The position numbers were made by a program, and so were the translations under genes. 64,000 nucleotides of DNA from Posidonia oceanica (lineage: Eukaryota; Streptophyta; Magnoliopsida; Alismatales; Posidoniaceae). Shown in pieces: positions 1 to 64,000 of the stretch. Position 1 is the first letter of the stretch. Every line of letters starts with the position of its first letter. Below the pieces are notes generated by a model that was not told the origin of the DNA, made no database searches, and saw nothing but the letters and a program-made list of their open reading frames with translations. The stretch is from contig JAZBRS010000049.1 of NCBI GenBank assembly GCA_037176725.1, positions 37,006,001 through 37,070,000 on the forward strand. Direction: 5' to 3'.

Positions 1-3000
1 TTTAACAACTGAAGGAGGACTGATATGTAAATAAAGTAAATAACAAGAGTTAAGAGTAATGTAATAAGATAAAAACAAGCATTTAAATGATTTAAATCAA
101 CTGCAGGACTTGAATGTAATAAAAATAAGTAACAGGATTAAAACTAAATGACATTAAAAGATTTTGAACTGCAGAAGAACTGAGATATAATAAAAGTAAA
201 TAATAGAAGTTAAATGCAATGTAATAAAGTTTAATTCAAAAATTAAATGAACTTAAACTACAACAGGACCTGAATGCAAATAAATAAAACTAATGGACCC
301 AAATGCAATGCAATGCAAACCTAATAAACTAAGGAAAAATAAATCAAAACCTAACTAATGCGAATAAAAAAATGCAAGAGGAATAGTGCCCGCCGCTCGT
401 CAGGGAAGAAGAGCTGGTGCAGGCACCGTCGAAGGTCGGCATGGCACAGGCGGCGCTCGAGGAGGTCCGGCGAGGTATGGCGGAGGTCCTGGAGGGGTTG
501 GCGGTGCATGATAGCAGCTGCGGTGGTCTGACGGCACGGGAGGAGCTGAACAGAGGCTTGGCGGCGTGGGCTGAGCACAGGAGGCAACGGCGGCGCAAGG
601 GGAGCACAGGGCTGTGCTCCTGGGACCTCGGCGGTGCTTTGGAGACAATCGGTAGAGCTGGAGCGGGCCGGAAGTGCAGCGGTGCAGAAACAGCTTGTCA
701 GAGAAGAAGACCTCGCGGCGGAGCTGATTCGGCAGACCAAGGGCCTAAACTCTAAGGGGCTGGGAAGCAAGAAGGGATCTAAACTAAGCTAATGGTAAGG
801 AGAATTACCTGTTTGGATGGCTGGAGTGTTCCCCCGACCTCAGTGGGTCGTGTTGCTGCTGGCGGAGGTGGTGGCGCTGCTACAGGCATCCTCAGCGGCA
901 CGCGAAGCTTCGGTGAAGTTGCTGGAAGTGGTCCAGAGCTCAAGAACCAAACAAGAGCAAGGTTGCACGCTCTGCAGAAGGAAGTGGTTTTTTGGGTTGA
1001 CTGTTGAACTGGTTGGGTCGCCGGAGTAGTGTGTTGCTCTTTGGGCTGAAGGGACGCTTCTGGTGGCTTGGTGGAGGTGCTGTGAAGGTGAAAGGGAGGT
1101 TGAATTGGGCTGGTGAGGTTTCCGGAGGTGTGGTGGAGATTTTGAATTTTCTGGTGGAAATGAGGTTGCAGGTGTTTGTAGTTGATTCTGGGAGATGCTA
1201 GGTGTGTCGGGCTGGATGGAGGGATGGCTTGGGAAGGTGGATGATCAAGGAGTGGGATGGAAGAGTTTGGGAGGTAGGTGACAGTTGTGTGTCGGGAATT
1301 TTCAGGTGGAAGGGCGCTCTGGGTGTGAGGGAGGAAGCTGGGTGTTTGGGGTTGGTTTCTGAGTTTTGGAAGCACAAGGAGGGAGGAGGGGATTTTGGGT
1401 GTTTGGGGGCTGTTTTGGGGAGTAGAATGCAGGTGTTTGGGGAGCTGGGTGAGTGGACTGTGCTTGGGAGGAAGATTTGGAATTTTTGGAAGAAGAGGAA
1501 GAAGGGCTCTGGGTTGCTGGTTGCTCTCAACTCACGCTCTGGAAAAGGTGGTGGAAGGAGAAGGAGGAAGTTGGTTTGGGCGTGGGTGTTGTGGAAGTTT
1601 GAAGGGATTCTAGGGACTGTGCGAAGGAGTGGAAGCACTGGAATCGGTGGGGCTCTCTCTGGTTTTTTTCTCACACAATTCTTCAGTTCTCTCTCTCAAT
1701 TCGCACTGGTAAGGTGGGTGGAGGAAGGAGAAGATGCTCTGGTTTTGTTCGGAGGGGTGCGCTCGAGTGTGGAGGCTGAGCAAAGGCTCGAAGAAGGCTA
1801 GGTGCAGGTGGTGGCAGTGACTGGAATGTGCGGCTTGAGAGGGGAAGCACTGCTGGAAGAAGCAGCACACGGCAGCCCCCAGGGAGTTACTACCGCGGGT
1901 GCTTGTCGGCGAAGGACGGTGGGTTTGTGAGGGCTGTGAGGGAGCTGGGTGGTAGTCGAGGGCTGCAAGTGTGGGAATTTGAAGTGGGAGGGAAAAAAGG
2001 AGAAGGAGGATCTGCAGTGGTGCACGGATCAAAGAAGAGAGGAGGAGAAGGCAGGTTGTAGGCCAGGCTGGAGGAAAAAAGGAGGAAGAAAAGTGGAAAA
2101 GAAAAGATGGCAGTGGGCTGGGCCGGAATGGAGAGGAAACGAAGAGGGAAAAAAGGAAAAAAAGATGGTGGGCTTGGGCTGAAAGTGGGGGAGGAAAGAA
2201 AGGAAGGAGAGAAAGAAAAAGGAGAAAAAGAAAGAGAAAAATGAAGAAGAGTGGTTGGGTTTTAGTTTTTAAAGTTGTATTTTTTAGAATTTAGGTTTCT
2301 TAATTGCTTTAATTATTTAAGTTTTTCTTTTAATTTTAAGTCTGTTAGTTGTTTTAATTTTTCTTTCGATTGTTTTAAGGTTTTTAATTGAACTTTTTAG
2401 ATTTTTTTCTTTTTTTAAGGGTTTTGAATGGTTTTTTCTTATGTTTTCTTTTTTAATTGTTTTTAATGGGTTTTGATTTGTTTTAATTGTCTTTAAGTTT
2501 TGAAATTTTTTTTTAATTATTGTTAAGTCTTGAAATTTGTTTTTAATTGTTTTTAGGTCTTGAAATTTGTTTTTAATTGTTTTTAGGTCTTGAAATTTGT
2601 TGTTAATTGTTTTTAAGTCTTGAAATTTGTTTTTAATTGTTTTAAGTCTTGAAATTTGTTTTTAATTGTTTTAAGTCTTGAGATTTGTCTTTTAATTGTT
2701 TTAGATCATTTTTAAGTCTTTTAGTTTGTTTTAATTTGTTTTTAACTTGTTTTAACTGTTTTTGGGTTGTTTTGATTTGTTTTTAATTAGATTTTCTTTT
2801 GAATTATTTTTTAAGTGTTTGATTTATTTATCTAGTTGGATTTTTCTCTTTAATTATTTTAATGAGTGTTAAATGGGACTGATGATGAGTTTGAAGAAGG
2901 AGGGAAAAGAAGAGAGGGGGAGGATAATGAGGAGAGAGAAAAGGATAATGTGATGAGAAAGAAGAAGGTTAATGACTTGGATTTAGAAGAGTTTTGGGTT

Positions 3001-3204
3001 AGTATGTGACCTAGGATTTCTAGGGTTTTGACCTAGGGTTTTCTACGGTTTTAAATGGGATTTTTGAAGGGTTTTTGGAAGGTTTAGGGTTTAGGGTTTT
3101 GAGAGGGTTTTGGTTTAGGGTTTGAGGTGGTTTTGGGTTTGGTTTTTTGAAGCCACCAGAGAGAGAGATCTACTAATTCAGCCTGTCAAAATGGAGTGTC
3201 TACA
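1..3204 (-). mobile_element. LTR, family A, minus strand, cut by left window edge
   Basis: The right boundary is the LTR 5' end on the minus strand (TGTAGACAC when read on that strand, ending at 3204). Just inside lies the same gene-poor, purine/pyrimidine-skewed sequence seen in the solo LTRs at 10281 and 19768, including runs of the type GGTTTAGGG and CTAGGGTTT. The sequence to its right (3205 on) continues another LTR on the plus strand, so this copy inserted into it. The other end and the matching target duplication lie outside the window. Many short frames are open here, but they carry no recognisable domain and are GC-skew artefacts. I cannot tell whether this is a solo LTR or one end of a longer element. 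Confidence 0.8.
2500..2700. repeat. Short T-rich tandem repeat, about 30 bp
   Basis: A unit containing TCTTGAAATTTG followed by TTTTTAATTGTTTTTA recurs about six times with small indels. It lies inside the minus-strand LTR and looks like local slippage. Confidence 0.6.
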
Positions 3205-5593
3205 CACCAACACCATCTCCGGCCCTGCAGCAACCAGCTGACGTTGACAGCATGCTCCGACCACCATCACGCGCCGCTGAACCCATCGGAGCATCCCGCT
3301 GGACCGTCACCAACCTCCGCATGCCTCAACACCGCCTCCTGCCCACCGGATCACCGTTGCAGTCCTTCTTCTCTGGCGCAGTGCTGCAGCAGCTCGAGGG
3401 CTACTATAGCACTATAGCTCGACTTAAGTTAAATGTTTTAATTTTAAGTTCTTTGCTGCATTGCATTCGGGCCCTTATGTTTATTTATATTTGCATTTCA
3501 GTCCAGCATCAATTGAAAGTCATTTAATTTGCATTTATAACTATAATGAATTGCATAAAATGTCTGCATGTTTAAATAATTACATTTAGGTCCAGTCACA
3601 TGTTATCTGTGATTTAAATGTGATTTCTAAACCTTATTGCATTGTAATAAAGCCCTCTGGGTTTTAATTTTTACATTTAGGTCTAGTTTAATTTCAACTA
3701 TGATTTAAATGTGAATTTTAAACTTTATTACATTGTAATAAAGTCCTGCAAGTTCCAATTATTGCATTTAGGTCCTATTTACTTTAAACTGTGATTTAAA
3801 TATGCAATTTCAAACCTTATTACATTGTAATAAAGTCCAGCAAGTTTGCATTATTGCATTTAGGTCTAGTTTGCTTCCACTGCCATTTAAATGCAATTTT
3901 AAACTTTATTACATTGCAATAAAGACCTATGACTTGTGTTTATTACATTTAAGTCCATTTTGCATGCATGCATCATTTAATTTGCAATTTTAATCATATT
4001 GCATTACTTTAAATGTCTAATAGTTTTCTAAATTGCATATCAGTCCATGTTTTTAAACTGTTGCCTGTTGCAGGCCTGTTTAGCTTTGCATTTTAAACCT
4101 TGCATGTTTTCAAAATTGCATCTAGGTCCTTATGCCTAGTTTCCTCTTGCTTGCATCCTGCTTTGCATTTTAAACCCAACAGTTAGGTCTAATTGCATGT
4201 TAGTCCTAAAATCCAACTATTGTCTGCATACCTGTTTCTTTTGCATTGCACTTAGGTCCTGCATGTTTTCAAAACTGCATGTAGGTCCATTTCTTGCATT
4301 ATTGCATGCACATCTTTTAATTAATGCTGCATTCTGCCATTGCTTGCATATTGCATTGCTGCATTACATTTTGCATGTATTTACCCTGTTGCATTGCATT
4401 TTGCCATGACATTGCATTTAGGCCCCTGCATTTATTTTAATTGCACTTAGGTCCCTGCATTTGCATTTTGCATGCATAGCATCCTCATGTCATTGCATAT
4501 TGCACCCTTGCATACTTTTGAGCACCCTTAGCCTCATTGTACGTAGGACACCCTGCATTGCACACACATAGGGGCATTTTGCACTTAGACCCCACTTAGT
4601 CCACTTTTTCTGGCCCTTGAGCCATCTAACTTGAAACCTGAATAACTTTTGATCGGACCGTTGGATCTTTACGATCTAACTATCATGGTCTTCCTGGTTG
4701 AATGATCTTTCATTCTAACCAAAGTTATTTCAGATCAGGTCTCAGATATTCATGATAAGCCCATCTGAATCACTGCATATCACTCATTGCCTTATCATTT
4801 GCATTACATGCATCGTTTTTGCGATCTGCTTTCTCGTGCATATAGATTAGGCTTTTTCGCCCCTACTTTGCTTCCCTTTGCATGTCGCACGCTTGCATTG
4901 CACTATTTTCCGCCCTTGCTTTCGCTTTCCTTTGCATGTCACTTCGCATAGCATGTTTTTCATCGCTGTTTTGTTTTACCGCTTGCATTTGCATTAGGGC
5001 TATGATGCTTACTGCCTAGGAGTTCTCACGAACCAGGGCTTGGCCCATTCGAGACACTAGCAGTGCTGCTGAGCACATAGATTGCACGTTTAATTCCCTG
5101 TACACATCTTAGCACTTAGAGCATACATTTGAGCATGTAATTAGGCATTCATGGCATTTAGGCATTCAAAGCATGCATCTTCCTACATATGTGAGCGAGA
5201 TAGCCTAAGAATGACCGATTCTCGGACGTATCAAGGGTGCCTAACACCTTCCCTGTGCGTAACAGGAGTCCTTGCCCTTTCTCTTGGCCCGCAATGACCA
5301 TTATGCCCTCATCCTAGGCACGAGTCATAGCATAGCATAGCATCGCATCCCTTTGCATCCTCTTTGCATGGTTTTGCATCTCTCATGCATTTCCCCTGTT
5401 TTTCTTATCTCCCAACTTAATAGACATGGTGACGACTTTGATTAGTCTTATCTTTCCTTTTTTCCTCTTTTGCCAGCGTTTTTGAGTAGAGTTTCCTTCC
5501 TCGGATCCAGCCGCATATAGTGAACCTATTTCCGATCGGTGCACACGAGCTTTGGCATTGTGCATGGACGATCCGAATTTCAAGATTACTACA
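3205..5593 (+). mobile_element. 5' LTR of element 1, 3' portion (family A)
   Basis: This is the downstream part of a plus-strand LTR whose upstream part was displaced by the insertion ending at 3204. The start matches sequence near 25230 in the 3' LTR of the same family. Its last 600 bases are the block found in every LTR here: a GATGCTTACTGCCTAG stretch, GTGCCTAACACCTTCCC, CAGGAGTCCTTGCC, a run of ATAGC pentamers near 5327, and the terminal ATTACTACA at 5593. A PBS follows after one base. The middle (3430-4450) is a string of degenerate units around GCATTTAGGTCC and CATTGTAATAAAG. No gene is seen. Confidence 0.85.
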
Positions 5594-5594
5594 G

Positions 5595-5612
5595 TGGCGA
5601 CGCTGCTGGGGA
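5595..5612 (+). other. Primer binding site of element 1
   Basis: TGGCGACGCTGCTGGGGA sits one base after the LTR end. The first seven and last eight bases match what is expected from the 3' end of plant tRNA-Arg plus CCA, the primer described for Ogre/Tat elements; the tRNA sequence is recalled, not looked up. The other two PBS copies in this window differ at one to three positions. Confidence 0.8.
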
Positions 5613-6739
5613 GACTGCACTCTGGCTTTTGTTTTGGCTTTCTCGCCGCTTGCATTTTGCATCTTTGCTTACCTTGTGCTTTTGCATGCCTTGCTTGTTT
5701 GCTTGCTTGCCTGTTTATTTACTTGCTTTATGCCATGTTTGCTTGCATTGCTTTATTTCTCGCATTATGCATGTCTAAATACATGCTTGGCGCACAATGC
5801 ATGCCTTTTGAGTGGTAAATGTTTTGTTTTGCACAAATACTATGCCACTACACATGCACATGCTATGCATACTTGTTTTTTGATATGATAAGTGTTTTTC
5901 CCTTCACTATCATGTCCACTACACTTGCACATGCCATGCCCATGCTTTTTGCCTTGCTGTGTGGTTGCTTGCATGCCATGACTTCCTGTTTCTCTCCCCT
6001 TCATGCTTATGCCATGCTTAGGATAGTAGAAACATGCTTCCTCTCCTTTTGCTTATTCTAAAAGCTACAATAAAGCCAAGCAATAACATCTAAGCGCAAC
6101 TAGAGCCAAAACTTGCAATTTTCCCTTTGGTTAAATACAATGCAAGTAAAACACTCTAATGCATTCACATGAATCATCATTCTAGAAAGCATGCATTCTT
6201 CTCATCTGAGTCCACCCAAAGTCTGCGAAGGATAGTCTCGGTCTCTTGCCCCATCGCTTTGGCTTGGCACAAGTTGGTCGGTCTATCCCCCCTTGTTAGG
6301 GGTCGTGTTGGTGTGAGTAGAGAGTACCACCCATGCTTTGGTAGGGTCAAGGCTCCTAAAGTACCACCCTGTCACTACCTGTGCTTCGGCCAGGATTTAG
6401 ACATGGGACCTACTTTCTTCTGACCTGGAGTCTGCATAAACCCACTACCCATGAGTGTGTCCTAGTAGGTCATCTACTCAGGACATGCATGGTGAGAGAG
6501 CGCATATTAGGGCATTCGTCTGCATGTGTGCCATTCATGCCAACCCTAATAACTCTTTTTGCATCCAACCTCTAATGAATTTATTGGTTTTGCAGGTAGG
6601 TGTGGGTTCCTTCAGCCAGGATCTCGAGCGTCCCTCCTCTCTGTCTTCGAGCTGTCTGTCGCCTTTGACAATAGCTCGCCTTAGGTCTCGTGTCCCTGCC
6701 TTCAGTCGCAGACCTGTTCACACTCGCTCACTGTCCATT
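5613..6739 (+). other. Untranslated leader of element 1
   Basis: This has no convincing gene. It aligns by eye with the leaders at 44519 and 58438. Shared landmarks are GCATGCATTCTTCTCATCTG, GAAGGATAGT, a C-run/G-run hairpin at 6289-6302, and GTACCACCCATGCTT. A pyrimidine-rich stretch ending TTTTGCAG near 6595 could be a 3' splice site that removes most of the leader. That is an inference only; Ogre elements are known to splice. Confidence 0.6.
6289..6302 (+). promoter_or_regulatory. Leader hairpin, element 1
   Basis: CCCCT-TGTT-AGGGG, a perfect 5-bp stem. Equivalent hairpins with different stems occur at 45179-45194 and 59133-59145, upstream of the other two gag genes. A role in RNA packaging or dimerisation is possible but untested. 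Confidence 0.5.
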
Positions 6740-8998
6740 ATGGCCCAGCATACTAGCAAGCCCTCTTCCTCTTTGGCATCAGGGGAGATACCGACTTTGG
6801 TCTCTCCTTCCCCTTTTGACGTCCCTCGTCTCTTCTCCACTGCTGGTGCAGGAGACTTCCCAACCCCTCTATTTGGAACAAGGGTCGACCCCACTCGACC
6901 TAGAGCTTGTCACCGAGTTAACCGCGATGACCGCCAGTCGGGCTCCAGGAGCATCGCCTCCTGTTCCATCCCAGGGCCTTCCTATCTTGGGAATCCAGCC
7001 TTCTGCGGCTGCCTTTTGCATAGCATCTACTCCTATTACTTCCTTGGTTTCCGTGCCCCCTTTGGCGGACACCCTTTTGCATCCCGGCCCGTCGGTTGAT
7101 GATTTCCCTGCCTTGCAAGCACAGCGTTTATTGGCTAAGGCCGATAGGCTGCGAAGCATGGCTCTCGCACTCGACCCTACTGCAGCCCACTCTTTCCGTC
7201 CGACCCCTGAGGTTCCGGTGCAGCCCGCTATAGCTCTACAGGCTCACCACTTTGCACTTCAACCCTTGTCATCGCCCTAGCTCCTCACGGCTCCGGCGAT
7301 ACGAGCACTTTATTTGCCTCCTGCATTTGCACAACACTTTGCACAACATGCAACACCTTCATTTTGTGGCCAGTCTTTTGGATTGGCAGGAGCACAGCAC
7401 CCCTCAGGCCCGTTACCCGACATCGTGCCAGTGCAACAGCTGCTGACCCACACACTACACCTTACACTGCACAGCATACTATCTATCTATCTCCTTTGCA
7501 TCAGGTTCAGACCCCTGCATACATATCACCGCACTTTACACCCTTGCACGGGTATGCTGGCCCTCACGCTACGACACGAGGTGGCGTGATGGTGGATCTG
7601 GAGGAGCGCTCTCACGCGACCCATACAGTATACGTTGTCCCTGCCTCTACTGCACAACCATCGCCAGCAGCTACTTCAGATGGCTTCCTCACCAGGTTGG
7701 ATAATCTAGAAGAAGCATTTTGTAAAGTGCAAGGCATGGACCGCCAACCCTACCAATTCTGGGACCTCTACTACTTTCCAAAGGCCACACTCCCTTCGAA
7801 GTTTCACATCCCAGAATTTGATAAATACAATGGTAGAGGCTGCCCTATCTTGCATCTAAAGGCATACTGCGAGGACCTTGCTCAGCTGTAGGCTGATGAA
7901 AGGCTCCTTATCCGCCTGTTTCAGAAGAGTCTGACTGGCCCTGCGCTCAAGTGGTTCACTTCCCTTGACATGGCTGCGGTTCGGACTTGGACTGATCTTT
8001 CTCAGGCTTTCCTTGAGTAGTATTCTTTCAACCTCGACTTAATCCCCAAGAGGGAGGATCTTGTCACCATCCGGTAGAGACCCCAAGAGCCATTCGGGGA
8101 GTATGTCGGTCGTTGGTGCTCCACAGCTGCCCAGGTCAAAGATAGACCCTCCGAGGAGGATTCTATTGAGATGATCATAAAATGGGTGCTACCAGTAACT
8201 GGGCCTCTGCTTTGCATTCAGCACATCACTAGTTTTGCATCGCTGATTAGGGCTGGCTCCTGCATGGAGAGCTCACTGCGAAGTGGGCATTTCCCTGCAC
8301 TTTCTGCATTGGCTAGACAGGCCAACAACACCAGCAATCGCCGCAGTAGCAACAACTCCACTTCTGGCTACCCCGGATAGCACGCCGACGCATGCGTCGA
8401 TTCTCCCAAAGAGCCTGCCTTTGCAGTGAGTCAGCCAGCCCCTTTTCCGCTAGAGCACGCACCTAGCTATGCACCCACTACACACACTGTCACCGTCGAG
8501 CCAGTGCATCACGTCGCACCAGCTCGGCAAGGACGACAGCCTAAGCAAAGACGAGGCCACCGCACTGAGAGCAACTTCACCCCACATGGTGAACCACTAA
8601 GCGCCGTCTTTCCTCAGGTTGTGTCACTTCTGAGGCTCTCGGAAACTCGCCTGCCACCAAACCCTCTTCTAGGGTGGTATGACGCGAGCAAGCACTGCGA
8701 TTACCATCGAGCCGCGAGGCACTCAATGGATAATTGCCACACTCTTCGGGATGTCGTTCAGGACCTGATTGACAACAGAGTCCTCGTTGTCAGTCCACAG
8801 AAGGCCGCACTTGCACATGCACATGCACTTGCACTCGCACACCCTAGTTTAGCCGACCCTTCCTCTTTCGAGCCTGCAGGCTTCGAAGATCCTAGAACCT
8901 CAGGGGTCGTCTCCCTCACTCCGGTCTTCTCTGAGTCCAGCTCCGCCCCGATGGATCCTTTCGATCCCATCGGCACAATCTCCTTTTCCTTTTCCTAG
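6740..8998 (+). pseudogene. gag: gag pseudogene, element 1 (Retrotrans_gag type)
   Basis: Gag forms the particle that packages the retrotransposon RNA. The start at 6740 (MAQHTSK) matches MAQFVGD at 45678 and 59625. A Pro/Gln-rich N-terminal part shifts from the starting frame to another near 6850 and back near 7450. The core is then in one frame: YNGRGCPILHLKAYC, LIRLFQKSLTGPALKWFTSL and EPFGEYVGRW, typical of Retrotrans_gag. A C-terminal knuckle-like motif (8696-8737) has spacing Cys-X2-His-X4-His-X4-Cys instead of the usual Cys-X2-Cys-X4-His-X4-Cys. In-frame TAG stops lie near 7889, 8018, 8074 and 8378, and the frame ends at TAG 8996. It is surely non-functional. No protease or reverse transcriptase follows. 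Confidence 0.88.
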
Positions 8999-10280
8999 TT
9001 CATTTGAAGGACGCTCAGAAGCGCAACGGCAAAATCGACAGTAAGCCCGGTCGCAGCGCCATCCAGGTCAGCTTCTCTTCTAGCTCTAGTAGCTCTAGTG
9101 CTCCCCGCATTGCCCTCAGCAGCTCCAGTGCTCCCTGCACTGCCGTCAGCAGCTCCCGCAGCCTAGTGCTCCCCGTACTGCCGACAGTAGATCCCACCGA
9201 TAGCATCAGCAGCGTAGGAACGGACCCAGCACCTCCCTCCTAAGGTCACTGATAGGTAAGTCCCTCTTACCTCTCTTTTGTTTCCTGCACTGTCTTTTCT
9301 TTTCGTTTTGTTTTGTTTTTTGCGTTTTCTCGCCTTGTCAGACAATCATAAAAAGCATAAAAATAGCAAAAACCTAAAAAGATGCATTTCTTTCTCCTGC
9401 ATGCATTCTGCATCGGGCCGGCACCCCTAACTGCTCGGCAATAAGTCCGTCAACTTATCATCCAGACTGGCAGCCCTAACTGCTCGGTGATAGGTCCGTT
9501 AACCTATCACCACCGGGCTGGTATCCCTAACTATTCGGCGAAGTGTCCGTCAACTCATCATCGGGCTGATATCCCTAACTATTCGGTGATAGGTCCGTCA
9601 ATTTATCACCTTGCACATATCAATCACCTTGCATGCATATCAATCAGCTTGCACAAATCTGTCATCATGCATTGTCATTTACTACATGTACATATCATTT
9701 CTTATAAAACACTAAAGCAAAAAATCAAGAAAATAAAAAAACAGTAAAAATATTTTCTTCGCCTTTCTACTGGTTTTCCCTTTTTATGTTTTCCTAAATC
9801 AAAAACCATAAAAATACAAAACCAATGCAAAAACTCAAATACATGTCTGTCCCTTCCCCTTCTAAAAAATACAAAACCCATAAACATTTGTATAATCAGA
9901 AATCGGCTTCGGACAAACAAGCAACAGTGCCTAGAGGATGTCAAGCAGTGACAATCTTAGGCAGGTCTCACTCGAGCAGTGCCATCTCTTACATGTCGCT
10001 ACATAGTGAGACTGAGAGCATAATAGAGCAACTCGCGGAGCTCAAGGCTCCCAAAGCGAGATCCACCTTATCAAGAGAGTCTATCAGACATGGAGAGGAC
10101 CAAAGCAGAGCAGAGCATAGCTAGAGGCTGTCTACGCATTGCAGAGGCTGAAGGTGTACGCCGATCAGCCGAACTCTCAATGCCTCACCCGGGGACCGCT
10201 ACCCCAAGAGGGCGAAGTCATGCATATCCAAAGAATATAGATCATGTGAGCAAAAAAAAATGATAACATGATATGCATGC
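8999..10280. other. Region after gag of element 1, no recognisable gene
   Basis: No pol domain is visible on either strand. 9020-9240 is a Ser/Ala-rich low-complexity stretch. 9413-9620 holds tandem hairpin units (separate entry). 9700-9860 is A-rich with T-rich patches. 9900-10270 looks unique in this window and resumes at 15387 after the solo LTR. Confidence 0.6.
9413..9620 (+). repeat. Tandem two-hairpin units in 3' untranslated region
   Basis: Three to four degenerate units of about 50-57 bp. Each has GGGCTG-N-type inverted repeats followed by a second stem such as GATAGGT-CCGTTA-ACCTATC. The same units recur at 16310-17060, 25529-25830 (second stem only) and 33050-33330. Confidence 0.65.
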
Positions 10281-11059
10281 TGTAGCGATCCTGAAATTTG
10301 GATCGTCCATGCACGATGCCAAAGCTCGCGTGCACCGATCGGAACTAGGTTCACTATATGCGGGCGTGACCTCTTCTCGGGAGCCCACGGCGGGCCTCGC
10401 ATGCTGCCATAGCTCGCAATGCGATCATGCCGTGAGAGGGGGAAGAAGCCACTATCGGCAATGAATCCAAGGAGAAACTCGACTCAGAAAACACCGGGAA
10501 AACACGAAGATAAAAGAGATAAGACAAAAGGGAGTCGCCACCTAGTCTATTAAATCAGGAGACGAGGAAAACCAAGGAAATACAGGAAAACATGCAGATG
10601 GATGCAATGTTATGCAAAATGAATGACTCATGCCAAGGATAAGAGTAAAACGGTCATTGCATGTCCAGAGAAAGGGTAAGGACTCCTGTTACACGTGGGG
10701 AAGGTATTAGGCACCCCCGACACGCCCGGAATCGGTCTTTCTTGACTATTCTTGCTCGCATTTACAGGATATCGACGATGCTTGCCTAACTGCACGTCCA
10801 AGGGACGAGGGATGCTATACCTATGCTATGGGTGTTCAGATGAATGCCTAAATGCTTATATGCCTAAATGCCATGTATGATGAAATAAACATGCGCGAAT
10901 TCATGCTCTAAGTGTTGTGATGCGTGGAAAGAAAATAAACGTGCGATCTATGTGCTCAGCTACGCTGTCAACGTTCCAACTAGGGCGAGCCTTGATTCGT
11001 GAGAACTACTAGTAGTAAACATCATTGCGCTAATGCAAATGCAAGCGATAAAACAAAAC

Positions 11060-11420
11060 GGCGGTAAAACCATACAAATGCAAGCGACATGCAAAGGAAA
11101 GCTGGAGCAAATACGTAAAACGGTGCAAGAAACAAAATCAGGAGCCAAAGCGGTGCAAAAGTGAAGGAAAACAAGAGTGGGTACGCAAAACAATGCAAAC
11201 GGAAGTAAAACAGGATGCAGGCACGCAAAACGATGCAAATGCAAGCAAAACAGGGCGTGGACACGCAAAACAAGGCAAATGCAAGCAAAACGGGGTGCAG
11301 GCACGTAAAACAATGCAAATGTGAGCAAAACAGGGTGCGGGCACGTAAAACAATGCAAACGTGAGCAAAACAGGGTGCGGGCACGCAAAACAATGCAAAT
11401 GTGGGCAAAACAGTGCAAAT
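11060..11420. repeat. 40-bp tandem repeat inside solo LTR
   Basis: Units around GTAAAACAATGCAAACGTGA and GCAAAACAGGGTGCGGGCAC repeat about nine times; the step is exactly 40 between 11301 and 11341. It corresponds in position to the 50-bp repeat of the LTR at 19768, so the same LTR site expands different units in different copies. Confidence 0.75.
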
Positions 11421-14323
11421 GCAAGCTAATTAGGATGAATGCATGCAAAAATGCAAGAAAAGGACCTAAATGCAGTTTTTGAAAACTTACAGGGCCTAAA
11501 TGCAATGCAAAGAAAGCATGCAAACCTGTAAAAGTTGAAAACATGGACTTATGTGCAATTTCAGAAAACTATTGGGCTTTTTAACAATGCAATGTGGTTT
11601 AAAATGCAACTAACATGGCATTTACAGGCATGGAGGACTAAAATGCAATTAAACTATTTTTATGGGTTTTTTAGCAATGCAATAAGATAAGAAACAGAAA
11701 TTAGATGAAAGATGAATGCTCTAAGGACTAATATGCAATTTTAGGATTTTTGTGGGTTTTATATGCAATGAAATATGCAAATTTAAACTACTGATTCACA
11801 GAATGTGGACTTAAGTGCAATTACAGCAAGTTTTTGTGTTTTTTAGTAATGCAATATGATTTAAATGCAGATTAAATGAGATGCATAAACTGTATGAGGA
11901 CTGATGTGCAATTAAACTAAGTACAGGGGGTAAAATGCAATTCAGTAAGGTAAAAATGCAATTTAAATGAATGCATGCATGGTCTGTGGACTAACATACA
12001 AATAATGCAACCTGTAGGAGTTTTATGCAATGCAATAAGGTAAAATATGAATTTAAATGATATGTCTAACAAACAGAGGACTGAAAAGTAATAAAAACAT
12101 AATACAGGATAAAAATTGCAATGTAATATGGTAAAGTATGGAATTAAATGATTTTTTAACTGAACAGAGGACTTAAATGTAATAAAAATAAAGTACAGAA
12201 TAAAAATGCAATACAGTATGGTAAACTGGGAATTTAAATGATTTTAACAACTGAATAGAGGACTGATGTGTAAATAAAATAAAATACAAGAGATAATTGC
12301 AATGTAATAAGATAAAAACAAACATTTAAATGATATTAATCAATCGCAGGACTTAAAAGTAAATAAAACAAGCTACTAGACTAAAAATAAATGAAACTAA
12401 AACTATTTGAACTACAGAAGGACTAAAATGTAATAAACGGAAATGACAGATATTTAATGCAATGTAATATAGTTTTAATTCAGATTTAAATGAAACTTAA
12501 ACTATAGCTGGACCTAAAAGTAAATAAGCCAAATTGAAGGGAACAAATGCAATGTATGGTAAAATAAGTAAGTTAAGAGAAAAATAAACTTAAAACCTAA
12601 TCTAATGCATGGCTACAGTAGCCAGTTGACGTCGCCGGAGAAGATGGTCTGGACCGGCGGAGGAGGCGGCGGAGCGATGCAGCAAGGGCTGGGCTGGCCC
12701 GCGGGAGGTCTGGTGGAGCTCGCGAGGGGGTCCAGGCGGCGCGGCGAGGTGCGGGGCGGCGGCAGGACAGCCTGGCGCGCGTGCGGCACACATTGCACCA
12801 GCGAGCGCCGCCGCGGAAGGGCCCAACTCCGGCGAGCTGCTGCAGGCGGCACATGGCACGAAATCCAAAAAAATATATATGGGGATGAAGAAGAGAGCGA
12901 GGCGGATCTAGGGGAAGTGTTGCTTACCTGTTTCGCACACCGGGGTGGCCGGATGACCTTGTGGAAGTTCTATGGTTATTTTTCTCTCTGTCCGTGGCTC
13001 TCGCCGGCGATGGCCTTGCAGGTGGACTCGTGGGTGGCTCCTGGAAGTGGTGAGAGGTGGATGAAGGCCGTGGAGAGGGGCTGGCCGGAGGAGGAGGGCT
13101 GTAGGCTGGGTTTTTTTGTTAGGTTTCTTCTTTTCTCTCTCCTCCCTTTCTCCTCTTCTTCTCTAGGTTTCTCTCTTTTTTGTGTTTTGGTTTCCACCTT
13201 TTTTCTTGGTTGTCCCCTTCTCTCCTAGGGTTGCTAGGGTTTTATATTTAGTGGGGAGGCAATGAGGGCCATTGGATGAGGGTCAGATGGAGGCAATGGG
13301 ATTAGGATTTGGTTTTTAAATGGTTTTTTTTCTTTCTTTTGAATGGCACTAGGGTTTGGGTTTTAATGCATGGGTTTAGGTCTTTTTTGGTTTTTTTCTT
13401 GAATGGCACTAGGGTTTGGGTTTTAAAGGTTTTGGATTTGGTTTTGGTTGGAGCTTAGGGTTTGCATGGGATATTGGTTTGGGTTTTTTAGTGGAATTAG
13501 GATTTTGGGTTTAGAGATGGGTTTAGGTGTGGTCTCTACCTAGGTTTTCTAGGGTTTAGGTGTTTTGATTTATCCTAAGTCTTCTAGGTTTTTGTGCTTT
13601 GATTTAACCTAAGTTTTCTAGGTTTTTGTGCTTTGATTTAACCTAAGTTTTCTAGGTTTTTTTGTGTTTTTATTTAACCAACGTTTTCTAGGTTTTTGTG
13701 CTTTGATTTAATCTAAGTTTTCTAGGTTTTTTGTGTGAGTGACCTATGGTTTATGTGTTCCTAGGTTCTGTGAGGGTTCATGTGGGTTGAAAATTATGCC
13801 TAAACCTAGGGTTTTGTGTCTAGGTATTGGGCATTGCGAGGTTTCGTGTTTGGTCCCTAGGATTTAGGGTTTAGGTTTCTTTGGTTTTGAGTTTGAGTTT
13901 AACCTAGGTTTTTCTAGGGTTTAGGATTTTTCTAAGGTGTTGTGTGAAGTGTCCCTGGGGTTTAGGGTTTAAGTTTGGTTTGAATCCTAGGGTTTAGGGT
14001 TTAGGTTTGATTTGAGTCCTAGGTTTTAGGGTTTAGGTTGGTTTTGCTAGGTTTTTGATTCTAAGTTGTGGGTTTGGTTTCTAGGTTTTGCGTTTGGTCC
14101 CTAGGGTTTATGTGTGTGGTGATTCTAGGATTTTCCTACGGCTTTGATTCTAAGTTTTGATGAACGGGTTTGGGTGTGGATTTCCTAGAATTTCTAGGGT
14201 TAGGTTAGTGATTTTTGGTTTAGAAAAGAGTGTGATTTTAGGATTTGGTTTGAGGGTTTGTTTTGGAGTTTGGAAAGAGTTTGATTTGGAGTTTGGTTTT
14301 AGGTTTTAGGGTTTGAGGGTTTT

Positions 14324-14536
14324 TTTTTTAACCCTAACCTACTATAGCTTAATGGATTTTTCCTTCAAGGCAAGCCCACAGGTCACAGGTTCGAAACCTG
14401 TGGGCGGCAAGAAGGGAAATTAATCCCAATGCAAGAAAGAATGGAAAATCCACTCCATGTGCGGTGGGCGGGTTTCGAACCCGCGGCTTGAGAAGGTAGT
14501 GGTGGTGACCCAACCACTACGGTAACCATTGCTGGT
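14324..14536 (-). mobile_element. tRNA-derived SINE-like element nested in the solo LTR
   Basis: A roughly 213-bp insert is flanked by the direct repeat TTAGGGTTTGAGGGTTT on both sides and has a run of about ten A on its minus-strand 3' end (a T-run at 14320-14329). Near its minus-strand 5' end is GGGTTCGAAACCC, which forms a perfect tRNA T-arm (GCGGG, 7-nt loop, CCCGC), with GTAGTGGTT upstream as an A-box candidate. A second T-arm (ACAGG, loop, CCTGT) near 14386-14402 points the other way and has its own A-box-like TAGCTTAATGG at 14345. The flanking repeat is of low complexity, so the duplication is suggestive and not certain. Confidence 0.55.
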
Positions 14537-16405
14537 TAGGGTTTGAGGGTTTAGGATTTAGGGTTTAGGTTTCTTTTGGGTGTTGGGTTTTAGGTTTTAA
14601 TATGGAAGAAGGGAAAGAGAGAAAGAAAGGAAGAAGGAAATAAAATAAGAGAGGAAGGGAAGATAAGAAATTAAAAATCAAATAACATGGGATAAGATAA
14701 AATAAAATAAAATAAAGATAAAATAGAGGGAAGAGAGGGGAGTAAAGTGGGCCCATTGGAGAGCAAGAAAAGAGGAAAGAAAGAGAAGAAAAGAAGGAGA
14801 AAGATAAGGAGGATAAGGAGGAGAGAGAAAAGAATAATCAGGAGAGAGAAAAAAGATAATCAGGAGAGAGAAAAGGATAATCAGAAGAGAAAGAAGGTGA
14901 AAGGCTTGGGTTTGGAGGGGGTTTTGTGTGTGTGTGACCTAGGGCTTCTAAGGTTTGACCTAGGGTTTAATCTAGGGTTTTCTAAGGTTTTAAATGGGAT
15001 TTTTGAAGGGTTGTTGGAAGGTTTAGGGTTTAGGTTTAAAATGAGTTTTGGTTTAGGATTTGGATTGGACTCCAGGATTGTTTTACCTAGGTTTTCTAGG
15101 GTTTTTGGATGGTTTTCTAGGTTGAAGAAAGGATGGGTTTTCCTAGGGTTTTTGTGTAGTTTTCGGGTTAGGGTTTTGAGAGGGTTTTGATGTGGTTTTG
15201 GTTTAAAAAAATGGGTGTAGTTCCAGGTTTGTTTTTGGGGTTTGATTTGGAGTTTGGTTTAGGGTTTGTGATTTTGGTTGTGAAAATGGGTGTGGGTTTA
15301 AGGTTTAGTGTTTAGGGTTTTGGGTGTTGGGTTTGAGTCCACCAAAGAAGAGCCACTAATGCAGAAGTCAAAATGGGGTGTCTACACATGCTGAGCATAA
15401 AAGAACAATGAAGCAAGAAGTTGAAGAAAGAAGGCACTGATGAGAGGAGTGACTCGAACGAGCATCGAAGCCCCCTCAGCTATCAACTTCAAGCACCGCA
15501 TTGCCAACTGCATGGGATGCATTATCCGGAGGACCTAGCCCCACCCTCTGAGCGAAGCAACACGCTCTAATCCCCTATGCAGACAATTCTACCCCCTTGG
15601 CAGGCTAGATGCAACTCTAGTCACTCATGAGGGGAAAAGAAAAATCTATTCTGTGAGCGTCAAAAGCGGTAGCTGGTCCCCGAAGAATTGAGACAGAGTC
15701 TATGAAGCTGCATCCAATGCTTCTGCTACCTGCATGCAACCAAAGGTTATACTTTGCAAAGCAAAGGCCTCATCCCGAGCTTAGAATGAGAGCACTTGAC
15801 TGAGGTGTAGGGACTCTCGCCCATCAGCGAGATCCCACCTGAGGCACCTCTATACCTTGATATCAGGAGGTCAAAGAATGTCCAAACCAATTAGGGCGTA
15901 TGAGCAGTTATACCAGGAGGTCAAAGAGAGCCACCGACCACAACTCGGCATGGCGTCGCTCAAGGATCGAGTCTCCTGAGTCAGAAAATGCAGAAGCACC
16001 CTTGTGGCACAGCTGCTTTGAGTCCAAAGCCACCAAAACATGCATGCTGTAATATATTTTTATCTTCCCTTCTCCCTATTTTCGAAAATCGGAGCCAAGG
16101 ACAAGCACTTTTGCCTGCCACGCTCAGAGGCTCCGCTCTTTCCAAAATTTGCCGCCCACCGTGTTGGGTAGGTCTGTGATGACTGGCATGTTCATTGTTT
16201 GTCACTCCGTGACGTTGCATTGCATGCCCACGCTGAGACCATTGCACATCCACTGCGATGGGTTCCCAATTTCTCCTCTATATCATTTTGCACTCATTCC
16301 TTTGCATCGGGCTGGCAGCTCTAACTGCTCGATGATAGGTCCGTCAACTTATCATTCATTCATCCATCCATCCTTGCATTTCAATGCCATGGGCTTTTCG
16401 ACTAT

Positions 16406-16433
16406 CCCTTGGTATCATCCTTGATACCAAGGG
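16406..16433 (+). promoter_or_regulatory. 12-bp stem hairpin in 3' untranslated region
   Basis: CCCTTGGTATCA-TCCT-TGATACCAAGGG is a perfect stem with a 4-nt loop. A sister hairpin at 16690-16718 (CCCCTGGTATC, 7 nt, GATACCAGGGG) differs in the stem but stays fully paired, and a decayed third copy lies near 33124-33153. Confidence 0.6.
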
Positions 16434-16689
16434 CATCTTTTTGCTGTCCTATGGTATCACCCCCCTCATCTCATCGGATTGATATCCCTAACTATTCAAC
16501 GGTAGGTCCGTTAACTTATCACCTTGCATTTGCATTATCTCATTGCATTCCCCACCGTCATTGCACTTTGCACGGTGAGCCCTTACATCCATCTCACTGC
16601 ATTCAGGTTGGTAGCTCTAACTACTCAGTTGACAAACTCGTTAGTTTTGTCTCCACCTTGCATTTTGATGCCATGGACGCTTCGACTGT

Positions 16690-16718
16690 CCCCTGGTATC
16701 ATTCACCGATACCAGGGG
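16690..16718 (+). promoter_or_regulatory. 11-bp stem hairpin, sister of 16406
   Basis: A perfect 11-bp stem with a 7-nt loop. Compared with 16406, the stem changes CTTGG to CCTGG on one arm and CCAAG to CCAGG on the other, a paired change. Confidence 0.6.
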
Positions 16719-18570
16719 CATCTTTATTTGCTGCCCCATGGTATTCCATTTCCATCTGCATTTGGACTGACATCCCTAATTGTTACAGGAGCATCTACGG
16801 ACCTCTGCCACACCCTCGGGTATGGTATTTCCGTTGCATTCGTGGTTGCAAGTTATCCCACTTGTGATCACCCCTCTTGCCTGACAGACTTGTTGGCCTG
16901 TCACCATCAGCGGGCTGATAGCCCCAACTATTTGGTGATGAGTCCGTTAACTCCTCAGCAGGCTGATAGCCCTAACTATCCGGTGATGAGTCCGTCAACT
17001 CCTCAGTGGGCTGATAGCCCCAACTATCCAGCGATAAGTTCATTAACTTATCACCTTTCGTCGTAGTTTAATAGCATTCTGTTGCATGGCATTAGCATCG
17101 CATTGCATGACATCATATAGCTTCCTTGTATCCCTCATAGAGTCAGTCCTAGTACTGCATCTCATCATTACACAGACATCGCGTGCTTAGGATCCAAACC
17201 CCTGGTTCATGTATTGCCTAAGGTAGCATCCTCGGCACCTGCAAGACTTTCGCAACTTGTCGACTTTGGATGATGCTCACAGTAGTGCACGGCCCAAGAT
17301 CGTTTTCTCGATTTCGCGTGCCCGGCGTCCCACTGTATATACATTGCATTTCATTGCATAACATCGCATGACATTCGCATTCTTATTGCGTTGCTACTCC
17401 TCTGTAGTCATTACACCAACTTTCGCATTCCACTTTCCCGGACATCGCATACTTAGGAATCGAACCCCTGGTTTGTGCACTACTTAAAGTGACATCTTCA
17501 GCATCCGCAACTCTACGCAGTTTGCCTACTCAGTATGACGCTCGTGGTAGTGCACGGCCCAAGATCGCTTCCTTGGCGTTATGTGCCCGCCATCGCATGC
17601 ACATCCACAGCATCTTTACTTTCAGCATTTTACTTTCTGCAGTAGCACTGCGCTAGAGCTATGCACCGCTGAGCGCACCCGTCGTCTGGCCTACCTACAT
17701 TGTCCAGCGACAGCATTGCATTGCATTTTTCCACCTTTCCGCGTGCATGCATCATCTCGCTTTCCCCTAGAGGAGTACAATGCAGTAAGCATTAGCGTAA
17801 GCACAACATTTGCATTAGCATCATATACTAGTCTTTGCATTGGCACAGCATCCTAGTGTTCGCATTCATCTGCATTTGCATTTGCCTTCCTGCATTGCCC
17901 AAGACACCCTTTGCATTGCATTGCACTTTCTGCCTTTTCCGCCTACTTGCCTCCTCGATCGAGGGCAAGCCTTTTCTCTTTCTCACGGCTTCACGAGTTC
18001 CTGCTTGTTTCCCTTGTCCCGGGCAGACAAGGACCTTTTGCCTCCCCCGGACTAGAAGCTTTAACTGCCCGAACGGCAAGCGCATTAGTCCTTCAGGAGC
18101 AGCTTTTGCGCAAGTTTGGACTAGCAGCCAACTTGTCGTGTTGCATCATAGCACTTTCTACCTTCTCTTGCATCGCATCGCACTAGCAGGCATCACATTG
18201 CACTGCACCAGCATCCCATGTTTGGTAGCTGCATTCGCATCACTTCACATTAACATGCATCAGCACAGCATCTCCTCATGCACAACATCCGCACACGCAT
18301 GCGTCGCCTACGCCTCCCATTAATGGAGCTCGGCGCGACAAACACTAGTTCATATTGGTTCAACATCAGCATTAGCATCGCACACCAGTTTTTCTTTAGC
18401 ACTTGCATTAGCATCTGCATTTGCATCCGCATTGTGGCAACGAATCGTGATTTTTAGTGCATCCACTGGATAAGTGACTCACGCTTACAGCAACATCTGG
18501 CTCTCATTGGTGTCAGGTGGGGTATCTTGTCAACCCTGAGCCACGGTCTCGCTTCGCTTGACCTCGCTTA

Positions 18571-18582
18571 GGGAGGGGCATC
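18571..18582 (+). other. Polypurine tract of element 1
   Basis: GGGAGGGGCATC lies directly before the 3' LTR start at 18583. The same motif precedes the LTR at 56327 and, on the minus strand, the one at 36908. This is the expected plus-strand primer position. Confidence 0.85.
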
Positions 18583-19767
18583 TGTAGACACCCCATTTTG
18601 ACAAGCTAAATTGGTGGTTCTCTTTGAAACCCTAGAAAACTCTAGGTTAGCACACTAGAAATCCTAGGTTAGCACACACCTAAACCCTAGGTCAAACCCT
18701 AGGTTAGCACACCTAAACCCTTGGTTAAATCCTAGGTTAGCACACCTAAACCCTAGGTCAAACCCTAGGTTAGCACACCTAAACCCTAGGTTAAATCCTA
18801 GGTTAGCACACCTAAACCCTAGGTCAAACCCTAGGTTAGCACACCTAAACCCTAGAAAACTCTAGGTTAGCAAACCAGAAACCCTAGGTTAGCACACACC
18901 TAAACCCTAGGTCAAATCCTAGGTTAGCACACCTAAACCCTAGGTCAAACCCTAGGTTAGCACACCCAAACCATGCAGAAGCCCAAGTCCAAACCTTCTT
19001 TCTTTTCCTATTCTCTTTTCTTCTTTTTCTTCTTCATCTTCTTCCTTTTTTTCCTCCTTTTCGTTCTCTTTTTTCCTCCTTTTTCCTCTAGCCCAGCCCA
19101 CAGCCTTCTCTCCTCTTTCTTTTTTCCTTTCTTTCTCTTTTGCCAGGCCTGGCCCACCATCTCTTCCCTTCTTCCTTTTTTCTTCATTTTTTTCTTTCTT
19201 TTCCTTCAGCCAGGCCTAGCCCACCTCCTTCTCCTTCTTTCTTTTCTCATTTCTTTTCCCAACCAGGCCCGACCAACTTCTTCTTTTTCTTCTTCTATTT
19301 CCCTCCTCTCCTGCTGCAAGCCATCACCTCCCATGCACAGCCTTCTCACCACTTCACGCGGCCTTCAACACCTCTCCCATCCCCACTAACTCCTACTCCT
19401 TCTTTCCTGCTCACCAGCAGCAAAAGCACAACCAATCAGCATCCAATCCCTCTGCCTAACTCCCTGCACAGCACCCCTTGCACGCCATCTTCTTTGGCTT
19501 CCTTCCCAACTAAAAGCCAATCCCTTCTCATCCGGATCCATTCACTACCACAGAGCAGTAGCAACCCACATTCCCAATCCCACGTACAGCAGTAGCAGCA
19601 GCACCCACAGCAGAACCCATTTTCCTCCTCCATAGCATAGTAACCTCCCTTTTTTTCTCCCAAGCAAGCACAGCATCCCTACGCATCCACTTGGCCTCCC
19701 ATCGCCTTCCTTAGCCCTCCACGCAGCCACATGGAGAGCCACCAAGTCCCTGAGAGAGCTACGCTGC
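18583..19767 (+). mobile_element. 3' LTR of element 1, first part
   Basis: Starts TGTAGACACCCCATTTTGAC right after the polypurine tract. It matches the start of the LTR at 24770 read on the minus strand. It is interrupted after 19767 by a solo LTR; GCTGC at 19763-19767 is the left copy of that target duplication. The LTR resumes at 24776. A long CT-rich stretch (19000-19320) gives open frames but no protein. Confidence 0.88.
18630..18965 (+). repeat. Tandem CCTAAACCCTAGG repeats, about 33 bp
   Basis: Units of the form CCTAAACCCTAGGTCAAACC, CTAGGTTAGCACA repeat about nine times. They resemble the telomere heptamer but are not (CCCTAAA)n. Confidence 0.75.
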
Positions 19768-22700
19768 TGTAGTAATCCTAAAATTTGGATCGTCCATGCA
19801 CGATGCCAAAGCTCACGTGCATCGATCGGAACTAGGGTCACTATATGCAGTGGAATCCGAGGAAGGAAACTCGACTCAGAAACACTGGCAGAAGAGGGAA
19901 AAGAAAAGATAAGACAAATCAGAGTCGCCATCGTGTCTATTAAATCATGAGACAAGGAAAACCAGGGAAGTGCGTGAATAAACACGCAAAACCAAGCAAA
20001 GGAATGCAAAGAGATGCGATGCGATGCAATGCGATGCTATGATATGCAATGCTATGACTCGTGCTTAGGATAAGGGCAATATGGTCATTGCGAGCCAAGA
20101 GATAGGGCAAGGACTCCTGTTACGTGCGGGGAAGGTGTTAGGCACCCCCAACACGCCCGAGAATCGGTCTTTCTTAGGCTTAACTCGCTCGCATATGCCA
20201 AAAGATGCATGCCTAATGCCAACATGCCTAATGTTGTTCTCTAAGTGCTGAGATGCGTGCAGGGGAATTAAACATGCAATCTATGTGCTCAGCAACGCTG
20301 CTAGTGTTCCGAACGGGCAAGCCCTAGTTCGCGAGAACTCCTAGGTAGTAAGCATCATTGCCCTAATGCAAATGCAGGCGATAAAGCAAAAACAGCGATG
20401 AAAACAATGCAATGCAAGCAGCATGCAAGGGGAAGCAATGTAGGGGCAGAAAACCATGCAAATGCAAGCGACATGCAGAGGAAAACCAAAGCAAGTGCGG
20501 AAAACGGTGCAATGCAAGTGATATGCATACAGAAACAAATGCGAGCATGCAAAACATGGCGAATGCAAGTGATATGCAAATAAACGAATACGGCACGCAA
20601 AACAGTGCAAAAGGCAAGCGATATGCAAATAAAACAAATTCTAACACGCAAAACACGACAGAAAGCAAGCGATATGCAAATAAAACAAATGCAGCATGCA
20701 AAACGGTGCAGAAAGCAAGCGATATTCAAATAAAACAAATATAGCACGTAAAACGATGCAAAAAGCAAGCGATATGCAAATAAAACAAAAGCAGCACGCA
20801 AAACGATGCAAAAAGCAAGCGATATGCAAATAAAACAAATGCGGCACGCAAAATGGTGCAGAATGCAAGTGATATGCGAATAAAACAAATGCAGCACGCA
20901 AAACGGTGTAAAAAGCAAGCAATATACAAATAAAACAAATGCGGCACACAAAACGGTGCAGAAATGCCAAAGGAAACAAATGCGGACACGTAAATCAATG
21001 CAAATGCAGGCAGCATGCGAAGGAAAAGCAAAAGCGGATGCGGCAAAGCCTAATCTACATGCACGAGAAGACAGATTGCAAAAATAATGCATGCAATGCA
21101 AATGAGAAGGCAATGAATGCTATGCAGTGCTTTAGATGGGCTTATCTTGAGAATCTGAGGCCTGATCTGAGATAACTTTGGTTAGAATGAGAGATCATTC
21201 AACCAGGAAGACCTGGATAGTTAGATCGTGAGGATCCAACGGTTCGATCAAAAGTTATTCAAATTGCAAGTCAGATGGCTCAAGGGCCAGCAAAAGTAGG
21301 CTCAATAGGGGTCTAAATGCAAAGTAACCCTATGTGTGTGCAAATGCAAGGTGTCCTAGATGCAATGGGACTAAGGATGCTCAAATGCATGCATGGATGC
21401 AATGTGCAATGATATACACGTGCAATGCATGCAGGAATGCAAATACAGGGACCTAAGTGCAATTTAGGTGAATGCAGGGGCCTATGTGCAAAGATGGGGC
21501 AAAAGTCCACAATGCAGCAACTAGGATGCAAAAAGAAGCTAGCAATGCGATATGGCATGCATGCAGAAGCTAGATGCAGCATTGAATGCAAGAATGCATG
21601 ATGTAGAGAAAGGCAGGGACCTATATGCAATAAAAGAAAGCTATAGGGTTTAAATGCAATGCAGGGCTACAAGGGTAAATGCTTGCAGCATGTGGGCCTA
21701 TATGCAATGCAGGAGAACATGCCAAATGATGTGCAATGCAATGGCAATGATTAAAGCATGCAACAGTTAAGATATGCAATTAAAATGACTGTTGTGCATG
21801 CTTGCAATGCAACATGGCAGCTAAATGATGCTACATGCAAAGATTAATGCATGCTGGGCTTATATGCAAATGCAGGATGCAAATGCAACGCCAATGAAGC
21901 TAAAACATAGCATTTAATGGCTTCTAGATGCAAGCAGGACTTATATGCAATTAAAACCTAATGCAGGGTTAAAATGCAATGCCATATTAGCTTTAGAAAT
22001 GCAATTTAAAGACTTCTAGATGCAAGTAAGTCCTTAATGCAGTTAAATGAGGTGCAAAATTAACATGCAATGCAATGCAGTTTAAAAGAATGCAATTAAA
22101 TGGCTCCTAGATGTAGGTAGGAGCTTAATGCAATTTTTAAAACTTGCTGGGCTTTATTACAATGTAATAAGGTTGAAAATTACATTTAAATCACAGTTTG
22201 AATCAAACTGGACTAAAATGCAATAATCAAAACCCTTGGGACTTATTTACAATGCAATAAGGCAAAGAAAATCACATTTAAATCCACTGTAAACATGTTA
22301 CAGGACTTAAGTTCAAATTTCAGAACATGCAGATGTTTTATGCAATGCAATAAAGTTAAAAAAGCATGTTAAATGAATGCTTAATTGATGTAGGACTAAT
22401 ATGCAATTAATTAAAAATCCAAGGATGCAAATGCAATGTAGTAAAAATAAAACTAAAGATATCATGCATGCTGTGATTCTTTAAGGACCTAGATGCAAAT
22501 ATGCTAAAATACAAAACTTTAGTTCAATGTAGTATAGTTTAAATGCTAAATTAAATGCTTTTAATTGATGCAAGGACCTAAATGTAAACATAAATAAACA
22601 TGGGGACCTAGATGCAATGCATGCAAATAAACTTAAGTTACTTAAGCTGCAGATGGACTAAAATGCAAATAAAATAACATGCAGTACTTTATTTTAATGC

Positions 22701-24770
22701 AATATAGTTTAAATGCATGCATTAAATGATTTTAATTGATGCAAGGACCTATGTGCAAGGATAAATAAACCTAGGAACCTAAATGCAATGCATGCATTCA
22801 CAAAAAGAAATAAAAATCAACATTTAAGTCGCTACAGTGCTATAGTGTCTTTCGACACCTACAGCACTGCAGCGGCGGAGGAGGAGCTCGCGGCGGCGCA
22901 GCGGCGGGCGCACGGCGGTGCTGGGGGCCCAGGGAGCTGGAGCCAATGCGGGCGGTTGCTCTAGTGGCATCTGCGGCGCCGGAGGGTGCTCAGGCTGGTC
23001 TACCGGTCTCACTGGCCTATTGTAGAGGAGGCTGGAGGCGGAGCAGCTGCTGGAGGGAAGGCAGAGCTCAGTGCTGGGCTGCATTGCGGGAGGTCCGGCG
23101 GAGCTCGGGGACCAATCGGAGGGAGCGGAGGAGGCCAAAGGCATGGTGGCGGTTGCAAACCGTCACTAGAGAAGAAGAGTGCTACTACTACTGTTCTGGC
23201 GTGCTGCGGTTGCTGCGGAGGTGCAGAGGCTGCTGCTAGAGGTTTGGCGAAGCTCGGGGAGCAATCCGGAGAGCTACAGGGCCTGGAGCGCGGTAGGAGG
23301 CTTCTACTGCGGTCTACCGGCGCCGAAGATGAAGGGTAGAGCAGCGGCGACAACTTCCTAGGCTAAGCTTCTAATCCTTTTTCTAATTAGCTAGAAAGCA
23401 AAAGGAGCATGCATGGAGCTTGAAAATAAAGTCACTTACCTGTGACGGTGGCTGAGGAGGTCTGCCGACCTTGATGGGTTGCTGCTGTGCCAGCGGAGGT
23501 CGGGGCAGTGCTGCGGGCGTCGCCAGCTGCTGGGGAGGATCGGCGCGAGTTCCAGGAGGTCCAGCGGAGGTTCGGAGCAAACCAGAAGGCCGTTGCGTTG
23601 CACTGAGCAGGATTTTGAGAATTGGGTTGACTGTGGAATTTTTCTCTCTTTTCTGCAGGTGTGGCTCTCCCTCTAGGTTTGTGGGAGCCTATGGAAGGTG
23701 GTGGTGAGGTGCTAGAGTGTGTGCGTGGCTGGGTGGTGGTGAATTTTGCTCTGGTTGTGCGTGTGGGCAGAGAAGAAGAGATGGCTTCTCTGGGTTTAGT
23801 TTTTGCTGTTGGGTGCTGCTGCTCTCCTCCTCCCCTGATGTTGCTGCTCTCTTCCCTCAGATGATGCCCGGGTTTTAATGGATCCAGAGAGTTGGTTTTT
23901 GAATGGAGGTTGCTGCTGAAGATAAGGTGGCTTTGTAGAGGTTTGAAGGTGCTGCCATTGGTTGAGGCCTTGGCCGAGAGAGCGGGAAAGAAGGAGGAGG
24001 AGATGGCTGAGGTGAGGGGTAGTAAGTGGGTGAGGAAGGCTGTGCAAATGTGTATGTTGGAGGTGTTGTTGCTGAAGAGGCTTCAGCCGGTGCATGGAGG
24101 AGGGAAAATGCAGAAGGAAGAAATGGAGAGGAGGTGGGCTGCTGTTGGCTTTGGAAAAGGAAACAAAAAGGGAAAAAAGGCAGTGGGCCAGGTCTGAGGG
24201 TGGAGTGAAGGAAAAAGAAAGTAAATAGAAGAAGAAGAGAAATAGGTGGGCTGGGTTGAAGGAATAGGAAAAGAAAGAAAAAGAAAAAGAAAAAGGAAGA
24301 AGAAAAAGAAGAGAAAGAGAAGGAGAAAAGAAAGGAGGAGAAGGAAGAAGGCTTGTGCATGGTGTGACCTTGGATTTAACCTAGTGTCTGGGGAGTGCTA
24401 ACCTATGGTTTGACCTAAGGTTTAGGCATGCTAACCTAGGGTTTGACCTTGGGTTTGAGCTAGGGTTTAGGCATGCTAACTTAGGGTTTGACCTAGGGTT
24501 TGAGAGAATGTAGACCTAGGGTTTGACCTAGGGTTTTGGGTTTGCTGACCTAGGGTTTAAGTGCTAACCTAGAGTCTTTCTAGGGTTTAGGATTCTAGGG
24601 TTTAGGAAATGCAAACCTAGGGTTCTTCTAGGGTTTTAACCTAGAGTTTTCTAGGATTTTAGAGGGGCAAACCTAGGGTTTCTGGTTCAGAAAATAAGTG
24701 CTAATTGGGTTTGGTTTTAGGGTTTCAGAGAGAACTACCAAATTGAGCCTGTCAAAATGAAGTGTCTACA
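19768..24770 (-). mobile_element. Solo LTR, family A, 5.0 kb, with GCTGC target duplication
   Basis: Read on the minus strand it runs from TGTAGACACTTC at 24770 to ..GGATTACTACA at 19768. The flanks are GCTGC on both sides (19763-19767 and 24771-24775). The plus-strand 3' LTR of element 1 resumes right after it. There is no PBS or polypurine tract, hence a solo LTR. It is a close relative of the one at 10281 with the same conserved 3' block (19768 to about 20370), a 50-bp tandem repeat, a GC-rich stretch (22850-23340) and CCTAGGTTT-type repeats near 24360-24720. Confidence 0.92.
20341..20990. repeat. 50-bp tandem repeat inside solo LTR
   Basis: GATATGCAAATAAAACAAA recurs at an exact 50-base step (20771, 20821, 20871), about twelve copies. 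Long Cys/Leu-rich minus-strand frames here come from this periodicity and not from a gene. Confidence 0.8.
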
Positions 24771-25528
24771 GCTGCAAAAAAGAGGGAAAAGTCCCAATTT
24801 GACCCATTTCTTCAAACTTGCATTAGAGAGGGAGGGAGAGCAATTAACTTGCTCTGGACCTTCCTCAGAGCTCCAGCAACTCGCGCTGATCATCCCCAGC
24901 AGCCGCAGCTCACCGCAGCGCCACCCCGAGCCTCCGCCGGACTGTCGAACCCCACTGAGGTTGGCAGCAAGCTCCAGCCATCCTCGTAGGTAATGGATGC
25001 CATATTTGAGTTCCTTGTATGCTTCTTCAGCTTCCTAGATAGTTAGAAGTTAGCTTAGAGCTTCAGCGCCCGATTCAAGCTTCGCCGCTACAGTCGTCTT
25101 CTCCGGCGACGCTCCGCAGCTCCACCGGGCTCCTAGCCAGCTTCGACCTTCTGGATCACTCCCCGAGCACCGCCGGACCTCCAGCAACTCGGTCCCGCTC
25201 TGCCCTTGCGCCGCCGTTGCTCCTAGCACCCACACCATTTCCGACCTCCTCTGCAGCAACCAGGCGACGTCGATAGCACGCTTCGACCACCGTCACGCAC
25301 CACTGAACCCACCAGAGCATCCCGTTGGACCGTCTCCAGCCTCCGCATGCCTCAGCACTGCCACCCGCCCGTCGGTTCGCCGCCACAGCCCTTCTTCTCT
25401 AGCGTAGTGCTGCAGCAGCTCGAGGGCTACTGTAGCACTGTAGCTAGACTTAAGTTAAATGTTTTACTTTTAAGTTCTTTGCTGCATTGCATTCGGACCC
25501 TTATGTTTATTTATATTTGCATTTCAAT
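24771..25528 (+). mobile_element. 3' LTR of element 1, second part, truncated
   Basis: GCTGC (24771-24775) is the right target duplication of the solo LTR. The LTR then continues and matches 3205-3520 of the 5' LTR (CTGCAGCAGCTCGAGGGCTA, TAAGTTCTTTGCTGCATTGC). Homology stops at about 25528, before the conserved LTR 3' block, and is replaced by repeats of an element 3' untranslated region. This is a deletion or recombination junction. Confidence 0.82.
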
Positions 25529-25830
25529 AAGTCTGAAACTTATCATATCATCCCTTTGCAGTCGATAAGTCCGAAACTTATCCTTTCCGGTCGAAAAGTT
25601 TGAAACTTATCACTTTTCAGTTTCTTTTGCGATTGATAAGCCTGAAACATATCCTTTCTGGTCGATACGTCTGAAACTTATCATTTCATCCCCTTCATTC
25701 TGGCTGAAAAGTCTGAAACTTATCAATTTTCATCCTTTACGGTCGATAGGTCCGAAACCTATCATTTATCACATCGTGCCCTTTCCAGTCGGTAAGTCCG
25801 AAACATGCCAATTATCATCCTTTCGCGCGA
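25529..25830 (+). repeat. Tandem GATAAGT hairpin repeat
   Basis: About seven copies of GATAAGTCCGAAACTTATC-like inverted repeats (7-bp stem, 5-nt loop) at steps of about 40-50 bases. A GATAGGT..ACCTATC copy has changed both arms together. The block leads into the 60-bp satellite. Confidence 0.75.
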
Positions 25831-28800
25831 GTTCACTCTAGGAGGACAGAGTTTCGCTTGCTTGCTTCCTTGAGCGAGAACAAGCCTTTTTTCTTTCACG
25901 CGACTCTGCCGGAGTTCCGCTTGCTTGCTTCCTAGGGCGAGGACAAGCCTTCCTTTCGCGTGACTCAGCCGGAGTTCCGCTTGCTTGCTTCCTCAGGCGA
26001 GGACACGCCCTTCTTCTTTTGCGCGACTCTGCCAGAGTCCTGCTTGCTTGCTTCCTCGGGCGAGGACAAGCCCTTTTTCTTCTACGCGACTATGCCGGAG
26101 TCTCGCTTGCTTGCTTCCTTGGGCGAGGACAAGTCTTCCTTTCGTGCGACTTTGCTCCAAGCGGATGGAGTCTCGCTTCCTTGCTTCCTCAGGTAAGGAC
26201 AAGCCTTTTTTCTTTCGCGCGACTCTTTTCGAGTCCTGCTTGCTTGCTTGCTCGGGCAAGGACAAGCATTTTTTAATTCGTGCGACTCTACCGGAGTCCC
26301 ACTTGCTTGCTTCCTTGGGTGAGGACAAGTCTTCCTTTCACGCGACTATGCCGGAGTCCCGCTTGCTTGCTTCCTCGAGCGAGGAAAAGCCTTTTCCTTT
26401 GCGCAACTTTGCTCCAAGTGCACGGAGTCCCACTTGCATGGTTCCTTGGGCAAGGACATGCCTTTTTTCCTTCGCGTGACTCTACCAGAGTTCCACTTGC
26501 TTGCTTCCTCAGGAGAGGACAAGCCGTCCTTTCGCACGACTCTGCCGGAGTCCTACTTGCTTGCTTCCTCGGGCGAGGAGAAGCCCTTTTTCTTTCGCAC
26601 GACTCTGCTAGAGTCCTACTTGCCTACTTCCTCAGGTGAGGACAAGCCTTCCTTTCACATTACTCTGTCAGAGTCTCGCTTCCTTGGGCGAGGACAAGCC
26701 CTTTTTCTTTCGAGTGACTCTGCCAGAGTCCCGCTTGCTCGCTTCCTTGGACGAGGACAAGCCTTTTCTTTTGCGCGACTCAGCCGGAGTCCTACTTGCT
26801 TGCTTCCTCGGGGAAGGACAAGCCTTTTTTCATTCACGCGACACTACCGAAGTCCCACATGCTTGCTTCCTTGGGCGAGGACAAGCCTTCCTTTCACGCG
26901 ACTCTGCCGGAGTCCCGCTCGCTTGCCTCCTTGAGTGAGGACAAGCCTTTTCCTTTGCGCGACTTCGCTCTCGGTGGACGGAATCCCGCTTGCTTGGTTC
27001 CTCGGGCGAGGACAAGCCTTTTTTCTTTCACATGACTCTACCAGAGTCCCGCTTGCTTGCTTCCTTAGGCGAGGACAAGCCGTCCATTAGCGCAACTCTG
27101 CCGAAGTCCCTTTTGCTTGCTTCCTCAGGCGAGGAGAAGCCCCTTTTCTTTCACGCGACTCTGCCAAAGTCCCGCTTACTTGCTTGCTCGAGTGAGGACA
27201 AGCCTTCCTTTCGCGCGACTCTGCCGGAGTCCCGCTTGCTTGCTTCCTTAGGCGAGGACAAGGCCTTTTTCTTTCGTGTGACTCTGTCGGAGTCCCGCTT
27301 GCTTGCTTCCTCGGGCGAGGACAAGCCTTTTCTTTAACGCGACTCTGTTGGAGTCCCTATTGCTTGCTTCCTCGGGCGAGGAGAAGCCCTTTTTCGTTCG
27401 CGCTACTCTGCTGGAGTCCTGCTTGCTTGCTTACTCGGGCAAGGACAAGCCTTCCTTTCACGTGACTCTGCCGAAGTCCCGCTTCCTTGCTTCCTCGAGC
27501 AAGGACAAACCCTTTTTCTTTCGCGTGACTCTACGGAGTCCTGCTTGCTTGCTTCCTCGGGTGAGGACAAGCCTTTTCTTTCGCACGACTCAACCGGAGT
27601 CTCGCTTGCTTGCTTCCTCGGGCAAGGACAAGCCTTTTTTCATTCGCACGACATTACCGGAGTCCCACTTACTTGCTTCCTCAGGACAGGACAAGCCTTC
27701 CTTTCGCGTCGCTCTACTGGAGTCCCACTTGCTTGCTTCCTTGGGTGAGGACAAGCCTTTTCCATTGCGCGACTTCGCTCTTGGTGGACGGAATCCCACT
27801 TGCTTGGTTCCTCGGGCGAGGACAAGCCTTTTTTCTTTCACGCGACTCTGCCAGAGTCCTGCTTGCTTGCTTCCTTAGGCAAGGACAAGCCGTCCTTTCA
27901 CGCAACTCCGCTGTAGTCCTGCTTGCTTGCTTCCTCAAGCATGGTAAGCCCTTTTTCTTTCGTGCAACACTGCCGGAGTCCCACTTGCTTGCTTCCTCGA
28001 GTGAAGACAAGCCTTCCTTTCGCATGACTCAGCTGCAATCCCGCTTGCGTGCTTCCTTGGGCGAGGACATGCCTTTTTTCATTCATGCGACTCTGCTGGA
28101 GTCCCACTTGCTTGCTTCCTCGAGCGAGGACAAACCTTCCTTTCACGCGACTCTACCGGAGTCCCGCTTGCTTGCTTCCTCGAGTGAGGACAAGCCGTTT
28201 CCTTTGCGTGACTTTGCTCCAAGTGCACGGAGTCCCACTTGCGTGGTTCCTTGGGCGAGGACAAGCCCATTTTCTTTCGCACGACTTTGCCAGAGTCCTA
28301 CTTGCTTGCTTCCTCAGGCGAGGACGAGCCATCCTTTAGCGCAACTCTATCGGAGTCCCTTTTGCTTGCTTCCTCGGGCGAGGACATGTCCTTTTTCTTT
28401 CACGTGACTCTGCCAAAGTCTCGCTTGCTTCCTTGCTCGGGTGAGGACAAGCCATGCTTTCGCACGACTCTGCCAGAGTCCTGCTTGCTTGCTTCCTCGG
28501 GCGAGGACAAGGCCTTTTTCTTTTGCGTGACTATGTCGGAGTGCCGCTTGCTTGCTTCCTCGGGCGAGGACAAGCCTTTTCTTTCATGCGACTCTGTCGG
28601 ATTCCCCATTGCTTGCTTCCTCGGGCATGGTAAAGTCCTTTTTCTTTCGTGCTACTCTACTGGAGTCCAACTTGCTTGCTTCCTCGGGCGAGGACAAGCC
28701 TTCTTTTCGCGTGACTCTGCCGAAGTCCCGCTTCCTTGCTTCCTCGGGCAAGGACAAACCCTTTTTCTTTTGTGTGACTCTGCCGAAGTCCCACTTGCTT

Positions 28801-31800
28801 GCTTCCTTGGATGATGACAAGCCTTTCTTTCGCACGACTCAGCTGGAGTCTCGCTTGCTTACTTCCTAGGGCAAGAACAAGCCCTTTTTCATTCACACGA
28901 CACTGCCGGAGTCCCACTTACTTGCTTCCTCAGGAAAGGACAAGCCTTCCTTTCGCTTGGCTCTACTGGAGTCCCGCTTGTTTGCTTCCTCGGGTGAGCA
29001 TAAGCCTTTTCCATTACGCGACTTCGCTCTCGGTGGACGGAATCCCACTGGCTTGGTTCCTCGGACGATGACAAGCCTTTTTTCTTTCACGCGACTCTGC
29101 CAGAGTCCCGCATGCTTGCTTCCTTGGGCAAGGACAAGCTGTCCTTTTACGAAACTCTGTCGTCGTCCCGCTTGTTTGCTTCCTCAGGCACGGTAAGCCC
29201 TTTTTCTTTCGCACGACACTGCCGGAGTCTCGCTTGCTTGCTTCCTCGAGTGAGGACAAGCCTTCCTTTCGCGCGACTCTACCGCAATCCCGCTTGTGTG
29301 CTTCCTCGGGCGAGGACAAACCTTTTTTCATTCGTGCGACTCTGCCGGAGTCCCACTTGCTTGCTTCCTCGGGTGAGGACAAACCTTCCTTTCGCGCGAC
29401 TCTACCGGAGTCCCGCTTGCTTGCTTCCTCAGGTGAGGACAAGCCTTTTCCTTTGCACGACTTTGCTCCAAGTGCACGGAGTCCCACATGCATGGTTCCT
29501 TGGGCGAGGACAAGCCTTTTCTCTTTTGCACGGCTCTACCAAAGTCCTGCTTGCTTGCTTCCTCGGGAGAGGACAAGCCATCCTTTCATGCGACTCTGTC
29601 GGAGTCCTGCTTGCTTGCTTCCTCGGGCGAGGACGTGGCCTTTTTCTTTCGCGTGACTCTGTCGTAGTCCTGCTTGCTTACTTCCTCGGGCGAGGACAAG
29701 CCTTTTCTTTCACGTGACTCTGTCGGATTCCCCTTTGCTTGCTTCCTCAGGCGAGGTGAAGCCCTTTTTCTTTCGCACTACTCTGCTGGAGTCCAGCTTG
29801 CTTGCTTCCTCGGGCGAGGACAAGCCTTCCTTTCGCATGACTCTGCCGTAGTCCCGCTTCCTTTCTTCCTCGGGCGAGGACAAACCCTTTTTCTTTTGTG
29901 TGACTCTACCGGAGTCCCGCTTGCTTGCTTCCTCGGGTGAGGACAAGCCTTTCTTTCGCATGACTCAGCCGAAGTCTCGCTTGCTTACTTCCTTGGGCAA
30001 GGACAAGCCTTTTTTCATTCGCACGACACTACCGGAGTCCCACTTGCTTGCTTCCTCAGGAAAGGACAAGCCTTCCTTTCACGTGGCTCTGCTGGAGTCC
30101 CGCTTGTTTGCTTCCTCGGGTGAGGACAAGCCTTTTCCATTACGCGACTTCACTCTCGGTGGACGGAATGCCACTTGCTTGGTTCCTCAAACGAGGACAA
30201 GCCTTTTTTCTTTCACGCGACTCTGCCAGAGTCCCGCTTGCTTGCTTCCTCGGGCAAGGACAAGCCGTCCTTTTGCGAAACTCTGCCGTCGTCCCGCTTT
30301 CTTGCTTCCTCAAGCAAGGTAAGCCCTTTTTCTTTCGCGCGACACTACCGGAGTCCCGCATGCTTGCTTGCTTGAGTGAGGACAAGCCTTCCTTTTGCGC
30401 GACTCTGCCGCAATCCCGCTTGCGTGCTTCCTCAGGCAAGGACAAGCCCTTTTTCATTCGTGCGACTCTACTGGAGTCCACTTGCTTGCTTCCTCGGGCG
30501 AGGACAAGCCTTCCTTTCGCGTGATTCTATTGGAGTCTTGCATCCTTGCTTCCTCGGGCGAGGACAAGCCCTTTTTCTTTCGAGTGACTCTACCGGAGTC
30601 CTGCTAGCTTGCTTCCTCAAGTGAGGACAAGCCTTTTCTTTCACGCGACTCAGTCGGAGTCCTGCTTGCTTGCTTCCTTGGGGATGGACAAGCCTTTTTT
30701 CATTCGCGCGACACTGCCGGAGTCCCACTTGCTTGCCTCTCGGGCGAGGGCAAGCCTTCGTTTCACGTGACTTTGCCAAAGTCCCACTTGCTTGCTTCCA
30801 TGGGTGAGGACAAGCCTTTTCCTTTGCGCGACTTCGCTCTCGGTGGACGGAGTCCCGCTTGTTTGGTTCCTCGAGCGAGGACAAGCCTTTTTTCTTTTGC
30901 ACGACTCTGCCGGAGTCCCGCTTGCTTGCTTCCTGGGCCGAGGACAAGCTGTCGTTTAGTGCAACTCTGCTGGAGTCCCGTTTGCTTGCTTCCTCGGGTG
31001 AGGACAAGCCCTTTTTCATTCACGCGACTCTACCGATGTCCCGCTTGCTTGCTTGCTTGGGTGAGGACAAGCCATCCTTTCGCGCGACTCTGCCGGAGTC
31101 CCGCTTGCTTGCTTCCTCGGGCGTGGATAATGCCTTTTTCTTTTGTGTGACTCTGTCGGAGTCTTGCTTGCTTGCTTCCTTGGGCGGGGACAAGCCTTTT
31201 CTTTCACGCGACTCTATCGGAGTCCCCATTGCTTGCTTCCTTGGGCGTGGAGAAGCCCATTTTCTTTCACGCTACTCTGCTGGAGTGTTGCTTGCTTGCT
31301 TCATCGGGTGAGGACAAGCCTTCCTTTTGCTTGACTCTGCCAGAGTCTTGCTTCCTTGCTTCCTCAGGCGAGGACAAACCCTTTTTCTTTTGCGTGACTC
31401 TATCGGAGTGCTGCTTGCTTGCTTCCTCAAGCAAGGACAAGCCTTTTCTTTCGCGTGACTCAGTCGGAGTCTCGCTTGCTCGGGCAAGGACATGCCATTT
31501 TTCATTCGCGCGACACTACCAGAGTCCCACTTGCTTGCTTCCTCGGGCGAGGACAAGCCTTCCTTTCGCATGACTCTGTCGGAATCCCGCTTGCTTGCTT
31601 CCTTGGGTGAGGACAAGCCTTTTCCATTGCGCGACTTCGCTCTCGGTGGACGGAGTCCCACTTGCTTGGTTCCTCGGGCAAGGACAAGCCTTTTTTCTTT
31701 CACACGACTCTGTCAAAGTCCCGCTTGCTTGCTTCCTTGGGCGAGGACAAGCCGTCCTTTCGCGCAACTCTACCGTAGTCCCACTTGCTTGCTTCCTCAG

Positions 31801-33000
31801 GCAAGGATAAGCCCTTTTTCTTTCACGCGACTCTGCCAGAGTCCCACTTGCTGGCTTCCTCAAGTGAGGACAAGCCTTCCTTTCGCATGACTCAGCTGTA
31901 GTCCTGCTTGCTTGCTTCCTCGGGTGATGACAAGCCACTTTTCTTTCGCGTGACTCTGTTGGAGTCTCGCTTGCTTGCTTCCTCGAGCGAGGACAAGCCT
32001 TTTCTTTCACACGACTCTACCGAAGTCCTGCTTGCTTGCTTCCTCGAGTGAGGACAAGCCTTCCTTTCGCGCGACTCCTCCGTAGTCCTACTTGCTTGCT
32101 TCCTCAGGTGACGACAAGCCTTCCTTTGTGCAACTTCGCTTCGGGCAGACGGAGTCCCGCTTGCTTGCTTCCTCAGGCGAGGACAAGCCTTTTTCTTTTG
32201 CACGACTCTGCCAGAGTCTCGCTTGTTTGCTTCCTCAGGCGAGGACAAGTCTTTTTCTCTACGTGACTTCGCTCTGAGCGGACGGAGTCCCACTTGCTTG
32301 CTTCCTCGTGTGAGGACAAGCCTTCCTTTCGCGTGACTTTGTTCTGGGTAGACGGATTCCCGCTTGCTTGCTTCCTTGGGCTAGGACAAGTCTTTTCTTT
32401 CGTGCGACTCTACCGGAGTCCTGCTTGCTTGCTTTCTCAGGCGAGGATAACCCTTCCTTTCACGTGACTTCACTCCGGACAAACGGAGTCCCGCTTGCTT
32501 GCTTCCTTGGGTGAGGACAAGCCTTTTTTCTTTCACACGACTCTACCAGAGTCCCACTTTCTTACTTCCTTGGGCGAATACAAGCCTTCCTTTCGTGCGA
32601 CTCTGCCAGAGTCCTGCTTGCTTGCTTTCTCAGGCAAGGACAAGTCTTTTCCTTTGTGTGACTTCGCTCCGAGCAGACGGAGTCCCGCTTGCTTGCTTCT
32701 TCGGGCGAGGACAAGCCTTTTTTCTTTCGCATGACTCTACCAAAGTCCCACTTGCTTGCTTCCTTTGGCAAGGACAAGCCTTCCTTTCACGTGACTCTGT
32801 TGGAGTCTCTCTTGCTTGCTTCCTTGGGTGAGGTCAAGCCCTTTTTCTTTCGCACGACTCTGCCTGAGTCCCGCTTGCTTGCCTCCTCAAGTGAGGACAA
32901 CCCTTTTTCTTTCGCGCGACTCTGCCGGAGTCCTGCTTGCTCGCTTCCTCAGGCGAGGACAAACTTTCTTTCTCGCGGCTTCATGTGGACCTGCTTGTTT
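25830..33000 (+). repeat. Satellite array, about 60-bp monomer, about 7.2 kb
   Basis: The monomer reads roughly GCTTGCTTCCTCGGGCGAGG, ACAAGCCTTCCTTTCGCGCG, ACTCTGCCGGAGTCCCGCTT. By length there are about 115-120 copies; most are 58-62 bp. Each monomer holds two inverted repeats, CCTCG-GG-CGAGG and GACTC-TGCCG-GAGTC. A longer monomer type (GACTTCGCTCTCGGTGGACGG or GCTCCAAGTGCACGG in place of the second hairpin) recurs at fixed places and marks a higher-order period near 1249 bp. Because 60 is a multiple of three, several frames stay open and encode a repeating 20-residue peptide; I do not regard this as coding. Tandem arrays of this kind are known in the 3' untranslated regions of Tat elements. 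Confidence 0.92.
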
Positions 33001-33492
33001 TGTTTTCCTTGTGCCGGACGAACAAGGACCCCTTTTCTCTTTCGGGCTGGCAGCCCCAACTACTTGGTTGACACCCGTCACACTGTCTAACCTTCCTCTC
33101 GGTGCCATGAGCGCTTTAGCTGCCCCCTAATATCATCTCCCTGATACCAGGGGCATCTTTTCCACTGCCTTTGGTATCTTCCTCGGGTTAGTAACCCATA
33201 TTACCCAGACGCCATTCATCACAATGTCAGGCGTCTTTTGGGCTGATAACCCAAACTATCTGGTGATGAGTCCCTCAACTCCTCAGGCCGATAACCCAAA
33301 TTATCCAATGATGAGTCTATCAACTCATAGTCCATTGCACTAACATTACAAACTAGATAGTAGTGCCAACATCGCATGCACACTAGCACCGTATACTCTC
33401 CCCATTCCCAATGGAGTAAAACACCGCATCGCATCATCATGCATCGCCCGCGTCTCCCCAGTGGAGTTCACACGACGAGCATTACTGCAAAT
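33001..33492 (+). other. Remnant of an element 3' untranslated region
   Basis: Resembles 16680-18350 of element 1: a decayed CCCCTAATATCA..TGATACCAGGGG hairpin near 33124, GGGCTGATAACCC and GATGAGT..ACTCAT units at 33240-33330, and GCATCGCCCGCGTCTCC near 33440. It is cut at 33492 by the LTR that follows. No gene. Confidence 0.65.
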
Positions 33493-36400
33493 TGTAGTAA
33501 TCCTGAAATTCTGGTCGTCCATGCACGATGCCAAAGCTCGCGTGCACCGATCAAAATAGGCTCACTATATGCGATAGGATCTGAGGGAAGAAACTTGACT
33601 CGGAAATGCTGGCAAAAGAAGGAAAAAGAAATGATAAGACAAATCGGAGTCGCCACCAAGTCTATTAAATTGGGAGACAGGGAAAATCGAGGGTAAAGCA
33701 TGAAAAGACATGCTAAATCGGATGCTAAGAAGGAGAAAAGGGATGCGATGCAACACAATGCGATGCTATGCTATGCTATGCTATGACTCGTGCCTAGGAT
33801 GAAGGAAAGGTCGATGTGGGCCAAGAGAAATGGCAAGGACTCCTGTTGCGCACGGGGAAAGTGTTAGGCACCCCCGATACGTCCAAGAGTCGGTCTTTCT
33901 TAGGCAATCTCGTGCACTAATGCAAGGAAATGCTAGCCTAATGCCTAAATGCAATGCATGTCTAATTGCCATGCATGGGAAATAAACGTGCTATCTATGT
34001 GCTCAGCAACGCTGCTAGTGTTCCGAACTGGGCGAACCCTGGTTCGTGAGAACTCCTAGGCAGTAAGCATCATAGCCCTAATGCAAATGCAGGCGATAAA
34101 ATGAAACTACGGGGAAAACCAGGCAAAAGATAAACCAAAGCGGGCGCGGAAAATAGTGCAAGAGTGTGGAAAACGAGGCGAAAGTGCGGAAAACGAGGCG
34201 AAAGCGCGGTGCAAAGCCAAAACAGGGGTTAGGCAGCATGCATGGGGGTTGCAGTAGGCATAAGAAGCCATAAAACACGGAAATCGGCGAACGAAGCAAG
34301 ATCAGCATTTTAAAATCACATCTAGCCAACTGTAAGTGTTGGACACTGGCAACTAGGGCATCCAACGTTGGACGCTGCCATTGCTGGCATCCAACACCTG
34401 CTGGAGGCAGACAGCATGCAACTTTTGAAAAAGAATGCATTCTAACTATATGGATGCAATGTAGATGCAGAAATGCAGCTAAATGGATGCATGACATGCA
34501 GGGCTAACAGGACAGAAGAACAGAAGTGGATTCAGAGCAAGGGGAAAGCTAAGATCAAGAACCAAAGCAAGCAGGGTGTTGGATGCCCGTGGGCATGGTG
34601 TCCAATGTTAGACGCTAGAGAGGCAGGCGTCCAACACAGGCCAGAGGAAAACAAGACAAAATAAGCATACAAATGACAAATAAAAATTGGGAGCATGCAT
34701 TTGGGCTACTGGAGACAAGCAGAAGGTAGACATGCAAGCATAGGATACAAAAGAAACCAAGATACTCGCCATCTGCGACATGTGCTAGGCATAAAGCTCA
34801 ATCAGAGCGTTGGACGCGAGCTGAACCAGCGTCCAATGTTGGACGCCTGGAACAGCAGCGTACAACGCCTTGGGAGGCACAAACACACAAGAACTTGCAT
34901 AAAAAATAGCATATGATCTAAGAAAGCAATGGAATAATTGCAACGAAGGCTAAGCATGCATATAAACACAAGAATCATGCAAGCATATAGATAAGAGCAT
35001 CATGCAAGCTTAAAAAAATAAGACAGAGGAACAGGAACGTTAGACGCTGATGACAACAGCGTCCAACATTGGACGCTGAAGCCCCGAGTGTCCAACGCCT
35101 GTAGTATGCAAACTCACCTGCACAAAGGGGGAGCTCAGCTCTAAACCCCACTTAACAATCAATCATGCAAACTACTGAAGACATGCCAGAACAGGAAAGG
35201 AGCATTCACCAAGCATTTAATCCATGATAAGCAAAAAGGCAAGAGCATGCATAGGAATAAAAGATAAAAACCCAAGAAAAGGAAAGCATGCAACTTAAGA
35301 GGGCATTAGCAAGCCTAAGCATGGTTGCCATAGGGGCCAGGCATCTCTAAGCAAGCATGGATCATGAATAAACCACGAAAAGAAGCAAGATGCAAGCATG
35401 GCAGCAAAATAGAGCAAGCAGACATGTTGGACGCTGGATGAACCAGCGTCCAACGTTGGACGCGGCTCACCTAGGCGTCCAACACAGGCAGACAGCAGAT
35501 GACTTAAAACATGCAAAATGATTCAAGCAATGATCCAAACATGAAAGTAGGCATGGCATAGCATCTGAAGACATGTAAAGGAAGCATGTAGCATGGATTC
35601 ACAAAAAGCAAGCAACATCAAAGCAGGGCAAACTTCAAAGCAAGAGCAAAGCAAGCAGGGAATTGGATGCTGGCTACTGCCGCGTCCAACGTTGGACGCA
35701 CCAGACTGGGCGTCCAACACACTGAAGATCCTCCTGGCCAAGAATCGTGGCCAAATGGATCTAAAACATCAAACAAACTTGCTAGCAAGCAAGAGTGATT
35801 GACAACAAGCATGGTGGTATGCTTGGGGCCAAGATTAGGTGGGTGGCTTGCTCCACCCACCTCTTCCTCCTCATGGCCGGAAAACCAAGGCGAGGAGGGG
35901 TGTGTGCAGTGCAAAAGCACATGGAAAGCATCCAGAAACACTCAACCTATCATGCATGAGCTACAGGGAGGGATAACCAACCTGGCCACGGCTTGAAACG
36001 GCATGTCGCACTCCTTCGCCGACACTGCTGAAGTGGGCGACAGGGCTTCTCCAGCGAGCTCGTGCGGCTAGCTGGGGGCACGGGAGAGGTCGGCGAAGGT
36101 GTGGGAGTGAAGGTGGATCTTTGCACTTCACACCGGAGTGGTCGAATTGCAAAGGAGGGGGCTGTGCTGGTCTATGTGTGCATGGGAAGAGGGCTGTTTG
36201 GAGCTAGTTTTGTGAATGGGTTGCATGGGTTTGGGTGCATTGGCAGTGGATGCAGAGGAGAATTGGCAGGCTTGGTAGGTTGTGGCAGGGCTTCTGAGTG
36301 AGAGGAAGGCACAAGGGATGTCAGGAGAGGGGCATGGGTGTGTCAGACGGCCAGCGAAGTCGCGGTGGTGGCTGACAGAGGCGGCTGAAGGCAATGAGGG

Positions 36401-36908
36401 CGGAGAGAGCAGAAATGGTGCTAAGATGGAGAAGATGGCTAGTAACTCGGCCTTGGAAGGTAGTGGATGGCTTGGAGTGCAAGAGGGGGCAGGTAGTAAG
36501 TGCGGAGGGGTAGTGGAGTGGACGGGAGGTGAGCCGAAGGTGACGGAACAGCCGCTGCTGCAACCGAGTTGTTGGACGCTAGAGCAGAAGGCGTCCAACG
36601 TTGGACGCTAGCATAGGACGCGTCCAACGTTGGACACTGCCTATTCCAGCGTACAACAAACCCAGGAGGCAAAAGGCTGAAATGGGCTTGGGCTTGGGCT
36701 TAGAAAGGGTTTAAAAGGTGCAAAAAGGCTTGGGTTAAGGCTTGGGGTTTAGGTAAGGTTTTAGGTTTGGTTTCAGGGTTTAGGTAAGGTTTTAGGTTTG
36801 GTTTCGGGGTTGAAATGGGTTGGTCTAAAAAAGAGTGCCATTCCAAAGTCCACGCGAGCCTGTAGGAGAAATCACCAACTTCCATCCTGTCAAAATGGGG
36901 TGTCTACA
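33493..36908 (-). mobile_element. LTR, family B, 3.4 kb, minus strand (3' LTR)
   Basis: On the minus strand it starts TGTAGACACCCCATTTTGAC at 36908 and ends GGATTACTACA at 33493. A polypurine tract abuts its start on the minus strand (36909-36921), so this is the 3' LTR of an element lying at higher coordinates. The conserved 3' block occupies about 33493-34080. Upstream of that it differs completely from family A and carries seven hairpin modules. No gene is seen; the open frame at 36128-36598 has no domain. Confidence 0.87.
34338..36657. repeat. Seven tandem-hairpin modules of the LTR at 33493
   Basis: Modules at 34338-34395, 34578-34635, 34809-34866, 35039-35096, 35426-35483, 35662-35718 and 36571-36657. 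Each is built of 29-bp hairpins of the form GTTGGACGC-N11-GCGTCCAAC placed back to back, so the centre of each module reads as the perfect palindrome GCGTCCAACGTTGGACGC or a close variant. Six modules are doublets (57-58 bp) and the one nearest the LTR start is a triplet (87 bp = 3 x 29). Spacers of about 170-180 bp between the first four modules are unrelated to the hairpins. Confidence 0.88.
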
Positions 36909-38258
36909 AATGCCCCTCCCTGAGCAAGGTCAAGCGTAGTGAGACCGTTGCTCAAGGTTGATAAGACACCCTACCTGACGCCGGCAGGAGCGCAATTGCT
37001 GTAGGCATGAGTCACTTATCCGGCGGATGCACTGGAAATCATGACTCGATGCCATAATGCAAATGCAGATGCAAGATGCTAATGCAATGCAATGCATGCT
37101 AATACAGAAGTTAGTACAAATGTTAGTGCAGATGCTAATGCTGATGCTGAACCAATATGAACTAGTGCGCGTGCAGGTGCTGTGCATGAGGAGATGCTAT
37201 GCCGATGCATGGTGAGTGCTGGTGCTAATGCTGATGCTGATGCTGATGCTGATGCTGTGGGTGCTTGCTATGCTTGTGAGCGCTAATGCTTGATGTGAGT
37301 GCTTGCTATGCTTGTGAGTGCTTGCTAATGCTGATGCTGTGAGTGCCGGTGCTGCAAATGCAGCCACCAACGGGGAATGCTAGTGCAGTGCAGTGTGATG
37401 CATGCTGAAGCAAGGGAAAGCAGAGGGTTCTACAATGCAACGCGGCAAGTTGGCTGCTCGTCCAAACTTGCGCAAAAGCGGCTTCGGAAGGACTAATGTG
37501 CTTGCCACTCGAGCAGGTTGGCAGCTAGTTCGGGGGAGACCAGGAGGTCCTTGTCCATTTGGGACAAGTGAAACAAGCAGGAGCTCGCGAGGCCGCGAGA
37601 AGGAGAAGATGCTTGCCTCTAGCCGAGGCAGCAAACAGGTAGAAGAGACGGGAAGGGGCAATGCAATGCAAAGGGTGCCCTAAGCAATGCAAGAAGGTGA
37701 ATGCAAATGCAGATGAATGCAAACACTAGAATGCTGTGCTGATGCAAATGATATGCTTACGTTAATGCTTACTACGCTGTACTCCTTTGGGGGAAAGTGA
37801 GATGGTGCATGCATGCGAAAAAGTGGAAATGCAATGCAATGCTGTCGCTGGCCAATGCAAGTAGGCCAGGCGACGGAAGTGCCATTCGCAAAGCTCGACT
37901 GTAGACGAATGGCAATGCAAGCACATGAAGTAAAGCAGAAAGTAAAGATGCTAAAAGTAAAGCAGGGGATGTGCAAGCGATGGTGGGTACAAAATGCCCA
38001 GGAAAGCAGAATGCGGAAGTTAGTGTAAGGACCATAGAGGAGTGGCAGTGCAATAAGGGTGCAATGCATGAAATGTTATGCAGTGGGATGCAAGATATGC
38101 AGTGGAACGCCGGGCACGCGAAACCGAGAAAACGATCCCAAGGCCGCGCACTACTGGGGGTGCCATCCAAGGCCGGCAAGCTGCGAAAGTCTTGCAGGTG
38201 CCGAGGATGTTACCTTAAGCAATATGCGAACCAAGGGTCTAGATCCTAAGCACGTAAT
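36909..38258 (-). other. 3' end of the minus-strand element's internal region
   Basis: From the polypurine tract (36909-36921, GGGAGGGGCA on the minus strand) it follows in reverse the sequence of 17190-18582. 37070-37380 is a run of ATGCTGATGCTAATGC-type repeats. It stops at 38258, where a plus-strand LTR begins, so the rest of this element is missing. No gene. Confidence 0.75.
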
Positions 38259-41200
38259 TGTAGACACCCCATTTTGATAGGCTGGAAGTTGGTGTTTTCT
38301 CCTGCAAGCTCGTGTGGACTCTGGAATGGCACTCTTTTTTTAGACTAACCGATTTCTACCCCAAAACCAAGCCTAAAACCTTGCCTAAACCCCAAGCCTT
38401 AACCAAAGCCTTTTTACACCTTTTTAAACCTTTTTAGCCCAAGCCCAAGCCCATTTGCAGCCTTTTGCCAATTGAGTGTGTTGTACGCTGGAATAGGCAG
38501 CGTCCAACGTTGGATGCGTCCTGTGCTAGCGTCCAACGTTGGATGCCTTCTGCTCTAGCGTCTAACGACTCGGTTGCAGTAGCAGCTGCTCTGCCTCCTT
38601 CGGCTCACCTCCCGTCCACTCCACTGCCTCCCTGCACTTATTGCCTATCCCCTCTTGCACTCCATGCCATCCATTGCCTTCCAAGGCTGAGTAACTCCAT
38701 TTACTAGCAATCTTTTCCTCCTCAGCCGATTTCCCACTCTCTCTTCTCCTCATTGCCATCCGCCGTTGATTCCCTTGCCACCCGCGTCTCCGACGCTGCC
38801 CTCTGACCTGCCCTACCACCCTCCTGCCATCCTCGTGGCCTTAGCACACCCAGAAGCTCTGCTAAAGCCTGCCAATTCTCGCCCAAGCCGCTACCATTTG
38901 CAGCAGAACCCAAGCACCCATGCACAAAACCAGCACCAAACAGCCCTCTTCCTCAGAACGCACAGACCAGCATAGCCCTCTCCTCTGCAATTCGACCACC
39001 TCCAGAGCAAGACCAAATATCCAGCTCCACTCCAGACCCTTCGCCGACCTCTCCTGTGCCTCCAGCTAGCCGCGCGAGCTCGCCGGAGTCAGCCTGTCGC
39101 CCACTTCCACAGCGCCGGCCAAGGAGTGCAAATAGCCGTTTCAAGCCGCGACGAGGTAAGTTCTCCATCCCTGTAGCTCATGCATGATAGGTTGAATGTT
39201 TCCATGTGCTTTCCATGCATCATTGCACAGCACACACCCCTCCATTGCTTGGTTTTCCGGCGATGAGGAGGAGGAGGTGGGTGGAGCAATCCACCCACCT
39301 ATTCTTGGCACCAAGCATACCACCATGCTTGTTGTCAATCACTCTTGCTTATTAGCAAGCTTTCTTGAAGTTTTGGATCCATTTGGCTGCGATTCATGGC
39401 CAGAAGGATGTTCAGTGTGTTGGACGCCCAAGCTGGTGCATCCAACGTTGGACGCGGCAGTAGCCAGCGTCCAACACCCTACTTTGTTTGCCTTTGCCCT
39501 TGCTTTGCCACGCTTTGCTATTGCCTGTTTCTTTTTGTAAATCCATGCTGCATGCCTTCTTTGTGTGTTTTCAGATGCTATACCATGCCTACTTCTTTGT
39601 TTAGATCCTTGCTTGAATCATTTTGCTTGCTTTAAGTCTGTTTGCTATCTGCCTGCGTTGGATGCCTGGGTGAGCCGCGTCCAACGTTGGACGCTGGTTC
39701 ATCCAGCGTCCAACATGTCTGCTTGCTCTATTTTGCTGCTATGCTTGCACCTTGCCTCTTTTTGACGTCTATGCATGATCTGTGTATGCTTAGAGATGCT
39801 TAGCCCCTATGGCAACCATGCTTAGGTTTGTAAATATCTTCTTAAGTTACATGCCTTTTTCTTGGTTTTTTTATCCTTTATTCTTGCGTCTAACGGTCCT
39901 GCTCCTTTGTCCTGTTTCTTTTAGCTTGCATGATGCTCTGATCTATATGCTCGCATGGCTCCTGTGTTTATATGCATGTTTAGCCTTCATTGCAATTATT
40001 CCATAGCATTCTTAGTTTATATGCTAATTTTATGCAAGTTTTTTGTGTGTTTGTGCCTCCCAGCGTGTTGTACTCTACTGTTCATGGCGTCCAACGTTGG
40101 ACGCTGGTTCAGCTCGCATCCAACGCTCTGGTTGAGCTTTAAGCCTGGCACAAGTTGCAGGTAATGTTTCTTTGGTTTCTTTTGCCTCCTATGCTTGCAT
40201 GCTTAGTCTATGCTTGTCTCCAGTAGCCCAAATGCATGCTCCCAATTTTTTCTTTGCCATTTGTATGCTTTTTGCCTTGTTTTCTTCTGTCTTGTGTTGG
40301 ATGCCAGCCTCTCTACCGTCTAACGTTGGACACCATGCCCACGGGCGTCCAACACCCTGCTTGCTTTGGTTCTAGATCTTAGCTTGCCCCTTGCTCTAAA
40401 GCTGCTTCTGTTTGGCTCTCATGTTAGCGCTGCATGTCATGCATCCATTTTGTTGCATTTCTGCATCTGTATTGCATCCATATAGTTAGAATGCATCCTT
40501 TTTCAAATACTTGCATGCTGTCTGCCTCCAGCAGGCATTGGACGCCAGCAATGGCAACGTCCAACGTTGGACGCGGCTGTTGCCAGCGTCCAACGCTTGC
40601 AGTTGGTTAAGCACAGTTTTAAAATGCTGATCTTGCTTTGCCTCTTGTTTTCCGTGTTTTATCGCTTCTTATGCGTACTGCTACCCCCATGCATGCTACC
40701 TGGTCCCTATTTTGTTTTTCTCCTTGCTTTTGCATTGTTTTCCGTGCCTTTGCATTGTTTTTTCCGTGCCTCGGCATCGTTTTCCGCACCCTTGCATCGT
40801 TTTCTGCGCCTTCGCCTCGTTTTTTGCGCTTTTGCACCGTTTTCGGCGCTTGCTTTGGTTCATATCTTGCATGTCGTTTGCATTGCCTGGTTTTCCCCGC
40901 AGATTTGTTTTATCGACTGCATCTGCATTAGGGCTATGATGCTTACTGCCTAGGAGTTCTCACGAACTAGGGTTCGCCCGGTTCGGAACACTAGCAGCGT
41001 TGCTGAGCACATAGATAGCACATTTATTTCCCATGCATGGTAAGTAGACATTCATCGCATTTAGGCATTAGGCTAGCATTTCCCTACATTAGAGCACGAG
41101 ATTGCCTAAGAAAGACTGACTCTCGGACGTATCGGGGGTGCCTAACACCTTCCCCGTGCGTAACAGGAGTCCTTGCCTTTTCTCTTGGCCCGCATCGACC

Positions 41201-41357
41201 TTTCCTTCATGCTAGGCTCGAGTCATAGCATAGCATAGCATAGCATTGCATTGTGTCGCATCACATCCCCTTTGCCCCTCTTTGCATTCGGTTTTGCATG
41301 TCTTTTCATGCTTTACCCTCGATTTTCCCTGTCTCCCAATTTAATAGACCAGGTGGC
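38259..41357 (+). mobile_element. LTR, family B, plus strand, truncated at 3' end
   Basis: Starts TGTAGACACCCCATTTTGAT. It follows the same order of landmarks as the LTR at 41358, with six hairpin modules against seven (the one matching 42820 is absent). It stops at 41357 within AATAGACCAGGTGGC, about 170 bases before the expected LTR end, where the next LTR begins at once. The break falls in a second PBS-like sequence that the neighbouring LTR retains intact at 44335-44346. Five bases left of the start are GTAAT; no partner was found. Confidence 0.87.
38480..40594. repeat. Six tandem-hairpin modules of the LTR at 38259
   Basis: Modules at 38480-38566 (triplet, 87 bp), 39419-39475, 39657-39714, 40067-40124, 40296-40353 and 40537-40594 (doublets of 57-58 bp). 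The architecture is GTTGGACGC-N10/11-GCGTCCAAC repeated head to tail. The triplet starts 221 bases from the LTR start, the same offset as in the LTR at 41358. Confidence 0.88.
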
Positions 41358-44300
41358 TGTAGACACCCCATTCTGACAGCCTGGAGGTTGGTAGTTCTCT
41401 TTTGCAGGCTCGTGTGGTCTCTGGATTGGCATTCCCTTTTCTAACCCCTTTCCTAACCCACTTCCCAAGCCCAAAACCTTGCTTAAGCCTTAGAAGCCCT
41501 TGCCTAAGCCAATTGCACCTTTTACAACACTTCCAGGCCCAAGCCCAAGCCCATTTGCAGCTTTGGCCACCTGAGTGTGTTGGACGCTGGAACAGGCAGC
41601 GTCCAACGTTGGACACGGCCTGTGCCAGCGTCCAATGTTGGACGCCCTCTAGTCTGGCGTCTAACGACTCGAGTGCAGCAGTGGCAGCTCCGCCCCCTTC
41701 AGCTCACCACCCATCCACTCCACCGCCTCCCCACACTTACTACCCATCCCTTCCTCCACTCCACGCCATCCACTACCTTCCAAGCTTGAGTTACTACCCA
41801 TCTCTCCTCCATTTCAGCCCAAAACCTGCTCTCCTCACCTCACTGACAGGCCTATCTTCCGTTGGCCGTGTCAGCCACCGCCTCACCTCTGTCGCCCTCC
41901 TGCCATTGCCCATGCCTTCCTCTGACATCCCACATGGACCTCACACACTCACCCGCACCTGCCAGGAGACCTCGTGTGCTCTGAGCTACTTAGGAGACCT
42001 TGTCGAACTTGCTACCGTGCACACACCTACAACTCCGGCGAACTTCGTCGACCTGCCGTTCCAGGGCTTCCAACGGTAAGCCACCTACCCCCTCTAGTCA
42101 TGCATGTGTAGTAGAATGTGTCCATGCCTTTTTACAAGTTTTTTGGCTCCTTTTGGATGTGATTCACATCCAAGAGGACATTCAGTGTGTTGGACGCACC
42201 AACTGGTGCGTCCAACGTTGGACGCGGCATGGGCCGGCGTCCAACGGCCTGCCTTGCTCTGCCTTCATCTGAATGCTTTCCATGCTTTTTCTTTGCATGC
42301 TTCTTTGCAAGCATATGCCATATGCTTCCTTTAATGCTTCCTGATGTTATACCATGCTTATCAATTTGTTCCATGCGTGTTTGAATGCTTTTTGCATGCT
42401 TAGTATCAGTCTGTCTTCTGCCTTCGTTGGACGCTAGGGTGAGCCACGTCCAACGTTGGACACTGGTTCACCTAGCGTCCAACACCCCTGTCTGCTTTGC
42501 TTTGCTGCCATGCCTACTCCATGCATATTTTTGAATATTATTTTGTGATCCATGCCTAGTTAGAGATGCCTGGTCCCTATGGCAACCATGTTTAGGTTTG
42601 CTAGGATTTATTCTAAGTTGTTTACTCCCTTTTGCAAAGTTAAAGCTTGCTTCTCTTATGCATGTTCTTCCCTTTGCTATCTTTAGCTTAAATGCTTGCA
42701 AATGTTTGCTGTGGATGCTCCTTTTAGTCTCTTACATGCCTTGGTTCATCTACATGCATGTAGGTGGGGGTCTGAGCTGAGCTCCCCCTTTAGAACAGGT
42801 GAGCTTGCATGCCTAGGTCGTTGGACGCCAGAGCCTTCAGTGTCCAACGTTGGACACTACTGGCTCTAGCGTCCAACACCCTGGCTCATCTCTTGTTTGT
42901 TTAATGCTTGCATACCTCTCTGATCTTGCTTATTTACTTGCTTCCTGTGTTCTTATGCATGCTTAGCCTATTTAGCAACGGTTCTGAAGCTTCCATTAAG
43001 TTATTTTGCTATTTTATGCATGCTTTTTGTGTGTTGTGCCTCCCAGAGCGTTGTACGCTGTTGGTGTTGGTGTCCAACGTTGGATGCCGGCCTAGCTCGC
43101 GTACAACGGCCTGGTTGTGCCTTTGGCCTGGCACTCAGCACAGGTAAGGTTTGATTTTTTTTTTGCATCCCTTGCTTGCTCGCTTGCTCCATGCTCAACC
43201 CCAGTGACCCAAATGCATGATCCCAACTCTCCTCTATCACTTGTATGCATCTTTTCTCCCCTCTGCCTTCAGTTCTTGTTGGACGCCAGCCACTCTGGCG
43301 TCTAACGTTGGACGCCCAGCCTACAGGCGTCCAACAACCTGCATGCTTGAATCTTTAATTTTGGCATGCCCCTTGTTTCGATTCTTCCTCTAATCTTCTG
43401 TTAGGTTAGATTAGCATGTCTAGCACCCATTTAGTTGCATATTTGCATCAGTACTACATTCATGTAGTTAGATTGCATTGTTTTTAAAAAATATGCATGC
43501 TGTCTGTTTGCAGTGGGTGTTGGACGTGGGCTGTCCCAGTGTCCAACGTTGGACGTTGGTGTTGCCAGCGTCCAATGCATGCAGATGGCTGACAGCCATT
43601 TTAAAGCGTCGATTTTGTTTCTCGCGTTTTATTACTTCTTTGGCTTGCTGTAACCCCAATGCATGTTACCAACCCCTTTGTTTTGATTTCGCACCCCACT
43701 TTGCCCTTTTTTTTCGCATTTTTGCATTGTTTTCCCGCTCTTCTGCACGATTTTCCACACCCCTTTGCATCGCTTTCCGCTTTCGGCATCGCTTGCCGGG
43801 CCTTGCTTTATTTTCTGTATTTTCGCATCTTTTTCCGCACCTGTTTTACTTTATTGCTTGCATGTCGCTCGCATTGCTTGGTTTTCCCGCTGTTTTGTTT
43901 TATCGCTTGCATCTACATATAGGGCCGTGATGCTTACTGCTTAGGTGTTCTCACGAACCAGGGGCCGCCCAGTTCGGAACACTAGCAGCGTGGCTGAGTA
44001 CTTTGATGGCACGTTTATTTCCCTTGCATAATAGGTAAGCATTTAAGGCATTAGGCTAGCAATTCCCTGCATAAGCGCAAGATTGCCTAAGAAAGACTGA
44101 CTCTCGGACGTATCGGGGGTGCCTAACACCTTCCCCGTGCGTAACAGGAGTCCTTGCCCTTTCTCTTGGCTCGCATCGACCTCTCCCTTATCTTAGGCCT
44201 GAGTCATAGCATAGCATAATAGCATAGCATAGCTTAGCTTATCCTTGCATCTCTTTGCCCCTCCTTGCATCCGGTTCAGCATGTCTTTTCATGCTTTACC

Positions 44301-44499
44301 CCCTGGTTTTCCTTGTCTTCCAATTCAATAGACCCGGTGGCGACTCCGAATTGTCTTATCATTGCTTTTTCTTTTCTTTTGCCAGCGTTTCCAAGTCGAG
44401 TTCTTCCCTCGGATCCAGTGGCATATAGTGAGCCTATTTTGATCGGTGCACACAAGCTTTGGTAATGTGCATGGACGATTAGAATTCATGATTACTACA
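41358..44499 (+). mobile_element. 5' LTR of element 2, family B, complete, 3.1 kb
   Basis: Runs from TGTAGACACCCC at 41358 to ATTACTACA at 44499, followed after one base by a PBS. It contains seven hairpin modules, a possible splice donor (CAG-GTAAGG near 43142) and the conserved 3' block (about 43920-44499) with GTGCCTAACACCTTCCCCGT, an ATAGC run near 44207, and a PBS-like GTGGCGACTCCG at 44335-44346. It abuts a truncated sister LTR on the left; GTGGC precedes it at 41353-41357, and no matching duplication was found to the right. Confidence 0.9.
41579..43576. repeat. Seven tandem-hairpin modules of the LTR at 41358
   Basis: Modules at 41579-41665 (triplet), 42189-42245, 42426-42483, 42820-42877, 43050-43107, 43278-43335 and 43519-43576. 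The first arm pair of 42189 extends to a 13-bp stem (GTTGGACGCACCA with TGGTGCGTCCAAC) around a 2-nt loop. In 43050 the outer arms GTTGTACGC and GCGTACAAC match each other, and the inner arms match each other, so a single large cruciform is an alternative fold. Confidence 0.9.
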
Positions 44500-44500
44500 G

Positions 44501-44518
44501 TGGCGACTCCGCTAGGGA
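44501..44518 (+). other. Primer binding site of element 2
   Basis: TGGCGACTCCGCTAGGGA, one base after the LTR. It matches the presumed tRNA-Arg complement except for one A in place of G. Confidence 0.85.
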
Positions 44519-45677
44519 TCTAGTACTCCGGCTTTCGCCTTGGCCTTCTCGCCTCTTACTTGGGTGTTTTGCTTGTCTTTTGCTTCTGCCTGCTTTACCT
44601 GCTTACCTGCTTGCTTGTTTATTTACCTGCTTTATGCCATGATTGTTTGCGCTGCTCTATCTGCCTGCATCACATGTCTAAATACTTGCTTGGCACACCA
44701 TGCATGCCTTTTGAATGATGAATGCTTCCTTTTACACCAATGCAATGCCACTGCACCTGCACATGCTATGCATACCTGCTTTTTGCAATGATAAGTGTTT
44801 TTCTTTCACTATCATGCTCACACACACATACACATGCCATGCCCATGCCTTTTGCTGTGATGTGTGTCGTCTGCTCGCCATATCTGGGTGATTTTCTTCC
44901 CCTTTTGCATTAAGCCTAAGGACAATTAGAGACAGATTGCTTCCCCCAAGGCTAACTAAAAACAGCAAGTAAAAAGAATTTCTAGGAGCAACTAGAGACT
45001 GCAAAGTCACCTGCACCCCCTTGAGTTAATAAAAAACGCAAGATAAAACGTGAAGCATTTGCATAAAGCATCATATAGGGCATGCATTCTTCTCATCTGT
45101 GTCCGCCTACAATCTGAGAAGGATAGTCCCGGTCTCTTGCGTCCAACGCTTTGGTGTGGAGCAAGTAGATCGGTCTGTCCCCCTTGTCAGGGGGTCACGT
45201 CGGTGTTAGTAGAGGGTACCACCCATGCTTCTGGCAGGGTCAAGGCCACCTACGCACCACTACGTCACCACCTGAGCTTTGGGCCGGGTTTAAGACATGG
45301 GACCTGCTTGTTTCTAGCCTGAGTCGGCGACCCGTACACCCCTGAGCGTCTGAAGTAGATTGCCTACTAGGACACCCTAGATTGGTGAGGGAGAGCATGC
45401 TAGAAAGCATACATCTGCATTCATATCATACATCTAATGCATTTGCTTTTACTTTTGGGTTCTAATCCCTTGATTTTGTTTGCTCTTCACGCAGAGATCT
45501 GTCAGTGAGTTCCTTAGCTGGAGCTTGAGTGTCCTCTCTTGCTGACGCCCCTGCTGCGACCCCTGCTTCTGATCATCCTCCCTTCCGAGCTATGTCGCTT
45601 TAGCGAACATAGCTCCTCCTAGGATTCGCCCCCTTGCTCCTGCTCGTAGCCTTGTGATCACCCGTTCTCAGTCAGTG
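44519..45677 (+). other. Untranslated leader of element 2
   Basis: Collinear with the leaders at 5613 and 58438. A hairpin CCCCCT-TGTC-AGGGGG lies at 45179-45194. The sequence CTTCACGCAG near 45494 is a candidate 3' splice site. No gene. Confidence 0.65.
45179..45194 (+). promoter_or_regulatory. Leader hairpin, element 2
   Basis: A perfect 6-bp stem with a TGTC loop at the same leader position as 6289 and 59133. Confidence 0.5.
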
Positions 45678-47556
45678 ATGGCCCAATTTGTTGGTGACTC
45701 TCAGGTCCCTGTTGCCCTGGAGGTGGCCCCTCTTTTGGCCCCTTCGGCTCCCGCATACACTCCCCCTATGCCAGCATCTCCTTCTCTGGTATAGCTGCCG
45801 CCTTCTTATTCTGTGGGGCAGTGGCAGACTCCGCCGGACTTGGTTGCCGAGACTGTCTTGGTAGCCGCCGCCCGTGCTCCGGAGACACCATTGACTCCTC
45901 CTCCTCAGGGTGATGTCACTTTTGACGCTCACCTTGCTACGGCGAATTATGCCCTAGGACCTCCGCCTCTTGGACAATCTATGTCCCAGTCGCTTGATTC
46001 TGGTCCTCCGCCGGTCCTGCAACTCAACATACCTACTGATGGGTCCCCTGAGATGCAGTACCAGCAGCTGATGGAGACTGCCTAGAGACTGCAGGGCATG
46101 GCTCTATCTCTCCATCCCGCATTCGTTCCTGCTGCTCCCGAGGCTCCGCTGCGACCTGCTCTCGCGTAGCAGGCATTCCCTTCTGCTCCCCCGCCCAGAC
46201 CACCGCCTCAGCTACTCACTGCTCAGGTGATGGGGGCCCAGCTTCCGCCTCCTGCATTTGCACAACACCAAGCACAGCATCCTTTTCTGGCACCTGGTGG
46301 TCAGTCTGTAGGACTGATCGGAGGGCAGCATCCCTCTAGCCCGCAGCCCGGCACCGTGCCGCTGCAGCAGCTGACGCTCCAGCACACTACATCACCTACT
46401 ACTCAGCATGCTAGTTATACATACCCCCTGCATCAGCAATACCCTACCCTAGCATGCATGCCTACACACACTGCACATCCGCACAGATACGCCACCCATC
46501 CCGTCGCTCCACCAGACGAGGTGATTGTTGACCCAGAGGAGCACCTCGGTGCATCTTATGCGGCGTATGTGGCCCCTGCCCCTGCTGTACCACCTCAGTT
46601 GGCAGTAGCTCCAGACTCCAGCGACAATAGGCTCGCTGTTCTAGAGAAAGCACTTCGACAAGTGCAGGGCACAGACCACCAGTCTTGCCAGTTCCGGGAC
46701 CTCTGTTATTTCGCAGAGGCGGTACTCCCCCCGAAGTTCCGCATCCCAATATTTGAAAAATACAATGGTAGAGGCTACCCAATTGCACACCTGAAGGCGT
46801 ACTGCAGAGATCTCGCTCAGCTCCAAGCTGACGAGAGGTTACTAATCCGCTTGTTCCAGAAAAGTCTGAGTGGCCCTGTGCTCAAGTGGTTCACCTCACT
46901 TGATATGGCCAGCATTAAGACGTGGAATGACCTCAGCTAGGCATTCCTGCGACAATACTCCTTCAACTTGGACCGAGTCCCTAAGCACGTGGACCTCGTC
47001 GCATTAAAGCAGAACCCCGACGAGCCGTTCGGGGAGTATGTCGGCCACTGGCGCGCACTCGCTTCGTAGGTTCGAGATGGACCCTCTGACGAGGAGTCCC
47101 TCGAGATTGTGATCGGGGGTGCACAGCCTACTGTCGGGGCTCTGCTCAGCATTCAACCTGTCACAACCTTCTCTACACTGATCCGGGATGGCATCCGCGT
47201 GGAGAGTTCGCTACGAAGTGGCAACTTCTCGGCGCTCTTTGCGTTTGCCAAGCAGGCCACCGCCAGTAGCAACAGCAACAACACCAGCAGGAACACCAGC
47301 AGCAACAGTAGTGGTACTAGCAGTCGGCCCAAGAAGAAGGACTCGCTGAAGCCTGCTGTTGCCTACATCGACCTTGCACCTGTTCAGCTGGCGGTTCGAC
47401 CTCCCCTGCATCAAGTAGTCTATGCACCAGCACCTAGAGCACCCTCCACACCACAAATCACCACCACTACCCAACCGGTGTATCCTGCTGCACTGGTCTG
47501 GCAAGCGCAACCCTAGGGGCCAAGGCGGCCACGGCGTCAATTCACCCCACTAGTGG
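45678..47556 (+). pseudogene. gag: gag pseudogene, element 2, lacking its 3' end
   Basis: A single reading frame from ATG at 45678 (MAQFVGD) holds a Pro/Gln-rich N-terminal half and a Retrotrans_gag core: FEKYNGRGYPIAHLKAYC, LIRLFQKSLSGPVLKWFTSL, EPFGEYVG. It is closed by TAG stops near 45792, 46083, 46167, 46938, 47067 and 47514, several of which are Gln (CAG) in a sister copy. No frameshift is needed to read it. Homology to the other gag copies ends at GTGGAACC (47556), before the knuckle, and a hairpin module starts 23 bases later. No protease or reverse transcriptase follows; antisense genes occupy the place of pol. Confidence 0.9.
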
Positions 47557-47578
47557 AACCTTTAGAGCAGCTACCGGC

Positions 47579-47634
47579 ATTGGACGCAGACATTCAAGCG
47601 GATAACGTTGGCCGCAGCAGATGAGGCGTATAAC
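47579..47634. repeat. Hairpin module at the gag breakpoint
   Basis: Two 28-bp units: ATTGGACGC-N10-GCGGATAAC and GTTGGCCGC-N10-GCGTATAAC. The module layout is as in family B LTRs, with different stems. It marks where gag homology stops. Confidence 0.75.
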
Positions 47635-48114
47635 GTTTTATCAGTGACTTAAGTTACTGAACTTGGCTGGATTGCCCCTTGATCCGTGATTGAGTTGCAT
47701 GCGGCCGTTTTGCCCATTCCAAAGGTTTAGCTAAGTTGAAATACACGTGTGAGCGTTGGTTTCATATTTTTTGGACATCTGGGCCAGTCGGAATCTCTGG
47801 TTGCTCGTTTCATCAAGTAAATGGCTCGTTAAGGCGTCGGCGACTTCAAAATTCAATTCTTATGCTTCCAAGTGAAATCTTTCCTTGTAACTATGTCATT
47901 TACATACTATTTCACTTGAATATGCTGGTTTCAAGTTAATTTGAATTAAGGGCCATTATTTTACCATATTGGTCACTTAAACTCACTTTAGCTTTGAGAA
48001 AGGTAATTTAAAAGAAGTATTTGACAAGTTTACTGAGTGTGCAGAAATCTATATCTTTTCAAAATATACAATTGTTCTACAAAGTCACCGGAGCATACCC
48101 TTGAAGTACAAAAG
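47635..48114 (-). other. Downstream flank of the antisense PMD gene
   Basis: AT-rich, no gene on either strand. It follows the stop codon of the antisense gene and probably holds its 3' untranslated region. I could not pick a poly(A) site with confidence. Confidence 0.5.
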
Positions 48115-51100
48115 CTAGGGAGCACTCTCTCCCTCACCCTCAGGAGCCGAAGCAGGAGCTGGAGCAGGAACCGGAGAAGGGGCAGTAGGGGGACGAGGTG
48201 ACTGTCGAACCGAAACGCCTAATGGGGCCCTGGAAACAGACCGAGAATGGTGGCTGCCCGACCGGCTGCTCGGTACAGAAGGAACACACTCCTCGAGCCT
48301 GGCACCAGCTAAAAAAGCAAACCTTCGGTAGTGCCCAAGCTCAAGCTCGAGCTGGGAGATAACGCTCGCCGTGCCCTGAGAAGAGAAGCAGCCCAAAATA
48401 TCAGATATAAGCAAGGACATGGAAGACATAAAGAAGCGTTGAATTAAATCATACCACCTAAGATCGGAAAATCTCAGTGTCCCTATCAGCCACCTGCTGC
48501 TCCAGCTCCCGGATCCTAGCACTGCTAGCAACGATTGTCCCCTCTAGCTCCTCTAACCTCCCGACGGAGCTGGCGGCTATGAAGTCACCAGCCCGCTCCC
48601 TCAGCTCGCCCTCTTGATAAGTGACCTACAAGCAACGGCGTCAGGACCAAGGGAATTTCAAAAGCAGAAGCAAAATGAAAGCATATTTACCTTCTCCTAG
48701 AGATGGGAGATCTCCTCTGAGCGGTCCGGAGGAGGAGCGCTGCTAGTCGAAGGCTGAAAAAGAAGATTCAAGTCAGTGGCAATTCATAACCAGACTATAA
48801 AAGCTACTTGTGAAAATACCTGAGAGGTAGAGGCCCGTAGACGGTCAATCTCCCTAGTCAGAACGGAGAGCTGCTAAGTCAAGTGGCGCTCCTGTTGAGC
48901 CCGCTCATCGGCCGCCTTGAGCTGCAAAAGAAAGAAAGCAAGTTAGCCAAATTAAATTAACAGTCTACAAAATGAAATTCAGAAGCTCACCGCTATCTCC
49001 AGCTGGGCTCGAGAAGACTGAACCTCCTCCAATAGTGCCGCACGGGAAACCACCGCCTCCCCAGGATCTGTGTCCCCCAAAGGAAGGTTCCCGCGCCCAA
49101 GGAACTGGGACCGGTGGAAGATCATCAGAGAGGAAAACTCCCGGTCTACCCACTCCACCTCGTCCTCCTCTGTAGCATCCGTCGGAGCGGGGCAACCACG
49201 ACGGGCCCAGTCTAGGAGCTGTGGGCTGTAGACATCCACCCAATGGCGAGCACGGCTGCCCCTGCTGTGTGTCTCTCGCCAAACTCGGTGAGGAGGAAGT
49301 GAAGGCTAAACCTGCTGGCACCCTAACTGTCGTAGTGCCCTGCCAATCTGCTGGAAGTGGTAGTGGTTCCAGTAGTGGATCCATACGTCCCGGTCGAAAA
49401 TACCCCGATCACGGGCAATCTCGGGGACGTCCGCATGCTCCTCCTCAGCATAGGGATGCCAAACCACCTGAAAAGAGCAATACATGTCAGCAAGCAGCAT
49501 AAACAAATAAACAGAAGCTGAAATTAAAAGAAGCAAGTTACCTGAGTCGGGACAAGAAGCTCGAAAAGCAGACGACTGACATAGCGGTTGCCATCTGCTG
49601 GCTCGAGGGCCTACTCAGCAGCAGCCCAAAACAGTCCCCAAGGAAAGGGGACACCGGTAGGAGGAATCGGAGGAGGGGCAGGGTGCAGAAAGGCGAAGTG
49701 GTCCCACGCCCACATCTGCACGCAAAACAAGGAAGCTGTTAGCAAGAATATAATATCCAATGCAAGCTTAAATATGCAGATTTACTTAAAGGAATGGCAG
49801 GTTCCCGCCTAGCTGGCGAGAACTACCATCGGTGAAGTGGAATAGGGTGGAGTACAGGTGCGCCAAGCTCACCGCACCCTAGGCGTACTCTCCCACATGC
49901 TCCAAGTCTGCTAGAAGAGGAAGGAACCACGCCAAGAACTTCGAGGAGGAGTGCGAGAAGAGCACCTCCTCGAACAGCACCAGGAGGAAGGCCCGCAGCT
50001 ACTGCTTAGCCTCCACACCCGGTCCTTCAACTGTCTCCGCCAGCTCACTCACCCGGCGAACCGTGGAAGTGATCAGCACGAGCTGCTCCCCGCTCATGGC
50101 TAACTAGCGTCCAACAAGCTCCTGCGCCAAAACCAAGTAGCTTGGGTGCACCCTCCCTGTCACCGATCTGCCCGTGACCCGGAGACCAGTCAGCCACGCC
50201 ATGTCCTCAAGGGAGAGGACAAACTCACCCGCCTACGTAACGATCGAGCTCGTCCGAAAGCTCCACCGCTCTACAATCGCCTCCAGAAACATCGGACGGA
50301 GGGGAAAGTCCGGGATGAACAAGAAATGCCCAAATCCCATCCGATCCAGACGCTCCTACTGGAAAGAAGCCAACAAAGCGTAGGACTGGCGGACCTGACC
50401 CCAGTAGTAGCGAGTCACAGCCGGTGCTCGACTCTACAAGCAAGCAGGAGAACTATCAATCAGGATGAAATAATTGAACAAAATAAGGAGAAAAGAATGA
50501 AAAATGTATACCTGCCCCCTAGAAGCCAGTGTGGTAGTGGCGTACTCTGATCGGGACGCGTCCCTATGCGGTCCCGACGCCTGGACCTCGTCTCTGGGGA
50601 TCTGCTCCCGCCAGTAGTCCGAGGGATCCCTCGCGATGCCCTCTGCCTCCCGTCGGACGAAGTCAACCATGTTCTGCCACTAGCCGTCGTCCTCGCCAAA
50701 CTGCACAAGGAAGGGGACAACTGGCCTCGCCTCGGGCACCTCCGAAGGCCCCGCCTCGTTTAGGCTAACCTTAGGCCTCGCCTCTGAGACTGTCTCCTCT
50801 GAATCCTCCAAATTGAAGGAAGTGCTGGAATCGGAGACCGCCTCCACCGTCGTCTCTCCGGCCTCCCCAGAACTAGAGCCCTCCCCCACAGTGGCCTCAC
50901 TGGCCGTCGCCTCCGCCTCCACGGCGTCGTCGCCAGCCACCACCTCGGCCTCCGCGGAACCACCCACGGTAGCCCCCATCTCCGCTCCTGCAGCCTCGGC
51001 ATCACCATCAGACGTCGCCCCAGGCATCACCACGGCACCACCAGCCTCCACCACGCCTGCCACGCTCTCCTCAGCCTCCACGGCCACCTCAGCAGCCGGC

Positions 51101-51327
51101 CCAGCCACCACAGCCGCCGAGCTCCGCCCAGCAGCCGCCAGACCCGCTGCCACAGCCTCACCGCCGCCTGCCACGACCTCACCGACACCTCCCGCCGCCC
51201 TGGCCGCCGTGTCCCACACTGCAGCAGAACCAACCGCCGCCTCCACCACCGTTTCGCCGAAAGGGGAGGGGCCGGTCCGAGCTCGTTTGGCCACCCTAGT
51301 GTAAAACTGTGATATGTACCTCTCCAT
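48115..51327 (-). pseudogene. Antisense plant-mobile-domain (PMD) gene with eight exons
   Basis: PMD proteins occur both in plant genes (MAIN/MAIL family) and in transposons; their biochemical role is not settled. Start ATG at 51327 (MERYISQFYTRVAK), stop at 48115. Proposed exons on the minus strand: 51327-50512, 50433-49786, 49715-49542, 49467-48991, 48921-48820, 48753-48691, 48625-48458, 48375-48115. Every exon is a multiple of three and every intron (65-82 bp) is GT-AG, phase 0. Exon 1 is Ala/Val/Glu-rich. Exon 2 has the PMD core: FLEAIVERW, then EFVLSLEDMAWLTGL, with GGNLPFL at its end joined to MWAWDHF of exon 3. Exons 4-8 look coiled-coil (IRELEQQVADRD, QLELELGHYRRF) with a Pro/Ser-rich tail. 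In-frame stops, almost all TAG, lie at about 50680, 50357, 50104, 49999, 49879, 49611, 49306, 48874, 48697 and 48458, plus a TAA at 49786. About 903 codons, now dead. Extra antisense genes are documented in Tat elements. Confidence 0.85.
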
Positions 51328-51425
51328 GTTCGCCAGAATGGGGAAGAAGGTCGCCGGAGAGGTTGCTGTCGCTGGAGAAGAAGAAGGGAAGAAGACTAGA
51401 TGGCCACCCGCAGCGTAGGACGAGG

Positions 51426-51433
51426 GTTTTATA
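51426..51433 (-). promoter_or_regulatory. TATA box of the antisense PMD gene
   Basis: TATAAAAC on the minus strand, 99 bases before the ATG at 51327, a normal plant spacing. It suggests the antisense gene was transcribed from its own promoter. Hairpin modules lie 56-160 bases further upstream. Confidence 0.65.
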
Positions 51434-51488
51434 CCTTTTAACATTGTACGTGTGAATCCCAATGTCCAACGCCTCGGGAAGAAAGGAT

Positions 51489-51589
51489 GTTATACGCGCC
51501 TTATTATGCGTTCAACATTTTGCGAGTTAAAACGTTAGCCGCTGGCTTTCCAGTGTATAACGTTGGATGCTCCATTTTGAGCGTACAAC
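51489..51589. repeat. Hairpin modules upstream of the antisense promoter
   Basis: One 28-bp unit at 51489-51516 (GTTATACGC-N10-GCGTTCAAC) and a doublet at 51534-51589 (GTTAGCCGC-N10-GTGTATAAC, GTTGGATGC-N10-GCGTACAAC). They separate the two PMD genes. Confidence 0.75.
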
Positions 51590-51768
51590 GCTTTAAGTTC
51601 AGGGAAGTGTTCTGAATTCCAATATTCTCATTCAACTCATACAAATTCATTCAACAAATTAGGATGCACGCCCTCGTACCAAGCGTCATAAGTTACAAGA
51701 GAAATGGCTTCACGGTCCGCATTCAAATTCTCCCATGCAGAAAGGACTCGATTTCGCCCCTTCCCGTC

Positions 51769-52969
51769 TTAAGTACCAGCCTGATAGAAGACCTGGATGA
51801 TGTCCCCAGGAGTGTCCCTCAAGCATGGGAGAATCATATCAGAGAAGCGCGGCAAGGGAGGTATAGCCTGAAGAGTACCCAGCATTGAGAAGCAGCATTG
51901 AGGGTTGTACCTTACAAACTCGATCGCCCCAATCAGCGTTAGGAAATACTCCGAGTCAGACACTGTCCTGAAAGACAAGGGGAGACTGAAGGAATCCATC
52001 TGGGATTTGACCTCACAGGCGCATAAGCGGCGAATGAGCTCCTCCAAGGGAAGGCTAGCATCAAAAGCAGGTAGAAGAAAGTGCTCTTCCAGCCAGCGCA
52101 GAACTAGGAACGGTGAGCCAAAGAATGGCCCCCCGAGGCAGGCACTGGATAAGCCACGAATGGTAAAAGCCAAAACAGACTGACTCAAACACTTCTCCGG
52201 GTTGCGCATGCAGATGCACATGAGCTCGGCATGGTAGGCACTAATAGTCAGAGCTTCATTTGGGAAGAGCACAGTCCCTTGATCAGAATGAAGACGCATT
52301 CCAAGCAAGAAGCCTCAGAGTGGATGCTGTCGCGTTGTTTCTAGAAAAATTTCCACAAAGAGGAGAGTTTGATACAGCCATCCAGCACCAGGTCCTCCGG
52401 CAAAACAACAGAGCCGAAAATGCACTTTAAGAGAGCAAAGGAACCTACCACCCTGATTGGCAAAAGGTAGGCATCCCTGCAGTAAATGGATGGGTCGGCA
52501 TGTCGAGTACCTAGGAGGGCGCTCACCTCCTCCAAAAGAATGGTCAATTCCCCAGAAGAAGAAAAGAACGTATGAGTCAAGGAATTTCACAGCCCACAGA
52601 CGTTGAAGAGCGCCTTCCAATCAACAGGTTGCCGTAGCTGGCGAAGGGCCTGATAAAGACCAGCCTCCTCCAAGCGTTCCCGGTACTTCTTCAAAGCCCA
52701 AGAGCGGAATTGTTGAACCCAGTCCAACTGATAGGCTTTCGAGTCCCGGTCGTTGTTGGCAGAAGATAGGGGCTATAAAGTAAAGAAAAATCAGCAGAAG
52801 TACCAGAATGGGAGTATGAGGAAAAGATGAAAATAGGGAGTACCTTCTCATGCACCAACAGGTTCGCCAAATGGTTGGGAATGGCCTCCAGCCGGAGTTG
52901 CACCATGTCAGAAGGAGAAGAGAAGACGGCCACCCAGAAAGCATGACGTGGGATATCACTCAAATCCAT
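51769..52969 (-). pseudogene. Second antisense PMD-like gene, decayed
   Basis: Probable start at 52969 (MDLSDIPRHAFW); exon 1 52969-52844 is 42 codons, then a GT-AG intron 52843-52773 (71 bp, phase 0). Exon 2 reads WVQQFRSWALKKYRERLEEA, then a TGA, then FFSSSGELTILLEEVSALLG, which fits the PMD signature (Gly-Glu-hydrophobic-Thr/Ser, then Leu-Glu-Asp/Glu-Val, Leu-Leu-Gly). A TAG near 52341 and a frame change near 52310 precede the last part (LHSDQGTVLFPNEALTIS to the stop at 51769). The frame change may be a deletion or an unrecognised intron. It is distinct in sequence from the gene at 48115-51327 and has the same orientation, so this is a two-gene antisense cluster. Confidence 0.7.
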
Positions 52970-53165
52970 GAAGAGAAGCACAAGCCCTAGCAAGCAAAAA
53001 TCAATAAGGGAAGGAAGATAAATATTTGAACTACAAGATTCAAGCCAAGAGGAAGTCTAATATAAGCCGTGGAGCCTTCATCGGAATGGAAACCCAAAGA
53101 AAATTGGGAATTTACTGCCAAAACGGTGGTGCCCGAACAGGAAAGACAGCAGCCTGTCTCGCGAC

Positions 53166-53221
53166 GTTATATGCGGCCATAATGCCGTCCAACGTTAGCC
53201 ACGGTTCTTCAAGCGTCCAAC
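53166..53221. repeat. Hairpin module upstream of the second PMD gene
   Basis: A 56-bp doublet: GTTATATGC-N10-CCGTCCAAC and GTTAGCCAC-N10-GCGTCCAAC. It lies about 200 bases upstream of the presumed start of the second antisense gene. TATATTA on the minus strand near 53060 is a weak TATA candidate. Confidence 0.7.
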
Positions 53222-53338
53222 GTTTAACACTAACAATCAAGCGTCCAACGAGTCAAAGCAGAATTGAGAGTAGAACAGCAAGAACCTGGAGCACAACCGG
53301 GTCAACAAAGCAAGCAAAGTCAAAAAAAAAGTATCCTT
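53222..53338. other. Single unit of array B left of the 44-bp array
   Basis: CCTGGAGCACAACCGGG, TCAACAAAGCAAGCAAAG at 53285-53322 is one unit of the array found at 54495-55395. It shows that the 44-bp array expanded inside an older array. Confidence 0.65.
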
Positions 53339-54490
53339 TTCGACTCCCTTGGGTCTTCCCCTAGGCATGTCATGTTTTATTTTCGACTCCCTTGGGTCTT
53401 CCCATAGGCATGTCATGTTTTTATTTTCGACTCCCTTGGGTCTTCCCCTAGGCACGTCATGTTTTTATTTTCGACTCCCTTTGGTCTTCCCCTAGGCACG
53501 TCATGTTTTTACTTTCGACTCCCTTGGGTCTTCCCTTAGGCACGTCATGTTTTTATTTTCGACTCCCTTGGGTCTTCCCCTAGGCATGTCATGTTTTATT
53601 TTCGACTCCCTTGGGTCTTCCCCTAGGCACGTCATGTTTTTATTTTCGACTCCCTTGGGTCTTGCCCTAGGCACGTCATGTTTTTATTTTCGACTCCCTT
53701 GGGTCTTTCCTAGGCACGTCATGTTTTTACTTTCGACTCCCTTGGGTCTTTCCCTAGGCACGTCATGTTTTTATTTTCGACTCCCTTGGGCCTTCCCCTA
53801 GGCACGTCATGTTTTTATTTTCGACTCCCTTGGGTCTTCCCCTAGGCACGTCATGTTTTTACTTTTGACTCCCTTGGGTCTTCCCCTAGGCATGTCATGT
53901 TTTTATTTTCGACTCCCTTGGGTCTTCCCCTAGGCACGTCATGTTTTTATTTTCGACTCCCTTGGGTCTTCCCCTAGGCACGTCATGTTTTTACTTTCGA
54001 CTCCCTTGGGTCTTCCCCTAGGCACGTCATGTTTTTACTTTCGACTCGCTTGGGTCTTCCCCTAGGCATGTCATGTTTTTATTTTCGACTCCCTTGGGTC
54101 TTCCCTTAGGCATGTCATGTTTTCATTTTCGACTCCCTTGGGTCTTCCCCTAGGCATGTCATGTTTTTATTTTCGACTCCCTTGGGTCTTCCCCTACGCA
54201 CGTCATGTTTTTACTTTCGACTCTCTTGGGTCTTCCCCTAGGCACGTCATGTTTTTACTTTCGACTCCCTTGGGTCTTCCCCTAGGCATGTCATGTTTTT
54301 ATTTTCGACTCCCTTGGGTCTTCCCCTAGGCACGTCATGTTTTTACTTTCGACTCCCTTGGGTCTTCCCCTAGGCACGTCATGTTTTTACTTTCGACTCC
54401 CTTGGGTCTTCCCCTAGGCACGTCATGTTTTTACTTTCGACTCCCTTGGGTCTTCCCCTAGGCATGTCATGTTTTTTATTTCTGCCTCCC
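53339..54490 (+). repeat. Satellite array, 44-bp monomer, about 26 copies
   Basis: The unit is CGACTCCCTTGGGTCTTCCC, CTAGGCACGTCATGTTTTTA, TTTT. The step is 44 (for example 53384 to 53428), with occasional single-T deletions. Copies are nearly identical, differing mainly at CAC/CAT and TATTT/TACTT, so the expansion is recent relative to its surroundings. Confidence 0.95.
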
Positions 54491-54494
54491 TTGG

Positions 54495-55395
54495 GTAATC
54501 CCCTCGGCAAATCAATCTCAAAGAACCCCAGAGCACAACCGGGATAACAAAGCAAATCAATCAAAGCAAAGATCCTCGGAGCATAACCGGGACATCAAAG
54601 TAAAGATCCCTGGAGCATAACCGGGATAACAAAGCAAGCCCCAATCTCAAAGAACCCCAGAGCACAACCGAGATAACAAAGCAAATCAATCAAAGAAAGA
54701 TCCTTGGAGCACACCGGGATAACAAAGCAAACCAATGAAGGAAAGATCCTCGGAGCACAACCGGGACACCAAAGCAAAGATCCTCGGAGCATAATCGGGA
54801 CACCAAAGCAAAGATCCCCGTAGCACAATCGGGATAACAAAGCAAACCAATGAAAGAAAGATCCCTGGAGCATAACCGGGACAAGCAAAGAACCTCGGAG
54901 CACAACTGGGATAACAAAGCAAACCAATCAAGGAAAGATCCCCAGAGCATAACCGAGACACCAAAGCAAAGATCCCCAGAGCACAACCAGGATAACAAAG
55001 CAAACCAATCAAGGAAAGATCCCCGGAGCATAATCGGGACACCAAAGCAAAGATCCCCGGAGCATAACCGAGACACCAAAGCATAGATCCCCGGAGCATA
55101 ATCGGGACATCAAAGCAAAGATCCCCGGAGCATAACCGGGATAACAAAGCAAGCCCCAATCTCAAAGAACCCCGGAGCATAACCGGGACATCAAAGCAAA
55201 CCTTGGAGCACAACCGGACAAACAAAGCAAGTCAATCAAAAGTAGGTACCCCGGAGCACAACCGGACAACAAAGCAAACCCTGGAGCATGACCAGACAAA
55301 CAAAGCAACCCCGGAGCACGACCGGACAAACAAAGCAAAACCAATCAGCAGAAAGATCCCCGGAGCACAACCGGGTCAACAAATCAAAGCCAATG
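54495..55395 (+). repeat. Satellite array B, 34- and 47-bp units
   Basis: A short unit (GATCCCCGGAGCATAACCGG, GACACCAAAGCAAA; 34 bp) and a long unit with an added CCAATCAAGGAAA (47 bp) are mixed. Each has an inverted repeat CCCGG-N7-CCGGG. Later copies near 55200-55330 lose part of the unit. Minus-strand open frames here are repeat artefacts. Confidence 0.9.
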
Positions 55396-55971
55396 GTATT
55401 AGTGAAACCCCTGTTCACTAACTCCCGGGTTAGAGCATGATGGTCCCCATCGAGAATGTAGGCGGCATTCAATGAAAGGACACTTGATCCAGACGAATAA
55501 CGCCAACGGTATCGATGGACTCGTCGTTCATTGATTCCGGGTCACGGGATGATGGTCTCCGTCGAGAATGTAGGCAGCATTCAATGAAAGGACACCTAAT
55601 TGTGATGAATAGAGCCAACGTGGTCGGCAGAGAAGAGATCATTTCCCCTTTTGCCTGGTAGCATCACGGACCTCTCGCTCACCAACCCGCGTATCATGAG
55701 ACGACGGTCCCTTGGGAGAGTGTAGGCTACACTCGAGGAAAGGGGCACCTGATCATGACAAATTGCATGTCAGTCTGCCTTGGGTGGTGAGAAAAATTCC
55801 TGAGCCAACCCGGTATACAAATTAAAGCTAGCGATGGTGGAGGAACCTCATTACCTAGGGTCATGCATTGCATATCATGACCCCTTTTGCATTCTCGTCA
55901 GCACGCATCCATGCATAGCGCATTGTACTGCATTCGCATTGAGTGGTTGTCGGACTCATTAGCTATCCATC
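55396..55971 (+). repeat. Three degenerate units of about 120-130 bp
   Basis: GATGGTCCCCATCGAGAATG, TAGGCGGCATTCAATGAAAGGACAC recurs near 55440, 55550 and 55690 with increasing divergence. The remainder to 55970 shows no gene. Confidence 0.65.
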
Positions 55972-56170
55972 CTGTTAGTTTGGCCCCTGCGGGCAATACC
56001 TGTAGCATGTCTTTTAGTTTGACCCCCATGGCCAATCCCCGTGGCATGTCTTTTAGTTTGACCCCTGCGGGCCATCCCCGCGGCAATGTCCTTTAGTTTG
56101 CCCCCCATGGGCCATCCCCGTGGCATGTCATTAGTTTGTTCCCCTTGGGCAATCCCATTGGCCGTGTTTC
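55972..56170 (+). repeat. 39-bp tandem repeat, about five copies
   Basis: TTAGTTTGACCCCCATGGCC, AATCCCCGTGGCATGTCTT and variants. It shares a framework with the 44-bp unit (CCC..TGGG..TCCCC..GGCA.GTC), so the 44-bp satellite may have grown from this type of unit. Confidence 0.75.
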
Positions 56171-56312
56171 TTTAGCCGACCCTCTTTGTGTCCCGTCCAA
56201 GTCTGGTGGCAGCAGGCATCGGATTTCATTTAGGACCCCTAGGTAGCGCCACACGGGGGTATCATCTCACCTTGTAGATAACTTCGTGCCGAAGCCATCT
56301 TCAAGGAGGGGC

Positions 56313-56326
56313 AATCTGTAGATACC
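56313..56326 (+). other. Polypurine tract before the LTR at 56327
   Basis: AAGGAGGGGCAATC, directly before TGTAGATACC. It marks the LTR as a 3' LTR for the sequence on its left. Confidence 0.8.
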
Positions 56327-56525
56327 CTGTTTTGGCGCTCCCTTCATGTTAGGATAGTCTCTTGCATTAGGTCGCTCTTAGAAGCCCTCTACCTATTTCT
56401 GAATCTCACTTGAGCCAAATGTTCCTCTCAAGTCCAAAATGCTATACCTTTCTAAGCTCCAAATGTTGGCAACTTGAGTGTTCTTCACGTCCTGACCAAA
56501 TTTGGAAGTTAAACTGATTAAGAGT

Positions 56526-56609
56526 GTTGTCCGTTGGCTTCTCAGCGTACAACGTTGGCCGCTGCGTTTCCAGCGGCTAACATTGGCCGCTGGCTTTCAA
56601 GTGTCCAAC
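56526..56609. repeat. Triplet hairpin module in LTR C
   Basis: Three 28-bp units (84 bp): GTTGTCCGT-N10-GCGTACAAC, GTTGGCCGC-N10-GCGGCTAAC, ATTGGCCGC-N10-GTGTCCAAC. It begins 199 bases from the LTR start, close to the 221-base offset of the triplets in two family B LTRs. Confidence 0.8.
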
Positions 56610-56782
56610 GTGGCAACCCAGTCAGCCAAAGCTTTCCTTATTTGGCCTAATCCAAAAATCATGTTTTTGCCTTCTTTGGAACCTGTTGACTGGTCAAAGC
56701 CATCAAAGCTGAGTTTAATCACACTTAAAGACTCCTTAATTGGAGAATCTTCTCTGATCCTGGCAGTTATGCCTCGGAGGTT

Positions 56783-56838
56783 GTTATATATGAGTTCTCT
56801 CGCTTATAACGTTATACGCTGGTTTTCCAGCGTATAAC
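56783..56838. repeat. Doublet hairpin module upstream of the LTR TATA box
   Basis: GTTATATAT-N10-GCTTATAAC and GTTATACGC-N10-GCGTATAAC. The second unit is a perfect 12-bp stem (GTTATACGCTGG, TTTT, CCAGCGTATAAC). It ends 64 bases before the TATA box. Confidence 0.82.
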
Positions 56839-56902
56839 ACTTCTGAAACAGGAAACTCTGCTGACTTGGCATTTGTGTCCTTCTTTGTTCCTCCCTTGCT
56901 TC

Positions 56903-56910
56903 TATAAAAG
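56903..56910 (+). promoter_or_regulatory. TATA box of LTR C
   Basis: TATAAAAG in a CTTGCTTCTATAAAAGCAAG context, about 576 bases into the LTR. It is the clearest core promoter among the LTRs here; transcription would start near 56935-56945. Confidence 0.75.
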
Positions 56911-58419
56911 CAAGGATACCCCCACAGAGTTCAAGGCCAGAATTTTGAGAGAGAAAAAGAGTTAAGAAACTTTTGGGACTCACATACTCTTGAGATCAAA
57001 AATCTTAGAGAAGTGAGGTCCTTAAGAATCGAAAGAGAGAAGAGAGTTTTTGGAAAGAGAAGAGAGTCTTAGAAAAAAGCTTGAGGATCCTTTTGTCGTT
57101 GTTGGCTTCATGCCAACACAGTTTGCACCTTATGCATAGACAGAGGAGACTCTATTTCATTCATTTCCTTTTTATTTCTGATATTACATGTTTAATTCCG
57201 TAGTATAATCAAGCATTTTCATTTCAAGTTCATATATTGTTTTAACTAGGCATACATCTCTTTTAGTTGCAACCAGGGGGACCAAACCCCTCGGGTACGT
57301 ATCTCACTACGTTTTCTTTACTTTCTTTTCTACTAACTCTGGATAAATTACTGCACATATTGATCCACTTTTATATTGTCCTGTTTGTTTTGCTTTGCTA
57401 ACGTTTGTCATACAAGGAGGAAGAAGGAACAAAGAGCTTACCAAGCACGAGCACCCTTGGGCAATGCTAGCGTTGTCCCAAGGTAGCTGAACCTGCAACC
57501 ACACTACATCTCCCCAAAGGCGTCTTGAGGGCCGGCGAAAGCGAACCGAGAGTGGCGATCACACCGATTCCATCACACGTGGAGTGACGAAGTCGGATAC
57601 AAAGAAGGGGGACCTCGAGAAAGAGAAGATAGAGTGAGCAAAAGAGGGAGCCAAAAGAAGCCTTCTTCTTCCCCAAACCTCCATCATCATCATCTTCTTC
57701 TTCTCCTCCAAAAACCCCATATCCACAGTCTGGCGATCACGGTGGGACGGCTAAAAGTGCCCCATGCAAGGTAAGTAACCCTTCCTTTCTTCTTCCTCCT
57801 TCATTATTGACATTCTTAGTTTAGTTTTAGTTTCATGGGCCAAAGTTCGCCCAGTTTGGAACACTAGCAGCGTTGCTGAGCACATAGCTTGCACGTTTAA
57901 TCCCCTACACGTATCTTAGCACTTAAAGCACACATTAGAGCATGCGTTCAGACATTCATTGCATTTAGGCCTTAGGCAAGCATTTCCTTGCATTTGCGAG
58001 CGAGATTGCCTTAGAAAGACCGATTCCCGGACGTATCGGGGTGCCTAACACCTTCCTCGGGCGTAACAGGAGTCCTTGCCCTTTCTCTTGGCCCGCAATG
58101 ACCATTCCTTCATCCTAGGCACGAGTCATAGCATAGCATAGCATAGCATTGCATCGCATTGCATTGCATCTCTTCGCAGCCTCTTGGCATCTGGTTTTGC
58201 ATGTCTTTTCATGCATTACCCTCAGTTTTCCTTGTCTCCCAACCTAATAGACATGGTGGCGACACTGATTTGTCTTATCATTTCTTTTTCTTCTTTTTGC
58301 CAGCATTTCCGAGTCAAGTTTCTTCCCTCGGATCCCACCGCATATAGTGAGCCTATTTTGATCGGTGCACGCGAGCTTTGACATCGTGCATGGACGATCA
58401 GAAATTCAGGATTACTACG

Positions 58420-58437
58420 TGGCGACTCTGCTGGGGA
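58420..58437 (+). other. Primer binding site of element 3
   Basis: TGGCGACTCTGCTGGGGA, matching the presumed tRNA-Arg complement except for one T. Confidence 0.85.
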
Positions 58438-59624
58438 CCTTGTACTCCGGCTTTCGCTTGGCTTTCTCGCCGCTTGCATTTTGCTCCTTCGCCTGTCTTT
58501 TGCCTTTGCATGCATTGTCTGTTTGCCTGCTTTGTTCCTTTACATGCTTTATTACATGCTTACCTGCATTTACTCGCTTTATTTACCTGTTTTTTTTCCT
58601 TGCTTTATTTCCAGCATTATGCATGTCTAAATATTTACTTAGTACACCATGCATGGCTTTTGAATGATGAATGCTTTCTTTTACACCAATGCAATGCCAC
58701 TGCACCTGCACATACTATGCATACTTGCCTTTTGCTATGATAAGTGTTTTTTCCTTCACTATCATGCCCATAGCACTAGCACATACCATGCACATGCCTT
58801 TTGCAATGATTTGTGTTGTTTGCCTGACATGTCTGAGTGATTTTCTTCCCCTTTTGCACTTAGCCTAAGGACAATTAGAGACTGATTGCTCCCCCACGGC
58901 TAATTAAAAACGGCAAGTAAAAAGAATCTCTAGGAGCAACTAGAGACTAAAACACCCCTGCACCCCCCTCTTTGAGTTAATAAAATGCGCAAGATAAAAC
59001 ACGAAGCATTTGCATAAAGCATCATATAGGGCATGCATTCTTCTCATCTGAGTCCTCCTACAGTCTGAGAAGGATAGTTCCGGTCTCTTGCCCCCAACAC
59101 TTTGGCATGGTGTGAGTGGATCGGTCTGTCCTCCCTTGTCAAGGGGTCACGTCGGTGTTAGTAGAGGGTACCACCCATGCTTCTGGTAGGGTTGAGGCTC
59201 TCAAAGCACCACCACGTCATTCCTGAGCTCTGGCTAGGCTTGAGGCGTGGGACCTACTTTTTCTGGCTTGAGTCGGCGACCCGTACACCCATGAGCGTCC
59301 GAAGTAGGCTACCTACTAGGACACCCTAGATTGGTGAGGGAGAGTATGCTAGAAAGCATACATTCGCATTCATAACGTACATCAAATCACTTGCATTTTA
59401 TTTTCGGGTTCTAACCCTTATTGTTTGCTTGCCTTTTGCGTAGAGGTCAATGAGTGAGTTCCTTAGCTGGAGTACGAGTGCATTCTCTTACTGATGCCCC
59501 TGTCGCGACACTTTCTTCCTAACATCCCCTTCCGAGTTGTTTCGCCTTTGCGATAATAGCTCCTCCTAGGATTCGTCCTCTTACCCCCTGTCATAGTCCT
59601 CTGATCACCCGTTCTCGGTCAGCG
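58438..59624 (+). other. Untranslated leader of element 3
   Basis: Collinear with the leaders at 5613 and 44519. A hairpin CCCTT-GTC-AAGGG lies at 59133-59145. TTTTGCGTAG near 59443 is the candidate 3' splice site matching 45494. No gene. Confidence 0.65.
59133..59145 (+). promoter_or_regulatory. Leader hairpin, element 3
   Basis: A perfect 5-bp stem with a GTC loop, at the same leader position as 6289 and 45179 but with a changed stem sequence. Confidence 0.5.
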
Positions 59625-62006
59625 ATGGCTCAGTTTGTTGGTGATTCCCAGGTCCCTGTTGCCCTAGAGGTGGTTCCCGTTTCGGTCCCTCTGGCTCCCG
59701 CATTGACCCCCTCTATGCCAGTGTCTCCTTCTCTGGTACAGTTGCCACCCCTCTATTCTGTGGGGTAGTGGCAACCTCCACCGGACCTGGTTGCCGAGAC
59801 TGTCTTGGTAACCCCTGCCCGCGCTTTGGAGCCACCACTGACTCCTCCTCAAGGTTATTTCACTTTTGACAACCACCCTGTTGCGGCAACTTCTGCCTTA
59901 GGACCTCCACCTCCTGGACAGTCTGCATCCCAACCGCTTGACTCTGGTCCCCCGCCAGTCCTACAACTCAGCATACCCACCGACAGGTCCCCTGAGGTGC
60001 AGTATCAGCAGCTGATGGAGACTGCCTAGAGACTGCAGGGCATGGCTCTATCTCTTCGCCCATCCTTCACTCCTGTTGCTCCCGAGGCCCTACTGCGGCC
60101 TGCACTTGCATCACAGTCATTCCCTTCTGCTCCCCCGCCCAGACCATCGCCTCAGCTACTCACTGCTCTGGTGATGGGGGCTCAGCTTCTGCCTCCTACA
60201 TATGCACAACACCCTGCACAGCATCCTCCTCTGGCACCTGGTGGCCAGTCCTTAGGACTGGTTGGAGCGCAGTATCCCTCAGGCCCACCGCCTGGCACCG
60301 TGCCGGTGCAGCAACTGACGCTCCAGCACTCTGCATCACCTATCACTCAGCATGCTAGTTATTCCTACCCCCTGCATCAGCAATACCTTACCCCTGCATA
60401 CATTCCAGCACACACAACACATCCGCACGGATACGCCGCCCATCCTGTCGCTCCACCAGGCGACGTGATGGTGGACCCGGAGGAGCACCACGGTGCATCC
60501 TTTTCGGCATATGTGGCCCCTGCCCCTGCCCCTGCTGCACCACCTCCTTTGGCAGCAGCTCCAGAATCCAACGACGACAGGTTCGCCGTTCTGGAGAAAG
60601 CGCTTCGACAAGTGTAGGGTATAGACCACCAGTCTTACCAGTTCCGGGACCTCTGTTACTTCCCAAAGGCGGTGCTCCCACCGAAGTTTCGCATCCCGGT
60701 CTTTGAAAAATATCATGGTAGAGGCTGTCCAGTAGCACACCTGAAGGCATACTGCGGAGATCTCGCTTAGCTCCAGGTTGACGAGAGGCTACTTATCCGT
60801 TTGTTCCAGAAAAGTCTATCTGGCCCTGCGCTCAAGTGGTTCACCTCACTTGATATGGCCACCATAAAGACGTGGGACGACCTCAGCCAGGCGTTCCTGG
60901 GACAATATGCCTTCAACCTTCACCTGGTCCCAAAGCGCGTGGACCTCGTCGCATTAAAGCAGAACCCCGGAGAGCCGTTTGGGGAGTATGTCGGCCGCTG
61001 GCGCGCCCTTGCATCGTAGGTTCGAGATGGACCCTCTAACAAGGAGTCCATCGAGATTGTGATTGGAGGTGCGCAGCCCACTACCGATGCTCTGCTCAAC
61101 ATTCAACCCATCACCACCTTCACAGCACTGATCCGGGCTGGCACCCGCGTGGAGAGTTCGCTACGGAGTGGCAACTTCCCAGCACTCTCTGCGCTTGCCA
61201 AGCAGGCTGCCATCACCAGCAACACCAGCAGCACCAGCAACAATAGCAGCGGTGGCACCAGCAACTATCCTAAGAAGAAGGACTCGCCGAAACCCGTTTT
61301 TGCCTATGTCAACCTCGCTCCCGCATCCGCGTCGACGCCCGCGCCTATTCTACTGGCGGTTCGGCCTCCCTCGAATCAGGTAGTGTACGCCTAGGGCACC
61401 CCCACACTACAAGTCACTACCACTGCCCAACCAGTGTATCCTGCCACACCGGTCCGGCAAGCGCAACCCTAGGGGTAGAGGTGGCAATTCAGAGAGCGGC
61501 GTCAATTCACCCCACTGGTGGAACCGCTCAATGCCGTCCTCCCCAAGGTCGCGTCATATCTAAGGTTTCTCGAGGTTCGCCTGCCACCAAATCCACTTCC
61601 CCTTTGGTATAAGGCGAATCTCTTTTGCGACTTTCATCGAGCTGTAGGGCACTCGACAAACAGTTGCCTCACTTTGTGGGACACCATTCAGAATTTGATC
61701 GAATCGGGGACGATCACCATCCACACGCACGAGGCACCCTCTTCAACTCCTCCATCAACATCAGCCCCAACACTAGCATCAACATCCCCCCATGCCAACA
61801 TCGTCCGCCAGCCCCTCTTGGACCATCCCAATCCGGAAGGCGCGGGGACCTCAGGAATCTACTCTCTCTCCCTTTCTGGGCCTGCTACGTCTGTGGTAGA
61901 CCCCTCCGAGCTCATTCATGATGTCTCGGAGCCCTTCCCTCTCTCTCTATCCTGCGGCCATTACCGGCTCCGAGTCGAGGATTCTCATGATCCAACCGTG
62001 TGCTAG
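59625..62006 (+). pseudogene. gag: gag pseudogene, element 3, full length
   Basis: ATG at 59625 (MAQFVGD) opens one frame through to TAG at 62004. Order: a Pro/Gln-rich N-terminal half; the Retrotrans_gag core (HLKAYCGDLA, LIRLFQKSLSGPALKWFTSL, EPFGEYVGRWRALA); a Ser/Asn/Thr-rich linker; a knuckle-like CDFHRAVGHSTNSC at 61626-61667 with Cys-X2-His-X4-His-X4-Cys spacing. In-frame TAGs are at 59766, 60027, 60616, 60768, 61017, 61392, 61470 and 61476; there is no TAA or TGA. It is the best-preserved gag here, about 790 codons, but cannot be translated whole. Protease follows in the +1 frame. Confidence 0.92.
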
Positions 62007-64000
62007 GCCGGGGCGCTCTGCCGCGCGCCCTACCATGCATCCTCAAGCCCTTGCCCCTGTATACCCTCAGGCTAGACCGCAGGCCCAAACCCCTGCCTCC
62101 CTTTTAGGTAGACCCCCAGTCAGCCTACTAGCTAGGTCTCAGCCAGGACCCCCAGCAACCTACCAGCAGCATCACCCTTTTCCCCCTCGCCCAGCTTATG
62201 TCCCCGTAGCCCCTCTTGTGCTCGCAGCACAGGCCCCCGCGGTTATTGACTTAACCTAGGACCCCCATGGCGTTCCCTACAATTACGCCACGGAAACGTG
62301 TACGGAAGTCACGCGATCAGGGAGGGTCTACAAGCCTGCAGCTCCGGTGGTAAGGCCCAGCCGTCCAGCACCCGTTGCGCCCCCTCCAGCATGCCAACCC
62401 CCTGTACCTAGCCCTGTAGAGCCTACCCCCAAAGCACCTCCTTCTACCACTAGAAAGCCGCACCACAAGACTGACATCACCTCCCAGCTTAGGAGGGTTA
62501 AAGCCGACATTTCAATTTGGGACCTTATACACTCCTCTTCCGAACACCGCGAGGCTTTCCTCCGAGTGTTCCAAGCAGCCCACGTGTCCCAAGCTATAGA
62601 ACCCGCGGCCTTGGAGAGCATGGTTGGTGTCATCGCGAAGCCCCAGATCATCTCTTTTATGAGCGATGAGCTGCCTCCAGTGGGGATTAATCACAACCAG
62701 CCCTTGTTTGTCACGGTGCAATACAAAAACTTTTGCATTCCCCTATTGCTGGTTGATAACGGATCAGGCCTTAATGTCTGTCCGTTGCGCACTGCAAACA
62801 GGCTCGGATTCAAAGCCGAGGATATCACCCCAACAATAAAGGGAATGACAGCTTTTGACAACACCCACCATGACGCTCTAGGAATCCTGATTATTCCTCT
62901 CGAGATTGGCCCGGTTGTCTTCAATGTGGAGTTCTACATTGTCGACTTGGAGCCCAATTTCAATCTTCTACTTGGGCACCCTTGGCTGCATAAGCATCAG
63001 GTCTTCCCCTCGACCCTCCACCGCATGATTAAGTTTCACCCCGGTGATGATGTTATCGTTGTCATGGTAGAAAACTTCGAGAAAGAGCAGATCGAGGCGG
63101 TTGCACCTATCTCTTCGCAGACTGTCCCTTTTGACCCCGAACTTTCAAATGCCTTGTATCGAGTTAATCAGTATGAACCGGTTAACTTTATACCTGATCT
63201 TGAACGTGTCAACTCTTTGGCCATTCACAATAACCCCTTCAGGATGGTCGAAAATGTCTGTCACAGGTGGGGCTATGTCAAGGGAACGCCACTCGGGCGA
63301 TACGGCCAGGGAATCGCTGAGCCGATCCAAGTAGCAAAGCGAAGAGATTCTGAAGGACTTGGATATGACCTACAGTCCAGAACAGACAAGTGTATGCATC
63401 CCAAGAATCAAAGCATCGCCATCCCACGGGACCTCACTAATTTTACTAGTGCAGGTAACCTGGATCCAAGCAGCAGTAAAGCCACAGAACAGCTGGTGTC
63501 ATGCTTAAGCTCTCCGCCACCAACAGAAGAATGGGTCTGCATTGAAGACTACTACTCAGATGAGGAGCAGTCTGGCATAGTCAGCGCAGCCCCAACCAGC
63601 AGCAAGGATCAGCTCAGTGTGACATCATCTCGGTCAGTTTGCTTGGCACTCACTGACGCAGCAGCAGAGTTGGTAGGCCCTATGGTGGGATTGACAGTTT
63701 CTCCTCTTCCTGCAGCTTCACTAAAGTCACCGACAGCCACAGCAGCACCTCCAGGGTCAAAAGCACACCCTTCGGCACTGTCTAGCAGTCCGCTTGTGAC
63801 TGTAGCTGCACCAGCATGGAAATCACCTTCTCCGACGGAGCAATCAGTTGAATTAGGCGGCAGAGTGACTCGGCCCGCATCATTGACAATGCCACAAGCA
63901 AGCCAGGCGGCTCTATCAGGCACACCACTGTCAGCTTCAGCAGATCTCGCTTTGCTGAGGATTCTCGCTGCCGCTACTGGGAGACAACCACTGTCACCCA
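61918..64000 (+). CDS. pol: Protease and G-patch part of pol polyprotein, element 3, runs off window
   Basis: The frame is +1 relative to gag. A Pro-rich linker can be read from 61918 to a TAG at 62257; from 62260 to 64000 (580 codons) no stop occurs. The retropepsin-type aspartic protease that would cut the polyprotein has its active site as VDNGSGLNV (Asp codon at 62755), where most retroviral proteases have Asp-Thr/Ser-Gly, and a flap/second-core motif LLLGHPWLH at about 62968-62991. GTPLGRYGQGI at about 63280 followed by GLGY near 63358 is a G-patch-like segment, usual after the protease in Tat elements. The rest (63480-64000) is Ser/Pro/Ala-rich. Reverse transcriptase, RNase H and integrase would lie beyond the window. 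Whether gag and pol were joined by frameshifting or the frames diverged by decay is not resolved. Confidence 0.85.

Follow-up and report, generated by a model that had tools for sequence, protein, structure and literature searches.

What are the hairpin-like modules that recur in the long terminal repeats (LTRs) of this Posidonia oceanica locus, and what keeps them? We analysed a 64-kb stretch of DNA, hereafter the window. A regular expression for the hairpin unit, two inverted arms around a loop, gave 50 matches in the window. Of these, 43 form 20 modules in three LTRs, named A, B and C. Doublets of units measure 57–58 bp and the triplet measures 87 bp. Hence, the number and sizes of modules reported by a first-pass annotation were borne out. 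The LTRs and their modules are as follows.

33493–36908, minus strand: LTR A, seven modules
34338–34395, 34578–34635, 34809–34866, 35039–35096, 35426–35483, 35662–35718 and 36571–36657, minus strand: modules of LTR A
38259–41357, plus strand: LTR B, six modules; its 3' end abuts LTR C
38480–38566, 39419–39475, 39657–39714, 40067–40124, 40296–40353 and 40537–40594, plus strand: modules of LTR B
41358–44499, plus strand: LTR C, seven modules; ends TGTAGACACC...ACTACA, then PBS-like TGGCGACTCCGCT at 44501
41579–41665, plus strand: M1 of LTR C, three units
42189–42245, plus strand: M2 of LTR C
42426–42483, plus strand: M3 of LTR C
42820–42877, plus strand: M4 of LTR C
43050–43107, plus strand: M5 of LTR C; GTA replaces GGA at the centre of the 5' arm of unit 1 in 30 of 31 aligned rows
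43278–43335, plus strand: M6 of LTR C; the centre of the 3' arm of unit 1 is AGA, GAA or AAA in 29 of 29 rows
43519–43576, plus strand: M7 of LTR C

Abutting hairpin pairs, scored as any stem of 9 with at most one mismatch, were found in none of five Markov shuffles of the window; the real window holds 42 overlapping registers. Several neighbouring modules had been described as regularly spaced, 229–241 bp apart, with unrelated sequence between them. Measured start to start, this regularity applies to 11 of 17 neighbours (228–241 bp). The remaining six are separated by 387–410 or 610–939 bp. The intervening sequence is nearly unrelated as claimed, except that a few pairs of spacers are weakly alike (z up to 5.3); kinship is weak and mixed overall. 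Hence, ancient tandem duplication of a unit of ~230 bp is possible.

In alignments, LTR C has an identity of 0.724 to LTR A and 0.723 to LTR B, and A and B have an identity of 0.847. The modules of all three occupy seven identical places, M4 being missing from LTR B through deletion. Hence, the modules are orthologous and predate the split of the LTRs. Unit number is not fixed at two or three as first proposed. In seven of the 20 C-type copies that we fetched, M1 consists of four units; M3 has three units in one copy (L045) and M7 has one unit in three copies (L039, L046 and L054). A 42-bp duplication is present in M7 of L049. Short inverted repeats at high copy number could also point to independent MITE-like insertions, but such an origin is scarcely credible. 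The seven places are identical in A, B and C, offsets from the stop codon of a gene described below are similar, and what is absent from the copies compared seems to have been deleted, as units or in larger stretches. Orthologous positions, rather than scattered insertions, were thus the outcome of this comparison, which had been set beforehand.

The modules had been described for the three LTRs. They extend beyond these. Diverged modules occur elsewhere in the window, including 56526–56838 in a fourth LTR, and tens of thousands of inverted pairs are present genome-wide. The further features of the window are listed here; PMD denotes a plant mobile domain.

46170–46940, plus strand: gag-like ORF of the C element; its own Pfam score is weak, and relatives carry PF03732
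47579–47634, no strand assigned: module outside the LTRs, two 28-bp units
51489–51589, no strand assigned: module of three units, the nearest 180 nt past the stop of the PMD-like gene
51769–53056, minus strand: PMD-like gene in broken pieces, on the opposite strand to LTRs B, C and D
53166–53249, no strand assigned: module consisting of a decayed triplet, 5' of the PMD-like gene
56317–58418, plus strand: LTR D, of a related element
56526–56609 (triplet) and 56783–56838 (doublet), plus strand: 28-bp units of LTR D, with arm centres GTC, GGC and ATA

The triplet of LTR D lies ~210 bp from the start of the LTR, and M1 of LTRs A–C lies at 222–252 bp. In some D-type units, a TTTT loop is closed by a stem of 12 bp.

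To what kind of element do these LTRs belong? LTRs A–C are 3.1–3.4 kb long. LTR C has the ends TGTAG...CTACA, as for the long TG..CA LTRs of Ogre-type Ty3/gypsy elements, and the PBS-like TGGCGACTCCG follows directly (44501). This candidate PBS would fit tRNA-Arg. Past its LTR, the D element has gag, an aspartic protease match just under cut-off and a G-patch; the gag match is in an ORF at 60771–61019 (E 5.6e-11). We label the elements as giant and Ogre-like Ty3/gypsy from LTR size, resemblance of the PBS and the nearby PMD gene.

Other features of the elements were recorded in passing. A second PBS-like TGGCGACTCCG is found at 44338 inside LTR C, 163 bp before 44501, and LTR B ends at the matching place. 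In the D element, an ORF at 62260–63999 has the G-patch (PF01585, E 7.6e-7) together with the weak aspartic protease match. Between LTR elements, 25855–32962 is a satellite-like array of 7.1 kb with a 63-bp unit in ~113 copies. By eye, splice-site-like CAG and GTAAG/GTGAG surround several modules of LTR C (42070–43150) in a short-exon-like arrangement. After M7 in the LTRs, for example at 40712–40849, a ~20 bp repeat with GTTTTCCGC forms short direct arrays.

The arrangement of the arms was then defined in one genome of 2.96 Gb, with spacers of 9, 10, 11 and 12 counted. The inverted pair GTTNNNCGC-N-GCGNNNAAC occurs 307, 65,123, 123,619 and 110 times, respectively. Backward controls gave 71, 5, 117 and 21. 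At N11, 5 of the first 63 places listed belong to a different repeat. With the two words in the same orientation, N11 gives 1,399 pairs on one strand and 1,354 on the other. One of the 100 such pairs listed has GTTRDMCGC on both sides, and most are the T-rich repeat GTTTTCCGC. Taken together, the spacer counts and the rarity of same-orientation pairs indicate that the pairs are inverted with a gap of 10 or 11.

We picked 24 loci by the exact 18-bp junction GCGTCCAACGTTGGACGC, taking the first 4 and the next 20 listed and skipping three that were <900 bp from a chosen locus. Where the two arms of a pair are separated by 9–12 bp, the distance is 10 or 11 in 91 of 91 cases. Outside the modules, 15 of the loci match LTRs A–D and 9 do not. 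Six of these nine abut the 3' end of one gene, the PMD gene; L087 resembles them by eye, and L004 and L092 are something else. The junction palindrome is also present in 3 contigs of a viral contig collection, and it is absent from the genome contig collection and the plasmid collection searched.

Since the junction is palindromic, with 47,725 exact copies in the genome and none for its backward control, the DNA could matter as a cruciform or palindrome as such, in recombination, as an integration target or in nucleosome phasing. The recurring module spacing near 230 bp would fit. However, the arm centres mispair and are conserved nonetheless, and arm composition is biased, with position 5 almost never C. 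We consider this explanation very improbable.

The bias is evident in the arm consensus, the degenerate 9-mer GTTRDMCGC. We tallied 100 N10 sites, which all lie at the start of contig C1 and provide 200 arms. A or G occupies position 4 in 197 of these arms, and A or C occupies position 6 in 193. Position 5 is C in 0 of 200 N10 arms and in 1 of 116 arms of an N11 listing. No tool matched the word to a known transcription-factor motif.

Is it the sequence of the arms or their pairing that is kept? Among 31 rows, comprising 29 C-type rows and LTRs A and B, a centre other than GGA was seen on at least one arm of 97 hairpin copies. None is compensated on the other arm. Hence, pairing is not the main thing kept. 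Likewise, both arms agree in 0 of 22 pairs with a non-GGA centre in the N11 listing (58 rows). In the N10 listing, matching arm centres are in excess, at 17 of 84 versus 9.2 expected (P 0.006) without GGA/GGA, and at 33 of 100 versus 14 expected from shuffles with GGA/GGA included. When near-duplicates were filtered, 30 of the 100 N10 rows were left; the full centre matched in 0.23 versus 0.10 (P 0.019), and single arm positions were not significant. The excess in the N10 class points to some symmetry pressure, which may be structural or dimeric.

These results bear on RNA hairpins acting in the element RNA, through packaging, stability, splicing or as small-RNA precursors. Perfect units can fold, the D-type stems of 12 bp with a TTTT loop among them, and the N10 excess is in keeping with such a role. 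But no altered arm is compensated, one of the 26 units listed upstream of the PMD gene has matching centres, and loops have a fixed length and free sequence. Furthermore, G-U wobble gives no clear sense-strand excess in the stems: transitions compatible with G-U number 22 sense versus 17 antisense among shared variants and 28 versus 24 among singletons. Complementarity between the two loops of a module, as in a whole-module fold, is visible in M1, M3 and M4 of LTR C and has an overall P of 0.27. No Rfam family matched in the window at gathering thresholds. RNA hairpins are, in our judgement, unlikely. The first-pass annotation had offered a transcription-factor-binding platform, an RNA scaffold and a small-RNA precursor as options. 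The latter two are disfavoured by the lack of compensation in the C family and of a clear G-U excess, but the N10 class does show mild symmetry. A binding platform is the best supported of the three, as arm sequence and spacer length are constrained and pairing of the centres is not.

Constraint was assessed in 29 C-type rows: 20 fetched copies, 9 partial copies and the window copy, minus L048, which was dropped because its first half is not alignable. L051 and L057 are 98.5% alike and both were kept. In non-CpG columns, private variants are equally frequent in arms (47/182) and spacers (594/2237; P 0.86). By contrast, variants present in at least three copies are four-fold rarer in arms (11/182) than in spacers (584/2237; P 1.3e-11); the 20-bp flanks have 95/267. 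Loops (33/155) do not differ from spacers (P 0.22). In CpG columns, shared variants are found in 33/88 arm and 92/160 spacer columns (P 0.003). Fixed non-CpG differences, at which LTRs A and B agree with each other but not with the C family, follow a similar division, with 1/155 in arms, 23/106 in loops, 32/171 in flanks and 178/1301 in spacers. A 20-row run gave the same picture of arm constraint; shifting the arm positions circularly never yielded a value as low.

Private variants being equal and shared ones rare, selection on the arms is indicated during the active period of the elements. We interpret the pattern as purifying selection that acted on the arms, with loops of fixed length and free sequence. 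Judged from these alignments, arms decay like the remaining sequence after insertion and are nearly unchanged during the activity of the element. The stem and spacer rates, whose comparison had been set beforehand, thus differ in the active lineage, where stems are the slower. Might the arms instead lack a function and owe their similarity to exchanges among identical units, through slippage, conversion or template switching? Whole units are gained and lost, as such processes predict. However, variant arms stay put and are not overwritten, notably the GTA centre of M5 across A, B and C (30 of 31 rows) and the 3' arm of M6. Private variants are also equally frequent in arms and spacers. We regard functionless arms as improbable.

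The gene abutted by junction loci offers a second setting for the arrays. At locus L094 the gene matches PF10536 (E 3.4e-9; 36.8 bits over a cut-off of 34.9). Neither the L095 ORF (296 aa), which is 87% identical to L094, nor the window ORF 51769–52314, which is 33% identical to the L095 ORF (E 2e-24), gave a Pfam match. Hence, the name PMD relies on the L094 match and on homology. In the window, tblastn reaches 52736, and the piece to 53056 is an ORF only. A first look at the genome gave 20,333 candidates, an inexact count; 132 were scored, with 88–100% identity. Modules lie on both sides of the gene in 8 of the 8 best loci, which were selected by protein alone and are close relatives of one another. 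Downstream units start at 180, 208 and 253 nt after the PMD stop in the window, at 186, 214 and 257 nt in L094, and at 185, 213 and 256 nt in L095.

The PMD match has no stop in 6 of the 8 best loci, and dN/dS over the 8 copies is 0.20 (means 0.037 and 0.187; no test against 1). The gene looks to be under purifying selection. Around it, non-CpG variants in at least 2 of the 8 copies are found in 5/95 arm, 21/74 loop and 80/769 other columns. CpG columns have 10/49 in arms versus 5/33 in others, and so are no less variable in arms. Non-CpG arm columns thus lie clearly below loops but not clearly below the remaining columns. No DNA-binding domain was found in the PMD protein. Its structure prediction has a pLDDT of 34, and a profile search of solved structures gave one match at E 1, which we disregarded. 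Further observations concern the surroundings of the gene. In L097, units resembling those of the four-unit M1 of C-type LTRs, three in number and in the same orientation, lie ~1.4 kb upstream of the PMD match; a nested insertion or a shared element may account for them. Just beyond the PMD-like gene of the window are two tandem arrays, one with a 44-bp unit in 26.7 copies (53337–54509) and one with units of ~34 bp (54507–55391).

The interpretation we favour is that the modules are binding-site arrays for a dimeric, sequence-specific DNA-binding factor that controls transcription or silencing of the elements. We consider this probable on the sequence evidence. The word recognised would be GTTRDMCGC, with two copies facing each other over 10 or 11 bp. 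Such a gap, about one helical turn with free sequence inside, would suit a protein dimer on one face of the DNA. The inverted pairs follow one another head to tail, usually in sets of two to four. Because the arrays lie in LTRs and on either side of the PMD gene, their role is probably to regulate how the elements are transcribed or silenced. We infer that the PMD gene and the LTRs belong to the same elements, although in the window the gene runs against the direction of LTRs C and D. One further step makes the PMD protein, or a partner, the candidate reader; a host transcription factor is the alternative. It is conceivable, and we propose it tentatively, that the circuit is self-contained, with the PMD protein or its complex reading GTTRDMCGC pairs to activate or un-silence its own family. 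We know of no such cis/trans anti-silencing or autoregulatory system for a plant LTR retrotransposon.

Comparisons with known systems draw on excerpts of the papers cited. VANDAL elements belong to the DNA transposons, and VANC is not known to be a PMD protein. In Arabidopsis, excerpts describe VANC as a transposon protein that reads motifs multiplied in non-coding parts of VANDAL elements (Hosaka 2017, PMC5735166). The present elements are alike in that a short motif is multiplied in non-coding parts, and the VANDAL motif, according to the same excerpts, differs between families, which is a further likeness to the present arrays. The VANC6 motifs given there, AGTTGTCC/AGTTGTAC, share GTTGTMC with allowed arms, which may be chance. 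The VANDAL transposon also carries the gene for the binding protein, a likeness if the PMD gene near the present arrays encodes their reader. The present elements differ in that the motifs are inverted pairs with a 10–11 bp gap, in LTR retrotransposons. By analogy, the modules may work like VANC/VANDAL; we claim no membership.

PMD is reported in 57% of Ogre elements in the excerpts of Neumann 2019 (PMC6317226). As excerpted, PMD-encoding Ogre Ty3/gypsy elements share with the present ones giant LTRs and gag, and a tRNA-Arg-like PBS and a PMD ORF would be further likenesses (PMC6317226, PMC5418596). The words hairpin and palindrom are absent from PMC6317226, and we found no motif array for Ogre elements in the excerpts. 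Anti-silencing was speculated for PMDs captured by MULEs in the excerpts of Ikeda 2017 (PMC5418596), and excerpts of two papers treat the function of retrotransposon-encoded PMDs as an open question (PMC5418596, PMC9289625).

Retand, as excerpted, has an antisense TRP28 ORF and tandem repeats between pol and the 3' LTR (Vicient 2025, PMC11963269). An antisense ORF with suspected DNA binding and the repeat arrays are common to both systems. However, Retand has tandem repeats and another protein domain, and no inverted-pair motif was found in the excerpts of PMC11963269. Excerpts also link MAIN/MAIL1 to the DOWN promoter motif (Nicolau 2020, PMC7156037; 2023 follow-up, PMC9899485). The likeness is that PMD proteins are connected with a DNA motif in cis and with the silencing of transposons, but these are host proteins. 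In the open-access literature, covered partly by listings, we found no mention of such arrays. The palindrome, LTR ends and satellite words occurred in no paper of the literature text; 9-mers occurred in unrelated papers among the matches listed.

These observations indicate that selection can maintain hairpin-like LTR repeats on account of their sequence and not of the structure they would form. Inverted pairs with a gap of 10–11 provide a computational signature to seek in other plant genomes. A strictly spaced, selected word that flanks the PMD gene and recurs in the LTRs reduces the role of PMD to one binding question. A self-contained circuit, if true, would assign a task to the plant mobile domain that transposons carry.
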